A stretch of 64,000 nt of DNA from Mariprofundaceae bacterium (GTDB lineage Bacteria; Pseudomonadota; Zetaproteobacteria; Mariprofundales; Mariprofundaceae): NCBI GenBank assembly GCA_021772895.1, contig JAJFLC010000002.1, positions 1 to 64,000 of the forward strand, in the 5' to 3' direction. The translations under genes were made by a program, and so were the position numbers. Below are positions 1 to 64,000 of the stretch, piece after piece. How positions within the stretch are numbered: the stretch's first letter is position 1; the number at the start of each line of letters is the position of its first letter. The notes beneath the pieces were generated by a model. It made no database searches and was not told the DNA's origin. It worked only from the letters and a program-made list of their open reading frames with translations.

Positions 1-1
1 C

Positions 2-100
2 AAAAAAAGTGTCCATCCTGCGAACCCCACGCTGGGTTACATGATGAGGGATTGTCGGAATTACTACGCGTGCGATTCGTGCCATAGCAAAACAATGTAA
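2..100 (+). pseudogene. possible 3' end of a cysteine-rich gene
   Basis: An open frame enters from the left edge and ends at a TAA at 98-100. Its last residues include a CDSCH motif like the second knuckle of a zinc ribbon. A CPSC motif lies in the neighbouring frame at about 10-21, just after a run of seven A, so the pair would make a zinc ribbon only if a frameshift were present. This is a guess from 32 codons. I do not recognise the family. Confidence 0.25.
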
Positions 101-121
101 CGAAACACCTCATACGTCAAT

Positions 122-147
122 AATTAAGTATTATGTCCCCGGAACTT
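122..147. repeat. REP-like dispersed motif, copy 1
   Basis: The core AATTAAGTAT followed by a CCCCGGAAC box recurs at 44899-44922 beside hipA. Motifs of this type are often seen in intergenic debris of proteobacterial genomes, but I cannot assign a named family. Confidence 0.35.
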
Positions 148-163
148 CTCAAAACCATTGGCA

Positions 164-334
164 ATGTCGTTGTTGATATCGGCTATTGGGATAAAGATTA
201 TTTATGATGGAGCCACAGGGGACGTACCGAAGATATTTACTGCGCTAGGCTTCCCATCAGGCATCCTAATAGTTGGCGGCATAACACTTCAGATACCAGC
301 AATATTATTTATATACGCAGGGATTAATGGGTGA
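164..334 (+). CDS. small hydrophobic protein or gene remnant (56 aa)
   Basis: The frame runs from ATG 164 to TGA 332-334 and encodes 56 residues. Two hydrophobic stretches (about 2-14 and 27-54) flank a short polar loop with IYDGATGD, which suggests a membrane hairpin. No convincing ribosome binding site precedes it, and an in-frame stop lies at 125-127. It could be a real small membrane protein or the tail of a decayed membrane gene. I do not recognise the family. The rest of 1-480 shows nothing else beyond the REP-like motif near 122-147. Confidence 0.3.
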   Translation: MSLLISAIGIKIIYDGATGDVPKIFTALGFPSGILIVGGITLQIPAILFIYAGING

Positions 335-480
335 GTCGCAAAAGTACAAATTTATTCTAAACTCAGAGACACAATCTGCGATAGATATAAGGTGAAAAAG
401 AATATGGCGATTTTGGATCTGTTTTTTTTATCATAGACCCTGCCCATCGCCTGCTGTGAGAGAGGTGTCGCAATAGAATT

Positions 481-1170
481 ATGGTAGATTTCAGTTCATC
501 CGTTAATGCCCTGCGCAACATTGGCACTTCCCAAAGGGTGACATCCCATAATATTGCAAATGTTGAATCCACAGGGTTTAAAGAGAGCCGCACAATTCAG
601 GGAACCGAATCAGCGACCGTGACAAAAAACATGCGTCAGGGTGGACTTGTTGTCACCAACAACCTTCTGGACTTTGCCATCGAGGGAAATGGTTATCTCG
701 CTGTCTCCACACCTGAAGGAACCGCATACAACCGCAGCGGTACATTAAACATTGATACAAATGGCATCATCACAGATAACAACGGGAATCCACTTGAACC
801 TTCCATTTCAGTGCCTTCAGGCACGTCATCCATCGCCATTCAAGGTAACGGTGTGATCAACGCTGATGTGAACGGCACACCAACCGCGATTGGGCAGCTC
901 TCTATCACAACATTCCCAAATCCCGGCGGTCTTAAATCCACAGGCAACAATCTGCTTCAGGAGAGCATCGCTTCAGGCACGGCTCTGGCTAACGCACCCG
1001 GCAATGGTGGTGCCGGCACACTTGTGTTGGGAGGTGTTGAACGATCCAATGTCGATCTTTCAGATAATATGGTCACCATGATCATCAATCAGCACACGTT
1101 TGCCTACAATGCTAAAGCCATATCTGTTCAGGAAGATATTGATCGCATCACACTCAGCATCAAAGGCTAA
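481..1170 (+). CDS. flagellar basal-body rod FlgF/FlgG-like protein (229 aa)
   Basis: The N-terminus (residues 5-35, with SHNIANVESTGFK) is the flagellar rod motif shared by FlgB, FlgC, FlgE, FlgF and FlgG. The C-terminus (about 187-227, with ERSNVDLSDNMVTMI) is the matching rod C-terminal segment. The middle resembles the FlgE/F/G domain, including FAIEGNGYLAV. In a flagellated cell such proteins assemble as rod or hook subunits after type III export. At 229 residues it is a little shorter than FlgG (about 260). No other flagellar gene lies in the window, so it is an orphan here. A purine-rich stretch (AGAGAGG) about 13-17 bases upstream supports the ATG only weakly. The paralogue (F or G) cannot be decided. 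Confidence 0.8.
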   Translation: MVDFSSSVNALRNIGTSQRVTSHNIANVESTGFKESRTIQGTESATVTKNMRQGGLVVTNNLLDFAIEGNGYLAVSTPEGTAYNRSGTLNIDTNGIITDNNGNPLEPSISVPSGTSSIAIQGNGVINADVNGTPTAIGQLSITTFPNPGGLKSTGNNLLQESIASGTALANAPGNGGAGTLVLGGVERSNVDLSDNMVTMIINQHTFAYNAKAISVQEDIDRITLSIKG

Positions 1171-1206
1171 TCACACACGACATTAAAACAGAGATTACGC
1201 AAAAGT

Positions 1207-1235
1207 TTTCACTCAGATATAAACTCACCTATAAT
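1207..1235 (+). promoter_or_regulatory. putative sigma-70 promoter of ppsA
   Basis: A perfect TATAAT at 1230-1235 is preceded, with a 17-base spacer, by TTTCAC at 1207-1212, a weak -35. It sits 39 bases before the ppsA ATG in an otherwise empty gap. Confidence 0.4.
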
Positions 1236-1273
1236 AAAAGTAGCACACCACAATAAAATTTCTGGAGAAAGTG

Positions 1274-3691
1274 ATGACATACATCCGCTTTTTTAATGCA
1301 TTGGCGCTCTCTGATGTGCCCATCGTAGGTGGTAAAAATGCATCTCTGGGTGAGATGTACAGGCAATTGACTGATCAAGGCATCAAAGTGCCAAACGGTT
1401 TTGCCACAACCGCTGACGCTTATTGGCACTATCTGGAATACAACGGACTTAAAGATGAAATAGCCCACACACTTGAAGGACTGAACACCCACGATGTAAA
1501 AGCTCTGGCGATGTGTGGTTCTCACCTGCGTAACATGATTGCCCACGCCAACATGCCACCGGATCTTGAGAAAGAAATTATCGCCGCGTACACACAACTC
1601 GCAGAAGAATATACTGAAACATTACTGGCGGTTGCAGTGCGAAGCTCTGCCACCGCCGAAGATCTGCCCGATGCATCGTTTGCCGGACAGCAGGAGACCT
1701 ACCTGAATATCCGTGGGGCCGCCCATGTCCTCGAAAGCATCAAACATGTTTATGCATCCCTGTTTACCAACCGCGCAATCTCTTATCGCGTTGATAAAGG
1801 TTTTGATCATATGAAAGTCGCTTTGTCTGCTGGCATTCAAAAAATGGTCAGGAGTGATCTTGCATCCGCAGGCGTGATGTTTTCCATTGATACCGAGACA
1901 GGATTCAAAAATGCCGTATTTATCACCGCCGCTTATGGTCTGGGTGAAAACATTGTACAGGGTGCTGTCAGCCCGGATGAGGCATATGTATTTAAACCCA
2001 CCCTCGATGCAGGCTTCAAACCAGTGCTCAGTCGGCATCTGGGTGAGAAAGCGATCAAAATGATCTATTCCGACTCACTCAAACACCCCATCAAAAATGT
2101 ACCTGTTCCGCTGGAAGACCAGCAGCAATATTGTCTCTCGGAAGATGAGCTGCTCAGGCTCGCACATGATGCTGTTATCATTGAAAATCATTACTCCAGG
2201 CTGGCAGGAAAAACACAGCCAATGGATATTGAGTGGGCCAAAGATGGCATTTCAGGTGAGCTGTTCATTGTTCAGGCACGACCGGAGACGGTACATGCCC
2301 AAAAAAACACACAAAACATTGAAACTTATCATCTAAAAAAACGTGGTGATATTTTGATCGAAGGAAAAAGCGTGGGTGGAAAAATCGCCACAGGTATTGC
2401 CAGAGTCATCAAAGATGCATCCCGGATTCACGAGCTCGAACCCGGAGAAGTGCTGATCACGGATATGACCGACCCTGATTGGGAACCGATCATGAAAATC
2501 GCAGCCGCCATTGTTACCAACCGTGGTGGCCGAACCTGCCATGCTGCCATCATCTCCCGTGAACTGGGCCTGCCTGCTGTGGTTGGCACCGGGCATGCCA
2601 CCGCGACCATTCAAACAGGTCAATTGATCACTGTTTCATGTGCTGAAGGCGAAACGGGTTATATCTATGAGGGAGCCATGCCATTCACGGTTGATCATCT
2701 TGAGCTTGGCACATTGGGACATCCAAAAACCAAAATCATGATGAATGTTGCAAGCCCGGATCGTGCTTTCTCGTTTAGTGCCATTCCCAATGATGGTGTG
2801 GGCCTGGCTCGTCTGGAGTTCATCATCAACAACAGCATTGGCATCCACCCCAATGCTCTGCTGCATTTTGATCAAATCACGGATAAAAAGGAGAAGGAAA
2901 AAATTCTTCAACGTACCGCAGCCTATGCATCACCCGTAGACTTTTATGTGCAAAAGCTGGCTGAGGGTGTCGCCATGATTGCAGCCGCTTTTTATCCCAA
3001 CAAAGTCATCGTCAGAATGTCCGATTTCAAATCCAACGAATATGCCAACCTGCTCGGAGGCCATGAATTTGAACCGCATGAAGAAAATCCCATGATCGGA
3101 TTCAGGGGTGCATCGCGCTATTACTCGGAAAGTTTCAAAGATGCTTTTGCATTGGAATGTCAGGCCATGCGTTTGGTGCGTGAGGTCAAAGGCTTAAAAA
3201 ACGTTTGTTTGATGATCCCTTTCACACGCATCCCTGAGGAAGGAAAAAAGGTGTTGGAAGAAATGGAAAAACATGGTCTGAAACGTGGTAAGGATGGTCT
3301 GGAAATTTACATGATGTGCGAAATCCCAGCCAACGTCATTGCTGCCGATGCTTTTCTAGATGTTTTTGATGGTTTTTCCATCGGTTCCAATGATCTTACC
3401 CAGTTAACACTGGGTGTAGATCGAGATTCCGAGCTTGTTGCGCATGTGTTTGATGAGCGCCAACAACCTGTTTTGGATATGCTCAAGATGGCCATTGCCG
3501 CATGCAAACGCCGGGATAAATATATCGGTATTTGTGGGCAAGCACCTTCGGACTATCCGGAAGTTGCAGCATTTTTGGTTCGGGAAGGCATTGAATCCAT
3601 ATCACTGAATCCCGATTGTGTTGTTGCAACCACAATGCAGGTTCTCAAGATAGAAAAAGAGCTTTCTTTAAAAGTGGAAGTTCCTGCTTAA
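1274..3691 (+). CDS. ppsA: phosphoenolpyruvate synthase
   Basis: Converts pyruvate, ATP and water to phosphoenolpyruvate, AMP and phosphate in the cytoplasm, the entry step of gluconeogenesis from three-carbon compounds. All three domains are present: N-terminal ATP-binding (VGGKNASLGEM at 18-28, RSSATAEDLP at 123-132), the swivelling phosphohistidine domain (GGRTCHAAIIS with the catalytic His423), and the C-terminal PEP/pyruvate TIM barrel (GSNDLTQLTLGVD, and Cys754 in GICGQAPS). The length of 805 residues is near the family norm (about 790). ATG 1274 is chosen over the GTG three bases upstream because GGAG at 1264-1267 is better spaced from it. It is probably monocistronic. The identification is secure. 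Confidence 0.97.
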   Translation: MTYIRFFNALALSDVPIVGGKNASLGEMYRQLTDQGIKVPNGFATTADAYWHYLEYNGLKDEIAHTLEGLNTHDVKALAMCGSHLRNMIAHANMPPDLEKEIIAAYTQLAEEYTETLLAVAVRSSATAEDLPDASFAGQQETYLNIRGAAHVLESIKHVYASLFTNRAISYRVDKGFDHMKVALSAGIQKMVRSDLASAGVMFSIDTETGFKNAVFITAAYGLGENIVQGAVSPDEAYVFKPTLDAGFKPVLSRHLGEKAIKMIYSDSLKHPIKNVPVPLEDQQQYCLSEDELLRLAHDAVIIENHYSRLAGKTQPMDIEWAKDGISGELFIVQARPETVHAQKNTQNIETYHLKKRGDILIEGKSVGGKIATGIARVIKDASRIHELEPGEVLITDMTDPDWEPIMKIAAAIVTNRGGRTCHAAIISRELGLPAVVGTGHATATIQTGQLITVSCAEGETGYIYEGAMPFTVDHLELGTLGHPKTKIMMNVASPDRAFSFSAIPNDGVGLARLEFIINNSIGIHPNALLHFDQITDKKEKEKILQRTAAYASPVDFYVQKLAEGVAMIAAAFYPNKVIVRMSDFKSNEYANLLGGHEFEPHEENPMIGFRGASRYYSESFKDAFALECQAMRLVREVKGLKNVCLMIPFTRIPEEGKKVLEEMEKHGLKRGKDGLEIYMMCEIPANVIAADAFLDVFDGFSIGSNDLTQLTLGVDRDSELVAHVFDERQQPVLDMLKMAIAACKRRDKYIGICGQAPSDYPEVAAFLVREGIESISLNPDCVVATTMQVLKIEKELSLKVEVPA

Positions 3692-3692
3692 A

Positions 3693-3707
3693 GCCTCCAA
3701 ACGAGGC
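3693..3707. terminator. weak hairpin between convergent ppsA and crp-like gene
   Basis: GCCTC and GAGGC form a 5-bp stem around CAAAC two bases after the ppsA stop. There is no clear T tract, so termination is uncertain. Confidence 0.25.
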
Positions 3708-3734
3708 CTCTCAATCTCAATCGAACCTGAAAAA

Positions 3735-4385
3735 TCAGTGCACAGATTCAAAGAGTGTGGCCAATGCTTTGGCATCACAAAGCTGCACCTGCCCCCGTTT
3801 GGTTGTAACCCAGCCTTTGCACGAAAATTCACCCAGCAACTTGGCTACAACTTCCCGAGTGGTACCTATATGCGCAGCGATCTCCTGCTGTGTTTTTAAA
3901 ACCACACCGTCACTGGAAGCCCGTGTCAGAAGAAAGCCTGAAAGTCGCTGATCCAGCTTTTGCCCGTGCACTTGCTCCAACTCATCCATCAAGCGGAATA
4001 CGGCCGTGGAAAGTGCCTGCACGGTTAAATCCTGAATGCCAACCTCATGTTTAAACAGGGAGCGGTAGATCTCTCCCGGCAATACACCCAAAGCAGTTTC
4101 ACATTCCGTCTCCACCCATGCGGGATAAAGGATATTGTTAAACATACTGTTAAGTGCCAGGACACACGTTTCACCGGGTTCAATCATATAGAGCGTGGCT
4201 TCTTTGCCCATCGGTGAATAGGTGTAGACACGCAACTGACCTCGCAACACAAAATATGCGCCTGAGACATTATCACCCTTCTCAAGCAGCACGCGTCCTT
4301 TGGGAAAAGTATGGTGCAGCAAACGCTCATCAAAAAGTTTTTTTCCTTGTTCAGAGAGTTGAATAAGATAATCAGAACTTGTCAT
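3735..4385 (-). CDS. Crp/Fnr-family transcriptional regulator (216 aa)
   Basis: Residues about 15-115 form a cyclic-nucleotide-type beta roll (FPKGRVLLEKGD, then AYFVLRGQLRVY). The C-terminus carries a winged helix-turn-helix (KTQQEIAAHIGTTREVVAKL). The N-terminal cysteine cluster of oxygen-sensing FNR is missing, so it is not a classical FNR. The ligand cannot be named. The start at 4385 is preferred over an in-frame one 63 bases upstream because AAGGGTGGG directly precedes this ATG. It converges on ppsA and its targets are not shown by the sequence. Confidence 0.85.
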   Translation of the reverse strand: MTSSDYLIQLSEQGKKLFDERLLHHTFPKGRVLLEKGDNVSGAYFVLRGQLRVYTYSPMGKEATLYMIEPGETCVLALNSMFNNILYPAWVETECETALGVLPGEIYRSLFKHEVGIQDLTVQALSTAVFRLMDELEQVHGQKLDQRLSGFLLTRASSDGVVLKTQQEIAAHIGTTREVVAKLLGEFSCKGWVTTKRGQVQLCDAKALATLFESVH

Positions 4386-4498
4386 AACCCACCCTTTATC
4401 GCCACCATTCTGATGGATACCGGTCTGCTTATAAAACCACGTATGCATCCATTTCGAAAGGGTGCGATAAAGAATAAGGTTACGTCAAGTTCACTTTA

Positions 4499-5044
4499 TT
4501 ATTGAACGTTGAATTTTTTAGCGATTTTTTTGGTTTCAGCCAAATGATGTTCAAATCCGGGAAGTACCTTTTGCACCAAAGTTTTAAACTTAGGATTTTT
4601 AATCGCAGGCAGCAATGTGCCCTTAATGGCTGCGATCACGCCCGAATGAAAAGCAACCTCATGCCGCAGATAAGCCTTATCAAAAGCAGCGCCATCAAGC
4701 GATGCCAGCTCCACAAGATCTACAGCCAGACTGGAAACAGCACTGTCGTTATCAGGTGGTGTACCGACATAACCCAACTCTTTTGCTAAATCGCGACCCA
4801 TTTGCTGCACCGCGCTGTGATCACTCACCACCATCCTGGCCAGTTCTCTGACTTCCTTCGAATACCCTTTTTTCCAACCAAGACGACCGGTTGAAATATC
4901 AGCCATATTGGCCTGGTCAAATATAGCATAAATGGTTTCATCGTTCAGGCTGGTTCCCGCCTGAGCAGCAGGCGCTGCAAAAGCGAGTACACTTAACGCC
5001 AAAACAGTTGAAATATAAATATTTAGTCTCTGTTTCATGTTCAT
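4499..5044 (-). CDS. DUF4142 periplasmic protein (181 aa)
   Basis: A signal peptide (about residues 1-29, ending AAPAAQA) leads into a mostly helical ferritin-like DUF4142 domain (DQANMADISTGRLGW, later MVVSDHSAVQQM). Family members are exported proteins of unknown function. AGGAG lies seven bases before the ATG. It follows the broken DUF4242 gene by 21 bases in the same direction, so the two were probably one operon before the IS insertion. Confidence 0.8.
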   Translation of the reverse strand: MNMKQRLNIYISTVLALSVLAFAAPAAQAGTSLNDETIYAIFDQANMADISTGRLGWKKGYSKEVRELARMVVSDHSAVQQMGRDLAKELGYVGTPPDNDSAVSSLAVDLVELASLDGAAFDKAYLRHEVAFHSGVIAAIKGTLLPAIKNPKFKTLVQKVLPGFEHHLAETKKIAKKFNVQ

Positions 5045-5065
5045 TCTCCTTTTTATTGAATAAAT

Positions 5066-5314
5066 TTAAGCTGCCTGGCTCTGGCGACGAAAAAAGGTGT
5101 CACCAGGCGTTGCTGTTTTTACTTCAGTGATCGAATCAAATGGTAAATTGACCCGCTCATGTGCACGACGAACAGCATCAACATCCGGTGCCATGGTCAG
5201 GCAGAAAGCGCGACCTTCTTCATAACCCACATGTACACGCATCGAAATCACGCCTTCGGCAAGACATGCCTGTTCATACTGCGCATAAAAGCCCTCGAAC
5301 TGCTCCGGGATCAG
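5066..5314 (-). pseudogene. DUF4242 protein, C-terminal part (split by IS110 remnant)
   Basis: The frame encodes a DUF4242-type sequence (FEGFYAQYEQACLAEG, then HVGYEEGRAFC and LPFDSITEV) but lacks its own start. A TGA, the stop of the transposase remnant, blocks the frame at 5330-5332. The missing first 22 codons lie at 6038-6102 on the same strand. Joining the two at a shared CT restores one frame of about 103 residues. DUF4242 proteins are small cytoplasmic proteins of unknown role, some thought to bind metal. A GTG at 5251 could start a 61-residue product, but no function is likely. Confidence 0.75.
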
Positions 5315-5329
5315 ATACCGTCTTGGCAG

Positions 5330-5962
5330 TCAAGCGTTTTTGACCGCGAAGTTGGCATCAAAAGGTTGATTGCTTTTGAGCACCCCATAAATGATATGAA
5401 TCAGTTTCCGCATTACAGCTCCCACAATTAACATTTTTGGTTTGCCAGCTTTTAGCATCCGTTTTCTCATTGCAATAAAGATAGGATTATATTTCATCGC
5501 CACCAGTGCAGGCATAAAGAATGATTTACGCACTTGTGCATTGCCAATCTTGGACATGGTTGTTCTCCCACGCACGGATGTGCCGGACAAACAGTGTCTA
5601 GGAGCAAGTCCAATAAATGAGGCCAAGTGTTTCGCACTGTTAAAGCGAGACAAATCTGCAAACTCCGACAACACCACGTTGATAGTCGCTTCTCCAATGC
5701 CTGGAATACTTTCGAGAAGCTCTTTCTTCTGTTTCATATCTGGATGGTCATCAATATGATTGTGCATTCGTTTCTTCGTTGCGGCTATTGCTTTGTCCAT
5801 ATAAGTAATGTGTTCTTTAACATCCGGGAGCACATCTAAACTGCTCACTTCGAGGCGATTCACTTCTTGTTGTCGCATCCCAAGCAATGATTCATACCGA
5901 CGGCTTAACTCACGTAAAAGCTTCACTTCTTTCGTCTCAGGTTTCCACAATGATGGGCTCAT
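5330..5962 (-). pseudogene. IS110-family transposase, C-terminal fragment (210 aa)
   Basis: The protein matches the C-terminal two thirds of IS110-family recombinases: the coiled-coil part (KLLRELSRRYESLLGMRQ) then the Transposase_20 domain (LLESIPGIGEATINVVLSE, and GRTTMSKIGNAQVRKS with the serine region). The N-terminal RuvC-like DEDD domain that holds most catalytic acids is missing, and a TAG stop lies directly before the first ATG. An intact member has well over 300 residues. It is almost certainly inactive. Confidence 0.88.
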
Positions 5963-5997
5963 TGCCTAAGGTCTTGTACAGCATCACTCTACCCATT

Positions 5998-6022
5998 GTT
6001 GATTTTCGTACTAAAAATCAAC
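5998..6022. repeat. inverted repeat inside the IS110 remnant
   Basis: GTTGATTTT and AAAATCAAC form a perfect 9-bp stem with a 7-base loop. It lies near the junction end that in IS110 elements carries the non-coding, structured-RNA region, so it may be a relic of that RNA or of a subterminal repeat. Confidence 0.5.
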
Positions 6023-6037
6023 ATGGCTAAAGATACA

Positions 6038-6102
6038 AGGTTTTCAGGGAAAGTTTCTGTGTTTTTATCATGTGTATCGATAAACATTTTCATAGCTTGC
6101 AT
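6038..6102 (-). pseudogene. DUF4242 protein, N-terminal 22 codons
   Basis: ATG 6102 follows AGGAG with 7-base spacing and starts the peptide MQAMKMFIDTHDKNTETFP, the expected N-terminus of this DUF4242 group. The frame then runs into the IS110 remnant and stops at 5989. The rest of the gene is at 5066-5314. From 6103 to 6343 I see no gene. Confidence 0.7.
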
Positions 6103-6343
6103 ATCTCATCTCCTTATCTGCATTGAATTTGATGCATTTTAGAAATCAGAAGTTCAAAGGTCTGTACCAAAAGATACACAAGGCTATTTTGGATGTGCTT
6201 CAAACTTAATACTCAGATCTGGATTACAACCAATCCACGCTGGTTAGCCGAACAAATCTGTACGATTCATGGTTATATCAGGCTGAAATGCCAATAAAAC
6301 GCACGCCAGCCTAATTGATTACGTACCACTTAAATATTCACCT

Positions 6344-6814
6344 CTACGGTAGTGGCAGGGCTGTTTTATCCACAACGCGGCGTAAAACGAAGCTGGAATG
6401 CACCCCACTGACCCCCTCAATACTGGTGATTTTATCCAGCAATAACTTCTGATAAGCGTCCATATCACGCACGACCACTTTAAGTTGATAATCTGCATCG
6501 TGACCTGTAATCAATAGGCATTCCAAAACTTCAGCTAAGCTCATGATTTTGGTCTCGAAATTAACAAAACGTTCCGGGGTATGGCGATCCATAGAGATAT
6601 GAATCAGTGCCATAAGCGTTAAGCCTAATTGCTGCGCATCCAACAATGCCCGATAGCCAGTGATAATACCTGCCTCTTCCAGGGCGCGCACACGGCGCAA
6701 ACAAGGCGAAGGCGATAACCCGATGCGCTCAGCCAATTCCTGATTACTCAACCTGCCCTCTTGTTGCAACACTTCTAAAATCCGCTGGTCATAACGATTC
6801 AATTTTACAGGCAC
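6344..6814 (-). CDS. Lrp/AsnC-family transcriptional regulator (156 aa)
   Basis: A winged helix-turn-helix (residues about 6-60, with LSNQELAERIGLSPSPCLRRVRAL) is followed by an AsnC-type ligand-binding domain (about 65-145). Family members bind amino acids and wrap DNA as octamers. It is divergent from leuA, the first enzyme of leucine synthesis. That makes leucine or a related branched-chain compound a reasonable effector guess, but only from position. The AT-rich 219-bp gap would hold both promoters. Confidence 0.88.
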   Translation of the reverse strand: MPVKLNRYDQRILEVLQQEGRLSNQELAERIGLSPSPCLRRVRALEEAGIITGYRALLDAQQLGLTLMALIHISMDRHTPERFVNFETKIMSLAEVLECLLITGHDADYQLKVVVRDMDAYQKLLLDKITSIEGVSGVHSSFVLRRVVDKTALPLP

Positions 6815-6864
6815 TCCATCTTTTGAAATATTCTATCTTAATATATTAAATTATAGCTATATAG

Positions 6865-6887
6865 TTGCCATATTTACGCATATGCAA
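6865..6887. promoter_or_regulatory. imperfect palindrome between lrp-like gene and leuA
   Basis: TTGCCATAT and ATATGCAA form an imperfect inverted repeat around TTACGC in the shared AT-rich promoter gap. It is a candidate operator for the Lrp-type regulator; there is no independent support. Confidence 0.3.
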
Positions 6888-7033
6888 CACATTATCGCAA
6901 GAACATTTCTCTAAAACTGTTATAAACTTCACCCCATACCCACACATGGGAACTTCGCAAATCTGTTGCAGTCAGGCTGTATCAAAAAAAAGGCAACCAC
7001 CTTTAGCGAAGTGTAAAAACGGAGTCACAAAGC

Positions 7034-8692
7034 ATGCAAGCATTTGACTATCACAAGTACCAACCCGTAACACGTATGGCTATGCCAAAGCGTTTGTGGC
7101 CAAACAACGTGACCAATAAATCGCCTCGCTGGGTCAGCGTAGATTTACGCGATGGCAATCAAGCATTGCTTGAACCTATGGGCATGAGACAAAAACAACA
7201 GATGTGGGCATTATTGGTTAAGCTTGGTTTCAAGGAGATTGAGGTTGGGTTTCCTTCGGCAAGTCAGCCTGACTATGATTTTGTGCGTTGGTTGATTGAA
7301 GAAAATCAAATTCCACAAGATGTGAGCATTCAAGTGTTGGTGCCTGCCCGAGAAACATTGATTAAGCGCACCTTTGAGGCTTTACATGGCGTGCATCAAG
7401 CCGTGGTTCATCTTTATAATTCCACTTCGCCTGTGCAACGGCAGCGGGTTTTTAATCTTGATCGCCAAGGCATTACCGCCATCGCCTGCCAAGGTGCAGC
7501 GTGGGTTAAACGCGAAGCTGATCGTCATCCTCAAACCCAATGGACATTTGAATATAGCCCTGAGAGTTTTTCCAGTACGGAAATGGACTACGCTGTAGAG
7601 ATTTGTGATGCCGTGCTTGATGTATGGCAACCCACGCCAAAGCATCCTTGCATCATCAATTTACCGACTACGGTAGAAGTGAGCACAGCCAATGTCTTTG
7701 CAGACCAGGTGGAATACTTCGCCAGCCATATCAGTCGGCGCGATAGTGTTGTGTTGTCGATACACACCCACAATGATCGTGGTGGCGCTGTAGCCTCGGC
7801 AGAATTGGCGATGTTGGCAGGTGCGCAACGTGTTGAAGGCACATTATTTGGTAATGGCGAACGCACGGGCAATATGGATATCTTAACCATGGCGATGAAC
7901 CTTTACAGCCAGGGCATTGATCCAGCATTGGATTTGTCCAACCCCGCTGAAATCATACAGGTTTATAAAACATGTACTGGTTTGGAGGTGCATCCGCGTC
8001 ACCCCTGGTTTGGCGAATTGGTCTACACTGCCTTTTCAGGCAGCCATCAGGATGCCATTCGCAAATGTTTGCAGCAGCAAAAGGTGAACGAGCCTTGGCA
8101 AGTGGCCTATTTGCCCATAGACCCACGCGATATTGGCCGCGATTATCAGGCAGTGATTCGGGTGAACAGTCAGTCGGGGAAAGGTGGCATTGCTTTCGTT
8201 TTGGAGCGTGATTACGGGGTGATGTTGCCGCGCTGGTTGCAAATAGAAATGGCGCAGGTGGTGCAGCAGAAAAGTGAGCACGATGGTGGTGAGGTTGGTA
8301 GTGAACAACTTCATGCCTTGTTTCAGCAGCATTTCATCGTGGAAACACCCTTACAATTGCAGAGCTACCAGCTTGAGCAACAGGGCGCGCTTTACAACAT
8401 CACCATACAGGTGGCAGACCAAGGTAAAACCATAAGTTTACATGGGCATGGTGAAGGTGGGCTTTCTGCCTTCGTTGATGCCTGGCAACAGCATAGCAAA
8501 CAGCGTATTTTTATAGAAAACTACAATGAACACGCCATGGGCATGGGTACAGATGCGCAAGCTGCCGCCTACGTGCAACTGGATGTGAATGGCCAACATA
8601 TCACTGGCGCGGCCTTTGATGTTGATACGATGAGCGCATCCTTTAAAGCCATCTTATCAGCACTAAATCGCGCCAGTTTGCAAAAGCATTAA
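7034..8692 (+). CDS. leuA: 2-isopropylmalate synthase
   Basis: Condenses acetyl-CoA with 2-oxoisovalerate to 2-isopropylmalate, the committed step of leucine synthesis. The catalytic HMGL-like barrel spans about residues 35-310 (VDLRDGNQALLEPM, and the metal-binding HTHND in SIHTHNDRGGA). The C-terminal LeuA dimer/allosteric domain spans about 425-548. Its 552 residues and the N-terminus MPKRLWPNN place it in the longer LeuA subgroup also found in actinobacteria, not the short E. coli type. GGAG lies nine bases before the ATG. leuB, leuC and leuD are not adjacent. Confidence 0.95.
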   Translation: MQAFDYHKYQPVTRMAMPKRLWPNNVTNKSPRWVSVDLRDGNQALLEPMGMRQKQQMWALLVKLGFKEIEVGFPSASQPDYDFVRWLIEENQIPQDVSIQVLVPARETLIKRTFEALHGVHQAVVHLYNSTSPVQRQRVFNLDRQGITAIACQGAAWVKREADRHPQTQWTFEYSPESFSSTEMDYAVEICDAVLDVWQPTPKHPCIINLPTTVEVSTANVFADQVEYFASHISRRDSVVLSIHTHNDRGGAVASAELAMLAGAQRVEGTLFGNGERTGNMDILTMAMNLYSQGIDPALDLSNPAEIIQVYKTCTGLEVHPRHPWFGELVYTAFSGSHQDAIRKCLQQQKVNEPWQVAYLPIDPRDIGRDYQAVIRVNSQSGKGGIAFVLERDYGVMLPRWLQIEMAQVVQQKSEHDGGEVGSEQLHALFQQHFIVETPLQLQSYQLEQQGALYNITIQVADQGKTISLHGHGEGGLSAFVDAWQQHSKQRIFIENYNEHAMGMGTDAQAAAYVQLDVNGQHITGAAFDVDTMSASFKAILSALNRASLQKH

Positions 8693-8699
8693 AGTCGAA

Positions 8700-8729
8700 T
8701 GGCTGCTTGTAGCCCAAGCAGTCATTTTT
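8700..8729 (+). terminator. intrinsic terminator of leuA
   Basis: TGGCTGCTTG (8700-8709) pairs with CAAGCAGTCA (8715-8724) with one G-U pair and a 5-base loop, then TTTTT. It lies just after the leuA stop. Confidence 0.75.
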
Positions 8730-8794
8730 GCATCCAAGCCAACAGAGCTTTGAATTACACTCAATCCGTTCTTTTTAGATTAGCCTGCACGCAC

Positions 8795-9205
8795 TTAACT
8801 TAGACCTTTTTCATATTGCACACGCTTTGCAGATAACTGCGTTTGCGGAAGTTTACTTTGTACCCACACATGACATTGCGGAGCAGATACAAAGGGTGCT
8901 TCGATCTGTTGGGAAAACACACCCATCAGCCCAGGGAAACCCTCGGATGTATCAAACATGAACGTGCCACAACTGGCGCAGGCATCTCTTTGGGTTTTAT
9001 TGCCTGCATCGGAAACATAGTTTTTCGGGATAAGCTCACCGGCAACTTCAGTGGCATTCATTTTAAAGAATGCAATATTCGAAAAATCATTTTGTGTTGC
9101 CTCGCGGCAATCGGTGCAATGACAGCTAAGTTGCATGACAGGCTCTGCGCTGGATGTGAATGTCACCTCACCGCAACGACACTGTGCTAATATTTTAATG
9201 CTCAT
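8795..9205 (-). CDS. GFA-family (CENP-V-like) zinc protein (136 aa)
   Basis: Belongs to the glutathione-dependent formaldehyde-activating (GFA) fold. Zinc-binding cysteines appear as CRCGEV near residue 10, SCHCTDCR, and CASCGTF. Close relatives bind glutathione S-adducts or are uncharacterised, so no substrate is named. ATG 9205 is chosen because AAAGGCG precedes it; an upstream in-frame start would run into azoR. It is the last gene of a five-gene minus-strand cluster. Confidence 0.85.
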   Translation of the reverse strand: MSIKILAQCRCGEVTFTSSAEPVMQLSCHCTDCREATQNDFSNIAFFKMNATEVAGELIPKNYVSDAGNKTQRDACASCGTFMFDTSEGFPGLMGVFSQQIEAPFVSAPQCHVWVQSKLPQTQLSAKRVQYEKGLS

Positions 9206-9216
9206 TTTTAACGCCT

Positions 9217-9804
9217 TTAAATGCTTAAGCCAGCAATTTTCTCTTTGGCGCACCTGATGTTTTCTTCTCCATGCTTTCCGTAAATACCGTCGGCTGTAAT
9301 CGTCTCGATATTGCTAATGCCGATAAAGGTTAGAAAATGTTTCAACCAGGGTGTCATAAAATCAATATTGCTGTCCACAGCTGTTCCACCCGTCACGGCG
9401 ACGACAAACGCTTTTTTGATCTTGAGCAGCCCTACCGGGCCAGCATCGGTATATGTAAAGGTTCGTTTTGATCTGGCTACCAAATCTGCCCATGCTTTCA
9501 AGCTGGCAGCAGGCCCGAAGTTATACATCGGTGAACCAATGATGAGGTAATCAGCCCACTCAAGCTCTTCGATGAATGTATCCGCTAACGATGCCAGCGC
9601 ACGCTCTTCAGAGCTTCGCTGCTCGGGTGATTTTGCAACAGCGCTGAGTGACTGCGCACTGATCAAGTGAATATCTCCAGTCAGGTCTCTGTGAGTAATC
9701 TCATGGACATCAGCCGCTATCCTGTCGGCTAAAAGCGTTGTTAACGCACGGGATATGGAGTCATCAGAGCGTACACTCGAATTTATTACCAGAACGTTTG
9801 TCAT
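9217..9804 (-). CDS. azoR: FMN-dependent NADH-azoreductase
   Basis: Flavodoxin-like quinone/azo reductase. NVLVINSSVRSDDSISRAL at the start binds the FMN phosphate, and SPMYNFGPAASLKAW is the AzoR flavin-binding signature. Such enzymes reduce quinones and azo compounds in two-electron steps using NADH and protect against thiol stress. The length of 195 residues is typical. The start at 9804 has AAGGTG upstream. It lies 27 bp after the DUF2798 gene in the same direction. Confidence 0.92.
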   Translation of the reverse strand: MTNVLVINSSVRSDDSISRALTTLLADRIAADVHEITHRDLTGDIHLISAQSLSAVAKSPEQRSSEERALASLADTFIEELEWADYLIIGSPMYNFGPAASLKAWADLVARSKRTFTYTDAGPVGLLKIKKAFVVAVTGGTAVDSNIDFMTPWLKHFLTFIGISNIETITADGIYGKHGEENIRCAKEKIAGLSI

Positions 9805-9831
9805 CTTTTCACCTTTTTCATCCATAGTGGT

Positions 9832-10071
9832 TTAGTTTTCTTTCACCATATACGGCAATAGTTTTGTAACCATCGGCGCAACCACGATGACTGAAGGAAA
9901 CGCCACCAACCATGAAGAGAGCCAGGCAACAAGCCATTGTTGTATAAAGTCTTCCGCTATACCCACAGCTTGAGCCATGGCAATACCGGAAACGATCAAT
10001 GACATAAAACAGGAGAGTAAAAAGCTATACATGAATGTTCCGAATTTTGCCGAGATGCGGTAATCCTTCAT
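9832..10071 (-). CDS. DUF2798 small membrane protein (79 aa)
   Basis: Two transmembrane helices (about residues 12-34 and 46-70) connected by a short loop, matching the DUF2798 family of unknown function, often found beside detoxification enzymes. ATG 10071 overlaps the TGA of the upstream hydrolase (ATGA), suggesting translational coupling. Confidence 0.75.
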   Translation of the reverse strand: MKDYRISAKFGTFMYSFLLSCFMSLIVSGIAMAQAVGIAEDFIQQWLVAWLSSWLVAFPSVIVVAPMVTKLLPYMVKEN

Positions 10072-11042
10072 GCTGCCCACTTGTTTTGAAGAAATTCTTT
10101 AAGGGCAATACTCATTTTTTCAGGGCTCTCTTCGGCAGGGTAATGCCCTGTTGCGTCCAGCACAGAGCCACTTAAATCTTTAACATAGGGTTTTAAGATG
10201 TCTTCCTGTCGTGCCCCCATCGACTGGCCGCCGCCTATGGCCAGAACTGGAGGTATGAGCAGTCTCTGTTTGCGTTGTTCGTTTTGCCGTGCATGTTCAT
10301 CAAAGGCACGATAATAATCAAAGCTGGCGTGCAAATAATCAGGATGTGCATAAGAACGGGCGTAGAGATCAATATCGGCCTCAGTAATCGCATTTTGGAC
10401 AAAAGCCTTAACCTCAAACTGATGCGCTAAAAATTCCCGTTCCTTACCACGCACCAAAATCTCGTTGATCTCGGGCGCGCGGTTAAAGGCAAAATGCCAT
10501 GCCCATTTGATCCGCTCCTGAGGCATGAACAGCGGCGGTGATGGCACAAGACCCGGAATCAACGCCTCACACAAAATACCCGCCTTGATATGATCGGGGT
10601 GATCGGCGATCATGGCGTAAGCGATCCACGTTCCAACATCATGCCCTGCCAGAAAAAATTGGGGATGGTCAAGCGATTGCATGCATCCGACAAGCTCATC
10701 AGCGACGGTTTTCAGATCATAGCTGCTTAAAGGCGCATCAGAGCCGCCAATACCTCTGGGATCAACGGCAATCACGGTATAAGCATCTGCCAGCAGAGGC
10801 ATGATTTTGCGCCATGCATACCATGTTTGCGGCCAGCCGGGGACAAGCAGAAGCGGCGGGCCATCGCCACCAATCACAGCATGGATATGTATGCCCCCAA
10901 CCGCAACACGCTGGCTGGTAAAACGTTCATCCAGTCCTGCTGCAGCCAGATCATTGGCTGACCATGTTTTTCCAGCTTCTCCTGCGGTTTCAGGTAACAG
11001 GTGATTATACAACACGTTCGGCAACGACCTGTACCACAGCAC
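10068..11042 (-). CDS. alpha/beta hydrolase, epoxide hydrolase-like (about 315-324 aa)
   Basis: An alpha/beta hydrolase of the epoxide hydrolase/haloalkane dehalogenase group. The oxyanion motif is LLLVPGWPQTWYAW, the nucleophile is the Asp in AGHDVGTW, and the catalytic His is in ATGHYPAEESPE. An aspartate nucleophile favours epoxide or halide hydrolysis over esterase action; the substrate is unknown. The start is uncertain. The longest frame begins at 11042 inside the upstream methyltransferase gene, while GTG 11015 or TTG 11012 would overlap only its stop. No good ribosome binding site separates these. Confidence 0.82.
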   Translation of the reverse strand: MLWYRSLPNVLYNHLLPETAGEAGKTWSANDLAAAGLDERFTSQRVAVGGIHIHAVIGGDGPPLLLVPGWPQTWYAWRKIMPLLADAYTVIAVDPRGIGGSDAPLSSYDLKTVADELVGCMQSLDHPQFFLAGHDVGTWIAYAMIADHPDHIKAGILCEALIPGLVPSPPLFMPQERIKWAWHFAFNRAPEINEILVRGKEREFLAHQFEVKAFVQNAITEADIDLYARSYAHPDYLHASFDYYRAFDEHARQNEQRKQRLLIPPVLAIGGGQSMGARQEDILKPYVKDLSGSVLDATGHYPAEESPEKMSIALKEFLQNKWAA

Positions 11043-11616
11043 TCAGACCTTGATGATACTGACCCTCATCGAAATGGCGCTCTGCCTCCTGAGCGATGAC
11101 AAAATTCAAGCCAGCCAGCTCAACTTTTAACTCCGATAACGCCATAAACAGCTCTTTTTGATGCAACTGCGGCCCACCGATGCCGGGCATGTTAAGATGC
11201 TTTTCTGTGTATGCCTCTAAAATCAATACACCACCCGTTTTTATGCCACTGACAACCTGATCATGCACCTTTTTTCGTATGGCAGGCGGCAGGTGGGCTG
11301 ATATTGAAACGATGGCATCCCAGGATGAGGGCTCAATGTCGAAATGCTCCAAATCGGCTTCGATGGTTTCAATCTTAACACCGAGTTCTTTGCCCAGTTT
11401 TTTCGTTTTTTCAAGTCCCTCTCTGGACTGGTCCACTGCGGTTACGGCAAAGCCTTTTGCCGCCAGAAACGAAGCGTTTCTACCTTCGCCTTCGGCCAGA
11501 CATAACACGCGACCACCGGGTTTGATGCGCTGAGATTCAGCGACTAAAAATTCATTCGGCTTTTTGCCATAGGCATATTCAGCATCGGCATAACGTTCGT
11601 TCCAAAATTCTTTCAT
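11005..11616 (-). CDS. class I SAM-dependent methyltransferase, TehB-like (203 aa)
   Basis: Starts MKEFWNERYADAEYAYG, typical of TehB/thiopurine-type methyltransferases. The SAM-binding motif I is LCLAEGEGRNASFLA, with the acidic AVDQS following. These enzymes methylate small toxic compounds (tellurite, thiols, amines); the substrate is not known here. ATG 11616 is taken because AGGAGAG precedes it. It heads the five-gene cluster running down to 8795. Confidence 0.85.
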   Translation of the reverse strand: MKEFWNERYADAEYAYGKKPNEFLVAESQRIKPGGRVLCLAEGEGRNASFLAAKGFAVTAVDQSREGLEKTKKLGKELGVKIETIEADLEHFDIEPSSWDAIVSISAHLPPAIRKKVHDQVVSGIKTGGVLILEAYTEKHLNMPGIGGPQLHQKELFMALSELKVELAGLNFVIAQEAERHFDEGQYHQGLSAVVQVVAERVV

Positions 11617-11736
11617 TTCTTTCTCTCTCCTGCTCGTGGGGTTAAACATCATCAAACGATGACGATGGTTTCAGTAAGGTAACATCATAACACCAGCAGC
11701 CGAGACCACTGGTGTTATAAAATCAACAGCTCCAGA

Positions 11737-12492
11737 TCAACCAAGAAGCGGATTAATATTACTGCCGCCATCGATATTGTATTCACTGCCCGTGATAAAG
11801 CTTGCATCATCAGAGGCAAGGAAAGTCACCAGCTTGGCAACCTCATCAGATTCGCCAAAGCGTTTGAGTGGAATTCGGTTTTGCATCGCACCTGCAAATT
11901 CAGCAATCGCCTCTTCAGGAAATCCAATCTTACCAAAAATAGGCGTATTTACAGGGCCGGGGTTCACCGAATTCACCCGTATTTTTCGACCTGCCAACTC
12001 ATACGATGCTGTTCTGGTGAGTGAATTCAGTGCTGCTTTGCTTGCTGCATAAACAGCCGTGTTGGGCATGCCGGTGTAGGCATTGATGGATGAAAGGTTA
12101 ATCACGGATGCTCCGTCCTTCAAAACAGGAAGGAATTTTTGCAAGGTGAAAAATGCCCCTTTGAAATTGATATCCATGTTGTAGTCAAATTGCTCTTCGC
12201 TGATATGTTCAAATGGTGCAAGCGAAACCACACCTGCATTGATAAACAACACATCAACGTGTTGCAATGAAGCCTTGGCTTGTTCCACCAAATGATCGAT
12301 ATCGGCAAGGCTAGATTGATCGGCAACGATACCTTGCACACCCAGTTCTTCGGCTGCAATGCGCACTGCCTCTTCGTTTCGCCCTGTGATTAACACCTTG
12401 GCACCCTGTGCTTTGAATGCTTTGGCAGTAGCATAACCAATACCACTGTTACCACCTGTCACAACTGCTGTTTTTCCTTCTAGTTTTCCCAT
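11737..12492 (-). CDS. SDR-family oxidoreductase (251 aa)
   Basis: Classical short-chain dehydrogenase. The cofactor motif is TGGNSGIGYATA (about 12-23), NAG appears near 85, the catalytic Ser is in INLSSINA, and YAASK supplies Tyr and Lys. The preferred cofactor is probably NADP(H), from the TGRN segment after strand 2, but this is inference. ATG 12492 has AGGAG upstream. It is divergent from a TetR gene with two operators between them, so it is the likely repression target. Confidence 0.92.
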   Translation of the reverse strand: MGKLEGKTAVVTGGNSGIGYATAKAFKAQGAKVLITGRNEEAVRIAAEELGVQGIVADQSSLADIDHLVEQAKASLQHVDVLFINAGVVSLAPFEHISEEQFDYNMDINFKGAFFTLQKFLPVLKDGASVINLSSINAYTGMPNTAVYAASKAALNSLTRTASYELAGRKIRVNSVNPGPVNTPIFGKIGFPEEAIAEFAGAMQNRIPLKRFGESDEVAKLVTFLASDDASFITGSEYNIDGGSNINPLLG

Positions 12493-12537
12493 GATAACTC
12501 CTGTTTTTATGATATGTAGATACGGATCATTAATTTG

Positions 12538-12576
12538 TACCGTTCGGTATAGTTGCGAAATATATACTGATCGGTA
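12538..12576. promoter_or_regulatory. two TetR-type palindromic operators
   Basis: TACCGTTCGGTA at 12538-12549 is a perfect palindrome with a 2-base centre. TACTGATCGGTA at 12565-12576 is an imperfect second copy, 27 bases away centre to centre. Both lie in the divergent gap between the SDR and TetR genes. Confidence 0.65.
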
Positions 12577-12610
12577 CAATACCGTCAACAGTTAAGCTCA
12601 GGCAGGATTT

Positions 12611-13204
12611 ATGGCAACAGGAAGACAACGTTTATTTGACACAGAACAGGCACTGGATGCAGCCATGCTGCTATTCTGGAAAAGTGGTTATGCAGGCACC
12701 TCCATCGCCAGTTTAACGGCCGCAATGGGACTCAATAAACCGAGTCTTTATTCCGCCTTTGGCAACAAAGAACAGCTTTTTCAAACTGTGGTTGAGCGTT
12801 ATGTGCAAAAGCATGGCTTTCCACATGCAGAGAAACTGATGACGGGTGATGCGCCGTTGAAGGCGAGAGTTCGGCTTTATCTTAACTCGATTGCCAGCAT
12901 GCAAATGGATGGCAGCTTACCGGGAGGGTGTTTTGTTGCGAACAGCAGTTGTGAATGCGGTGGAGACGCTCTGCCAGAAAAGGCAGCCGAAACAATCCGT
13001 CTCATCAATGCCAAGACACAGGCCGGGCTACTAGCTTTTTTTAAGGCTGAACAACAAAAAGGCAACCTCTCGGTCGACAAATCACCGGAAGCTCTGGTGG
13101 CTTACCTGCAAGCTATTAATAATGGCATGGCAGTCATGGCCAGAGGAGATGCCTCGAAAAAAGAGCTCGAGGCAGTCATTAACCAGACCGTTGAAATTTT
13201 CTAA
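12611..13204 (+). CDS. TetR/AcrR-family repressor (197 aa)
   Basis: N-terminal helix-turn-helix at about 28-50 (TSIASLTAAMGLNKPSLYSAFGNKEQLF), then an all-helical ligand domain. A cysteine cluster (GGCFVANSSCECGG, about 104-117) resembles the redox-sensitive cysteines of NemR/YxaF-like repressors that sense electrophiles. This fits the neighbouring azoreductase, SDR and GFA genes. The sensing role is inference. Confidence 0.88.
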   Translation: MATGRQRLFDTEQALDAAMLLFWKSGYAGTSIASLTAAMGLNKPSLYSAFGNKEQLFQTVVERYVQKHGFPHAEKLMTGDAPLKARVRLYLNSIASMQMDGSLPGGCFVANSSCECGGDALPEKAAETIRLINAKTQAGLLAFFKAEQQKGNLSVDKSPEALVAYLQAINNGMAVMARGDASKKELEAVINQTVEIF

Positions 13205-13214
13205 TTCTTTTCGT

Positions 13215-14000
13215 TTACTTGAGAATTCTGCGAAGGAACTGTTTCATCTGCTGCCAGGAATCTTCGTCAGCAGACTTATTGTAGGCAAGCGGCATATTAA
13301 AACGTTTGGCAAGACCGTCAGAGTCTGGATTGGTAAAGCTGTGTTTTACGCCCGGATAACTTTTCAGGGTGTAAGCCACGCCAGCTGATTTCATCTCCTG
13401 TTCAAAAGCCTGCACCTGAGCCTGTGGGACAAAAGGATCATCAGCACCGGTAAACACCATGACCTCTGCTTTGATATCACCGGATTTCACCGGCTGTTTG
13501 GCCCCCAAAGAGCCATGAAACACCACAACACCATCCAGATCAGCACCGGCTCTGGCCATGTTCAGTGAAATACCGCCACCCATGCAATAACCAATGGCAG
13601 CCGTTTTTTCCTTATCCACACTCGGCTGAGCCAGCAGAATATTCAATCCTGTCTGAAAACGTTTTTTCATCTCCTCCGTATCGCCGGTAACCGCCATCAT
13701 AAATGCTTTTGCATCATCGGGGTGATCAGCCAGTTTACCTGTACCATACATATCTAATGCAAAAGCCGTATAACCAAGCGCTGCCAACATATCGGCACGC
13801 TTACGCGCATAAGCGTTGTGCCCCCACCATTCATGCACCACGAGTATGCCGGGGCGTTTACCTTCAAGCGCATCATCAAAAGCCAGATAGCCTGTGAACT
13901 CTGTGCCATTAACCTGATAAATAATCTCTTTGTTTTGTACTTCTGCGTGCGCCGTCACACTGATAAGGGATAATAATCCGGCCAGTAGTAATGTATGCAT
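13215..14000 (-). CDS. exported dienelactone hydrolase-family protein (261 aa)
   Basis: A signal peptide (MHTLLLAGLLSLISVTAHA) precedes a dienelactone hydrolase fold. The motifs are VVHEWWGHN, the nucleophile Cys in IGYCMGGG, Asp in GADDPFVP and His in GVKHSFTNP. The Cys-Asp-His triad is that of carboxymethylenebutenolidase relatives, though periplasmic members usually have other, unknown substrates. ATG 14000 has AGGAG at good spacing; an in-frame ATG 21 bases upstream lacks one. It converges on the TetR gene. Confidence 0.88.
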   Translation of the reverse strand: MHTLLLAGLLSLISVTAHAEVQNKEIIYQVNGTEFTGYLAFDDALEGKRPGILVVHEWWGHNAYARKRADMLAALGYTAFALDMYGTGKLADHPDDAKAFMMAVTGDTEEMKKRFQTGLNILLAQPSVDKEKTAAIGYCMGGGISLNMARAGADLDGVVVFHGSLGAKQPVKSGDIKAEVMVFTGADDPFVPQAQVQAFEQEMKSAGVAYTLKSYPGVKHSFTNPDSDGLAKRFNMPLAYNKSADEDSWQQMKQFLRRILK

Positions 14001-14039
14001 GGGAAATACTCCTGATTTCATAATGATCTGCTTACAACT

Positions 14040-14717
14040 TCATACGCTACGCTGGCTGACGATTGCCAGCCAGGGCTGCTGCTCTCGCGGCTGACCTTCA
14101 GGACGGTAATAGTGGTGCCTGATCTTAAATCCTGCCTGTTCAAGAAAACTTTGCGTATTTTCAAGTTCCATATAATGACCATAGCGCGGCCCTTGCCAAC
14201 CCTCTGAGCCCCCTCTTGGGTTCGATGAAAACAGAATACCATCAGGCCGTAATGCGCTGTGCAATTGAATTAATACTCGAGGTAGTTCCGCGCTCGGTAT
14301 ATGAAACAGTGATGCATTGGCAAAAATACCGTCAAAACTTTCCGGCTCAAGATCAAGGCTGAGAAATTGCTGATGCAGGGTAGGACAACCACTATGCCGA
14401 TGCGCCATCTGGCAAAATGATTTGCTGCCATCAAGCCCTGTGGGTCTGTGCCCTAAAGCTTTGAACGTAGCAAGATCACGTCCGGGGCCACACCCAAAGT
14501 CCAGAATATCAAGCACCTTTTCCTTGGGCAGAGCCCGTAAAAAGGCATCAATGTTCTGGCTGACATCGTGATCCTGTGTGCCCAACCAAAAAGAATCAGC
14601 ATTTTCCTCGTAGTGAGCCAGGGTGCGCTGTTCTATGTCATCTAAATCTTCCACGTTTTGATTCACCGATTTAATCCTGCTACTGCTCTTGACCTTGCCA
14701 ACCAGTTTTGCAACCAC
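14040..14717 (-). CDS. class I SAM-dependent methyltransferase (225 aa)
   Basis: The SAM-binding motif is DILDFGCGPGRDLATF (about 71-86), followed by the acidic TGLDGS and FDGIFANASLFHI. The C-terminal YYRPEGQPREQQPWLAIV is seen in UbiE-like small-molecule methyltransferases. The substrate is unknown. It lies 40 bp downstream of cobA in the same direction and may be co-transcribed with the cofactor operon. Confidence 0.82.
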   Translation of the reverse strand: MVAKLVGKVKSSSRIKSVNQNVEDLDDIEQRTLAHYEENADSFWLGTQDHDVSQNIDAFLRALPKEKVLDILDFGCGPGRDLATFKALGHRPTGLDGSKSFCQMAHRHSGCPTLHQQFLSLDLEPESFDGIFANASLFHIPSAELPRVLIQLHSALRPDGILFSSNPRGGSEGWQGPRYGHYMELENTQSFLEQAGFKIRHHYYRPEGQPREQQPWLAIVSQRSV

Positions 14718-14757
14718 AATGTTCCATGATTATCCCCATGGTGGTTCCGAATGATAT

Positions 14758-15516
14758 TTAATCATCTTTCCAAGGTGTACGTTCATTGACCACCTCACCA
14801 ATGATGACAATACTTGGGGAAATTGCTTCCAGCGTTCCGGCTTTGGCCTGTTGCAGACTTCCGGTTGCAACTGTTTCATCCAATAGCGATGCATTATGAA
14901 TCACGGCCACAGGCATCTCAGCCGTGAGGCCTGCATCCATCAAGCGCGTTGCCAAATCGGGAAGCACACGGGCTGCCATGTAAAATACAAGCACAGGAAA
15001 AGCCGATACCAAAGCAGGCCAATCAATGCGGGATTCATCGGATAACTCATGCCCCGTTAAAAAAGCAATCGAGCTGTTTACCGTACGATCCGTGACAGGG
15101 ATTCCCGCCATGGCAGGTGCTGCAACGCCAGATGTAATGCCCGGAATCACACGAAACTTTATGCCCGCCTCAACAAGCGCCCGAGCCTCTTCACCACCAC
15201 GCCCAAATACAAACGGATCACCGCCTTTCAAACGGACAATGCGTCTGTTTTCTTTGGCAAGCTGAACCAATGTATTGCTAATATCCTGCTGTGCAGCAGA
15301 AGGCCGCCCACCGCGTTTACCTGCGTAAATCCGTTCGGCATTGCTTGCACCAAGACTCAATATAGATTCAGGAACCAACGCATCGTGAACAATCACATCA
15401 CAATCGGCCAGCAGCTTGACCGCAGCCTGTGTCAACAGATCCGGATCACCGGGACCAGCACCGACCAATGCCACTTCACCAGCCTCCAAAGGCGCGGATA
15501 ATGTTTTATATGTCAC
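14758..15516 (-). CDS. cobA: uroporphyrinogen-III C-methyltransferase (siroheme branch)
   Basis: SUMT adds two methyl groups to uroporphyrinogen III to give precorrin-2, the first step towards siroheme. Signatures: LVGAGPGDPDLLT (about 17-29), VRLKGGDPFVFGRGGEE, and TDRTVNSSIAFLTGHE. It is a stand-alone SUMT (252 aa) without the CysG oxidase/ferrochelatase domain. In this locus it would feed siroheme to NirB. It starts at a GTG overlapping the mogA stop, behind two tandem AGGAGAACA copies. Confidence 0.95.
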   Translation of the reverse strand: MTYKTLSAPLEAGEVALVGAGPGDPDLLTQAAVKLLADCDVIVHDALVPESILSLGASNAERIYAGKRGGRPSAAQQDISNTLVQLAKENRRIVRLKGGDPFVFGRGGEEARALVEAGIKFRVIPGITSGVAAPAMAGIPVTDRTVNSSIAFLTGHELSDESRIDWPALVSAFPVLVFYMAARVLPDLATRLMDAGLTAEMPVAVIHNASLLDETVATGSLQQAKAGTLEAISPSIVIIGEVVNERTPWKDD

Positions 15517-16097
15517 TGCTTGTTCTCCTTGCCTGTTCTCCTTGCGTGTTTGGGTCGGAACACGTCACATTCAGATCTGTTGGCAATCAAATACGGGCCT
15601 TCGAGCAGGTCAATGCAATACGGCACCGCAGGAAACACGGCATTCAGGCAATCATCAATGGCAGAAGGTTTGCCCGGCAAATTGATCATCAACGATTTAC
15701 CCCGAATCCCCGCAGTCTGGCGCGATAGAATGGCAGTGGGTACAAACTTAAGTGATTCCTGTCGCATCAATTCACCAAAACCCGGCATCATCTTCTCACA
15801 TACCGCTTCCGTGGCCTCCGGTGTAACATCCCGAACAGCAGGGCCTGTGCCGCCTGTGGTAACAATCAGACAACAGCCTTCATCATCAGCCAGTGCCTTC
15901 AGTGTTGTTTCGATGCCCGCCTGATCATCAGGAATCACATGCTTAACGGCCACCCACTCAGAGCTTAACACTCGCTCAAACCATGCAACCATAGCCGGGC
16001 CACCCAAATCTTCATATTCTCCGCGTGAGGCACGATCCGAAACGGTAACAAATCCGATCGTCGCCATCGTCACTATATGTCCTGAATCACCGCTCAC
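15513..16097 (-). CDS. mogA: molybdopterin adenylyltransferase
   Basis: Adenylylates molybdopterin before metal insertion by MoeA. Family motifs: SDRASRGEYEDLGGP, then IVTTGGTGPAVRDVTPEAT with the nucleotide-binding GGTG. The 194-residue frame starts at GTG 16097 with GGAGG five bases upstream, directly after the moeA stop. ATG 16067 would give a start more like other MogA proteins (MATIGFV) but has a poorer ribosome binding site. It lies in the Moco operon between moeA and cobA. Confidence 0.93.
   Translation of the reverse strand: MSGDSGHIVTMATIGFVTVSDRASRGEYEDLGGPAMVAWFERVLSSEWVAVKHVIPDDQAGIETTLKALADDEGCCLIVTTGGTGPAVRDVTPEATEAVCEKMMPGFGELMRQESLKFVPTAILSRQTAGIRGKSLMINLPGKPSAIDDCLNAVFPAVPYCIDLLEGPYLIANRSECDVFRPKHARRTGKENKQ
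15521..15546. repeat. 13-bp tandem duplication carrying the cobA ribosome binding site
   Basis: TGTTCTCCTTGCC and TGTTCTCCTTGCG lie back to back (12 of 13 identical). On the coding strand this gives two AGGAGAACA copies at the mogA end before the cobA GTG. Confidence 0.7.
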
Positions 16098-17348
16098 TTA
16101 TGCCTCCAGGCCTGCATCGTTCTGAAAATCCATGTCTTGTAATAACTGCACCGTCACCCTGTCTCCAGCACTTAACCCCGCTGAATCAGCTGGCACCACC
16201 AAAAAACCATCAGCCAAAGCCATCGACATCAACACGCCACTTCCCTGTTCGCCTGTTGACGTTGCTACATAACCATCGGTTTCGCGGCTTAGTGTCACAC
16301 GAACAAAGAGAGTACGCCCTGAAGCTGCCTGCAAATCGTGCGATAGACGCGCATTCAAAGTGCGGCGATACAATTTCTTATGCCCCATCATTTGCCGCAG
16401 GGCTGGTGCAACAAACTGCTCAAAACAGACCATACTCGCCACTGGGTTTCCAGGCAGGCCAAACACCGCTGCGTTCTTTTCACCTTTGCGTTTTACAGTG
16501 CCAAAGGCCAGCGGGTGACCAGGGCGCATCGCCACCCGCCAAAAGTGCATGATGATACCCAATGCATCCAAAGTTGGGCGCACAAAATCGTGATGGCCAA
16601 CAGACACGCCTCCTGATGCCAATAACACATCATATTCAAGCCCCAAAGCCAGTTTTGCTCGTAAATCTTCTTCATTATCCTGCGCGATACCAAGCAGTGT
16701 TGCTTCAATGCCAAGTGATTTACATTGGGCATACAGCGCATGTGAATTGGCATTGGGGATTTTGTTGTCATCAATGGGGTCATCAATGGCTTCCAGCTCA
16801 TCACCCGTGGAAAGAATTGCGACTGTAGGTTTTGCAAAAACGGGTACCTGTTTTTGTTTCACCATCGCCAGAATAGCCAACACACCCGGAGTGATTGCTG
16901 TGCCTTTGCTCAGCACAACTTCACCTGTTTTTAAGTTTTCACCCAACGGCCTGATATTGTCACCCTGTTTTGGTTGGGATAAAATGGAAACCACATCGCC
17001 ATCCAATGCTGTATCCTCAACACGAACCACGGTATCAATGCCAACAGGTGTTGGCGCACCCGTCATGATACGTGCTGCCTGGCCTTGTTGAACTTCCAGC
17101 TGTGGCATTTGCCCGGCACGGATATCATCCACGACCTTTAGCTCAACGGGAACCTGTGCAACATCGGCAAAACGAACAGCATAACCATCCATGGCGGATA
17201 CGTCGTAAGGTGGATGATTGCGATTGGCTTTTACATCTTCTGCCAACACGCGGCCTAAAGCATCATGCAGCGGCACCAACTCCATCTGGGAAGTGAAAAC
17301 ATGTTCCAAAATGCTCGCTTGTGCCTGCATCACCGAAAAATCACTCAT
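16098..17348 (-). CDS. moeA: molybdopterin molybdenumtransferase
   Basis: Inserts molybdate into adenylylated molybdopterin. Domains: MoeA N-terminal (ANRNHPPYDVSAMDGYAVR near 42-60), the central MoCF-binding domain (ILSTGDELE, and LLASGGVSVGHHD), and the C-terminal MoeA IV domain. Its 416 residues are typical. The start overlaps the mobA end by 8 bases, and mogA begins right at its stop. Confidence 0.96.
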   Translation of the reverse strand: MSDFSVMQAQASILEHVFTSQMELVPLHDALGRVLAEDVKANRNHPPYDVSAMDGYAVRFADVAQVPVELKVVDDIRAGQMPQLEVQQGQAARIMTGAPTPVGIDTVVRVEDTALDGDVVSILSQPKQGDNIRPLGENLKTGEVVLSKGTAITPGVLAILAMVKQKQVPVFAKPTVAILSTGDELEAIDDPIDDNKIPNANSHALYAQCKSLGIEATLLGIAQDNEEDLRAKLALGLEYDVLLASGGVSVGHHDFVRPTLDALGIIMHFWRVAMRPGHPLAFGTVKRKGEKNAAVFGLPGNPVASMVCFEQFVAPALRQMMGHKKLYRRTLNARLSHDLQAASGRTLFVRVTLSRETDGYVATSTGEQGSGVLMSMALADGFLVVPADSAGLSAGDRVTVQLLQDMDFQNDAGLEA

Positions 17349-17934
17349 GCTTAAACTCCATAGCTTTTACTTGCTCAACTGTATCAAGACTTATAAAACT
17401 TTTAAGCGATGGGTCAACTTCTTTAATCTGTGCCTCTGCAACCAGACAGGTATTGAGCTTATCCAGCAGACGCATCATACTGCGTTGCCCTTGCTGCATT
17501 TGTACTTCTATCACGGGTAAACATGTTTTGGCATAAAACCCCAAAAGTGGTTGCGGTCTATCATCCACATACGGCACGACAGCATCAAAAAATTCCCGCT
17601 TATTTGCCAGCGCTTGAATCAACATTGTGGCAACAAAGGGCATATCACAGGCAATCACAAACACCCAATCCGTCTTGGCCTCTTCAAGCGCGCGCTTAAT
17701 GCCCACCATAGGGCCACGATCTTCTGAATCATCGATAATTTGTTTATATTTCAAATCAGGGCGCAAAGCATGCACGCTAATCAACAGCTCTGAAAATAGC
17801 GGCTCTATCTTCTCCAGCACATGTGTTAACAGCAGTTTACCGTGAAGCTTGGTAGTCGCCTTATCCGAACCCATACGTTTGGATTCACCACCTGTCAAAA
17901 TCACCGCAGTGCAATTTGAAATCGTCACGCTCAC
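17341..17934 (-). CDS. mobA: molybdenum cofactor guanylyltransferase
   Basis: Transfers GMP to Mo-molybdopterin to make the bis-MGD cofactor used by NapA and NasA. The N-terminal nucleotidyltransferase motif is AVILTGGESKRMGSDKA, with IACDMPFV for metal and guanine binding and the terminal part near PLLGFY. The GTG start overlaps the TGA of the upstream gene (GTGA). Its presence fits the two DMSO-reductase-family enzymes in the locus. Confidence 0.95.
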   Translation of the reverse strand: MSVTISNCTAVILTGGESKRMGSDKATTKLHGKLLLTHVLEKIEPLFSELLISVHALRPDLKYKQIIDDSEDRGPMVGIKRALEEAKTDWVFVIACDMPFVATMLIQALANKREFFDAVVPYVDDRPQPLLGFYAKTCLPVIEVQMQQGQRSMMRLLDKLNTCLVAEAQIKEVDPSLKSFISLDTVEQVKAMEFKHE

Positions 17935-18470
17935 CCTGTTTTAATGGATTCACCATCAAGGCTGACTGCATTTTTTTCCAGCCAGTAATCCCGAATACCC
18001 GCTTCACCCTTTTTCTGCGCCCAAGTATGAAGTGTTCCACGCTCTGCTACATAATCAAACAAAGGCACGCCAAAACCACACGATGTTTGCACCAAATCAA
18101 CATGCATATCAAAAATCTGTCTTGCCCCTTCAAAGGCCCCAAACAACGCATAGTGTTCCTGCCAAATCGCATCATGAGGCTGAATAATTTTCGCGTGCCC
18201 ATAAAGACGCAGAATATTAGGCGCACCTTCAAAAGCGCAAAACATAATCGTCATACGATCATTATGCTGCACATGCGCAGCTGTTTCATTGCCACTGCCC
18301 GTCACATTCAACCAAAGCACTCTATTTTTATCCAACACCCGAAAAGCATCCATGCCTTTGGGAGAGATATTAATGCGGCTATCCGCTGTGGCAGTACCTA
18401 CAAAAAACAAGTGCTGTTTTTTGATAAAGTCCATCTGTTTTTCATTGATTTCAGTATATCTTTCACCCAT
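17931..18470 (-). CDS. pyridoxamine 5'-phosphate oxidase-family flavoprotein (179 aa)
   Basis: A split-barrel FMN-binding protein of the PNPOx-like group (HLFFVGTATADSRINISPKG, and RVLWLNVTGSGNETAAHV). Such proteins are usually FMN- or F420-binding and often have unknown substrates; it is not PdxH. GGAG lies eight bases upstream. It overlaps mobA by four bases, so it is translated with the Moco genes, though no Moco role is known. Confidence 0.85.
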   Translation of the reverse strand: MGERYTEINEKQMDFIKKQHLFFVGTATADSRINISPKGMDAFRVLDKNRVLWLNVTGSGNETAAHVQHNDRMTIMFCAFEGAPNILRLYGHAKIIQPHDAIWQEHYALFGAFEGARQIFDMHVDLVQTSCGFGVPLFDYVAERGTLHTWAQKKGEAGIRDYWLEKNAVSLDGESIKTG

Positions 18471-18548
18471 TTCTTATACTCCAGAAGTAACAGTTACAAA
18501 TGCCCGTTTGGGGTTAGAAGCAGTCGTTCAGGAATGGTAAATTCAATA

Positions 18549-19130
18549 TCAATAATCATATGACACAGGCCCATCAAAATCACTTTCATCTCCATGTAAG
18601 AGGTAATTTCTACCATAATTCCATTTCTCTGTTGTATACCACTCACGCGGTTTAATCACCACCATTTCACATTTTAACGAAATTTCTTGCGTCGACGCTT
18701 CTATACCTTCTGGATACCCATATACAATTGCCATTGAACCTACAGGTGGTAGCTGAAAATCTGTTATTCCTTTCGGTGATGGACGTGCACATGAAAACAT
18801 ACCCTCACCCCTTGGTGACAAAAAAGCCCGCTCGGATTGAAGCCCATAATCTTCTACCCAATCCCAATAATGGTGTTCAACAAATATTATTATCTCTGAC
18901 TTTAATTCACCTCTCCATTTGCTATCCTTAACAATTCCCGACCATACGACTAAAGAATCTTTGCTCTCAGTAAAATTACTCCTCACATCATCTGGAAACA
19001 TATTTCGATTAGCCTCCGAAAACATATGTTTCTCATGCACACTCAATACTTGATAATGTTTTGAACCCGAGAGACCTCCGGTGCACCCAACCAAAAGAAA
19101 CAACCAACAAACTACTATGGTTCTTCGCAT
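18549..19130 (-). CDS. unrecognised lipoprotein (193 aa)
   Basis: A lipobox (LLVGC at about 12-16) after a short hydrophobic signal marks an envelope lipoprotein. The mature part has scattered aromatics (HHYWDW, REWYTTEKW) and two later cysteines. I do not recognise the family; Slp-like outer-membrane lipoproteins are one possibility. The gene and its flanks look more AT-rich than the Moco genes on either side. A REP-like fragment lies upstream, so it looks like an insertion into the operon. Confidence 0.6.
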   Translation of the reverse strand: MRRTIVVCWLFLLVGCTGGLSGSKHYQVLSVHEKHMFSEANRNMFPDDVRSNFTESKDSLVVWSGIVKDSKWRGELKSEIIIFVEHHYWDWVEDYGLQSERAFLSPRGEGMFSCARPSPKGITDFQLPPVGSMAIVYGYPEGIEASTQEISLKCEMVVIKPREWYTTEKWNYGRNYLLHGDESDFDGPVSYDY

Positions 19131-19195
19131 AATATTATTCCCCTTTTTAAACTCTTTAGATGTTAGAAATCATCGCGTTATTCACATGAACTTAT

Positions 19196-19213
19196 GGAGT
19201 CAGGTCTTGAATC
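19196..19213. repeat. REP/RAYT-like intergenic fragment
   Basis: The sequence GGAGTCAGGTCTTGAATC resembles the GGGGTCAGGTCTTGA motif often found beside REP-associated transposase genes. No transposase is present. It sits in the 211-bp gap between the lipoprotein gene and mobB. Confidence 0.35.
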
Positions 19214-19341
19214 GTTTCACCTCCCAAGCCTAGATCGATAGGATCAGACTCGATTGATATTTAACTAACCCTTTCCGTCCATCCAAGATTAGAGTAAGAA
19301 GACACGCACTTTGCTTACCCATCCCAAACTGATCCAGTATA

Positions 19342-19863
19342 TCAGATACCTGCTTCCATGCCATCTAACCATTGAAGAATAAAGTCAATCAAAGACTGTG
19401 TATCATTCATATCAAGTAGAGGAACGCTCACTTTCAGATCAGAAATATCTGTCGCAACGGCAATGAGTTCCGATTCATCACAACGCAGTATGTTTGAGCG
19501 CTCAGCCCTCAGCACTTCAATCTTTGGCCCCGGCACAGATGCATAACCTTCCACCAACACCAAATCATAATCCGTAAACAACCTAGCGGCTAACAACTGT
19601 GGATTTAAAGTCTCATCCACATCACTGACCATTAATATCTTTTCAGGGCCAACCAGTAGTGATGTGGATGCGCCCGCCTGTTTATGTCGCCAGCTATCTT
19701 TGCCCGGCGTATCCATTTCCGGCTGATGGTGGCTGTGTTTGATGGTGGCAATGCACAGACCTTTGGCTGTTAGCCCGGATACCAGCTTCTCCATCAGAGT
19801 GGTTTTTCCTGAATTGGAGCGGCCAACGATGGAAAGGATTGGTGTGTTCCTGGACGCACTCAT
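19342..19863 (-). CDS. mobB: molybdopterin-guanine dinucleotide biosynthesis adaptor
   Basis: A P-loop GTP-binding protein that assists MobA. The Walker A motif is VGRSNSGKTTLM (about 13-24), followed by TIKHSHHQPEMDTPGKDSW, the MobB signature, and LVLVEGYAS. At 173 residues it is normal in size. The start overlaps the moaE stop by four bases. Confidence 0.94.
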   Translation of the reverse strand: MSASRNTPILSIVGRSNSGKTTLMEKLVSGLTAKGLCIATIKHSHHQPEMDTPGKDSWRHKQAGASTSLLVGPEKILMVSDVDETLNPQLLAARLFTDYDLVLVEGYASVPGPKIEVLRAERSNILRCDESELIAVATDISDLKVSVPLLDMNDTQSLIDFILQWLDGMEAGI

Positions 19864-20294
19864 GGGTGCTGGGTTACCCAGGAATCACCATCAGGGGTGA
19901 CTTCCTTTTTCCAGATCGGCACACGTTGTTTTAAGGTGTCAATCATCCACTCACATGCTGCAAACGCTGGTTTACGATGCTCTGCGCCCACCACAATCAA
20001 CACAATCTGATCGCCTGCATGAACTGTAGTGATACGATGAATGATGCGGACTTCGATGATATCAAACTTCTCCATTGCTTCAGCTCGTAAAGCCGCCAAT
20101 GCTGTTTCTGCCATGCCTGCATATTGTTCAAAGCAGATCGAAAAAACATCACGCCCTTCAGAGAAATCACGGGCGCAACCCAAAAATGTAGCAATGCCGC
20201 CAATGCGTTTGGATGTTTCTCTTAGCGCATTGACCTCTTCTTCAACCGAGAAATCTTCTTCCTGAATGCGAACCATCTTAGCGTCCATCATCAA
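19860..20294 (-). CDS. moaE: molybdopterin synthase large subunit
   Basis: With MoaD it puts sulfur into cyclic pyranopterin monophosphate to form molybdopterin. Visible motifs are GGIATFLGCARDFSEG, RIIHRITTVHAGDQIVLIVV, and the C-terminal VPIWKKE with the conserved lysines. It overlaps moaD by four bases and mobB by four. Confidence 0.95.
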   Translation of the reverse strand: MMMDAKMVRIQEEDFSVEEEVNALRETSKRIGGIATFLGCARDFSEGRDVFSICFEQYAGMAETALAALRAEAMEKFDIIEVRIIHRITTVHAGDQIVLIVVGAEHRKPAFAACEWMIDTLKQRVPIWKKEVTPDGDSWVTQHP

Positions 20295-20521
20295 CCACCC
20301 GAAAATGGCGGCATGATTGCCACCTCATCGCCATCGGTAATCATTGTCGTTGCATCCGTGACCTGCTGTTGATTGACAGCCAAAAGAAGTGGGCTAAAAC
20401 ATTCACATTTCACCAAACGCACCAGATCAGCAAGTGTCATGCATTCTGTTGCAGGTACTGAACATTCACGCTGCCCAAGTTTATCCGCCAGTGAACCAAA
20501 AAAAAGAACACGAACACTCAT
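20291..20521 (-). CDS. moaD: molybdopterin synthase sulfur carrier
   Basis: A small beta-grasp ubiquitin-like protein of 76 residues. It ends in the double glycine (MPPFSGG) that becomes thiocarboxylated for sulfur transfer. It starts directly after moaC and overlaps moaE. Confidence 0.94.
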   Translation of the reverse strand: MSVRVLFFGSLADKLGQRECSVPATECMTLADLVRLVKCECFSPLLLAVNQQQVTDATTMITDGDEVAIMPPFSGG

Positions 20522-21007
20522 TTAGCTTGCCTGCTCACGCGTCCAGTCGCCAGATTTTCCACCCTGTTTTTTTTCAACCTGAATATCACCGATACACATG
20601 CCTTTATCCACGGCTTTGCACATATCATAGATGGTTAACAGTGCTGTGCTGACAGCCGTAAGGGCTTCCATCTCCACACCCGTTTTGCCATTGCATGTGA
20701 CTGACACTTCTATTTTTAAGCCAGTTTCCTGTTCAAGCTCACTAAACGACACATCAATACCGGACAGCATCAACGGATGACACATGGGAATCAAATCCGG
20801 TGTTTTTTTTGCCCCCATCACGGCTGCTACATCTGCCACAGCCAGAACATCGCCTTTTTTCAACGCACCATCACGGATGCGTTGCAACGTTTCCGGTAAC
20901 ATCCTGATCGTACCACTGGCGACTGCGATGCGTGTGGTCACATCCTTGGCCGACACATCCACCATGCGCGCCCGGCCACTTTCATCAAAATGGGTTAAAT
21001 CATTCAT
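20522..21007 (-). CDS. moaC: cyclic pyranopterin monophosphate synthase
   Basis: Completes cyclic pyranopterin formation after MoaA. Motifs: [19 protein letters not shown] at the start, [14 protein letters not shown] and [16 protein letters not shown], all active-site segments. 161 residues, typical. It overlaps modC by four bases. Confidence 0.96.
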
Positions 21008-21669
21008 GCCTGTAACTTCCTATCCACTGATATTTCTACCGCTTGTGTCAGCAATCGGCCCTCACGCATGCGCCAATGTTGAGCAGCCAGCATCTCGGCA
21101 TCTTCACGATCATGACTGACCATGATCACCGGTATTTCTAACTCTGCCTGAATGGCTTTCAACACCGTTCGCAAACGTTGTCGAATGGCCGGAGCCTGGG
21201 CGGAAAAAGGTTCATCAAGCAGAAGCACAGAAGGTTTCCGATAAATCGCTCTGGCCAGAGCCACCCGCTGTGCCTCACCGGTCGAGAGCATATGTGGCTT
21301 GCGCTGCATCAAAGCTGTGACTTCCAATCGCTCTGCCAACAGACCCAGCCAATTATCATCCACCTGATCTGCGCCCAATAGGATATTCTTTTCAACAGTG
21401 GACCACGGCAACAAAGCTGCATCCGGCCATACACAACCAACATGGCGCATTTGCGTAGGCAAAATAAAATCAGCAGAGCTATCCAGCCACACCTGACCAT
21501 CAAACATCAGTTGACCCTGTGCTACTTCCAAACCAGCCAGTGCGCGAAGCAGGGTTGTTTTTCCTGCTCCATTTTCACCCGAAATAACGATGATTTCATT
21601 AGAAAAGCTCACTTCAGCCTGCAAGTCCAACGCCCCTATCAAAGCTTTTATCTGGATACGGTTTTTCAT
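21004..21669 (-). CDS. modC: molybdate ABC transporter ATPase without MOP domain
   Basis: ABC ATPase: Walker [11 protein letters not shown] (about 30-39), a non-standard signature LSTGEAQR, and Walker B VLLLDEPF. Its place after modA and modB marks it as the molybdate importer ATPase. At 221 residues it lacks the C-terminal MOP/TOBE domain that in ordinary ModC (about 350 aa) binds molybdate for feedback. It overlaps modB and moaC by four bases each. Confidence 0.88.
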
Positions 21670-22337
21670 TTAAATATGCCCGGATTCAGGCCTTGCCGAT
21701 TGAGTGTATAAACCACAGATAACATGACAAAAGATACGCCCAAAAGAATCAGTGCCAGCATCCATGCTTCGGATTGTTGCTGCATTTCAACAAACTCAAA
21801 CAGCGCAATACTGGCAACCTTGGTTTCACCCGGAATCGAACCACCCACCATCAATACCGCACCAAATTCACCCATCGTGTGGGCAAAAGAGAGCGCCGCG
21901 GCCACCAGTACCCCACCCCTGGCAGCAGGCAACATCACCTGAATCAGGGTCTGTTTTAAACTCAAACTCTGTGTGCGGGCCATCTCAAGCCAACTGTCCG
22001 GGATCGCACGCAAACTCTGCTGCATGGGCTGCACCGCAAACGGTAAACTATAAAGCACAGAGGCGATCACCATGCCGGAAAACGAAAAAGCCAAAGAGCT
22101 ATCAAACACTGACTGCCAAACACGACCCAAGCCGGTGTTTGGCGCAATCATCAACAGGACAAAATAACCCAGCACCGTGGGTGGTAAAACCAAAGGCAAA
22201 GCCACAATCACTTCGAGCACTGTACGTCCTTTAAACGTTTTAAACGCCAGCACATAAGCCAAGGGCAGTGCAAGAAACAGAAGAATAACGGTTGTCACCA
22301 ATGCCAATTGTAAGGAGATAAACAGAGATTCAATCAT
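21666..22337 (-). CDS. modB: molybdate ABC transporter permease
   Basis: Inner-membrane permease with about five transmembrane helices (residues 10-30, 45-68, 85-105, 140-160, 195-215). The EAA loop reads SWLEMARTQSLSLKQTLIQV. 223 residues, typical of ModB. It overlaps modA and modC by four bases each. Confidence 0.94.
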   Translation of the reverse strand: MIESLFISLQLALVTTVILLFLALPLAYVLAFKTFKGRTVLEVIVALPLVLPPTVLGYFVLLMIAPNTGLGRVWQSVFDSSLAFSFSGMVIASVLYSLPFAVQPMQQSLRAIPDSWLEMARTQSLSLKQTLIQVMLPAARGGVLVAAALSFAHTMGEFGAVLMVGGSIPGETKVASIALFEFVEMQQQSEAWMLALILLGVSFVMLSVVYTLNRQGLNPGIFK

Positions 22338-23080
22338 GATGATTGTGGCTCTTTTTGTATGCGCTTTTGTAGCATCGGATTGTGTATACTCTGTTTTAAA
22401 TCAGAATCCTGTGTATTCCAAATGTCTTTCAACCATAACATCGCCAGACGTTTATCACGCAGTAAAACACCTCGATAATGAATCACGGCGATCGCATCAG
22501 CACCGGATTGAACTGGCACAAACCCGGCATCCACCAGACCTTTATCCACCATCATACGTGCCTGCATCGCATTCTGGGCATAAATAAATCGGGTTTTTAA
22601 CCGATGCCATAACCCCTGTTGCTCAAGCAAACGTTTTGTCTCTCTGCCAAAAGGCGCAACTTCAGGATTTGCAATCGCAATTCGACGAATGGTTGAATCA
22701 ATAAGTTGACTGGGATCAGACAGCATTTTTTTGCCGGACATCACACCCAGATAACCTTCGCCAACATCAACAATGACATTCGCTTTCCCCTGTTCTCTCA
22801 ACTGTTCAGAATGCTTTTCATCCGCAGCAACAAACAGATCAAAAGGCGCACCTTGCATAATCTGATTATATAAACGTCCTGTAGAGCCTGAAACCAAACG
22901 CACGGTTACACGATGTTGTTTTTCAAATGCCGCAGCCTGCTTCTTTATATCCGGATACCAGCTTGATGCCACCGCAATCGTCAACACCTCGCCTGCCAGT
23001 GCTGCTGAAGGTAAAAATGAAAGTATCATGACCATCGCACAGGTAAACATCATAAGCTGTTTATAAAACACATTAACCAC
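22334..23080 (-). CDS. modA: molybdate-binding periplasmic protein
   Basis: Signal peptide (about 1-29, ending AALAG), then the ModA fold: TIAVASSWYPDIKKQAAAFE, VSGSTGRLYNQIMQGAPFDLFV, and IANPEVAPFGRE, which is the usual oxyanion-binding region. The first codon is GTG, overlapping the moaA stop by eight bases; ATG 23053 is an alternative. Tungstate binding cannot be excluded. Confidence 0.93.
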   Translation of the reverse strand: MVNVFYKQLMMFTCAMVMILSFLPSAALAGEVLTIAVASSWYPDIKKQAAAFEKQHRVTVRLVSGSTGRLYNQIMQGAPFDLFVAADEKHSEQLREQGKANVIVDVGEGYLGVMSGKKMLSDPSQLIDSTIRRIAIANPEVAPFGRETKRLLEQQGLWHRLKTRFIYAQNAMQARMMVDKGLVDAGFVPVQSGADAIAVIHYRGVLLRDKRLAMLWLKDIWNTQDSDLKQSIHNPMLQKRIQKEPQSS

Positions 23081-24128
23081 CGATATGAATCATCGAGCGC
23101 TTTTCACTATCTGCGGTAAAATCATAAATACCAATCTCCGGTTTGATCAGTGCTGAACGTAAAAACAGAGATCGAATATCATTATCATTACCGCCCTGAC
23201 GTATTAAATCACGCAGGTTGAGCTGATCATCAGCAGGTAAACAGGAACGAAGTCCGCCATCGGACGTCAAACGCAACCGATTGCAACCTTCACAGAAACG
23301 TTCAGACATCGGCATGATAAAACCGACCTCTCCCGCACCACTTTTCAGAGGTAAATAGCGCGCGGCTGTATTGCCCGTCACTAAAGGCGCATTAACATCA
23401 ACACGACTGCGCACATCCTCACGCTGCAAAACATCATCTATCGAAATATAATGCTCTTCCCAATACATGCCCTGTTTCATCGGCATAAGCTCAATAAAAC
23501 GAATGGTTGCATCCTGTGACATCGCAAAATCAATCAGTTCTGCCACTTCACATTGTTCACCCCCTGCATTGATGCCGCGCATCAGCACAGTGTTTAGTTT
23601 AATTGGCGTCATGCCCGCAGCTCTGGCGGCTTTGATGCCCGCAACCACAGGTGCCAGCTCACCACCTGTGAGCCTTCGAAAACGCAGCGCATTCAAACTA
23701 TCCAGGCTAATATTGATACGATTCAGTCCGGCATCTGCCAGGTCTTCAGCATATTTTGCAAGTAGTGTTGCATTCGTGGTCATCGATAAATCAGAGATGC
23801 CGGGAATACCGGCCAATTTACTGATCAAAACAGGCAGGTCACGGCGTACCAATGGCTCACCACCGGTGATACGTAACTTGGATACGCCCATATCCGCTGC
23901 GATGCGAACAATTCGTTCAATCTCTTCATACTGCAAAATGTGTGCATGTGGTTCAGCCTTGTAAGCATCCGCAGAAGGACGGCAATAATCACAGCGCATA
24001 TTGCAGCGATCTGTCACTGAGATACGCATATAGGTCAGTTTGCGACCAAAGCTGTCAGTTAGCTTGCCATCTGCAGATAAACGAGAAGGTTTGTTTTCAA
24101 AAAAACGAATGGGGGTGGCTTCAATCAT
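23073..24128 (-). CDS. moaA: GTP 3',8-cyclase
   Basis: Radical-SAM enzyme starting molybdopterin synthesis from GTP. The N-terminal cluster is Cys42, Cys46 and Cys49 in TDRCNMRCDYC. The C-terminal cluster lies in ERFCEGCNRLR plus GLRSC. The chain ends in the required GG. ATG 24128 is chosen over TTG 24134, with AAGG upstream. It follows napB by 44 bp, linking Nap and Moco genes in one run. Confidence 0.96.
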   Translation of the reverse strand: MIEATPIRFFENKPSRLSADGKLTDSFGRKLTYMRISVTDRCNMRCDYCRPSADAYKAEPHAHILQYEEIERIVRIAADMGVSKLRITGGEPLVRRDLPVLISKLAGIPGISDLSMTTNATLLAKYAEDLADAGLNRINISLDSLNALRFRRLTGGELAPVVAGIKAARAAGMTPIKLNTVLMRGINAGGEQCEVAELIDFAMSQDATIRFIELMPMKQGMYWEEHYISIDDVLQREDVRSRVDVNAPLVTGNTAARYLPLKSGAGEVGFIMPMSERFCEGCNRLRLTSDGGLRSCLPADDQLNLRDLIRQGGNDNDIRSLFLRSALIKPEIGIYDFTADSEKRSMIHIGG

Positions 24129-24172
24129 TAGCAAATGCCTTGAACGTCATCTCTTTAATACGCAATTGACGT

Positions 24173-24601
24173 TTACTCATCTGCCAAAGACTTAAAGGTA
24201 TTTTTCACCAATGGTTTAGCATTTTTTTGTGGTACATGGCACTGGGTACAGAAATAACGGTTTGGCGATATCCTGGCCAGCGCATCGCCATCTCGATTTA
24301 CAAAGTGTGAAATACCCACTTTGGTTGCGCCTTCCATATCTGAATTCCAGTTATGGCAGGCCAAACAGCTATTGTCTTCACGTGTGATTGCAAAATCTTC
24401 CACCGAATGTGGCACCAGTGGGGGTTGCTGCGCATAGTTACGCATGATTTTCCCCTCACCTTCCTGCCACTCTTTAGCTGAGGTCTGCACAGATGGCGCA
24501 TCGAGTGCCACATCACCACGCAAAGAATGAACATCAAACCCTTCCGCCCAAGCTACAGCAAAAACAAACATCAATAACATTGTTATACTTAAAGTTTTCA
24601 T
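24173..24601 (-). CDS. napB: periplasmic nitrate reductase, dihaem cytochrome c subunit
   Basis: Passes electrons to NapA. Signal peptide MKTLSITMLLMFVFAVAWA, then two CxxCH haem sites at 79-83 (CLACH) and 118-122 (CTQCH). ATG 24601 is preferred because GGGGGAG lies six bases upstream; an ATG two codons earlier would touch it. It follows napA by 12 bases. No napC follows, so the quinol dehydrogenase must be elsewhere. Confidence 0.95.
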   Translation of the reverse strand: MKTLSITMLLMFVFAVAWAEGFDVHSLRGDVALDAPSVQTSAKEWQEGEGKIMRNYAQQPPLVPHSVEDFAITREDNSCLACHNWNSDMEGATKVGISHFVNRDGDALARISPNRYFCTQCHVPQKNAKPLVKNTFKSLADE

Positions 24602-24613
24602 GTTCATCTCCCC

Positions 24614-27127
24614 CTAAACCTTAACAACACGAACGGCGCATTTCTTATAATCCGTCTGCTTGGACAGCGGATCTGTTGCATCCAGTGTAACCTTGTTGAT
24701 TAAACGGCGCGCATCAAACCAGGGCACAAAAATCAGCCCCTTGGGTGGTTTATTACGCCCCCTTGTTTCAACCAAAGCCGAAATCTCACCACGACGGCTT
24801 TGCACCTTGGCCATATCACCACGTTTAAAGCCGCGTTTTTTTGCATCTTCTGGGTGCATAAAGATTTGTGCATCGGGCACTGCTTTATACAGCTCAGGGA
24901 CGCGTTGGGTCATCGTTCCTGAATGCCAGTGCTCAAGCACACGGCCCGTGCACAGCCACATATCGAATGTTTGATCTGGCATTTCAGGTGGTTGTTCATA
25001 CGGCGCAAAAATAATATTCGCCCGACCATCTTTGTTGCCATAAAAGTAGAGTTCTTTGCCAGCTGGAACAAACGGATCACTACCTTCACGGTAGCGCCAT
25101 TTTGTTTCTACACCATTCACCACAGGCCAGCGCAAACCATGTTCTTTGTGCAACTGATCATAGGCAGCCAAATTGTGTCCTTTTTTCGGCCCATTTGTAC
25201 CAAACAAACGATACTCTTCAAACAGACCTTTTTGCACATAAAAACCAAAATGATCCATCTCATCATTGGCATACACATGACCATTATCATCGGTCACTTT
25301 CTGCGTTGGGTATTTATCAACATTCCCATTGCGATAGAGCACTTCGTAGAGTGTTTTATTGCGAAGTTTTGGATTTTTAGCAATCAGACCAGCTGGCCAG
25401 ATCTCTTTGACTTTGAAACGCTTGGAAAATTCCATCAACTGCCAAAGATCAGACTTCGCACCTTTGGGTGATACAACCTGTTGACGCCAGGCCTGAGTAC
25501 GACGCTCAGCATTACCATAAGCACCCTCTTTCTCCACCCACATCGCTGTAGGCAGAACCAAATCAGCCGCCATGGTTGAGGCCGTTGGATACGGGTCAGA
25601 AACCACAACAAAGTTATCCGGATTGCGATAACCAGGTAGTGTTTCTTCATCCATATTCGCCGCTGCCTGCACATTGTTATTACACATCGACCAATAAGCA
25701 TTGATTACGCCGTCTTTGAGCATGCGGTTGTGCTGCACCGCGTGATAACCGGGTTTGGCAGGAATCGTGCCCTCTGGCAGTTTCCAGACACCTTCGGCAA
25801 AATCGCGATGTTCTTTTTTCTTCACGACCAGATCAGCGGGCAACCTGTGTGAGAAGGTTCCGACTTCACGTGCTGTACCACACGCAGATGGCTGACCGGT
25901 TAATGAGAAAGGACTATTTCCCGGTTCAGAAATTTTGCCTGTTAATAAATGAATATTATAAAGCAGGCCATTGGTCCAAACACCACGTGTATGTTGGTTA
26001 AAACCCATGGTCCAAAGCGAGGTGATTTTCTTCTTGGGATTGGCATAAAGTTTAGCCAGGCGTAAAAGGTTTTCCTTTGGTACACCTGAAAGTTTGGCCG
26101 CATGTTCAAGCGTGTATGGCTTAAGCAGCTTTGCATATGCCTTAAAGGAAATTTCAGACATCTTACCTTTACCAGAGTTCTTGGCTTTTTGCTCCAAGGG
26201 ATGTTCCGGGCGCAGACCATAACCGATATCGGTTATGGTATCTTTAAAGTTTACATGTTTAGCAATGAATTTTTGATCATATGCTTTATGGCTAACAATG
26301 TAGTTGGCAATGTAATTTAAAATCACCATGTCCGTCTGCGGAGTGAATACCATATTGTTATCACCCAGATCAAAACAGCGATGTTCATAAGTCGAAAGCA
26401 CATGTACTTCAGCACCCGGTTTACTCAGACGGGTATTGGTAATACGTGTCCACAAAATCGGATGCATTTCCGCCATGTTTGAGCCCCATAAGACAAAGGC
26501 ATCAGCATGTTCCAAATCATCGTAACAACCCATAGGTTCATCCGAACCGAAGGCACGCATAAACGCACCCACAGCCGAAGCCATACAATGGCGTGCATTC
26601 GGGTCAATATTGTTTGAACGGAACCCTGCTTTCATCAGCTTGGAAGCGGCATAACCTTCCATGATTGTCCACTGACCAGAACCGAACATGCCCACAGCTT
26701 CAGGCCCTTTCTCTTTAAGCGTTTTCTTCCATTTTTCTGCCATGGTATCAAAAGCAACATCCCAGGAGACTGGCGTAAATTTGCCCTCTTTATGATACTT
26801 GCCACCTTTCATGCGCAGCAACGGAGAAGTCAATCTGTCCTCTCCATACATAATCTTGGAAAGGAAATAACCTTTGATACAGTTGATCCCTTTGTTCACT
26901 TCAGACTTTGGATCGGCTTGGGTCGCCACCACGCGGTTGTCTTTTGTTCCCACCATCACACTACAGCCCACACCACAGAAACGACACGGAGCCTTATCCC
27001 AACGGATTTTATTTTTTTCTGCGTCAAAATCCATCCCCTGCGCCAAAGTGGGTATACTAATGTTTATTGATGCCGCTGCTGCCGTTGCAGCACTTGATTT
27101 GATGAAATCTCTACGACTTATCGCCAT
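24614..27127 (-). CDS. napA: periplasmic nitrate reductase catalytic subunit
   Basis: Reduces nitrate to nitrite in the periplasm using Mo-bis-MGD and one [4Fe-4S]. A Tat signal (SRRDFIK at 4-10) is followed by cluster ligands Cys48, Cys51, Cys55 and Cys83, and the Mo-ligating Cys181 in ARHCMASAV. Its 837 residues are full length. AGGAGG lies six bases before the ATG, and the gene overlaps napD by ten bases. It needs the MobA product and NapD for maturation. Confidence 0.98.
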
Positions 27128-27420
27128 TGCCAGCCTCCTTGTTCCTGTTTGTTGTTTTCCTCACAATGTTGATAAACGGGGGTCACACTCAAGACCCCAT
27201 CCAAATTCTGGATATGCTCGGTCAGTTTCAGTACGGCTTTGCTTGTTTTCGCTTCCATGGTGATAACCAAGCGCGCTTGCTCATCTTCGGTGTGAATTTC
27301 AACACCTTCACAGCCTGATAATCGTTGCCGAACATCTGATACAACACCGGATTTCAATTGCACAACTGCACCAACAATACAGCCAATATCTTCTTCATTG
27401 TTCCTGTATTCATCACTCAT
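27118..27420 (-). CDS. napD: NapA maturation chaperone
   Basis: Binds the NapA Tat signal and holds export until cofactor loading. The small ferredoxin-like fold shows [12 protein letters not shown] and [20 protein letters not shown], and ends with a tail rich in Q and N. ATG 27420 overlaps the napF TGA (ATGA) and is preceded by GAGGTG, so it replaces the longer upstream frame. Confidence 0.9.
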
Positions 27421-27902
27421 GCTTTCACCTCGATCGCCTGTGTAGGACAAGGCGCCACACAAGCACCACAGCCAGTACAGCTCTCTAAATCAATCGATGG
27501 CAAAGAAACGACACCTAACGCAGGAATAAATCGAATGGCTCTAGCCTCACACTGCTCGCCACACGTGTTGCAAACCACATGCTGAGTCGCCAGGCATTTT
27601 TCATTAATTTTTATTTTCGCTAACCAAGGTGATAAGAGCTCAGCGCTTAAGGCCGACGTTGTGCAAATATCCACACACTTTTTACAAAAGGTACATTCGC
27701 CTTGGCTGAAATCAACCCGTGGATAACCGCCTGCTGTTTCCGGCACTAAAATATGTTCGGGACATACGGAAAGGCAATCACCACAACGTGTACAAGCATC
27801 TAAAAAAGATGTCTCATTGATTGCCCATGGGGGGCGAAGCGGGGCAGCCTTATCTTTCAGGCCCATCCCCAAAAATTGTCGGCGCGATTGTACAGGAGAC
27901 AT
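27417..27902 (-). CDS. napF: ferredoxin-type protein NapF
   Basis: Four cysteine clusters for [4Fe-4S] centres: CTRCGDCLSVCP, CTFCKKCVDIC, CNTCGEQC and CTGCGACVAPCP. NapF acts on the cytoplasmic side in NapA maturation or electron supply. The N-terminus MSPVQSRRQFLGMG resembles a Tat motif, which is common in NapF and does not prove export. First gene of napFDAB. The 145-bp gap before nasA shows no clear regulatory site. Confidence 0.93.
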   Translation of the reverse strand: MSPVQSRRQFLGMGLKDKAAPLRPPWAINETSFLDACTRCGDCLSVCPEHILVPETAGGYPRVDFSQGECTFCKKCVDICTTSALSAELLSPWLAKIKINEKCLATQHVVCNTCGEQCEARAIRFIPALGVVSLPSIDLESCTGCGACVAPCPTQAIEVKA

Positions 27903-28047
27903 TTTCTCTCTTTTAGAACATTTTCTTTACTATACACATAATAGACCTCTGCACCTTGATAAACAACTCCATATTGTACGTTGCAAGCTACACCTTATTT
28001 GAGTGCCAAAAAGAGCAACTTAGTCATCTTAAGCATGACCAAACAGC

Positions 28048-30732
28048 TTAGGATGCGTCCAGGAGCAACCTTTTAATTTCTGGAACACACGATCCACAAC
28101 CCGTACCAGCCATGGTGCAGGCTTTGATGGCATCCACAGAATCATTGCCATCTTTTATAGCCGCTATCAACTCCAATTCACCCACATTCTGGCAAGCACA
28201 AATAATCTTGCCCTTGGTATCTTCCTTGGTGACAGGGCCACCCGGAGCCAACAGAAACGGACGCAGCTCATTCACATCGCGACCTTCCAGCATCAGTTTG
28301 CGCAGCCACTGCGCCTCGTGCATATCACCGCCCACCCAGCGCACAGCCACCAAATGCCCATCATCAAGCCATGCCTTACGATTGATACCAAACTTACGAT
28401 CAGAATAGGTAAGTGTTTCAAAGCTTTTACCCAGCTCCAACATCTGATCCAGACGTTTGTACTGCGCTTCTTTCAACGCTTTCGTACACGCCAAATCAAT
28501 GGATGTCACAGGATGATCACTGCCCGAGCAAGACACAACGCCGTAGGTATACCCTTCAATCATCTCCCGCCCAAGTGGGATATGTTGCCCTGCAATCAAC
28601 ATCATGCCCTGCCATGCAGGCTCAAAACGCCGCACTTCTACGGCGGAGTGTTTGAATTCAGGCTCTTTGGATACGGGATCAACCACAGATTGAATCAACG
28701 CATTGGCACGACCACTGCGGGCGGTCATGCTGCCCCAATGCATAGGCAGAAATACCAGACCAGCACGTACATCCTTGCTGATTTGTGCCGACACAATCAC
28801 TTCACCACGCCGAGAGCTCACCAACACCAGATCTTCATCATCAATCTCTCTGGCTCTGGCATCATCAGGATGCATTTGCAGCTGCGGAATCGGCGCATGT
28901 TGCATCAACTGCGGCACATTGCCGCTTTTGGTCATGGTATGCCATTGATCGCGAATGCGGCCCGTGGTCAAAGAGATAGGAAACGCTGCATCGGTGGGTT
29001 CGGCTACGGGTTTGTAGGGTGTATCCATGAAGTGCGCTTTTTTATCCGCTGTTTCAAAGATGTCATCGGTATACAGGCGTTTGATTTGATTGGGTTTTGA
29101 GCCTTTGGGGTATGGCCATTGTTGCGGCCCAAACTCATCCAGCACAGCATACGACAAACCTGTGATATCAATATCACGGCCTTGGGTGAGGCCACAATGT
29201 TCATCAAACACATCACCTGTTTTTTCATAGTTAAAAGCAGAAGACCAGTCTTTGCCCAGCTTCTGACCCAAACACAGACCAAAATCAGCCGCAATTTTCC
29301 AATCAGGGCGCGACAATCCCGCCGCAGGCAACGCTTGTTGCAAGTGGGTGATACATCTTTCCGAATTGGTGACAGAACCTTCCTTTTCTGCCCAGCCTGC
29401 CGCAGGAAACAAAACATGGGCAAACTTGGTGGTATCTGTGGGGTGATAGGCATCAGAAACCATCACCAATTCAGCTTTTTTCAAAGCCGCTTGCGCACGT
29501 TTGGCATCTGGCATGGATACAATCGGGTTGGTGCAGGCAATCCATACTGCTTTGACTGTGCCTGCTTCTAACGCATCAAAAAGCTCAGTGGCTGTTAGCC
29601 CTGGGGTTTGTGGCACATCATCCACACCCCAATACGCTGCCACTTCTTTACGATGTTCTGGATTGGTATAATCACGATGTGCCGCCAACATATTAGCCAG
29701 CCCGCCCACTTCACGGCCGCCCATGGCATTGGGTTGACCTGTTAAGGAAAATGGCCCGCAACCTTCTTTACCCACCTGCCCTGTTGCCAGATGCAAATTG
29801 ATCAGCGCATTGTTTTTATCCGTGCCTGAAGTGGATTGATTCAAACCCATGGTGTAAAAAGAGAGGGTTTTATTTTCAGCAAACCACAAGGCTGCTTTGA
29901 CAATATCTTCGGCATTCAAACCGCAGATTTCTGCGGCTTTTCGCGGGGTCATCAACTTCGCACGTTGGCTTACAGCTTCAAAACCTGTGGTATAACTGTC
30001 CACATAATCCTGATCAACAAAATCTTCCCACATCATCACATTCAACATTGCCTGAAACAGTGCCACATCGGTGCCGGGTTTGAGTGGCAGGTGCAGATCA
30101 GCAATCGAGCAGGTATCGGTGCGGCGAGGATCGGCAACAATCACCTTTAAATCAGGATTGGCCTCTTTGGCAGCCTCCAAACGTCGAAACACGATGGGAT
30201 GGGCAAAGGCAGGGTTGGCACCTGCAATAAAATAACAACTTGCCAGCTCAATATCATCATAACAGGTCGGCGGGCCATCGGCACCAAAGGCACGCTTATA
30301 ACCTGCAACCGCCGAAGACATGCAAAGCCGTGAATTGGTATCGATATTATTGCTGCCAATAAACCCTTTCATCAGTTTGTTGAAGACATAATAATCTTCG
30401 GTCAGCAATTGCCCCGACACATAAAATGCCACGGCATCCGAGCCATGTTTTTTAATAATATCAGCAAACTTTTGCGCTGAATAATCAAGGGCTGTATCCC
30501 AGTCCACAGGTGCAAGCGGTTGATTCAGGGATGTGCGCAATTGCGGACGCAGCAAGCGATCATGGGTGCGTACCGTATGGTGAAGTTCACGACCTTTGGA
30601 ACACAGTTTACCTTGATTGGTAGGGTGAGAAACATTGCCAGTCAGCGAGATGATACGTTCACCATCTGTTTCCAGGCGAATGCCGCAGCCCGTACCACAA
30701 TAGGAACAGGCACTGTTGACTGTTTTGGTCAT
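28048..30732 (-). CDS. nasA: assimilatory nitrate reductase catalytic subunit
   Basis: Cytoplasmic Mo-bis-MGD nitrate reductase. The [4Fe-4S] ligands are Cys9, Cys12, Cys16 and Cys44, and the Mo ligand is Cys137 in SRLCMSSAV. A C-terminal BFD-type [2Fe-2S] domain spans about 840-890 (ICACQNVG ... GTGCGSCVPE). No signal peptide. 894 residues, the long NasA type that takes electrons from NADH- or ferredoxin-linked partners. AGGAGAG precedes the ATG. Confidence 0.96.
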   Translation of the reverse strand: MTKTVNSACSYCGTGCGIRLETDGERIISLTGNVSHPTNQGKLCSKGRELHHTVRTHDRLLRPQLRTSLNQPLAPVDWDTALDYSAQKFADIIKKHGSDAVAFYVSGQLLTEDYYVFNKLMKGFIGSNNIDTNSRLCMSSAVAGYKRAFGADGPPTCYDDIELASCYFIAGANPAFAHPIVFRRLEAAKEANPDLKVIVADPRRTDTCSIADLHLPLKPGTDVALFQAMLNVMMWEDFVDQDYVDSYTTGFEAVSQRAKLMTPRKAAEICGLNAEDIVKAALWFAENKTLSFYTMGLNQSTSGTDKNNALINLHLATGQVGKEGCGPFSLTGQPNAMGGREVGGLANMLAAHRDYTNPEHRKEVAAYWGVDDVPQTPGLTATELFDALEAGTVKAVWIACTNPIVSMPDAKRAQAALKKAELVMVSDAYHPTDTTKFAHVLFPAAGWAEKEGSVTNSERCITHLQQALPAAGLSRPDWKIAADFGLCLGQKLGKDWSSAFNYEKTGDVFDEHCGLTQGRDIDITGLSYAVLDEFGPQQWPYPKGSKPNQIKRLYTDDIFETADKKAHFMDTPYKPVAEPTDAAFPISLTTGRIRDQWHTMTKSGNVPQLMQHAPIPQLQMHPDDARAREIDDEDLVLVSSRRGEVIVSAQISKDVRAGLVFLPMHWGSMTARSGRANALIQSVVDPVSKEPEFKHSAVEVRRFEPAWQGMMLIAGQHIPLGREMIEGYTYGVVSCSGSDHPVTSIDLACTKALKEAQYKRLDQMLELGKSFETLTYSDRKFGINRKAWLDDGHLVAVRWVGGDMHEAQWLRKLMLEGRDVNELRPFLLAPGGPVTKEDTKGKIICACQNVGELELIAAIKDGNDSVDAIKACTMAGTGCGSCVPEIKRLLLDAS

Positions 30733-30764
30733 TCTCTCTCCTATATCTCAAGCAAATTCAACGA

Positions 30765-30832
30765 ACCACAAAGGCACGAAGACACAAAGAAAAACTTATT
30801 ATAGTTACGTTGTGCCGATGTGCCTTTGTGGT
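30765..30832. repeat. long inverted repeat between nasA and nirD
   Basis: ACCACAAAGGCAC (30765-30777) is exactly complementary to GTGCCTTTGTGGT (30820-30832), with further partial pairing inward. Similar CCACAAAGGCAC repeats occur between genes in many environmental bacteria. It may end or stabilise the nirBD message. Confidence 0.65.
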
Positions 30833-30855
30833 AAAAGCTACAAATGACTCGACGC

Positions 30856-31176
30856 TTATAAACTCAAGAAAACCTGACCATCTTCAACTTTGACAGGATA
30901 CGTTTTAACGCAACCCTCATCGGGTGCCGCCACAACCCCATCATCCAAGTGAATGCGCCAATTGTGTAAAGGGCATAAAATATCATCACCGGAAATAATG
31001 CCTTCAGCCAGTGGCCCATGTTTATGTGGGCAACGGTTTTCTATGGCTTTCACTCTATCATCGGTGAGTCGGAATACGGCAATCACCGTATCACCAGCAT
31101 TCACCGTACGCGCTTGCGATGGTGGAATCTCATCAAGCTTACAAACTTCAATCCATGCTGCTGTTGCGTTACCCAT
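30856..31176 (-). CDS. nirD: nitrite reductase (NADH) small subunit
   Basis: Rieske-fold subunit of cytoplasmic NirBD. The Rieske ligands are all present (Cys49, His51 in CPHKHGP; Cys68, His71 in CPLHNW), so it probably binds [2Fe-2S], unlike some NirD proteins that lost them. 106 residues. It starts just after the nirB stop. Confidence 0.94.
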   Translation of the reverse strand: MGNATAAWIEVCKLDEIPPSQARTVNAGDTVIAVFRLTDDRVKAIENRCPHKHGPLAEGIISGDDILCPLHNWRIHLDDGVVAAPDEGCVKTYPVKVEDGQVFLSL

Positions 31177-31177
31177 C

Positions 31178-33634
31178 TTATGCTTCCACCCTTACTGGAA
31201 TATCAATGCGTTTGTATTCCGAAAATTTGTTTAATTGTTCTTTTTCAGCATCGGCAACACGTGCTGCCCATGGATCCTGATCCTGGGTTGCAATATATGC
31301 ATCCATACGCGCCACCAAGGCTTTGCGGCTTTCAAGATCATCCACCACCAAGGCTTTGATGCTGTCTAAACCCACACGTTTCTGCCATGGGGCAGTGCGC
31401 TCATTGTGGCGACCTGTTTCACGGTAGTGTTGTAAATAAGCTTTGCTCACTTCTTCGACTTCTTCGGCTGTTTCCACAATGCACAACAGCTCTGTGGCGA
31501 CAACATGCACACCGCCATTACCACCCGTGCTGATTTCCCAGCCGCCTTCAACGCCCACGATGCCAATATCTTTAATAGTTGCTTCAGCACAGTTGCGCGG
31601 GCAACCCGACACACCAAATTTCACTTTGGCCGGGAACCAAATCCTATCCAGGCGTTTTTCAAGATGGATACCCAATGAGGTTGAGTCCTGAGTACCAAAT
31701 CTACACCATTTTGAACCCACACACGTTTTCACGGTGCGCAATGCTTTGCCGTAAGCAAAACCACTTGGCATATCCAGATCTTTCCACATCGCTGTTAAAT
31801 CTTCTTTTTTCACACCCAGCAAATCAATACGCTGGCCGCCTGTGATTTTCACGGTGGGCACATCATATTTTTTCGCGACAGTCGCAATGCGAATCAAATC
31901 ATCCGGTGTCGTTTCGCCGCCATAAATACGTGGAATCACCGAGAATGTGCCATCTTTCTGGATGTTGGCATGCATCTTTTCATTGGCGATGCGTGAGCTG
32001 CGATCATCTTCAGAATCTTCAGGGAACAACATACCAATGTAATAGTTGATTGCCGGGCGACACACCTGACAGCCCTCACCTTTCCACTCCAAAACGTTCA
32101 TCACTTCACGAACCATGGTCAGTTTCTTGGTTTTGATTTGCTCTTTAACCTGCTCATGATTCAAATCGGTACAACCACAAATCGGCTCATGGTCGGATTC
32201 AACAAATGCCGTACCCAAGGTTGAAGCAAGCAATTGATCCACAAGGTCTGCACAGCCACCGCAAGAACCAGCTGCTTTAGTGCAGCTGGTCACTTCCTTG
32301 CGCGTGGTTAAACCCTTGGTCATGATGGCATCAACCACATCTTTTTTGCTGACGCCATTACAACCACAAACGATAGTGTCATCGGCCATCGCCGAGACCA
32401 AATCAATGCCCGAATGCCCGGAATCACCCAAGCCAGATGCCGAAAAGAGCAGGCTGGAGCGTTGCTCGGATACATCTTTGCCATCTTGCATCCATTGGAA
32501 AAATGTTGGCCCATCGGCGGTGTCGCCAAACATGACCACACCTTTGATTTTATCATCTTCAAGCACGAGTTTTTTGTAAACACCACCCACGCGATCCATC
32601 AGCTCAAGCACATCAGCACCTGGGCCTCCCATGAAATCGCCAGCTGAAAACACATCCACACCAGAAACTTTCAACTTGGTCGAAACCACCGAACCCTGAT
32701 ACGCCTTTAATCCTTGCCCTGTAATCTGATAGGCAAGCACTTTGGCCTGCTCAAACAGTGGTGCCACCAAACCATAAGCAATGCCGCGATGTTCTGCGCA
32801 TTCACCCACCGAATAAATCGCAGGATCCGTCACCGTTTGCATATAATCATTCACCACAATGCCACGGTTGCAATAAATGCCAGAATCCTTGGCCAAAGCC
32901 ATGTTCGGACGAATGCCCACGGCCATAATCAACAAATCACAATCAAGGCTTGAACCATCTTTAAATTTCAGCCCTGAAACACGCTTATCACCCATGACTT
33001 CAGTGGTTAGCGTGGAAACCTTGAAATGCATGCCTTGCTCTTCCAGATCAGCACGCAACATTTCACCTGCAACACTATCAAGCTGCATATTCATCAGTGT
33101 GGCCTGATCATGAATCACAGTGGCTTCCATACCTAAATTGAGCAGACCTTTGGCAGCTTCAAGACCAAGCAAACCACCACCAATCACAGCCGCTTTTTTG
33201 TATTTCTTGGCCGCTGCAAACATTTTATCGCAATCATCAATATCGCGGAAAGCCATTACGCCGTCTTTGTCGTGACCGGGCACAGGAATAATAAAAGGAT
33301 CAGACCCTGTAGCGATAATCAGGTTGTCGTATTCGGCTTCAGTGCCATCTTCTGCGATGACCTTCTTATAACCACGCTGAATCTCTTTGATGCGCTTACC
33401 CATATGCAAGGTAATGCCGTTATCGGCATACCATTGTTCATCGTTAAGGATAATATCTTCAACAGTGGTATCTCCCGCCAGAACCGGAGAAAGCATAATA
33501 CGGTTATAATTCGGATATTTCTCTGCGCCGAAGATTGTAATATCAAACATATCAGGATTAGCTTGCAGGATCTCTTCGATCGCACGAACCCCTGCCATAC
33601 CATTACCAATCATCACCAGTTTTTTCTTCAACAT
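31178..33634 (-). CDS. nirB: nitrite reductase (NADH) large subunit
   Basis: Reduces nitrite to ammonium with NADH in the cytoplasm. N-terminal FAD/NAD part (MIGNGMAGVRAIEE, then GGGLLGLEAAKGL near 152), two BFD-type iron-sulfur segments (CGCNGVSKKD; GSCGGCADL; ICGCTDLNHEQ), and the C-terminal sulfite/nitrite reductase domain with siroheme-cluster cysteines (TCVGSKWCRFGTQ and GVSGCPRNCAEA). 818 residues, full length. A sigma-54 promoter lies 37 bases upstream. Confidence 0.97.
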   Translation of the reverse strand: MLKKKLVMIGNGMAGVRAIEEILQANPDMFDITIFGAEKYPNYNRIMLSPVLAGDTTVEDIILNDEQWYADNGITLHMGKRIKEIQRGYKKVIAEDGTEAEYDNLIIATGSDPFIIPVPGHDKDGVMAFRDIDDCDKMFAAAKKYKKAAVIGGGLLGLEAAKGLLNLGMEATVIHDQATLMNMQLDSVAGEMLRADLEEQGMHFKVSTLTTEVMGDKRVSGLKFKDGSSLDCDLLIMAVGIRPNMALAKDSGIYCNRGIVVNDYMQTVTDPAIYSVGECAEHRGIAYGLVAPLFEQAKVLAYQITGQGLKAYQGSVVSTKLKVSGVDVFSAGDFMGGPGADVLELMDRVGGVYKKLVLEDDKIKGVVMFGDTADGPTFFQWMQDGKDVSEQRSSLLFSASGLGDSGHSGIDLVSAMADDTIVCGCNGVSKKDVVDAIMTKGLTTRKEVTSCTKAAGSCGGCADLVDQLLASTLGTAFVESDHEPICGCTDLNHEQVKEQIKTKKLTMVREVMNVLEWKGEGCQVCRPAINYYIGMLFPEDSEDDRSSRIANEKMHANIQKDGTFSVIPRIYGGETTPDDLIRIATVAKKYDVPTVKITGGQRIDLLGVKKEDLTAMWKDLDMPSGFAYGKALRTVKTCVGSKWCRFGTQDSTSLGIHLEKRLDRIWFPAKVKFGVSGCPRNCAEATIKDIGIVGVEGGWEISTGGNGGVHVVATELLCIVETAEEVEEVSKAYLQHYRETGRHNERTAPWQKRVGLDSIKALVVDDLESRKALVARMDAYIATQDQDPWAARVADAEKEQLNKFSEYKRIDIPVRVEA

Positions 33635-33670
33635 TTATCGTCTCCGTTTGTATGCGGTCTAGCCGACTTC

Positions 33671-33686
33671 AGCAATCCTGATGCCA
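33671..33686 (-). promoter_or_regulatory. sigma-54 promoter of nirB
   Basis: On the minus strand TGGCATCAGGATTGCT keeps GG-N10-GC and the TTGC core. Transcription would start near 33660, giving a 26-nt leader with GGAG before the nirB ATG. Confidence 0.75.
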
Positions 33687-33750
33687 TGAGAAAAAACACA
33701 CCAAATTCCATCATTTATTCAAATTCCGTGGTTTCGACCCATGAAACACA

Positions 33751-33785
33751 AAGCTTCAGCGCACAAGAATTGTGCACTGAAGCTT
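33751..33785. promoter_or_regulatory. NtrC-like palindrome upstream of nirB
   Basis: Sixteen-base arms (33751-33766 and 33770-33785) match except at one position around GAA. The core read on the minus strand, TGCACAA-TTC-TTGTGCG, has the 7-3-7 layout of NtrC sites. It is about 108 bases before the predicted start, a usual enhancer distance. Confidence 0.55.
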
Positions 33786-33883
33786 AATTTATAGACATTC
33801 CAACCCATCGCTACCCCATAGAAATCCAATACAGCAGCAATGATCGAGGCGGAATCTCTATCGCCACAACACAACAAAGTCCA

Positions 33884-35164
33884 TCAGAATTTATAGCTCG
33901 CCAGCACATAACCAAAGCTGGCTGTATCAGACTTACCGCCATTGCGCTCTGCCACTGCTTTACCCGGATTAAAGATTGAATAATTCGCTACAAGTGCCAG
34001 GCCTTTTACCGCAGCCACTTTGTAAACGATTTTCAAATCAATCTCTGTCCCGGCATCTTTTGAAGTATAAGCAGGATTGCCTGCAAACAGGCTGCCTGCA
34101 CCCACAACATTCAACCAATCGCCTGTCGCCTTATCAAGTGAAAGAAAATGCACATTACCCTTAAATGTCAGCCCTTTTAACGGCGATGTTTTTAATGATA
34201 AACGAATATCTCTCATATTGGCCCAGGAAAAACGATCCATTTCACCGTAGTGAGCATGATTGGTGTGAAACGGAAATACAAAATCCTTGTGCTCACCAGC
34301 ACCTGGCGTTGCATCGCCAGGACTGTAGTCATATTCTATGCCTATACGGGTCTTCCACATATCAAAGGTATACCCTGCTTTCACTGCATAGGCCGAAGCA
34401 CTCTGAGTGACACCCTTTGCCCATTTTCCTGACTGAAAAGCAGCCTCTGCAGTGGCATCAATCCCACCCCATTTACCAAAGCCACGCGCACCATAGGTAT
34501 TGATGCTGCGACCTGCACCAACCGAAGCGCCATCACCGTGATACCAGTTGATAAAATAAGCATCCATGCCTGTTTTTGGTGCAACGGTGTAAGTACCATA
34601 AACACCCGTCAATCGACGATCTTCCCAGGTCACCAGAGATTGACCTTGGGGAGATGCAGCTGATGGTGTCATTGCACCAATATCCGATGGGTGTACTGCA
34701 AACGCATCAACCTTGAATGCATCATCTTTATAAAAAACTTTCATACCATCAAAGGTTCGAGCGACATCCTTCCAGCCCAGATGCCCCAGCAATCGTTGAT
34801 CGCCATAGACCAGCTGCTGCCTTCCCACTCTGACCCCAAACCCGCTCACATCATATTGCAGATAAGCCTGTAATAAATCCGCTTGTGTAAAGTTTTGAGT
34901 ATCCGTTGTTGTATGATTCAAAATATGAACTGCTTGAGGCTGTAAAAAAACGGATAGCCCGTTTCCAAAATCTGCCTTAGCCTTTATGTATAATCTGGAA
35001 TCGAATTCCCAACTGTTTTTGTCTACGGCTGAATTAAAATCCAGATTATTAAAAAACTGATACCGCTCACGCAAATCTGCCGACACATCCCATTCTGCCG
35101 CCATCGCCTGCGTGCAGCCAAAGATCATTGCCACTCCTAAAATACTACGTATTATTTTATGCAT
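33884..35164 (-). CDS. alginate-export-family outer-membrane porin (426 aa)
   Basis: Signal peptide (about 1-22, ending TQAMAA), then a beta-barrel of the alginate export family (EWDVSADLRERYQFFNNLD, FGVRVGRQQLVYGDQRLLG, TFDGMKVFYKDD), ending in an aromatic residue (ASYKF) as outer-membrane barrels do. Members form outer-membrane pores; few exported substrates are proven. ATG 35164 has GGAG upstream and replaces the longer frame. Its sigma-54 promoter nearly matches that of nrtA, which suggests passage of nitrate or nitrite, by inference. Confidence 0.85.
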   Translation of the reverse strand: MHKIIRSILGVAMIFGCTQAMAAEWDVSADLRERYQFFNNLDFNSAVDKNSWEFDSRLYIKAKADFGNGLSVFLQPQAVHILNHTTTDTQNFTQADLLQAYLQYDVSGFGVRVGRQQLVYGDQRLLGHLGWKDVARTFDGMKVFYKDDAFKVDAFAVHPSDIGAMTPSAASPQGQSLVTWEDRRLTGVYGTYTVAPKTGMDAYFINWYHGDGASVGAGRSINTYGARGFGKWGGIDATAEAAFQSGKWAKGVTQSASAYAVKAGYTFDMWKTRIGIEYDYSPGDATPGAGEHKDFVFPFHTNHAHYGEMDRFSWANMRDIRLSLKTSPLKGLTFKGNVHFLSLDKATGDWLNVVGAGSLFAGNPAYTSKDAGTEIDLKIVYKVAAVKGLALVANYSIFNPGKAVAERNGGKSDTASFGYVLASYKF

Positions 35165-35207
35165 TGTTGTATTCTCCATGTATTACAGTGTTGTATGAAC
35201 ATCCTAT

Positions 35208-35223
35208 AGCAACCGCTGTTCCA
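35208..35223 (-). promoter_or_regulatory. sigma-54 promoter of the porin gene
   Basis: TGGAACAGCGGTTGCT on the minus strand differs from the nrtA promoter at one base. The predicted start is near 35197, 33 nt before the porin ATG. Confidence 0.75.
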
Positions 35224-35417
35224 CTTTAGTTTTATCTTTATATTTTAATCAATTACGATAAACAATAGCTTTAAGAACACCTTCAAGCTGCTGGGTCACA
35301 TATCTCTTTGCCTAAAATATAATCAGAATTGTTCACAAAGAAGGCAGCGACCTGATAAAAGCCTCCAGACAAGTCAATGAATCACATATATAATAAGAAA
35401 AGCCTCGTCATCAGGAA

Positions 35418-35433
35418 GGGCATAGAGATTGCT
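35418..35433 (+). promoter_or_regulatory. possible sigma-54 promoter of the amidotransferase gene
   Basis: GGGCATAGAGATTGCT keeps GG-N10-GC and TTGC but lacks the leading T. The predicted start, about 35444, would fall one base before the ATG, giving a leaderless message. No ribosome binding site is visible, which fits. Confidence 0.35.
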
Positions 35434-35444
35434 ATTAGTAAGTT

Positions 35445-36146
35445 ATGAAACAACCCATTCTTATCCTTCAGCAAGTGGAACAAGAGCCTCCGGCGATGAT
35501 CCAACAAGCGATTGCCGATGCTGGCTGGCACAGCCAAATCATCATGACACAAACAGAACCTGTTCCTCAGTCATTAAGCAGCTATGCAGGCTTGATTGTT
35601 ATGGGTGGCCATATGTCAGCAAACGATATTCACCTGGATTTTATCGATCGCCAGATAAAGCTTTTGAAATGGTGTATCCGCGATGCTTTTCCGGTCTTTG
35701 CTATTTGTCTGGGCTCCCAGCTATTGGCAAAAGCCGCTGGTGGTGAGGTGATCCCATCTCCTGTCAGAGAACTGGGCTGGTATCCGTTACATCCAACTTT
35801 TTTTGCGATTGATGATCCCTTATATGGCGAAATGCTGGATACTGGCCTACAGGTCTTTCAATGGCATGGAGAAACATTCACCCTGCCTGAAACGGCTACA
35901 CTTCTTGCCACCTCACCGGAAGTTCTTCATCAGGCATTTCGATTAAAAGCCAGGCAATACGGCATGCAATTTCATGCCGAAATGACCGAGCCTTTGATTC
36001 GTGAATGGATTCATCACGGCACCAGCGAAAGTGCATATCTGGGAGAGCCTAAAGTCACTGCACTGTTAGATGAAATTCCAAAATCTTTACCGGTTGCAAG
36101 AGAATATTGTCGCCGCATGGTCAATGCATGGCTCAAGCTTTTGTAA
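35445..36146 (+). CDS. class I glutamine amidotransferase-like protein (233 aa)
   Basis: Type 1 GATase fold with an intact triad: Cys88 in AICLGSQLL, His177 and Glu179 in MQFHAEM, plus VMGGHMSAND near 52-61. It is a stand-alone domain resembling GMP-synthase-like or gamma-glutamyl hydrolase proteins; the substrate is unknown. It is divergent from the porin and followed by a CNB protein 43 bp later. Its place beside ammonium-producing genes hints at glutamine metabolism or sensing. Confidence 0.82.
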   Translation: MKQPILILQQVEQEPPAMIQQAIADAGWHSQIIMTQTEPVPQSLSSYAGLIVMGGHMSANDIHLDFIDRQIKLLKWCIRDAFPVFAICLGSQLLAKAAGGEVIPSPVRELGWYPLHPTFFAIDDPLYGEMLDTGLQVFQWHGETFTLPETATLLATSPEVLHQAFRLKARQYGMQFHAEMTEPLIREWIHHGTSESAYLGEPKVTALLDEIPKSLPVAREYCRRMVNAWLKLL

Positions 36147-36189
36147 CATCCAATATTATATAACAAACAAATTAAAAAAGGAGCATGCA

Positions 36190-36711
36190 ATGAGCATCAG
36201 TAAATATGATTTAAGCAGTCAGGACATCGATCTTATTTCCACATTCCCAATATGCAGTGACATGACATTAGAAGAATCAACAATTTTTAGCAAACACCTG
36301 ACGGGCCTTGAATACACCGATGGAGAAGTATTGTTCACACAACAAAGCAGAATGGATGACCACTTATTCATCATACTTGAAGGTGAAATAAAAATAACCA
36401 TCAAACTCGAAGAAATTGGGCAAAACAGTGCAACCATTGTCAATCAGCAGCAGGGAAACATCGCAGGCATTTTATCTTTCATTGATGGCAGGCCCCATAT
36501 GGCATCAGCACAGGCAATCACGCCTGCACGCATCGCGATTATCACACGCAAAGATTATCAACACTTTAAAGAGCATCATCCCGATATCGCTGCAAACATG
36601 TTGCAATATTTAATTGTTGCCGCTGATGATCTGGCTTGTCAGTTGCTGAAAAAACTATCGGAGTCGCTGGCGTATATTCATGGAAGTACACGTCCAAGAA
36701 CCATGGCTTAA
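36190..36711 (+). CDS. stand-alone cyclic nucleotide-binding-fold protein (173 aa)
   Basis: A single Crp-type beta roll (about 20-130, with DGEVLFTQQSRMDDHLFIILEG and GNIAGILSFIDGRP) but no helix-turn-helix at the C-terminus. It may sense a ligand and act through a partner. ATG 36190 has GGAG seven bases upstream and is far better than the longer frame, which starts inside the amidotransferase gene. Confidence 0.8.
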   Translation: MSISKYDLSSQDIDLISTFPICSDMTLEESTIFSKHLTGLEYTDGEVLFTQQSRMDDHLFIILEGEIKITIKLEEIGQNSATIVNQQQGNIAGILSFIDGRPHMASAQAITPARIAIITRKDYQHFKEHHPDIAANMLQYLIVAADDLACQLLKKLSESLAYIHGSTRPRTMA

Positions 36712-36729
36712 GCGAGCCATCCGATGCAA

Positions 36730-36748
36730 GTGCATAGAAGCTATGCAC
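36730..36748. promoter_or_regulatory. NtrC-like palindrome upstream of nrtA
   Basis: GTGCATAG-AAG-CTATGCAC is a perfect palindrome with a 3-base centre, close to the NtrC 7-3-7 layout. Its centre is about 139 bases before the predicted nrtA start. It could alternatively be a weak terminator of the CNB gene, but it lacks a T tract. Confidence 0.5.
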
Positions 36749-36852
36749 ATACTGCTTAATTATTAGCCACATAGATCAAAAGCCACCTTAAATCCACACG
36801 TCGATCCTCATCGAAATATAAAAACAAGCTATATATCAATAACTTACATAGA

Positions 36853-36868
36853 TGGAACAGCGCTTGCT
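36853..36868 (+). promoter_or_regulatory. sigma-54 promoter of nrtA
   Basis: TGGAACAGCGCTTGCT shows GG-N10-GC with a TTGC core. The predicted start is near 36879, 27 nt before the nrtA ATG. Confidence 0.78.
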
Positions 36869-36905
36869 ATAGATCGATCAATAACAGACTACATGGAGGT
36901 CATTT

Positions 36906-38288
36906 ATGCGATCTGATCATCGTAAATGGAAAAATATGTTTATCGTTTTTGCTACAGCCGGAATCCTGCTGTTTAGCAATAGCACACTCGCTTCTGCTAC
37001 CGGAGAACCGGAAAAAGAAGATTTAAAGTTCGGCTTTATCAAGCTGACCGATATGGCGCCTTTGGCCATTGCTTATGAAAAAGGATATTTTGAAGACGAA
37101 GGGCTTTTTGTAACCCTTGAAGCCCAGGCCAACTGGAAAGTTCTGCTTGATGGTGTGATCGACGGAAAACTCGATGGCGCACATATGCTGGCTGGTCAGC
37201 CACTGGCTGCAACCATTGGTTACGGCACCAAACACACCATCATCACCCCTTTCAGCATGGATTTGAATGGTAATGCAATTACTGTGTCTAATTCAGTATG
37301 GAAAGAGATGAAAAAACACGTGCCTGTAAAAGATGGCAAACCCGTTCATCCCATTAAAGCTGATTATCTCAAACCCGTGGTTGAGAAATATCAAGATGCA
37401 GGCAAACCTTTTAAAATGGGTATGGTTTTCCCGGTTTCAACACATAACTATGAGCTACGCTACTGGCTTGCAGCCGGTGGTTTGAAACCAGGGTTTTACG
37501 CACCGCTTAAAGGTGATACTTCAGGCACGATTGATGCCGATGTACTTCTTTCTGTCACACCACCACCTCAAATGCCGAGCACCATGGAAGCGGGCACCAT
37601 TTATGGTTACTGTGTAGGTGAACCTTGGAATCAGCAGGCCGTTTTCAAGGGTATTGGTGCCCCTGTCATTACAGATTATGAAATCTGGAAAAACAACCCG
37701 GAAAAAGTTTTTGGTATCACTGAAGCATTTGCCAAAAAGTATCCAAATACCACAACCCGCCTTGTAAAAGCATTGATCCGTGCGGCCAAATGGCTGGATG
37801 AAAACAACAATGCGAATCGTATGGAAGCGGTAAAAATCCTTTCCAAGCCAAATTATGTGGGTGCTGATGCCAAAGTCATCGCGAACTCTATGACAGGCAC
37901 CTTTGAATATGAAAAAGGCGACAAACGCTCAGTACCGGATTTCAATGTGTTCTTCCGCTACAACGCGACCTACCCATACTATTCTGATGCCATCTGGTAT
38001 CTGACTCAGATGCGTCGCTGGGGACAGATTGGAACATACAAACCTGATTCATGGTATGTTGATATCGCAAAGAAAGTCTATCGCGCAGACCTTTATCAGA
38101 CAGCAGCCAAAGCACTGATTGCTGATGGTGGCTTTAGTGCGAATGAGTTTCCTGATTTCAAAACAGAAACGGGTTTCAAACCTGCTCAAACTGAATTCAT
38201 CGATAACATTACATTTGATGGGCACAAGCCTAATGCTTATATCGATAGCTTCCCTATTGGCCTGAAAGGTAAAAAAGAAATCAAATAA
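36906..38288 (+). CDS. nrtA: nitrate ABC transporter substrate-binding protein
   Basis: A signal peptide (about 1-30) precedes an NrtA/CmpA-type periplasmic protein: [39 protein letters not shown], and [17 protein letters not shown], all part of the nitrate/bicarbonate-binding fold. 460 residues, normal for NrtA. The nitrite-reductase neighbours favour nitrate over bicarbonate. GGAGG lies seven bases upstream, and a strong terminator follows, so more NrtA than NrtB is expected. Confidence 0.95.
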
Positions 38289-38301
38289 GTCTTTAAAATC
38301 T

Positions 38302-38337
38302 AAAGCTCTCCCTTATTCAGGGGGGGGAGCTTTTTTT
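38302..38337 (+). terminator. intrinsic terminator between nrtA and nrtB
   Basis: AAAGCTCTCCC (38302-38312) pairs with GGGGGAGCTTT (38323-38333) with one G-U pair, then a run of T. It probably reduces read-through from nrtA into nrtB, keeping the binding protein in excess. Confidence 0.85.
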
Positions 38338-38355
38338 CTTATGAATGGAGAGATA

Positions 38356-39378
38356 ATGAAGCAACAAACGTTTAAAACAATGGAATCAGTAGGTCTGACC
38401 TGGATGATTCCCCTGTTTAGGCTCATCACACTTGATGAACCGGGAAGGCAACTGAAAATAATTGCCAACGGCATCTTACTGCCTGCACTGGCAATAATTA
38501 TATTTTTAGGGTTTTGGTCGATTGTTTCAGCCAACATCCATACCAGTTTAGGACAACTTCCCGGACCTGTGCAAGTTTGGCAGCAAGGCAATACCCTGAT
38601 TGATGAACATTTTGAAGAGCAGACAAAAAAAGCCGCCTTTAACGAACGTCAGGAAAAACGTAATGCAAAAAAACTGGCCAGGAACCCTGATGCCAAGGTG
38701 AAAATCAGAGCATATACGGGCGCGCCAACATTTATTGATCAGATATTCACCAGTTTAATCACTGTGGTTACTGGCTTTTTGATAGCAAGTCTGGTTGCCA
38801 TCCCTTTGGGTGTTTTCTGTGGCTTAAGCACCAAACTCAACAATGCGCTCAACCCTATTTTTCAGGTATTCAAACCGATTTCCCCTTTAGCATGGTTACC
38901 CATCGTCACCATGGTGGTCAGTGCCGTGTATTCCACGGATGATCCCATGTTTGCCAAATCATTTGTAGTCTCGGCCATCACCGTTTCTGTCTGTTGCCTC
39001 TGGCCAACGTTGTTAAACACAACCGTGGGTGTGGCCTCGGTTGAACAGGATTTGATTAATGTCAGCCGGGTGCTGCGCCTGCACTGGTTTAAACATATCC
39101 AGAAAATCGTTGTACCTGCCTCCATTCCTATGATGTTCACCGGCTTGCGTCTCTCTATGGGCATTGGCTGGATGGTTTTGATTGCCACAGAGATGCTGGC
39201 GCAAAATCCGGGACTGGGAAAATTTGTATGGGATGAATTCCAGAATGGTAGTTCGAACTCTTTAGGCCGAATCATGTTTGCGGTCTTAACGATTGGCTTC
39301 ATTGGATTTCTGCTCGATCGTTTTTTAATGACCTGCCAGCGTTTTGTATCCTGGGATAAAAACGCAGAAATACGCTAA
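38356..39378 (+). CDS. nrtB: nitrate ABC transporter permease
   Basis: Inner-membrane permease of the NrtB/SsuC type. An N-terminal helix (about 33-55) is followed by a charged cytoplasmic or periplasmic stretch (about 70-120), then the core helices and the EAA loop (RVLRLHWFKHIQKIVVPAS). ATG 38356 has GGAG five bases before; an in-frame ATG at 38341 has none. 340 residues. Confidence 0.93.
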   Translation: MKQQTFKTMESVGLTWMIPLFRLITLDEPGRQLKIIANGILLPALAIIIFLGFWSIVSANIHTSLGQLPGPVQVWQQGNTLIDEHFEEQTKKAAFNERQEKRNAKKLARNPDAKVKIRAYTGAPTFIDQIFTSLITVVTGFLIASLVAIPLGVFCGLSTKLNNALNPIFQVFKPISPLAWLPIVTMVVSAVYSTDDPMFAKSFVVSAITVSVCCLWPTLLNTTVGVASVEQDLINVSRVLRLHWFKHIQKIVVPASIPMMFTGLRLSMGIGWMVLIATEMLAQNPGLGKFVWDEFQNGSSNSLGRIMFAVLTIGFIGFLLDRFLMTCQRFVSWDKNAEIR

Positions 39379-39393
39379 TCAGGAGATATAAGT

Positions 39394-40200
39394 ATGAAAG
39401 ACAGATATCTGGAACTCTCAAAAGTATCCATTGAATTTCCCACCGAACAAGGTCCTTTTAAAGCACTGGATGAAATCGACCTCATTATGTCTGAGGGTGA
39501 GTTTGTATCACTGATCGGACATTCCGGTTGCGGTAAATCCACAGTTTTGAACATCGTGGCAGGCCTGTATCAGGCAACCACAGGTGGCGTACTTCTTGAA
39601 AACAAAGAGGTCAATGAACCGGGGCCTGATCGTGCCGTTGTATTCCAGAATCACTCACTGTTACCGTGGCTGACAGCCTATGAAAATGTTGAATTGGCAG
39701 TAAAACAGGTCTTCAATAAAAGTAAAAGTCCTCAAGAGATAAAAGATTGGATCGAACACAATCTCACACTCGTGCATATGGATCATGCCATGCACAAACG
39801 TCCGGCAGAAATATCCGGCGGCATGAAACAACGTGTGGGCATCGCCAGAGCACTTGCCATGCAACCCAAGGTACTGCTGATGGATGAACCGTTTGGTGCA
39901 CTTGATGCACTCACCCGTGCTCACCTTCAGGACTCTCTGATGGAGATTCAGGCTGATTTAAACAGCACCGTCATCATGATCACCCATGATGTGGATGAAG
40001 CCGTTCTTCTGTCGGATCGTATTGTCATGATGACCAATGGACCTGCTGCAAAGGTGGGTGAAATTCTGGAGATTGATCTACCCCGTCCTCGAAACCGGGT
40101 CGAGATGTCAGACAATGCTGAATACAACCATTACAGGCACGAGGTGCTCGCATTTCTTTATGAGAAACAGCGCAACCCTTCAGATCAAAAAGCGGCGTAA
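39394..40200 (+). CDS. nrtC: nitrate ABC transporter ATPase
   Basis: ABC ATPase with Walker A GHSGCGKST (about 46-54), signature SGGMKQRVG and Walker B VLLMDEPFGALD. 268 residues, without the C-terminal NrtA-like regulatory domain found in cyanobacterial NrtC, so it is NrtD-like in build. It follows nrtB by 15 bases. Confidence 0.93.
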   Translation: MKDRYLELSKVSIEFPTEQGPFKALDEIDLIMSEGEFVSLIGHSGCGKSTVLNIVAGLYQATTGGVLLENKEVNEPGPDRAVVFQNHSLLPWLTAYENVELAVKQVFNKSKSPQEIKDWIEHNLTLVHMDHAMHKRPAEISGGMKQRVGIARALAMQPKVLLMDEPFGALDALTRAHLQDSLMEIQADLNSTVIMITHDVDEAVLLSDRIVMMTNGPAAKVGEILEIDLPRPRNRVEMSDNAEYNHYRHEVLAFLYEKQRNPSDQKAA

Positions 40201-40268
40201 ACCTGTGCATAAAATCGCCATGTGCTGCGCTTGCCAATCAGTCTGTACAACTTCAATGGAGGTTTCAC

Positions 40269-41111
40269 ATGCCTAAATACACACAACATGCACGACCCGC
40301 ACAGCGTGCACAATATTCACTCAAAACATTATGTCTCTTATTATGGCTGGTCACTGCATTGAATCTGTTTTGCCTGCCTGAACCGGCCAATGCCGAAGAA
40401 TCCATCGGCATCAGTGAAGCGATCAACATCGCTGGCCGTCAACGCATGTTAACACAGCGGATTGTTAAAACTTATTGTCTGGTCGGCATGCGCATTTCCC
40501 CTTCCATTCACCGGAAACAATTACAAGATGCCATGACACTGTTTGAAAAACAGCTCGATCAATTACAATCCTTTTCCGGAACAGAGCAATATACCCAAGC
40601 GGTGCAACAGGAACGTTACCTTTGGTCTCCAGTCAAAAAAATTGCAGAACAACCTGCATACAAAGATCAGGCAAAATTGCTGCGTGAAAAAGCTGAAGTT
40701 CTTTTGCGACAAGCCCATGCTGTGGTGCTTGTTTTAGAAGAGATGTCCGGCACAGCACAGGGTAAGCTGGTGAACATATCAGGGCGTCAACGCATGTTAT
40801 CTCAACGCATTGCCAACCTTTATATGTTACATGTCTGGGGTATTCGGGATGAAACATTTGTCCGTGATGCTCAGCAGGCAACCCATGACTTTGGAATCGC
40901 CATGAAAACGCTCGCTGATGCACCACAAAACACACTGGAAATAAAACAGGATTTGGAGGTTGTTGCTGCATTGTGGCGTGTTTACATTCTTGTCGGAAAA
41001 TTGGAGGATCAATTGGCTAAGGAACGTTTTGGCCCTCCATTGGTTGCCGAGTCATCTGATCTCATATTGAAACTTATGAATAAAGTCACAAATATGTATG
41101 CAGAGCTTTAA
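40269..41111 (+). CDS. periplasmic twin PilJ/NarX-type sensor-domain protein (280 aa)
   Basis: A signal peptide ends at ANA (residue 42). The mature protein has two repeats of the type IV pili methyl-accepting/PilJ N-terminal domain. Each opens with a P-box-like helix: EAINIAGRQRMLTQRI at 50-65 and VNISGRQRMLSQRI at 168-181. In NarX and NarQ the P-box helix binds nitrate at a dimer interface. Here there is no transmembrane or signalling output domain, so it looks like a soluble periplasmic sensor or carrier. GGAGG precedes the ATG. It lies between nrtC and narK. Confidence 0.78.
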   Translation: MPKYTQHARPAQRAQYSLKTLCLLLWLVTALNLFCLPEPANAEESIGISEAINIAGRQRMLTQRIVKTYCLVGMRISPSIHRKQLQDAMTLFEKQLDQLQSFSGTEQYTQAVQQERYLWSPVKKIAEQPAYKDQAKLLREKAEVLLRQAHAVVLVLEEMSGTAQGKLVNISGRQRMLSQRIANLYMLHVWGIRDETFVRDAQQATHDFGIAMKTLADAPQNTLEIKQDLEVVAALWRVYILVGKLEDQLAKERFGPPLVAESSDLILKLMNKVTNMYAEL

Positions 41112-41360
41112 CATCTAGATATATATAATCTGCACACATAATTTCATTTACAATCACTCAGTTATCCATACATGTAATATTCTGATACAGAATAAATTCA
41201 GCCCAAAAGATCAATGAAGTTTTCATTCCTTTTATGCAATCAAAACATCTGCCTTAATTATCCACATCGGTGATCAAAAAATAGTCATTAAATGAGAATA
41301 TTCAGTGCCAAATTCATGATAAATATAAATTTAACGTTTAAAATTAATAATTTAAAACAA

Positions 41361-41376
41361 TGGCCTTCAAGTTGCT
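41361..41376 (+). promoter_or_regulatory. sigma-54 promoter of narK
   Basis: TGGCCTTCAAGTTGCT keeps GG-N10-GC and TTGCT. The predicted start is near 41387, 27 nt before the narK ATG. The rest of the 302-bp gap from 41112 is AT-rich with no palindrome that I can identify as an enhancer. Confidence 0.72.
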
Positions 41377-41413
41377 TTGCTGAAACAAACATAACTTCAC
41401 GGAGGCTTATCCA

Positions 41414-42916
41414 ATGTCTACAGGCGTAGATCAAAGTAAAATAAATTTATTCTCATTCACAGGTAAGATGAAAATCTTACACATGTCATGGTTCGCATTT
41501 TTCATCAGTTTTGTGGTCTGGTTCAACTTTGCCCCTCTGATGGCATCCATACGCGAAACATTTGGTCTGTCCGATCAGGAAGTGAAGCTGTTATTAATTT
41601 TGAACGTGGCACTCACCATTCCGGCACGCATTATTATTGGCATGCTGGTTGATAAATATGGTCCAAAAATCACATTTTCGGTCTTACTCGCCGTTGCCAG
41701 TGTTGTCTGTTTTCTCTTTGCGTTTGCTGAAAGTTATGAAAAGCTGGCAACGTATCGTTTTCTTCTTGGTTTTGTGGGCGCTGGTTTTGTCATTGGCATT
41801 CGACTGGTATCTGAATGGTTTCCAGCCAAACAGGTTGGTACAGCGGAAGGTATTTATGGCGGCTGGGGCAACTTTGGTTCTGCCGGAGCTGCAATTGCAC
41901 TGCCTACGATTGCATTATGGGTTGGCGGCGATGATGGCTGGCGTTGGGCCGTCGCTTCTACCGGTGTACTTGCTCTGATATTCTCATTCATCTTCTATTT
42001 TTCGGTGAGCAACAACCCAAAAGGAACCACTTACTACCGACCTAAAAACCTTGGTGCCATGGAAGTTACCAGTCAAGGTGATTTCTTCTTATATGGTTTG
42101 ATGACTGCACCATTGTATTTAGCACTGGGTGTCCTGGCATGGAAAATTGGTCCTGCCAACCTGAACATATTTTCAGCGGTTGAAACGTATATCATATATG
42201 GCGCATTATTAACGCTTTATATCTATCAATTTTTACAGATTTATCGTGTAAACAAAGGTTTGTTTGCAGCCAATGCAAAACCCGTTGCAGAAATCCATCG
42301 TTATAAATTCAAACAGGTTGCAGCCTTGAATTTATCTTATATGATCACCTTCGGCTCTGAGCTGGCAGTGATTTCAATGTTGCCTCTGTTTTTCTTTGAT
42401 ACATTTAAAGAAACGGCTAATTTGTCGATTACACAAGCCGCACTGTTTGCTTCCATTTTTGCAGGTCTGAACTTAATTATGCGACCGGCAGGTGGCTATT
42501 TCAGCGATAAATTCGGGCGCAAAAAGACACTGTTGGTTACCCTTATTGGGTTATCTCTGGGGTATTTCCTGATGGGCCAAATTGATGCCACGTGGTCAAT
42601 CGCTGCCGCGGTTGGCGTCATGATCATTGCTTCACTGTTTGTGAACGCAGGCAATGGTGCTGTGTACGCAGTTGTACCATTGGTGAAACGTCGATTAACC
42701 GGACAGGTTGCAGGTACAACAGGTGCCTATGGTAATGTGGGCGGCGTAACGTTTCTGACAGTGTTATCATTTGTCTCTTCTCAAGTATTCTTTATCACCA
42801 TTGCCGTTGCTGCTGTTGCTGTGTTTCTGTTTGTCTTAGTTGCACTGGAAGAGCCAAAAGGCTTTATGTATGAAGAAAATGAAGATGGTACGGTTGAAAA
42901 GATCGAACTGCATTAA
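41414..42916 (+). CDS. narK: nitrate/nitrite MFS transporter
   Basis: NarK/NasA-type major facilitator with about 12 membrane helices in 500 residues. Nitrate signatures are visible: GGWGNFGSAGAA in helix 5 and TGAYGNVGGVTFL in helix 11, plus SIRETFGLSDQEV after helix 1. It would import nitrate or exchange it for nitrite. GGAGG lies ten bases upstream. It starts its own unit from a sigma-54 promoter. Confidence 0.94.
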   Translation: MSTGVDQSKINLFSFTGKMKILHMSWFAFFISFVVWFNFAPLMASIRETFGLSDQEVKLLLILNVALTIPARIIIGMLVDKYGPKITFSVLLAVASVVCFLFAFAESYEKLATYRFLLGFVGAGFVIGIRLVSEWFPAKQVGTAEGIYGGWGNFGSAGAAIALPTIALWVGGDDGWRWAVASTGVLALIFSFIFYFSVSNNPKGTTYYRPKNLGAMEVTSQGDFFLYGLMTAPLYLALGVLAWKIGPANLNIFSAVETYIIYGALLTLYIYQFLQIYRVNKGLFAANAKPVAEIHRYKFKQVAALNLSYMITFGSELAVISMLPLFFFDTFKETANLSITQAALFASIFAGLNLIMRPAGGYFSDKFGRKKTLLVTLIGLSLGYFLMGQIDATWSIAAAVGVMIIASLFVNAGNGAVYAVVPLVKRRLTGQVAGTTGAYGNVGGVTFLTVLSFVSSQVFFITIAVAAVAVFLFVLVALEEPKGFMYEENEDGTVEKIELH

Positions 42917-42939
42917 TCGCAAATAATGTTTAGTGTTGA

Positions 42940-42965
42940 TGGTGGGTTTGATATCAAGCCCACCA
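42940..42965. terminator. strong hairpin between narK and the kinase gene
   Basis: TGGTGGGTTTGAT (42940-42952) pairs with ATCAAGCCCACCA (42953-42965) with one G-U pair, a near-perfect palindrome. There is no T tract, so it may slow read-through or protect the narK message and not be a full terminator. Confidence 0.5.
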
Positions 42966-42998
42966 CATCACGCTTAATGAGAGTCTAATAAGAAGGTC

Positions 42999-44711
42999 AT
43001 GACAAACCAGTTAATTGTAGAAGCGGGCCAATGCACACAGGCTGGCAGCAAAGAACAAAACGAAGACTGTTGCGGCATTCGTATTCCCGAAGGCGAAGCA
43101 CTCAAACATAAAGGCATTATCGCGGTCACTGCCGATGGTGTCGGAAGCTCTGAAGCAGGCCGGGAAGCAAGTGAATACTGTGTACAAGGTTTCATTGCCG
43201 ATTATTTAAGTACCCCGGATTCATGGTCCGTGCACAAATCGGGTGAACGGGTCATCAACGCACTCAATGCCTGGCTCTATAGTCAGGGCATGCGGCGTTA
43301 TGCATCTGAATTATCGCTGGCCTCAACGCTCGCCATACTGATTCTCAAATCAACAACCGCTCACATTTTTCACGTCGGTGATTCACGTATCTATCTTTTT
43401 CGCAATGGGACATTGCAACGCCTGACCAAAGATCATCGTTTGATGATCGATCGCAACAAATCCTATCTGGCCCGAGCGATGGGTGGCGAGCACAACGTTC
43501 GAGTCGATTATAAAAACATCGGCATTGAGCTCGGAGATATTTTTGTATTAACAACCGATGGCATCCACGAATTCCTCTCCGATGGAGAAATTCTTACTCA
43601 TATCATGTCTGGCAATGAAGAGCTGGAGGAGGCTGCCCAAACACTGGTCTCCAAAGCCATAAAAGCAGGCAGTGATGATAATCTTACCTGTCAGCTTATC
43701 CGTGTTCAAAAACTGCCGAATCAGGATGAAAACGAATTTTACCGTGAGTTAACCAAACTCCCCTTCCCTCCTCACCTGGAGGCAGGGCAGACTTTGGATG
43801 GGTATCGTATCATCAAAGAGTTGCACGCCAGTACAACTGTCCAGGTTTATCTGGCTGAAGATATTGAAACAGACGAGACTGTTGTCATCAAAACACCATC
43901 GATCAATTTCTCTGATGACCCAGCCTATATCGATCGATTTGTTCATGAAGAGTGGGTAGGACGACGCATTGATAACCAGCATGTTTTCAAAGTGCATGAA
44001 ACCAAACACAAAAGAAGTTATCTGTATTACGTCACCGAATTCCTTAAAGGCCAATCATTGACCCAATGGATTCTGGATCACCCCAAACCTGATCTTGGTG
44101 AGGTGCGCAATATCATATCCCAGATCATTAAAGGGCTGCGTGGCTTTCACCGCAAAGAGATGGTGCATCAGGATCTAAAACCTGAAAATATCATGATTGA
44201 TCAGCATGGCGATATCAAAATCATCGATTTTGGCTGCACGCTGGTTGCAGGTCTGAAAGAAATTTACACACCGGTTGAACATCAACATCTTCAGGGCACC
44301 GCAAATTATATCGCCCCAGAGCTGTTCAGCGGCGCTGAAGGCACACCCAGAAGTGATATGTTCTCCTTGGGTGTCACGATCTATGAAATGCTCTCTAACG
44401 GGAAATTTCCCTACACAGAACAGAGCAAAGCCGAGGCGCTTAGCTGCTATGATTATGTTTCAGTGCGCAAACATCATTCCGAGGTTCCATTATGGATGGA
44501 TGGCGCCATTCAGAAGGCCGTGCACCCAAACCCCGAACGCCGATATGATAGCTTTTCAGAATTCCTGCACGATCTATCCAATCCCAACCCGCTGTTCATG
44601 AAAACATCAGCCCCACTGATTGAACGCAACCCAATTGGCTTCTGGCGAGGCTTGGCTATTGCCCTGCTTATCATCAACGTGGCTTTGATCGCATTGCTTT
44701 CACAACAATAA
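42999..44711 (+). CDS. bifunctional PP2C phosphatase / Ser-Thr protein kinase (570 aa)
   Basis: The N-terminal PP2C domain (about 5-237) shows TADGVGS (44-50), VGDSRIYLF (126-134), TTDGIHEFL and GSDDNLTC. The C-terminal kinase (about 268-530) has Lys298 in VVIKTP, HQD at 390-392 with Asn397, and DFG at 410-412. A single transmembrane helix ends the chain (about 548-567), so both domains face the cytoplasm. The pair of opposite activities in one chain beside narK and nirBD is also known near nirBD in Pseudomonas aeruginosa, from memory. Its target is unknown. Confidence 0.9.
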   Translation: MTNQLIVEAGQCTQAGSKEQNEDCCGIRIPEGEALKHKGIIAVTADGVGSSEAGREASEYCVQGFIADYLSTPDSWSVHKSGERVINALNAWLYSQGMRRYASELSLASTLAILILKSTTAHIFHVGDSRIYLFRNGTLQRLTKDHRLMIDRNKSYLARAMGGEHNVRVDYKNIGIELGDIFVLTTDGIHEFLSDGEILTHIMSGNEELEEAAQTLVSKAIKAGSDDNLTCQLIRVQKLPNQDENEFYRELTKLPFPPHLEAGQTLDGYRIIKELHASTTVQVYLAEDIETDETVVIKTPSINFSDDPAYIDRFVHEEWVGRRIDNQHVFKVHETKHKRSYLYYVTEFLKGQSLTQWILDHPKPDLGEVRNIISQIIKGLRGFHRKEMVHQDLKPENIMIDQHGDIKIIDFGCTLVAGLKEIYTPVEHQHLQGTANYIAPELFSGAEGTPRSDMFSLGVTIYEMLSNGKFPYTEQSKAEALSCYDYVSVRKHHSEVPLWMDGAIQKAVHPNPERRYDSFSEFLHDLSNPNPLFMKTSAPLIERNPIGFWRGLAIALLIINVALIALLSQQ

Positions 44712-44898
44712 ACTCGGAATAACTGCCATCTCAGAGTAGTGGACAATGTGCGACATTTAATCTAAAACATGGTACCGACCCGCTCTCGTCGGCATTGAGT
44801 TTTCCCTAAATCCTTAAAAGCCATTTTTCACCCTCAAAAAACCACTTCTAAACCCTTTCTTCACAATCATTTACTTTGGTTCGACCCGCCTACTCACT

Positions 44899-44944
44899 AA
44901 TTAAGTATGCTATCCCCGGAACCTGGGTTCACTGTCAGGTTCGG
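44899..44944. repeat. REP-like hairpin beside hipA (motif copy 2)
   Basis: The AATTAAGTAT ... CCCCGGAAC motif (44899-44922) matches the copy at 122-147. It leads into a stem CCGGAACCTG/CAGGTTCGG (44916-44925 and 44936-44944, one bulge). It lies just past the hipA stop and could act as its terminator. The rest of 44712-44957 holds no gene. Confidence 0.4.
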
Positions 44945-44957
44945 ATCAAATTGATAA

Positions 44958-46241
44958 TTACTCCAGCAGCCGGGTTCTGTGATTGTTGCCAATTTCTCTA
45001 ACGACATCCTCATTCAGACCAGCCAAGTGAGCATATTCTGGCCAATTATTGACAGCCGCTTCGACCTTTTCAATCACGCTATGCCTGATGTGAAACTCAT
45101 CACCAACCACCTGTAGATCCTTCCTGGTAAAACCACTCGACTTTCCATTAACCAGCATCTGATGTTCATTCGTCCACTGACCTGCCGGGTTATGCGCATA
45201 GGTCAAATCATATGCTGGCGAAAGCACCCATGCTCCGGTTTGATCCATCAGGTAGGAAATGTTCTTGGTATGGTCATCCTGGTTTCTAGCCAACACATTA
45301 AACACCATGCGGCGATAGAGCTCTTCTACATCTTTTTGCAATTTGGTTATGCGCATCGTAGCCAGTAGTGCTTGCGAATAGCTGTATGCGCGTGCTCTAT
45401 TGAAATCATAGTGAGCGAGTGCGCACAAGGATTGCATGTGGATTTTACCGCCGTTTACACGATCAAATCGACGGGTCATAAAATGGGCTCTTCCGCTCTC
45501 TTCCCACAAGTCGCATTCGATCATGTCGATGCCAGATGCCTTGGCCATCAAATAGTATGCAAATTCAATGCGTCCGAATTGTTTGGGTTCGCCTAATTCC
45601 ATATCCGTTATACCATCGAATTTGATGATCCAGTGATCGAAACCGGTTGGTACCGCCGCCTGTCCTGATATGATCTCCTTCGTCTTACTGTTAATAGCAA
45701 CAATACCCTTGGGTCGAGCACCACCGGCAGATGTGCCAATCTGTAGAATTGCGCTCAAGGCATCGTTATCGTTGCTGCTTACCTGTAGCTCTCCCTTAGC
45801 TTGCATGACCTGATTGGCCAACTCGATAATTCCGGGCATATCGACCGGCACAGCCTGACTTATAGCTGACTTAATGGCCGGTCGAAATTCAAGAGCTCCC
45901 ATTCCCCGGCTCCCCATGTACAAAAGCTTTTCGACAGGGTTTATGTTGGTGCGGCCTTCTTTGGCAAGCCACACATCAATCATGGCATTACCAAACTTGT
46001 CAGGCAGTGAATCTGCCAACATGCCCGGTAAACCCGCGAACGTATCTCGATTGAGATTGGTGAAGGTGAAGCGTTTTTTTCGGCCGCCATCAGTCGGCAT
46101 AAGCAGCTGTGACGGCTGAAGTCCGGTTCTGGCAAATTTGTCCGTATAAGCAAAGGTTCCGTACTGACGATTGCCATCCCATGCGACTGCGCCGATCTGC
46201 TCCCCCCACAGATAAACCTCTGCAACCGAGTGTTCGGCCAT
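44958..46241 (-). CDS. hipA: HipA-type serine/threonine kinase toxin
   Basis: HipA family: N-terminal domain (about 1-115, AEVYLWGEQIGAVAWD), a loop GTSAGGARPK (169-178) resembling the autophosphorylation region, catalytic NQDDHTKN (320-327) and SPAYDLT (341-347). In E. coli HipA phosphorylates glutamyl-tRNA synthetase and causes persistence. All kinase motifs are intact, so it may be active. It overlaps hipB by one base (TAATG). Confidence 0.92.
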   Translation of the reverse strand: MAEHSVAEVYLWGEQIGAVAWDGNRQYGTFAYTDKFARTGLQPSQLLMPTDGGRKKRFTFTNLNRDTFAGLPGMLADSLPDKFGNAMIDVWLAKEGRTNINPVEKLLYMGSRGMGALEFRPAIKSAISQAVPVDMPGIIELANQVMQAKGELQVSSNDNDALSAILQIGTSAGGARPKGIVAINSKTKEIISGQAAVPTGFDHWIIKFDGITDMELGEPKQFGRIEFAYYLMAKASGIDMIECDLWEESGRAHFMTRRFDRVNGGKIHMQSLCALAHYDFNRARAYSYSQALLATMRITKLQKDVEELYRRMVFNVLARNQDDHTKNISYLMDQTGAWVLSPAYDLTYAHNPAGQWTNEHQMLVNGKSSGFTRKDLQVVGDEFHIRHSVIEKVEAAVNNWPEYAHLAGLNEDVVREIGNNHRTRLLE

Positions 46242-46549
46242 TACTTGCCTCCTCTCGCACGCTGACGAGTTTTCCCTTGCATTTCAGCTAGGGCAATCGG
46301 GTCAATAGTGTCTTCAGGTAACATTAACTCCAACTGATCCAGCGCTTGCAACTCGCGCAATATGGCAACCAGCGTCGAAACTTTACCGCTCCCGTTCTTT
46401 TCCATGCGGCGGATAGTTTCGACTGATACACCCGTTCGCTCGGCCATGCTCTCTTGCGTAATGTTCTGGTTCAGCCTCGCAGTGGCAATCCTGCTCCCGA
46501 TTTCGACAAGGATTGCTTTGTCTGCCATAGAAAATGGATCAACACTCAT
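46241..46549 (-). CDS. hipB: HipB-type XRE antitoxin
   Basis: Helix-turn-helix of the XRE class (about 28-60, NITQESMAERTGVSVETIRRME), then a short C-terminal tail with basic residues (GKTRQRARGG). It would neutralise HipA and repress the operon. Stop and hipA start share one base. Three AAGAAGTCA boxes lie at its start and upstream. Confidence 0.88.
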   Translation of the reverse strand: MSVDPFSMADKAILVEIGSRIATARLNQNITQESMAERTGVSVETIRRMEKNGSGKVSTLVAILRELQALDQLELMLPEDTIDPIALAEMQGKTRQRARGGK

Positions 46550-46633
46550 AAGAAGTCAATTATGCAGCTTTATACTAAAAAATGCAAGATAATACCTTAT
46601 TTATGACTTCTTATAGACATTAAGAAGAAGTCA
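46550..46633. promoter_or_regulatory. three AAGAAGTCA boxes, putative HipB operators
   Basis: AAGAAGTCA occurs at 46550-46558 and 46625-46633, and its inverse TGACTTCTT at 46604-46612. The last two form an inverted pair spanning about 30 bases. They surround the hipB promoter region, as expected for autoregulation. Confidence 0.6.
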
Positions 46634-46710
46634 TTCTTTTTCTCCAAATGCCAAACAACAAGAAATGTCGGAATACAGGCAAGGTCAAGTATCCTGTCAG
46701 TTGTGTGCGG

Positions 46711-46833
46711 CTAGTGTGCATCTTTCCAGTCTTTGGTCATCATGGCCACTACGCGCTTCACGACTACGCCAGTGCATTTTTCAAGCATTCCTTCTTCCGC
46801 TAAAAAAGCCTCGAAGTTACTACCGCGATACAT
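46711..46833 (-). pseudogene. truncated XRE-type regulator (40 aa)
   Basis: ATG 46833 opens MYRGSNFEAFLAEEGM and ends at TAG 46713-46711 after 40 residues. The N-terminus matches a group of XRE-type antitoxin-like regulators of about 90-100 aa, in which the helix-turn-helix should follow where this one stops. It is a truncated remnant beside hipBA; no toxin partner is visible. The match is from memory. The rest of 46634-46885 is empty. Confidence 0.5.
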
Positions 46834-46885
46834 CTGATGTCGTAACACACCTCTTCAATCAATTGTATAACCACTAACAAAGGAA

Positions 46886-46913
46886 AAGGGCCCACGATTT
46901 CTCGCAGGCCCTT
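46886..46913 (-). terminator. terminator of tRNA-Arg(ACG)
   Basis: AAGGGCC (46886-46892) and GGCCCTT (46907-46913) form a stem extended by TGCGA/TCGTG pairs. On the minus strand TTTTCC follows. It lies right after the tRNA 3' end. Confidence 0.75.
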
Positions 46914-46921
46914 CTCTTATA

Positions 46922-46998
46922 TGGCGCTCCCTGAGCGATTCGAACGCCCGGCCCTCTGATTCGTAGTCAGATACTCTATCCAGCTGAGCTAAGGGAGC
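46922..46998 (-). tRNA. tRNA-Arg (anticodon ACG)
   Basis: Full cloverleaf with GCTCCCT/AGGGAGC acceptor, anticodon loop CTACGAA, GTTCGAATC T loop and encoded CCA. Its 5' end overlaps the last codons and stop of the upstream lipoprotein gene. Confidence 0.97.
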
Positions 46999-47545
46999 CT
47001 TGTTTTTTCGTACCCTCTTCTGAAGGGCCGCGAACACTAATGGCTTTTAACCATAATTTCCAACCCGGCGTGTCCGGACCAAAAAGTTCGGGGAATTCCT
47101 GATAAAGCCAACCTCGATAAATCAGATCACCTTTATAATGTAACTCCACGAACGCGGCGGGATTATGCACATTTTCATCATCAATAAAAGCACCAGATTT
47201 TGTACGCAATCCATTGGCCAATCCAAGCAGGTTAATATCCCAATCCTGAAACATTTTTTTCTCATGATTAGTCACATCCAAATGAAAGATGCGGGCTGTT
47301 GATGTCTGTAAAAACATCAAAGATGCATCACCTTCTACAGCAGTTGCCCACTCCGGCAACACAGTCTGATCTTTCTGCTCACCATGCGGATCATCCGGTG
47401 CTGTAAGAGGAAGTTGCCACTGAATGGTTGCTTTATCGTTTGAATCACAGCCACTGAGTAGAAACAGCGACAGCAACAGTGCCATGACAATGTTTCCGCC
47501 AAGGAGGCTGAGTACACTCTTTTTAAATTTAAATATTTCTAACAC
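46976..47545 (-). CDS. lipoprotein, DUF2155-like (189 aa)
   Basis: N-terminal signal with lipobox LLSGC near residue 33. The C-terminal half (PAAFVELHYKGDLIYRGWLYQEFP, then WKLWLKAIS) weakly resembles DUF2155 periplasmic proteins. GTG 47545 is the likely start, with CAGGG upstream. The frame ends inside tRNA-Arg(ACG): its last seven residues are encoded by the tRNA 5' part. Function unknown. Confidence 0.65.
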   Translation of the reverse strand: MLEIFKFKKSVLSLLGGNIVMALLLSLFLLSGCDSNDKATIQWQLPLTAPDDPHGEQKDQTVLPEWATAVEGDASLMFLQTSTARIFHLDVTNHEKKMFQDWDINLLGLANGLRTKSGAFIDDENVHNPAAFVELHYKGDLIYRGWLYQEFPELFGPDTPGWKLWLKAISVRGPSEEGTKKQGSLSSAG

Positions 47546-47600
47546 AGGAGTACCCTGCCATACAAGATCAACATCGTTAAACGATTATCGTTTAGATAAA

Positions 47601-47688
47601 TGGCGGAGAGAGAGGGATTCGAACCCTCGATAGGTTGCCCTATACACCCTTAGCAGGGGCGCGCTTTCGGCCACTCAGCCATCTCTCC
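47601..47688 (-). tRNA. tRNA-Ser (anticodon GCT)
   Basis: Class II tRNA of 88 nt with a long variable arm, acceptor GGAGAGA/TCTCTCC, anticodon GCT and encoded CCA. Confidence 0.97.
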
Positions 47689-47729
47689 GTAAAAGAAGGG
47701 ATGCCTGTATGGCATCCCCTATTTGTATA

Positions 47730-47818
47730 TGGCGGAAGGGGTGGGATTCGAACCCACGGTAGGTTTCCCTACGCCGGTTTTCAAGACCGGTACGTTCGGC
47801 CAGCTCTGTCACCCTTCC
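47730..47818 (-). tRNA. tRNA-Ser (anticodon TGA)
   Basis: Class II tRNA of 89 nt with a long variable arm, acceptor GGAAGGG/CCCTTCC, anticodon stem CCGGT with loop CTTGAAA (anticodon TGA) and encoded CCA. It follows serS at its 3' side. Confidence 0.97.
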
Positions 47819-47857
47819 AAGTGTCATCATTGGTGCGCGGCGAAATATAGCCACTCA

Positions 47858-49141
47858 TTAAGCATTTGCAATGATCTCTCGTCCACCAAGGTAAGATTGC
47901 AATGCGACTGGTATCTTTACAGAACCATCTGCCTGCCAGCCATTCTCAAGCACAGCCACCAAAGTTCGTCCAATTGCCAATCCTGAACCATTCAATGTCG
48001 CAACGGCAACAGGCTTCCCATCTTCACCTCTGAACCTGATATTGGCACGTCTGCCCTGAAACTGGCCAAACGATGAACAGGAAGAAATTTCACGATATAT
48101 GCCCTGACTCGGCAACCAGACTTCAAGATCAAATGTCTTCTGTGCAGAAAAACCAATATCTCCAGCACACAGATCAACCACACGGTAGGGAAGCTCTAAT
48201 GCCTGAAGCACGGCCTCTGCATGTGCCGTCAGGTCATGCAAAGCACTCAGGGCATGTTCGGGCTGAACCAACTGTACCAGTTCCACCTTATCAAACTGAT
48301 GTTGTCGAATCATACCACGCACATCACGGCCTGCTGATCCCGCTTCACGGCGAAAACATGGTGTGTAGGCACAGTGTTTAATCGGTAATGCAGCGCCATC
48401 AAGAATCTGATCCTGATAAAGATTGGTGACGGGCACTTCTGCTGTGGGAATTAAAAAAAGTTCTTCGCCCTCAAGTTTATAGAGATCATCCTCAAACTTT
48501 GGCAACTGGCCTGTACCTGTCATGGTTTTTCGATTGGCAATCGCAGGCACCCAAACCTCTTCATAGCCATGTTTGTCTGCATGCATATCAAGCATCAACT
48601 GCATCAATGCACGTTCAAGCCTGGCACCCATACCCCGGAGAACAGAAAAACGGCTTCCTGCAAGGGTTGCTCCCGCTTCAAAATCCAGAATCCCTAAGGC
48701 TTCACCAATATCCCAGTGTGCAGGGACTTCATCTTCTCTTGGTGTCCCCCACTTGCGGAGTTCCACATTTGCCGCTTCATCAGAACCATCGGGAACCGAA
48801 TCATGAGGGAGATTTGGAATCTCTAACAGGATGTTGGAAAATTCAGTCTCCGCCTCTTTTGCTGTCGCATCCAGCCCTTTGACCTGACGCGATACCTCAC
48901 CCATCAAAGCCATCTCTTCAGATGCATCTGCACCTGAACCTTTTTTCTGGCCAATCACTTTGGATACACGATTACGCTCAGACTGAAGAACTTCCAGTTC
49001 CCCTTTCAGTTCACGCTGGCGAACATCCAAAGCTTTTGCTCTGCTCCAGGCAGAGCCTGCATCCACAACACCTTCTCCCCGGCGAGAAAGCGCTGTCTGC
49101 ATGGCATCAAAATCTGTACGAAAGGCCTTGCGATCGATCAT
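47858..49141 (-). CDS. serS: seryl-tRNA synthetase
   Basis: Charges tRNA-Ser. N-terminal coiled-coil arm (about 30-105), class II motif 2 ([22 protein letters not shown]) and motif 3 ([21 protein letters not shown]). 427 residues, full length. The start overlaps the gyrA stop by four bases, and two tRNA-Ser genes lie directly downstream. Confidence 0.97.
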
Positions 49142-51657
49142 TCCAGATTGCCGGTACCATCTTCGGACTCATCCGCCGTATCGATTTCAGAATCATCACC
49201 TACAAATTCATCGTCTATAGCGTCATCATCCTGCTTCTCGACCACGCGTGCGGCACCGATCACACGTTCTTTTTCAGTACAGTCGATCAAGATAACACCC
49301 TGTGTATTACGACCGATGACCGAAATGCCACCCATACGAATACGAACCAAGCGCCCTGTATCGGTCATCATCATCACCTGATCATCTTCCACAACCTGAA
49401 CGGCTGCGACCATGGCACCGTTACGGCCACCAGTTTTCAGCGTGAACACGCCCTGACCGCCACGTTTCTGCGAGTTATACTCTTCAACCGCAGTACGCTT
49501 GCCATAGCCATTTTCTGAAACCGCAAGCAAACATGCGCGATCTACAACCAGTGACATTCCGATCACAGTATCACCCTTAGGCATCCGCATGCCTGTCACA
49601 CCGCGTGTACTTCGGCCCATGGGTCGAACATCAGTTTCAGCAAAACGAATCGTTTTACCACCGCTTGAAGCGAGCATGATATCCTGCTCACCGTTGGAAC
49701 GCGCCACGCCAATCAGATCATCATCATCATCAATCTTGATCGCGATAATGCCATTTGCACGAATATTTTTGAAATCCGAAAGCTTGGTTTTTTTAATCAC
49801 ACCATTGGCCGTGGCCATCACAATGTAATAATTATCATCAAATTCCCGAACCGCCAATGTGGCCGATATGCTTTCATCTTTTTCAACAGGCAGCAGATTT
49901 ACCAGTGCTTTACCACGTGTCGCTCTGCCCGCTTGAGGTACTTCATAGACCTTTTTACGGAACACACGCCCACGATCTGAGAAAAAGAGCAGATAATCGT
50001 GTGTAGAAGCCACCATCAACTGAGCAACAAAGTCCTCTTCCTTGGTGGTCATTGCAGTTTTACCCTTTCCACCCCTGCGCTGAGCCCGGTAAAGCGAAGC
50101 TGCATTGCGTTTGATATATCCCTCATTGGAAATCGTGACCACCATATCTTCTTCGGTAATCAAATCTTCCACTGACAACTCAGCAGTTTCATCCATGATC
50201 AGCGTGCGGCGCGGATCAGCATACTTATCACGCACCTCTTCCAGCTCTTCAACAATCACAGCCATCAATAGTTTTTCATCGGCCAAAATGGCTTTCAAAT
50301 GTGTAATGATTGCTTGAACTTCTTCAAACTCTGCTTTGATTTTATCACGTTCCAAACCTGTCAGACGTTGCAGACGCATATCCAAAATAGCCTGAGCCTG
50401 TTTATCGGACAAAGCAAAACGTTCCATCAGGCCCATCTTGGCTTCGGCACCCGTCTGGCTGCCACGAATCAACTTGATGACTTCATCAATATTATCAAGC
50501 GCAATCAGCAAACCTTCCAGAATATGGGCACGTGCTTCGGCTTTTGCCAGATCAAACAGGCAACGACGTGTCACCACCTGACGGCGATGATCTACAAAGT
50601 GCAGCAACAGTTCACGGATACCACACAGCTTGGGTTGGCCGTCCACCAACGCCAGCATATTACAGCTGAAATTGCATTGTAGCTGGGTATGTTTATAGAG
50701 ATTGTTCAGGATTACTTCCGGGATCTCGTTGCGTTTCAGCTCAATGGCAATACGCATGCCATCACGATCAGATTCATCCCGTAAATCCGAAATACCCTCC
50801 ATCTTTTTATCACGAACGAGATGCGCAATATTTTCAATCAGTTTTGATTTATTGACCTGATAGGGAAGCTCATTGATAATCAGGGAAACACGCTTGGTAC
50901 GTGCATGGGTTTCAACCAGAGCCTTGGCACGCATGGTGACCGAACCACGACCTGAAACAAACGCCTCGCGCATGCCCTGACGTCCATAAATAAAACCACC
51001 CGTAGGGAAATCCGGGCCTGGCATGATCTGCATCAGCTCTTCATCATCAACCTCAGGATTATGAATCAAGGCAATGGTTGCACCGATACTTTCACCCAAA
51101 TTGTGCGGCGGAATATTCGTTGCCATGCCCACAGCAATACCCTGTGAACCATTCACCAAAAGGTTAGGATATTTGGCTGGCAGCACTTTGGGTTCAGCCA
51201 TGGAACCATCATAGTTCGGGCCAAAATCAACCGTATCTTTATCAATGTCCGCCAACAGCTCCGCAGCGACCTTGCTCATGCGCGCTTCTGTATAACGCAT
51301 CGCAGCAGGTGAATCGCCATCGACTGAACCAAAGTTACCCTGCCCATCAATCAGCAGATGACGCATGCTCCATGGCTGTGCCATACGCACCATGGCATCA
51401 TAAACAGCGGTATCACCATGTGGATGGTATTTACCGATCACATCACCAACGACACGCGCAGATTTTTTATAAGGTTTATCATGCGTCGAACCAAGATCCT
51501 GCATCGCAAAAAGGATTCGACGATGCACAGGCTTTAAGCCATCTCGGGCATCAGGCAGTGCCCGCCCAATAATCACACTCATCGCATAATCGAGGTAGGA
51601 GCGTTTCATCTCCTCTTCGATAAGAACGGGAACCGCAGGGTTCAGACTTTCTTCCAT
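49138..51657 (-). CDS. gyrA: DNA gyrase subunit A
   Basis: Introduces negative supercoils with GyrB. Catalytic Tyr122 in AAMRYTEAR lies at the E. coli position. The quinolone-determining region has Thr83 (Ser in E. coli) and Asp87, a natural variant in many bacteria. The GyrA box is AQRRGGKGK, followed by the C-terminal pinwheel and an acidic tail. 839 residues from ATG 51657, which has GGAGAG upstream. Confidence 0.98.
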
Positions 51658-51681
51658 GTTTTTACTCTCCAAACCTGTAGA

Positions 51682-51758
51682 TGGTGCCCTCGACAGGAGT
51701 CGAACCTGTGGCCTACCGCTTAGGAGGCGGTCGCTCTATCCAGCTGAGCTACGAGGGC
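51682..51758 (-). tRNA. tRNA-Arg (anticodon CCT)
   Basis: 77-nt cloverleaf with acceptor GCCCTCG/CGAGGGC, anticodon CCT in loop CTCCTAA and encoded CCA. It sits between apt and gyrA. Confidence 0.97.
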
Positions 51759-51844
51759 TCCGGCGGGGTGCATGATAGCTGCATATCACCCATCCTGCAC
51801 CCTCGAAGTGACATGGCTCTATCTATTTAATTTATAAAGAAGTT

Positions 51845-52372
51845 CTAATAAGAAAGAAGACTATGAACCGGCACATCATCCAGCACATCCCTTCCGTTGA
51901 GAAAGCTCAACTCAATGACAAACAGGCATGCTGCCACTTCCGCGCCAAGATGACGTACCAGATCCACGGTAGCCCGTGCAGTGCCGCCGGTTGCCAGCAG
52001 ATCATCCACAAGTACAATTTTATGCCCGGAACTTAATGCATCTCTATGGATTTCCAATGCATCAAAACCATATTCAAGTTCATATTCGATCTGATGAACT
52101 TCAGCAGGCAACTTACCCGGTTTCCTGACCGGCACAAAACCAATTCCGGTCTGTTGCGCCAAAGCCGCACCAAAAAGAAACCCTCTTGATTCCACGCCCA
52201 CAATCGCATCAATATTTTGCGGCATCAGGCATGCCAATTGTGAAACCGATGCAGAAAAAGCCTGACCATCAGCCAATAACGGTGAAATATCTTTAAATAC
52301 AATTCCGGGGCTCGGAAAGTCGGGAATGTCCCGAATGTAATCACGCAGATGAACCGCAGTCTGTGAAGTCAA
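51845..52372 (-). CDS. apt: adenine phosphoribosyltransferase
   Basis: Salvages adenine to AMP using PRPP. Motifs: FPSPGIVFKDISPLL, VGVESRGFLFG, and the PRPP loop KIVLVDDLLATGGTA. 175 residues. The start appears to be TTG 52372, which overlaps the rpoS stop (TTGA), because GGAGGAG lies about five bases upstream and no ATG is suitably placed. Confidence 0.95.
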   Translation of the reverse strand: MTSQTAVHLRDYIRDIPDFPSPGIVFKDISPLLADGQAFSASVSQLACLMPQNIDAIVGVESRGFLFGAALAQQTGIGFVPVRKPGKLPAEVHQIEYELEYGFDALEIHRDALSSGHKIVLVDDLLATGGTARATVDLVRHLGAEVAACLFVIELSFLNGRDVLDDVPVHSLLSY

Positions 52373-53214
52373 ACAATCTCCTCCAATGTAATCTTTTCTG
52401 AATCCATCACTGTACGCAATTTTTGTAAGGCAACAACCTGAATCTGGCGAATTCGCTCACGGGTAACACCCATATGTGTGCCAATGGCTTCCAGAGTCCA
52501 CGGATCACTGGTTCGATCCAAACCATAACGAAGGCGAACCACCTCCTGCTCTTTTGACGTCAGTTTATCCATCCAGCCGGTCAACATATCGTCACGAATT
52601 TCGATATCAAGATGATCATCAGGTAATTCAGCAGATGCATCCTCAGTCACATCATACAATGTGAAATCACCATCGTCATGCAGCATATTATCCGCACTCT
52701 CTGTTGGCGTAGCCACACCCAAAAGTGTCTGAATTCTCTCACTGCTTTTACCCATATGTAAGGCAATTTCATTTTCCAGCGGTTCACGCCCTAACAAAGC
52801 ACGTAACTCATTGGTCGTACGCAGCATTGAATTGTATTCTTTCCCAACATGTACCGGTAATCGGATGGTGCGAGCCTGATTCATAATGGCCCGTTCAACC
52901 GACTGACGAATCCACCAGGTGGCGTAAGTGGAAAAACGGCAACCATGTGCATCATCAAACTTTTCAACCGCACGCATCAAGCCAATATTGCCTTCTTCAA
53001 CCAGATCAGAAAGTGCAAGGCCACGATTGATATAGCGCCTGGAAATTTTCACAACAAGCCGAAGATTAGATTGGATCATTTTGTGGCGTGCAGATTCATC
53101 GCCTTTTCGAATCGCGCGGGAGATATCGATCTCCTCCTGCGCTGTTAAAAGATCATAACGTGATATTTCACGCATATAAAGTGTCATCGGGTCCAGACTG
53201 TGCCGTTTTGCCAT
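52369..53214 (-). CDS. rpoS: RNA polymerase sigma factor RpoS
   Basis: Sigma-70 family: region 1.2 (DPMTLYMREISRYDLLTAQEE), region 2 (LVEEGNIGLMRAVEKFD, FSTYATWWIRQSVERAI), region 3 (NQARTIRLPVHVGKE) and region 4 (LEAIGTHMGVTRERIRQIQ). Region 3 and the nlpD neighbour favour RpoS over RpoH. At 281 residues it is shorter than E. coli RpoS (330), mainly at the N-terminus. GGAGG lies six bases before the ATG. Confidence 0.9.
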   Translation of the reverse strand: MAKRHSLDPMTLYMREISRYDLLTAQEEIDISRAIRKGDESARHKMIQSNLRLVVKISRRYINRGLALSDLVEEGNIGLMRAVEKFDDAHGCRFSTYATWWIRQSVERAIMNQARTIRLPVHVGKEYNSMLRTTNELRALLGREPLENEIALHMGKSSERIQTLLGVATPTESADNMLHDDGDFTLYDVTEDASAELPDDHLDIEIRDDMLTGWMDKLTSKEQEVVRLRYGLDRTSDPWTLEAIGTHMGVTRERIRQIQVVALQKLRTVMDSEKITLEEIV

Positions 53215-53449
53215 AATTGCCTCCGTGCATTATACAGACTTACTGCTCTATCGGAAGAATTCATAAAACCTTTAACAGACAAAAAATCATAGTAATATAT
53301 ATTACAAAATTACGCTACAAGGCTTCTAATATGAATATATTTCTTGTTTTTCAAATGCAAAAATGAATTCATATAATTTAAATTTTATTGAAAAATACTT
53401 CCCTATGCCTGATTCTACTAAATTCCTCACATATTCTCAATTTAAAATA

Positions 53450-54241
53450 CTATTTCCGAGGAAGATAAGCAAGCGGATCGACCGGCGTCTCTCCTCGTCT
53501 GACCTCGAAGTGAAGATTTGGCCTGCCATTTGTCCTTCCTGTTTTGCCTGCTCTGGCAATCACATCACCCATTTTAACCTTATCACCCTTGTGTACCAGG
53601 TTCTTTTGATTATGCGCATATGCAGTAAACAGATCTTTGCTATGCCGGACAAGGACAAGATTTCCATACGAAGACAGGCCTTTTGAATACACCACCTCAC
53701 CCGAAGCCGCAGCATGAACCGGTGTCCCTTCTTTCACACCAATGTCGATGCCATCGTGCATTCGGCTTTTCCGCCTTCCAAAACCACTTGTAACCGGACC
53801 ATTCACAGGCCAACGCAAACGGAAAGACTTCACACCATTGATAGCGGCCTGCCGATAGAGTTTCTTTTTTGGCTGCAACGTTTTTTGTCTTGGCCGCGTG
53901 AGAGCATGTCTTTTTGGCGACTTCTTTTTTAGCATCGGTATATAACTTGGGCGCGCTGCTCTTTTTGTTAACGAAAGTCTCTGTCCAACGTAAATTGTGT
54001 AAGGTTGACGAATATGGTTCCGGCGAGCCAAAAGCTTGTGATCCACACCAAAACGCTTACCAATACTGTACAGTGTATCGCCTCGGCGAACGGTATAATT
54101 GGCGTATGTTTTAGGATGTTTTTTAGTTGAGTATTTTCCTTGTCCGAACTTGCCATTGGCATAACCTGGCAATTCCGTTTTAAAGCAGCCGGAAAAAGCC
54201 AAAACGGCAAAGATCATGAATAATCTTAGTGCAACAGCCAT
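53450..54241 (-). CDS. nlpD: NlpD-like LysM/M23 lipoprotein
   Basis: Lipobox AFSGC near residue 19, LysM domain (YTVRRGDTLYSIGKRFG), then an M23 peptidase domain. HDGID holds two metal ligands and YAH is kept, but the final HxH motif reads NLHFEV with Asn in the first His place. It may therefore be an amidase activator of the NlpD/EnvC kind and not a peptidase. ATG 54241 overlaps the upstream gene by 16 bases. The place before rpoS supports NlpD. Confidence 0.88.
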   Translation of the reverse strand: MAVALRLFMIFAVLAFSGCFKTELPGYANGKFGQGKYSTKKHPKTYANYTVRRGDTLYSIGKRFGVDHKLLARRNHIRQPYTIYVGQRLSLTKRAARPSYIPMLKKKSPKRHALTRPRQKTLQPKKKLYRQAAINGVKSFRLRWPVNGPVTSGFGRRKSRMHDGIDIGVKEGTPVHAAASGEVVYSKGLSSYGNLVLVRHSKDLFTAYAHNQKNLVHKGDKVKMGDVIARAGKTGRTNGRPNLHFEVRRGETPVDPLAYLPRK

Positions 54242-54861
54242 AACCCAACAAAACCTACAACAACCAGAATGGTTACGACAACTGTAATCCACTCAAAATG
54301 ATGTTCAACAAATGCTCTTAAACGTGCTCCCCCCCAATGTAAAAGAGCTGCCTCCAAAAAAAATCTGCTTCCACGTGATACAAACGAGGCCAATATAAAC
54401 CATAAAAATGGCAAGCCAAAAGCACCGGCTGCAATCGTAAATACTTTAAAAGGAATCGGTGAAAAGCCTGCAATGAGTATAATCGCGACCCCATATTGCT
54501 CAAACCAGCTCTTAGCCAATTCAAAGGGCTCCATAATGCCATAAAAATTAATGATCGGCATTGCAACAGCTACAAATAACGTCATGCCAATCAGATAACC
54601 TACAGCGGCTCCTACCGTAGAGCCCATTGTAGAGATCGCTGCAAATCGAAAACTCTGATCTGGACGCCCTAAAGCCAGCGCAATGAGTAAAACATCAGGT
54701 GGAATGGGAAAGACACTCGACTCAATCAGTGCAATCACAAACAGCGCTATTTTGGCATGCGGATGATTCGCCCAGGACATCGTCCAGCGATAACAGCGCC
54801 GCAACCATGATTCGCGTTTGTCAGCCACTGCATTGACTTCGATTTGATTTCCTTTGTTCAT
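54226..54861 (-). CDS. YqaA/DedA-family membrane protein (211 aa)
   Basis: About five membrane helices with the DedA-type stretch VIALIESSVFPIPPDVLLIAL (in two parts) and the GFSPIPFKVFTIAAGAF motif. DedA-like proteins are linked to lipid carrier flipping; the role of the YqaA branch is unclear. It lies between pcm and nlpD, the usual gamma-type order. Confidence 0.9.
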   Translation of the reverse strand: MNKGNQIEVNAVADKRESWLRRCYRWTMSWANHPHAKIALFVIALIESSVFPIPPDVLLIALALGRPDQSFRFAAISTMGSTVGAAVGYLIGMTLFVAVAMPIINFYGIMEPFELAKSWFEQYGVAIILIAGFSPIPFKVFTIAAGAFGLPFLWFILASFVSRGSRFFLEAALLHWGGARLRAFVEHHFEWITVVVTILVVVGFVGLWLLH

Positions 54862-54868
54862 CTCAGAT

Positions 54869-55525
54869 TCAACGATGATTTACTCCTTCAAGCAAGGGAA
54901 CAAAGCTACATGCATCAAAAAACTCATCCATCACCTGCTCACCCTGTTTCCGACGCCGTATCAACCGATGATTACCTTCTTCGCCCTGAGGAAAAAGAAG
55001 AAAACCACCGTCCTTTAACTGCTCCAGCCAAATATCCGAGGCAAACCCTCCCGCAGTGACAATGATCGCGTCAAAGGGGGCATACTCCTCCCAACCGAGC
55101 ATTCCATCCCCACACTTCAGCATCACGTTGGCATGTTTGGCTTTACGTAAATTTTGTCTGGCACGTTCGTGCAAAGATTCAATGCGTTCAATACTGTAAA
55201 CACGGCGGCAAAGACGGGAGAGTACAGCCGTCTGATAGCCACAGCCTGTACCGATCTCCAAAACACGCTCATCTCCTTTCAACTCAAGAAGTTGACTCAT
55301 TCTGGCAACCATATAGGGCTGAGAAATGGTCTGTCCCTCTCCTATTGGCAATGAAGAATCCTGATAGGCATGGCTGGCCAATGCGGCATCCACAAAAAGA
55401 TGGCGCGGTACGATAGACATCGCTTCAAGCACGCGGGAATCATCAATATCCCGAGGAACAAGCTGCTCAGCAACCATCCGTTTACGTGGTCGCTCAAAAG
55501 AAAGATTTTTATTTAATATATTCAA
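54869..55525 (-). CDS. pcm: protein-L-isoaspartate O-methyltransferase
   Basis: Repairs isoaspartyl damage in proteins. Motifs: [12 protein letters not shown], the SAM site [15 protein letters not shown] (about 91-105), and IIVTAGGF. 218 residues, typical. It is seven bases ahead of the yqaA-like gene in the pcm-yqaA-nlpD-rpoS order. Confidence 0.95.
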
Positions 55526-55558
55526 AAAATTAAACCATCAGCTTTCGTTACTATAAAA

Positions 55559-55640
<82 letters not shown>

Positions 55641-55663
55641 TACTGCGATGGAATGTATGGGAA

Positions 55664-56041
55664 TTAATCGGCCAGTAAAGCTCTGATGGCATCAAGCTCT
55701 TCTCGAATCATCCGAAGTGATGTCTGGACGTCTTGCTGCTCAACCATTTCACTAAGATCTCCACTCATCAGGCGTTTTTTTGCGCCTCGAATTGTGAAAT
55801 TCAAATCATAAAGAAGATGTTTGATTTGGAGTACCACATACACATCACGATGCCGATAAAAGCGGCGATTTCCACTTTTTTTAACTGGCTTGATATGTTT
55901 GAATTCAGTTTCCCAATAACGAAGAACATGCGGCTCAATACCGCATAAACCACTAACTTCACGAATCGAAAAAAAAAGTTTGTCTGGAAGATCCGGGACT
56001 TCTACACCCGCAGAAAGCAGTGCTTTAGCCTGAGAACTCAA
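55664..56041 (-). CDS. MerR-family regulator (125 aa)
   Basis: N-terminal MerR winged helix ([23 protein letters not shown], then [11 protein letters not shown]) and a short coiled coil. This small type lies after ihfA in many proteobacteria; its targets are unknown. The ATG overlaps the ihfA stop (ATGA). Confidence 0.92.
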
Positions 56042-56322
56042 TCATCTTCCCCAAGTAATTTTTCTTTCAACAGTTGGCTTGCACGAAAAGTTACAACCTT
56101 ACGGGAAGCAATTGTAATATCATCACCTGTTTTTGGATTCCTGCCACGGCGAGCATGTTTTTCCCGCACCATGAAATGGCCAAAACCGGAAAGCTTTACA
56201 TCTTCTCCACCCTCAAGCGTTTTCTTGATTTCATCAAGGACAGCTTCAACAATCTGTCCTGACTCTTTCTTAGAAAGCCCTATCCGATCATGCACAATTT
56301 TTGCGATTTCCGCTTTTGTCAC
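56038..56322 (-). CDS. ihfA: integration host factor subunit alpha
   Basis: DNA-bending HU/IHF fold: [19 protein letters not shown] at the start, [21 protein letters not shown] and the arm ending VVTFRAS. The start is taken as GTG 56322, which puts TKAEIA at the expected N-terminus and gives 94 residues; the longer frame adds an unrelated leader. IHF often assists sigma-54 promoters, which is relevant to the nitrate locus. Confidence 0.93.
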
Positions 56323-56430
56323 TATGGCCCCAACTGCGTTAAATATTGGCAAGTTGCTTGAAAAAACTCGAAACAACTTTAGGGAGTGTATCAGAACCCC
56401 CTGTTTCGTCAACGTTTTTACTAACTAACC

Positions 56431-57114
56431 TTACAGGAAAGACCCACTCACCAGTCGAAGTGTACGATCACAGGAGGCCGCAAGGGCACTGCTATGTGTC
56501 ACCATGAGCACCGCGGCATTTTCTTCCTTACATAACGATTGCAAGGCATCAAAAACATTTTGTGCTGTTGATTCATCCAAATTTCCGGTTGGTTCATCGG
56601 CCAACAAAAGGCGAGGCTTCCCGGCAAGAGCCCTGGCAACGGCCACACGTTGCGCTTCACCGCCAGAAAGCTTTGCAGGCACATGATGTATACGGTCACT
56701 TAGTTTCATTCGATCCAGTAAATCTATAGCCCGTTCGGTAGCTGCTTGCTCTGAAACACCACGAACATGCAAAGGCAACATGACATTTTCAAGTGCTGTC
56801 AACTCCGGTATCAAATGATGTGCCTGATAAACAAAACCAATCGATTCGTTACGTATCAATGCCTGCTGATTCTGACTCAGCCCAAACAAAGACCTTCCAT
56901 CAAGCCAAACTTCACCCTGATCCGCATTATCAAGTGTTCCGAGCAATTGTAAAAGTGTACTCTTTCCAGACCCTGACTCTCCAACAACGGCCAAAAACTC
57001 ACCCTCATTCAGCGTAAAGGAGACACCCTGCAGTACATGTAAATCACCCGCAGGCGAAGGATATTGTTTGTGCACACCCTGAACTGACAGAAGCGGCTGT
57101 GAGCTGCTTTCCAT
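56431..57114 (-). CDS. lolD: lipoprotein-releasing system ATPase
   Basis: ABC ATPase that drives lipoprotein release from the inner membrane. Walker A GESGSGKSTLL (about 45-55), signature LSGGEAQRVA, Walker B LLLADEPTGNLD. 227 residues. It lies downstream of a TPR/CNB gene that separates it from lolC. Confidence 0.94.
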   Translation of the reverse strand: MESSSQPLLSVQGVHKQYPSPAGDLHVLQGVSFTLNEGEFLAVVGESGSGKSTLLQLLGTLDNADQGEVWLDGRSLFGLSQNQQALIRNESIGFVYQAHHLIPELTALENVMLPLHVRGVSEQAATERAIDLLDRMKLSDRIHHVPAKLSGGEAQRVAVARALAGKPRLLLADEPTGNLDESTAQNVFDALQSLCKEENAAVLMVTHSSALAASCDRTLRLVSGSFL

Positions 57115-57117
57115 GTA

Positions 57118-58338
57118 TTAACGTGGCTTCGTTTTCATCAAGGTTTTAATCGTATTCTGCACCCGTTGTTTCTGATACGCCTCAACCACTTTCAATACCG
57201 ATGGATAATTCGCAACAATCTCCTTGAAATCATGACGCGTAAGTTCCATCAGTTCCAAATCATCACCCGCTGTAACCGTTGCTGTTCGTGGTTTATCTGT
57301 CAGCAGAGAAACCTCTCCAAAAAAGGCGCCTTCTTCCATCTTTCCAAGCTCAACCTGTTCGCCTTGCCCCCCCATACCATGGGTTGAAATGCGCACATGG
57401 CCTGAACGAATGAGATAAAAGGTCTCACCTGCCTCACCCTCTTTGACAACCACATCCCCGCTTTTATAAGGCTGAAGATGAAATTTATCAGCCAAAGCGA
57501 GGCGTGCCTCAGGCGGCACACCTTCAAACACCGGTGTAATCGCCAGAACACGTGCAAGCACACGTTTTCTATAAAAATCTTCAACAGTGGCCTGAATGGC
57601 GGGATGTTTTTCTACCCAACGATCAAACGTAACTCGATCAATCATCAGCACGCTCGCATCCGTCTCAGCCACAGCGTCATCATGATGGGTTGTGCGCGCC
57701 ATAAAAGCATGCTCACCAAAAAAATCACCTTCGGTCAAACGTGTATAAACCCGCTTTTTTCCAGAAGCCAAAGGTGCTCCCAAACCAACGCTTCCCATAC
57801 CGATCAGATACAAAAACTTACCATCTTCGCCACGTTTGAAAATGTGATCTCCTGCATTCACCTCACGCAGCTCCAGAGAATCCATGAATGATTCAAGCTC
57901 ATCACCGGATAGCGACGAAAGAAGTGGCACACGTTCAAAACTTAATTTGGCACGATCCTTACCACTGACATCCATCGCACCCATATGATCCATGGGTGAG
58001 ATCGTTGAAATAGCCCAGTCATCACCACGTTCATTTGAGAGTTTTTTCAAACGTTCTTTGACTTCGGTTTTTGTCGAATCAAGACGAAGAATGATTTTAT
58101 TGATTGCAATGGCCTGCACAACAAAACCCTGCTCAGCATAAGCATTGGCAATGGTAATGTAATCTTTAATCGCACCCGCTGTGTCGCCTGTTTTTTCACG
58201 CAATTCAGCCAGCTTTACATGATTACGCAAATCACCCGGCGCAGCTTGATAAAGCTTTTCGATATACTCTAAGGCTTTTTTATATTTCCCATCCAGCAGG
58301 GCTTGCTTTGCCTGATGTTTCAACTGTTCTATTGACAT
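57118..58338 (-). CDS. TPR protein with two cyclic nucleotide-binding domains (406 aa)
   Basis: TPR-like helices (about 5-95, DGKYKKALEYIEKLYQAAP) lead into CNB domain 1 (about 140-260, GDHIFKRGEDGKFLYLIGMG, FFGEHAFMA) and CNB domain 2 (about 272-390, GDVVVKEGEAGETFYLIRSG, FFGEVSLLTDKPRTATV). Domain 2 keeps the FGE and PRTA phosphate-binding segments, so a nucleotide could bind there. There is no DNA-binding or catalytic domain. It sits three bases from lolC and three from lolD, so it is probably translated with them. Confidence 0.85.
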   Translation of the reverse strand: MSIEQLKHQAKQALLDGKYKKALEYIEKLYQAAPGDLRNHVKLAELREKTGDTAGAIKDYITIANAYAEQGFVVQAIAINKIILRLDSTKTEVKERLKKLSNERGDDWAISTISPMDHMGAMDVSGKDRAKLSFERVPLLSSLSGDELESFMDSLELREVNAGDHIFKRGEDGKFLYLIGMGSVGLGAPLASGKKRVYTRLTEGDFFGEHAFMARTTHHDDAVAETDASVLMIDRVTFDRWVEKHPAIQATVEDFYRKRVLARVLAITPVFEGVPPEARLALADKFHLQPYKSGDVVVKEGEAGETFYLIRSGHVRISTHGMGGQGEQVELGKMEEGAFFGEVSLLTDKPRTATVTAGDDLELMELTRHDFKEIVANYPSVLKVVEAYQKQRVQNTIKTLMKTKPR

Positions 58339-58341
58339 AAA

Positions 58342-59589
58342 TTATTCGTACCTTAACGCATCAGCAGGCGGAACACTTGCCGCCCGCCATGCTGGATATA
58401 TCGTCGCCACCAACCCCATGACCAAACTAACCACGACCACTATAATAATAGAAACAGGGTCAATAATCGAGGGAACATGATCAATATAATAAACATCTCC
58501 AGAGAGAAACGTTACTCCTGTGACCGTTTCAATAAAAGAAAGCAGCGCATCCAGCTTCCAAGCAAGTAACAGGCCGAAAGCTGCGCCCGCCAAAGTGCCC
58601 AGACCCGAGAGCAGACAACCCATCACAACAAACACTCGCATGACCGACATATGGGTTGCACCTACCGTCTTTAGAATAGCAATTTCCTTGCGCCGCTCCA
58701 TCACCACCATCACCAGCGAAGAGACCATATTAAACAAAGCGACCATCACGATCAGAGAAAGAATTATACCCATCACAATCCGCTCAAGTTTCAGTGCTTT
58801 GAAAAACGAACGATGCCTGTGCATCCAGTCCGTCACCCATGCCTGGGCAGGCAATGCCATGCGCACTGCCATGGCAACATCACTTGCCCGGCTTCGATCA
58901 TGTAAATGAAGTTCAATGCCTGTCACGCGGTTTCCAAGACGATTCAGCCGCTGTACCGAAGCAATGGATGTCACTATCAGTCCAACATCGTATTCATAAA
59001 ACCCGGAATCAAAAATACCAATCAGTTTAAATGCACGCATACGGGGAGCCATGCCTGACGGACCGACCCCACTTTTTGGCGAGATAAGGCGAACATGATC
59101 ACCAATTTGTAAACCCAGTTTTCGAGCCAGATCTTTCCCCATTACAATTTCAAACGGTGAGGCATCGGGATCAACACTTAAAAATTTTCCAGAAACAACA
59201 TGTTCAGCAATCGAAATTTCCCGGGCCGGATCAACACCTTTCAAAATAGCCCCTGTCGACTGAGCATGGTGATTTGCAAGCACCTGTGCGGATATATAAG
59301 GAGCAGCCCGTTCAACACCTTCAATCGATTCTACCCGCTTCAACCATTCAGGCCACGCTTCAAGCGTCTCTTCAGGCCCCTGCACATCGACATGAGATGC
59401 AAAACCAAGGATTTTATCTTTCAATTCAGCATCAAAACCATACATCACCGAAAGCACAATAATTAAAGCAGCAACACCAATCGCAACACCAATCGCAGAA
59501 CTCCAACCTATAATGGAAACAAATCGTTCATCCCGGCGCGAGCGCAGGTAGCGACGCGCCAACATCCATTCATAAGGTTTGATCATCAC
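58342..59589 (-). CDS. lolC: lipoprotein-releasing system permease (LolC/LolE family)
   Basis: Inner-membrane permease with an N-terminal helix (about 28-50), a large periplasmic domain (about 50-270) and three C-terminal helices, as in LolC/LolE. Start MIKPYEWMLARRYLRSRRDERFVS is typical. 415 residues. Only one permease gene is present, suggesting a single LolCD-type system. Confidence 0.94.
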   Translation of the reverse strand: MMIKPYEWMLARRYLRSRRDERFVSIIGWSSAIGVAIGVAALIIVLSVMYGFDAELKDKILGFASHVDVQGPEETLEAWPEWLKRVESIEGVERAAPYISAQVLANHHAQSTGAILKGVDPAREISIAEHVVSGKFLSVDPDASPFEIVMGKDLARKLGLQIGDHVRLISPKSGVGPSGMAPRMRAFKLIGIFDSGFYEYDVGLIVTSIASVQRLNRLGNRVTGIELHLHDRSRASDVAMAVRMALPAQAWVTDWMHRHRSFFKALKLERIVMGIILSLIVMVALFNMVSSLVMVVMERRKEIAILKTVGATHMSVMRVFVVMGCLLSGLGTLAGAAFGLLLAWKLDALLSFIETVTGVTFLSGDVYYIDHVPSIIDPVSIIIVVVVSLVMGLVATIYPAWRAASVPPADALRYE

Positions 59590-59696
59590 CTTGCTACACT
59601 CTCCATTATATTTGATAACACTCAGTTACTGAACGTTGAAACCCGGATAAAAACGTTCTGAAAAAGTCCGAATGCTTTTTTAGAGAAATTAATTCC

Positions 59697-60866
59697 CTAA
59701 TCCTTACGCAGCCGATCGGAAACAGCAACAGGCGTTGGGAAACGCAAAACAATCCAGTAAGATGAAACCATAAACGTCATCACCGTACTCGCCTGAATTA
59801 AATAGGAAACCTCGGCACCAATCATACCAATATCCAAAGCCAATACAGCGATCAACAACGAAAACTCACTCATTTGGCCGAGACGGAAACCCACTTCCAT
59901 AGAACGTTTAGGAGATTCGCCTGATTTTTTTAATAACCACTTAAACACAACCGGCTTAAGCACCAGCATAATTAAGGCGAGCAACAATGCCGGTAGAATT
60001 ACTTTCTGCAACACCACAAGGTTCAGGCTTGCACCCACTGAAAAAAAGAATATGACCAGAAAAAAATCACGCAGTGGCTTTAAGCGCTCTGCAATAAATT
60101 TTGAAATCGGCCCTGTTGCTAATGATACCCCTGCGATAAATGCACCAATTTCATGCGACAAACCAAATACCGCCGCCAATTCGGCCATTCCCAGACACCA
60201 GCCAATCGCCAAAAGAAAAATATACTCCTGTATCTTATCGAAATGCCGAATCAATATACCCAAAACATATCGCTCTACCAGATAAGCAAACACAAACATC
60301 AGCGGCAACGTAAGTACAAGTGAACTCATTTCAAGCAGCGGCATTTCACCTCTGCTCATGCCCTCCAAAAACAGCAACACCGCAATGGCAATCACATCCT
60401 GAAGTAATAAAATACTGATCATCACCTCGCCTGTATGCCGATGATGAAGCACTGTCGTAGGCAAAAGTTTCAAACCAATAATGGTACTGGAAAATATCAA
60501 CGTAAACCCAATCACCAGTGACTCAGTCATCGTGAAGCCAAACATATAGCCCAAAGTCACGCCGATAGCTAAAAAGAGTATCGAGCTGAGTCCTGTAACA
60601 ATTGTAGTTTTACGAAGCAGATGGAAAAACTTCTGGGCAGGCAGGTCGAGTCCAATCAAAAAAAGTAAAAATATAATACCGACATGAGCAATCGCTTTCA
60701 CAATATCCGGATCAGGAACCAGCCCTGCCCCCCAGGGACCCAGACAGATTCCTAATAGGATATAAGAAACCAACAGTGCCTGACGCGCATAAAGGGCAAT
60801 CGTTGCCAGCACTGCGGCACCTGTAAAAATCAGGAAAATGGTGAAAAAGACCGGATCTTCCGTCAT
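59697..60866 (-). CDS. CPA2-family cation/proton antiporter (389 aa)
   Basis: Kef/Na+-H+ exchanger fold with about 12 membrane helices (LIGLDLPAQKFFHLL, VIGFTLIFSSTIIGLKLLPT, SHEIGAFIAGVSLA). It lacks the C-terminal TrkA-N domain of KefB/C, so glutathione control is unlikely. K+ or Na+ specificity is unknown. ATG 60866 has GGGAG upstream. Confidence 0.88.
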   Translation of the reverse strand: MTEDPVFFTIFLIFTGAAVLATIALYARQALLVSYILLGICLGPWGAGLVPDPDIVKAIAHVGIIFLLFLIGLDLPAQKFFHLLRKTTIVTGLSSILFLAIGVTLGYMFGFTMTESLVIGFTLIFSSTIIGLKLLPTTVLHHRHTGEVMISILLLQDVIAIAVLLFLEGMSRGEMPLLEMSSLVLTLPLMFVFAYLVERYVLGILIRHFDKIQEYIFLLAIGWCLGMAELAAVFGLSHEIGAFIAGVSLATGPISKFIAERLKPLRDFFLVIFFFSVGASLNLVVLQKVILPALLLALIMLVLKPVVFKWLLKKSGESPKRSMEVGFRLGQMSEFSLLIAVLALDIGMIGAEVSYLIQASTVMTFMVSSYWIVLRFPTPVAVSDRLRKD

Positions 60867-60944
60867 GTACACACTCCCAACTTAGATAATCAATATCCTA
60901 TTCTAGTTTAAAAACCGGAACACGGAGGAACTCGCCGGAAAATT

Positions 60945-62282
60945 TCAGCTTAAATATCGAAAATAAAGATAGACATGTGCAATCGCAATGCTCATCAACA
61001 TTAAGCCAAAGGCATGTTTCATGAATTGCAAAAATGCAATCGGATGTCCCGCACGCTGAGCAAAACCGGCAACAATCAGGTTTGCCGATGCCCCAATCAA
61101 CGAGCCATTACCACCCAGACATGCACCCAGTGCAAGCGCCCACCAAAGAGGTGTTAAATGTTCCGTACCACCAAATGTTGGTGCCATATTTTCAATCAAA
61201 GGAATCATCGTCGCGACAAACGGGATATTATCAATCAATGCAGAGGCGACGGCAGATACCCAAAGAATCGCCCCGGCCGTTGCGTTCAAGTCACCACCGG
61301 TTAATTCAAGTGTCTTGTGAGCCAACATTTCAATCACACCGGTATGTTCAACACCCGTTACAATGATAAAAAGCCCAACAAAAAAGAAAATGGTTGTCCA
61401 TTCCACTTCAGCCATGATGCCTTCATAAGCATGATCCTTGCTTTGTAAATCCTCTCCCCACGTTTGCAACACAAGCAGCAATGCAGCACCAAACATTGCA
61501 ATTGATGCAGGCTGTAGATGAAAACTATGCGCAACCGTAAAACCGGAAATCACCGCAAAAAGTACAAACAGACTCTTCTTCAAAAGCGGGACATTTTTAA
61601 CTGCATCATGTTCATTAAACTGCATCACCAGTGCCTTGGCTTCTTCTGTTGCATGCAGATTTTTACCAAACATAAACCAGATCACAATCATCGTTACCAA
61701 CATAATCAACGGTGTAATTGGGGCTATATTTACCATGAAATCATAAAAAGAAAGCCCTGCTGCCGAACCAATCATAATATTAGGCGGATCACCGATCAGT
61801 GTTGCCGTGCCACCAATGTTTGAAGCAATAATTTGCGCAAAAAGAAATGGGTAGGGTTTAATGTTCAGGGCATCGGTAATCAACAGTGTCACAGGCGCAA
61901 TCAGTAACACAGTCGTAACATTATCAAGAAACGCGGAAAACACAGCGGTTACAACCGAGAGAACCAATAAAATACCCCAGGGGTCCCCTTTCACCATTTT
62001 TGCTGATTTAATGGCGACAAACTGAAACATCCCTGTTTTCTGACTGATCGCCACAATCACCATCATACCAGTCAGCAGACCAATCGTATTAAAATCAATG
62101 CCGGCTACAGCTTGTTCCTGCGTGATCACACCACAGAGAATCATCATACCTGCGCCCAACAGGGAAAGAACCGCACGATTGAATTTTTCGGCCATAATGA
62201 CGACATACACAATCAGCAAAAGCGATACTGCGACCCAGGTCGGATCCAGTCCAAAAATCACGTGGTTCACTGTTTCATGCAT
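60945..62282 (-). CDS. ArsB/NhaD-family ion transporter (445 aa)
   Basis: Ion transporter superfamily with two repeats. Signature stretches are FLDNVTTVLLIAPVTLLIT with GGTATLIGDPPN in the first half, and IDNIPFVATMIPLI with GNGSLIGASANLI in the second. This favours NhaD-type Na+/H+ antiport over arsenite export, but the substrate is open. ATG 62282 has GGAG eight bases upstream and overlaps the CBS gene stop. Confidence 0.88.
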   Translation of the reverse strand: MHETVNHVIFGLDPTWVAVSLLLIVYVVIMAEKFNRAVLSLLGAGMMILCGVITQEQAVAGIDFNTIGLLTGMMVIVAISQKTGMFQFVAIKSAKMVKGDPWGILLVLSVVTAVFSAFLDNVTTVLLIAPVTLLITDALNIKPYPFLFAQIIASNIGGTATLIGDPPNIMIGSAAGLSFYDFMVNIAPITPLIMLVTMIVIWFMFGKNLHATEEAKALVMQFNEHDAVKNVPLLKKSLFVLFAVISGFTVAHSFHLQPASIAMFGAALLLVLQTWGEDLQSKDHAYEGIMAEVEWTTIFFFVGLFIIVTGVEHTGVIEMLAHKTLELTGGDLNATAGAILWVSAVASALIDNIPFVATMIPLIENMAPTFGGTEHLTPLWWALALGACLGGNGSLIGASANLIVAGFAQRAGHPIAFLQFMKHAFGLMLMSIAIAHVYLYFRYLS

Positions 62283-62748
62283 CAAACAACTCCTCATGCG
62301 TAAATTTTCCTAGGCAACGCAACACATCGCTACTGGCAATAATCCCAACCAGTTCATTTTCTTTGTTGGCAACCATCGCATACTCAAAACGGTCATGCGT
62401 AATCAACTCAGCGGTCACTGAAAGAAGCGATTCATTTTCATGCACGATGGTCGGATTTCTGTCCATCAATTCAGCCACTTCGACATTCAAAATCTGCTTA
62501 TAATGTTTGCGAAGCAAGCCCATATCCGGTGCATATGGAATTGATTTCAAATAGCCTTTCACGATGTATTCAGGCACAAGTTTGGAAAGCAAATTGATCG
62601 TATTCAGCGCGCCAAGAATTTTGTTGTTTTCATCAACGATAGGAATCATTCGAAATGAATTTTCGTTAAGAATATCGATAATATCAGACACCTTCTGATC
62701 CTGACGACAACTAATCACATCTTTGGTCATTATCAATCCTGCATGCAT
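62275..62748 (-). CDS. CBS-domain pair protein (157 aa)
   Basis: Two CBS motifs (about 1-60 with MTKDVISCRQDQKVSDIID; about 90-150 with MDRNPTIVHENESLLSV and GIIASSDVLRCLG) make one Bateman module that usually binds adenine nucleotides. Overlap with the transporter downstream suggests it regulates that transporter. Confidence 0.87.
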   Translation of the reverse strand: MHAGLIMTKDVISCRQDQKVSDIIDILNENSFRMIPIVDENNKILGALNTINLLSKLVPEYIVKGYLKSIPYAPDMGLLRKHYKQILNVEVAELMDRNPTIVHENESLLSVTAELITHDRFEYAMVANKENELVGIIASSDVLRCLGKFTHEELFDA

Positions 62749-62774
62749 CTTAACCTACCACCGATTTTAGTTTT

Positions 62775-64000
62775 TTACTCGGGTCGCATATGAGGAAACA
62801 ATAAAACATCCCGAATCGAATGCTGTTCTGTTAACATCATAACCAGACGATCCACACCGATGCCAACGCCTGCAGTCGGTGCCATACCATATTCCAGTGC
62901 ACGCAAATAATCTTCATCCACACCCGTCGCCTCAAGATCGCCAGCGGCCTTTGCCTGCGCCTGAGCCACAAAACGACCACGTTGATCATCCGGATCATTA
63001 AGCTCAGAGAATCCATTAGCAATTTCTTTGCCAGCAATGAAGAGTTCAAAACGATCTGTAACCGTTGAATCTTCATTATTTCGCCGTGCCAGTGGTGATA
63101 CATCAACCGGGTAATGTGTTACAAATGTCGGTTGATTTAACTCACCCTCAACCAACTCTTCAAAGAGGGCTGTCAGATAATGGCCTGCCTTCCAGGTAAT
63201 CAACGGTTTGAAATTTTCAATTTCCTGCAAACAAATGGTTGCCAGCAACGCCTTATCATTTGCATGTCCGCGCAAATCAGGGCGCTTCTCAAACACAGAT
63301 TCATCCAGCCTGATACGTTTGAATGGCTGAGCAAGATCAACTTTAACACCATCCCACTCAACTTTGGAAACACTCAGACCATTCGCCACACCACGAATCA
63401 GTGATTCAGTGGTGTCCATCGCATCATTAAAATCTGCATAAGCCTGATAAAATTCCACCATCGTAAATTCAGGGTTGTGTGTTGCATCCAACCCCTCATT
63501 ACGAAAGTTGCGATTGATTTCAAATACACGTTCAAAACCGCCCACTACAAGACGTTTCAAATAAAGCTCAGGTGCAATACGCAGGAACAAGTCCATGCCC
63601 AGTGCATTATGGTGGGTTACAAACGGACGCGCCGCAGCACCACCGGGCAGGGTCTGAAGCATCGGAGTTTCCACTTCCATAAAACCCTTATCTTCCAACC
63701 CCCGGCGAAGAAGCGACACCGCTTTTGATCGTGTGCGGAAGGTATCCCGCGACTCAGGCGTCACCATAAGGTCAACATATCTCTGACGATATCGCAGCTC
63801 TTTATCACTTAAACCATGCCACTTTTCAGGTAATGGGCGAAGACATTTTGAAATCAGCTCGATATGATTAAGTTTGATCGAAAGCTCGCCCGTTTTGGTT
63901 TGAAACAGAGTGCCTTCAGCCCCCACAATATCACCTAAATCCCATTTCTTGGTTGGATTGTAGATTTCAGCGCCACCCAGCGCATCACGGTTCAAAAACA
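62775..64000 (-). CDS. lysS: lysyl-tRNA synthetase (C-terminal part, cut by window edge)
   Basis: Class II synthetase: end of the anticodon-binding OB fold ([20 protein letters not shown]), motif 2 ([20 protein letters not shown]) and motif 3 ([16 protein letters not shown]). The frame is open at the right edge with no start in the window; about 407 codons of some 500 are present. It heads the run down to the antiporter genes. Confidence 0.97.

Follow-up and report, generated by a model that had tools for sequence, protein, structure and literature searches.

In the window, i.e., the whole stretch of 64,000 nucleotides of DNA that was analysed, an intact open reading frame at 40269-41111 on the forward strand encodes an exported protein of 280 amino acids with two PilJ domains, with a GGAGG Shine-Dalgarno sequence at 40258-40262, 6 nt ahead of the ATG. 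The gene lies between nrtABC and narK, as the first-pass annotation had placed it and as the Pfam and NCBIfam assignments of the neighbours agree, with a spacing of 69 bp to the end of nrtC and of 303 bp to narK. The features of the gene and of its neighbourhood are as follows.

28048-33634, reverse strand: nasA-type nitrate reductase and nirB nitrite reductase (NirB by TIGR02374; nasA assigned from the sequence and from relatives)
33884-35179, reverse strand: Alginate_exp-type outer-membrane porin (Pfam), relatives of which adjoin double-PilJ genes in other genomes
36906-40200, forward strand: nrtA (NMT1_2), nrtB and nrtC (ntrCD), nitrate ABC transporter (Pfam/NCBIfam)
40269-41111, forward strand: gene of the exported double-PilJ (N-box) protein, 280 aa (open reading frame, ribosome-binding site, Pfam PilJ twice)
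40269-40394, forward strand: predicted signal peptide, residues 1-42, Sec-like, cleavage at ANA-EE (hydropathy; −3/−1 Ala rule by reading the sequence)
40410-40748, forward strand: PilJ domain 1, predicted four-helix bundle, residues 48-160 (Pfam; AlphaFold2 helices 6-31, 36-59, 64-84 and 90-118 in mature numbering)
40416-40463, forward strand: P-box/N-box 1, EAINIAGRQRMLTQRI, residues 50-65, with G56xxR59 (exact match to the McpN N-box)
40755-41105, forward strand: PilJ domain 2, predicted four-helix bundle, residues 163-279 (Pfam at 40758-40982; AlphaFold2 helices 121-147, 153-174, 181-201 and 206-237 in mature numbering)
40770-40811, forward strand: P-box/N-box 2, VNISGRQRMLSQRI, residues 168-181, with G172xxR175 (one mismatch, A to S, to the N-box)
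41414-42916, forward strand: narK nitrate/nitrite transporter (TIGR00886 over cut-off)
42999-44711, forward strand: PP2C phosphatase-Ser/Thr kinase fusion (Pfam)

Some further elements of the region are also noted. A strong terminator-like hairpin with 13 pairs and a T-rich tail is present between nrtA and nrtB (38302-38333, forward strand), which is probably an attenuator that keeps the output of NrtA above that of NrtBC. Directly upstream of nrtA, a protein with a cyclic-nucleotide-binding domain and with no DNA-binding domain by Pfam is encoded (36070-36711, forward strand), and it is present too in G092, a genome of the same bacterial family. Adjoining the nitrate cluster are the genes of a HipA-like protein and a small helix-turn-helix partner (44958-46549, reverse strand), which by look would be a HipBA-type toxin-antitoxin pair. 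The window also encodes a NapA-like periplasmic nitrate reductase, assigned from the sequence (24614-27127, reverse strand), implying that the organism has periplasmic nitrate use as well. The Rfam search over the window gave tRNAs only.

Domain composition and N-boxes

The only Pfam family found in the 280-residue protein is PilJ (PF13675), matched in two stretches (E 1.7e-20, 73.6 bits versus the cut-off of 26.6), and the two halves of the protein, when scored singly, give 44.7 and 35.6 bits, each above the cut-off. Thus two PilJ domains are present, each with a P-box-like helix, just as the first-pass annotation had described them. The Kyte-Doolittle hydropathy has its maximum of 2.02 at residues 18-36, after which comes the c-region EPANA-EE, and downstream of the signal peptide it peaks at 1.02, so that a second membrane segment is absent. 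By Pfam and hydropathy the protein lacks the HAMP and kinase domains and the membrane anchors of the NarX and NarQ histidine kinases, and by Pfam it lacks the McpN-type C-terminal methyl-accepting signalling domain; the earlier description of a signal peptide with neither anchor nor output domain is thus borne out. The search against PHROGs gave no match.

The N-box of the nitrate-binding PilJ domains, as defined from McpN, reads [IVL]-[ND]-x-A-G-x-Q-R-M-L-[ST]-Q (PMC6381276). All of its positions are satisfied by box 1 (INIAGRQRMLTQ), while box 2 (VNISGRQRMLSQ) has a single departure, A to S, which is also found in 43 of the 73 family members. The G-x-x-R motif is kept in both boxes in all 73 relatives, a conservation that is partly selected because the scan patterns demanded one N-box-like box. 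In NarQ and McpN nitrate is bound through this motif, and the mutation R61A in McpN abolishes the binding (PMC8199190, PMC6381276). The first-pass annotation had taken the two helices for the nitrate-binding element of NarX and NarQ. The G-x-x-R is indeed present, and the basic residue of the P-box is retained in both copies as R59 and R175, but the type is that of the generic PilJ N-box (McpN-like GRQRMLSQ) and not that of NarX/NarQ (GSLRMQSYR).

Predicted fold and comparison with known nitrate sensors

The structure was predicted with AlphaFold2 for the mature window protein, using an alignment of 73 sequences, and in a second run for a betaproteobacterial homologue. In the model of the window protein (pLDDT 96.5, pTM 0.93) the eight helices make up two bundles with a two-residue turn between them, R59 and R175 sit on helices 1 and 5, respectively, and the same fold is predicted for the homologue (pLDDT 96.7, pTM 0.93). 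In the structure search with both models, one bundle fits McpN with TMt of 0.76-0.77, and the best fit of the whole chain is to NasR (4akk), where the window protein reaches a TMq of 0.55-0.59 and the homologue one of 0.63. One bundle makes up half of the chain and could by itself hardly bring the TM beyond 0.5, so that the match to NasR involves both bundles. The prediction is thus in agreement with a nitrate-sensor fold, and the nearest whole-chain architecture in the models is that of the NasR NIT domain rather than that of NarX and NarQ, with which a comparison had been proposed before.

Based on these models, we infer that the double-PilJ protein may be a pseudo-dimer within a single chain, with one site for the anion. 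An alternative is that it forms a homodimer, or a tandem stack like that of the PilJ receptor, which would accord with the facts that the sensor domains of NarX, NarQ and McpN hold nitrate between two chains (PMC6381276) and that the PilJ receptor, with two PilJ domains per chain, is the top Foldseek match by E-value. By contrast, the whole-chain TM is 0.27-0.30 to PilJ versus 0.55-0.63 to NasR, and between helices 4 and 5 there is a turn of just two residues, making this alternative very unlikely. The PilJ-receptor-like tandem arrangement was rejected because the whole-chain TMq to 7zjr/8wdf is 0.27-0.30 and the rmsd about 22.

The comparison by sequence with the solved structures gives nitrate-bound McpN (6gcv) as the best match (E 7.9e-12), PilJ as the next and NarQ as a weak one (E 0.087), while the PDB search with the single sequence gave chance matches only. 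With McpN (PA2788 of Pseudomonas aeruginosa) the window protein shares the PilJ four-helix bundle, the N-box and the nitrate-binding arginine, the last as a conserved residue in the sequence, but McpN is a membrane chemoreceptor that has one bundle per chain and dimerises, whereas the window protein is soluble and exported, combines two bundles in a single chain and has no output domain. With the NarX and NarQ sensor domains it shares the four-helix bundle and the G-x-x-R P-box, while these are membrane kinases whose P-box is of another type (GSLRMQSYR versus GRQRMLSQR here) and whose sequence match is weak. Soluble nitrate-binding proteins of nitrate assimilation clusters are known in the NasS/NrtA type, which the window protein would resemble in these respects, although the NasS/NrtA-type proteins have the NMT1_2 fold, unrelated to PilJ. 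The periplasmic region of the PilJ chemoreceptor (7zjr, 8wdf) also has two PilJ domains per chain, but its domains are arranged otherwise, its N-boxes are not conserved and it does not bind nitrate, so that nitrate binding is not universal among PilJ domains (PMC6381276).

In NasR the NIT domain is built of a pair of four-helix bundles and has two arginines at the interface (PMC7400543), with helices 1 and 5 taking part in the pocket (PMC7496416). The predicted fold of the window protein is similar to this, with paired four-helix bundles in one chain and arginines on helices 1 and 5, while NasR, unlike the window protein, is a cytoplasmic protein with a fused ANTAR domain. By sequence, no relation of the window protein to NIT (PF08376) was found, with Pfam giving PilJ and not NIT and with an hhalign probability of 0.3%. 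The predicted fold suggests that the double-PilJ protein would nevertheless work like a NIT domain.

Distribution and gene contexts of the family

Scanning of genome contigs with a profile gave 364 confirmed relatives, of which 80 were kept as loci for study; scanning with the single protein as the query gave none. The family members are mostly about 260-290 amino acids long, and those read closely bear an export signal. The 80 loci range over Beta- and Gammaproteobacteria, Campylobacterota, Desulfocapsa and Bacteroidota, and the window genome has one copy.

Genes nasA, nirB or nrtA occur within 10 kb in 11 of the 80 loci compared with none of 40 random windows, and with the markers widened by narK, narG, narX and ANTAR the comparison becomes 11/80 versus 1/40 (p 0.045), a modest enrichment, with the control windows drawn from another genome set and the loci not phylogenetically independent. 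About 70% of the 80 loci have no nitrate marker nearby. Mapped on the tree of the family, location in a nitrate cluster takes 7 label changes and a neighbouring porin takes 5, from which it follows that the nitrate association is unlikely to be of single origin. Within the bacterial family of the window, six nitrate clusters (in G108, G021, G005, G160, G201 and G052) have no double-PilJ gene, and G160 and G201 carry the gene away from the nitrate cluster. The gene is therefore dispensable, an accessory rather than a core part of nrtABC. The idea that it belongs specifically to nrtABC systems, whose loci it had been proposed to survey, is thus not supported, most members of the family also lying away from nitrate genes.

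The gene contexts with nitrate genes are of several kinds. The betaproteobacterial loci usually have narK, nirB, the double-PilJ gene and nasA in this order on one strand, with signals of the twin-arginine type. In Microbulbifer marinus the order is nrtA-nrtB-nrtC-porin-double-PilJ, in G023 it is narX-narL-porin-double-PilJ beside narK and narG, and in G092 it is porin-double-PilJ-nirB. Compared with the window, nirB of G092 is 96% and the porin 73% identical, whereas the double-PilJ protein (L053:1697-2554, forward strand) is only 41% identical and its gene occupies a different position in the cluster; this suggests separate recruitment or very fast change. An Alginate_exp-type porin is the immediate neighbour of the double-PilJ gene in G092, G023, Microbulbifer, a Pseudomonas and Flavilitoribacter; a Saprospiraceae MAG has the porin two genes off. 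The loci with porin and double-PilJ gene (L053, L060, L129, L137, L140 and L145) belong to Proteobacteria and Bacteroidota.

These contexts bear on the reading that the protein is an uptake accessory, which would capture in the periplasm the nitrate admitted by the porin and hold it for, or channel it to, NrtABC or NarK with no signalling. The neighbours in the window, i.e., nrtABC, narK and the porin, would fit this, as would the recurrence of the adjacency to Alginate_exp-type porins with its 5 label changes on the tree. However, the role of the binding protein is already filled by NrtA, the nrtABC clusters of G108 and G021 have no double-PilJ gene, the betaproteobacterial members occur with MFS transporters and reductases and no porin, the Campylobacterota members occur with a kinase and no transporter, and PilJ folds are known for sensing, not for transport binding. 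We therefore consider this reading rather unlikely. For the role of a chaperone for uptake, which had been among the roles suggested at first, the support is indirect, coming from the porin and transporter neighbours.

The Campylobacterota have an operon in which one to five genes of exported double-PilJ proteins stand together with the gene of an exported related protein (no Pfam match, without G-x-x-R) and that of a membrane NIT kinase (L085, L090, L093-L096, L104, L107, L112-L114, L116 and L142), the NIT marker occurring in 13 of the 80 loci. The kinase, with the composition NIT-HisKA-HATPase-receiver, is about 1,000-1,060 amino acids long when full-length, and the exported genes lie just upstream of it. 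By its look, this operon would be a periplasmic system of several components for the sensing of nitrate. The response-regulator and kinase genes near 27 loci were judged to occur at about the base rate, the Campylobacterota NIT-kinase operons excepted. In addition, two cytoplasmic proteins with the composition pseudo-receiver-ANTAR-PilJ-PilJ are found.

L064:8572-9921, forward strand: between nirB and the PP2C-kinase gene, with nrtABC
L146:2603-4240, reverse strand: divergent from narK-nirB-exported double-PilJ-nasA

By analogy, both fusions are candidate NasR-like antiterminators in which a double PilJ would replace NIT.

Another alternative is that the ligand of the family is a different small anion or signal and that the location in nitrate clusters is incidental or a local specialisation. 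It would be in accord with this that most loci have no nitrate gene inside 10 kb, that close relatives within the bacterial family of the window adjoin housekeeping genes, and that the PilJ receptor itself, as noted above, does not bind nitrate. By contrast, the retention of both N-boxes, the association with ANTAR and with NIT kinases and the location in nitrate clusters, reached about seven separate times, argue against it, and we regard it as quite unlikely.

Proposed role

The best explanation of the data, to which we give a probability of roughly 0.45, is that the protein is a soluble one-chain receptor of periplasmic nitrate, perhaps of nitrite too, that touches a membrane partner. In this mechanism the two PilJ four-helix bundles would pack side by side, and helices 1 and 5, each with a G-x-x-R, would share a single pocket for the anion on the pseudo-two-fold axis, analogous to the site of the homodimer in NarX, NarQ and McpN and to that of the two-bundle NIT domain in NasR. 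The nitrate-loaded protein would then most likely touch a membrane partner, acting as a periplasmic co-sensor or nitrate presenter for the induction of the nitrate cluster. Action through a membrane partner is the most likely because the protein has no anchor or output domain, and contact with a membrane sensor is favoured by the operons with NIT kinases, by the ANTAR fusions and by the neighbouring narXL. The binding of periplasmic nitrate is probable, while the contact with the partner and the effect on induction are further steps that we infer. Of the roles offered at first, that of a putative soluble nitrate sensor is partly supported, by the export, the two nitrate-type boxes with R59 and R175, the predicted sensor-like fold and the repeated association with nitrate genes.

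The role of a partner of a membrane receptor, suggested at the same time, finds partial support in the Campylobacterota relatives directly upstream of the membrane NIT-domain hybrid kinase, while in the window genome no PilJ, NIT or ANTAR partner over the cut-off was found. Specifically, no PilJ protein was found elsewhere in that genome; the search for NIT gave nothing above the cut-off and one sub-threshold match in a PAS-type chemoreceptor; and that for ANTAR, a weak search that gave no match in the control genomes either, also gave nothing above it. The genome has 26 HisKA kinases over the cut-off, none of which was singled out as the partner. The neighbouring PP2C-kinase was rejected as a partner, having no visible periplasmic domain and just a short C-terminal hydrophobic tail.

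It is noted that the PilJ domain and its binding of nitrate are already known, and that the N-box PilJ proteins listed so far are regulators, kinases, chemoreceptors and cyclases (PMC6381276). What is new here, and apparently undescribed, is the free exported double domain and its operons: in the open-access literature searched, no description was found of exported double-PilJ proteins, of their operons or of the ANTAR-PilJ fusions, in agreement with the first-pass annotation, to whose knowledge such a role had not been described.

In the known PilJ, NarX and NIT nitrate sensors the output is in the same chain. That the exported sensing part occurs widely by itself, and repeatedly in nitrate operons, by porins and upstream of membrane NIT kinases, implies one more step in nitrate perception or acquisition. 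The proposed role would assign a function to many genes known only by a domain named for the type IV pili chemotaxis transducer. Moreover, the soluble single-chain protein with its predicted pocket could become a scaffold for nitrate biosensors, the protein being easy to express. Finally, we note a more tentative and somewhat doubtful generalisation, in which the exported proteins with two PilJ domains would form a general class of nitrate receptors, each soluble and of one chain, with the homodimeric site turned into a free periplasmic pseudo-dimer that signals by docking on separate membrane partners; these would be the NIT kinases of Campylobacterota, possibly NarX of pseudomonads and some kinase in the present organism. 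If this is true, such a class would constitute a co-receptor layer of bacterial nitrate sensing that has not been described so far.
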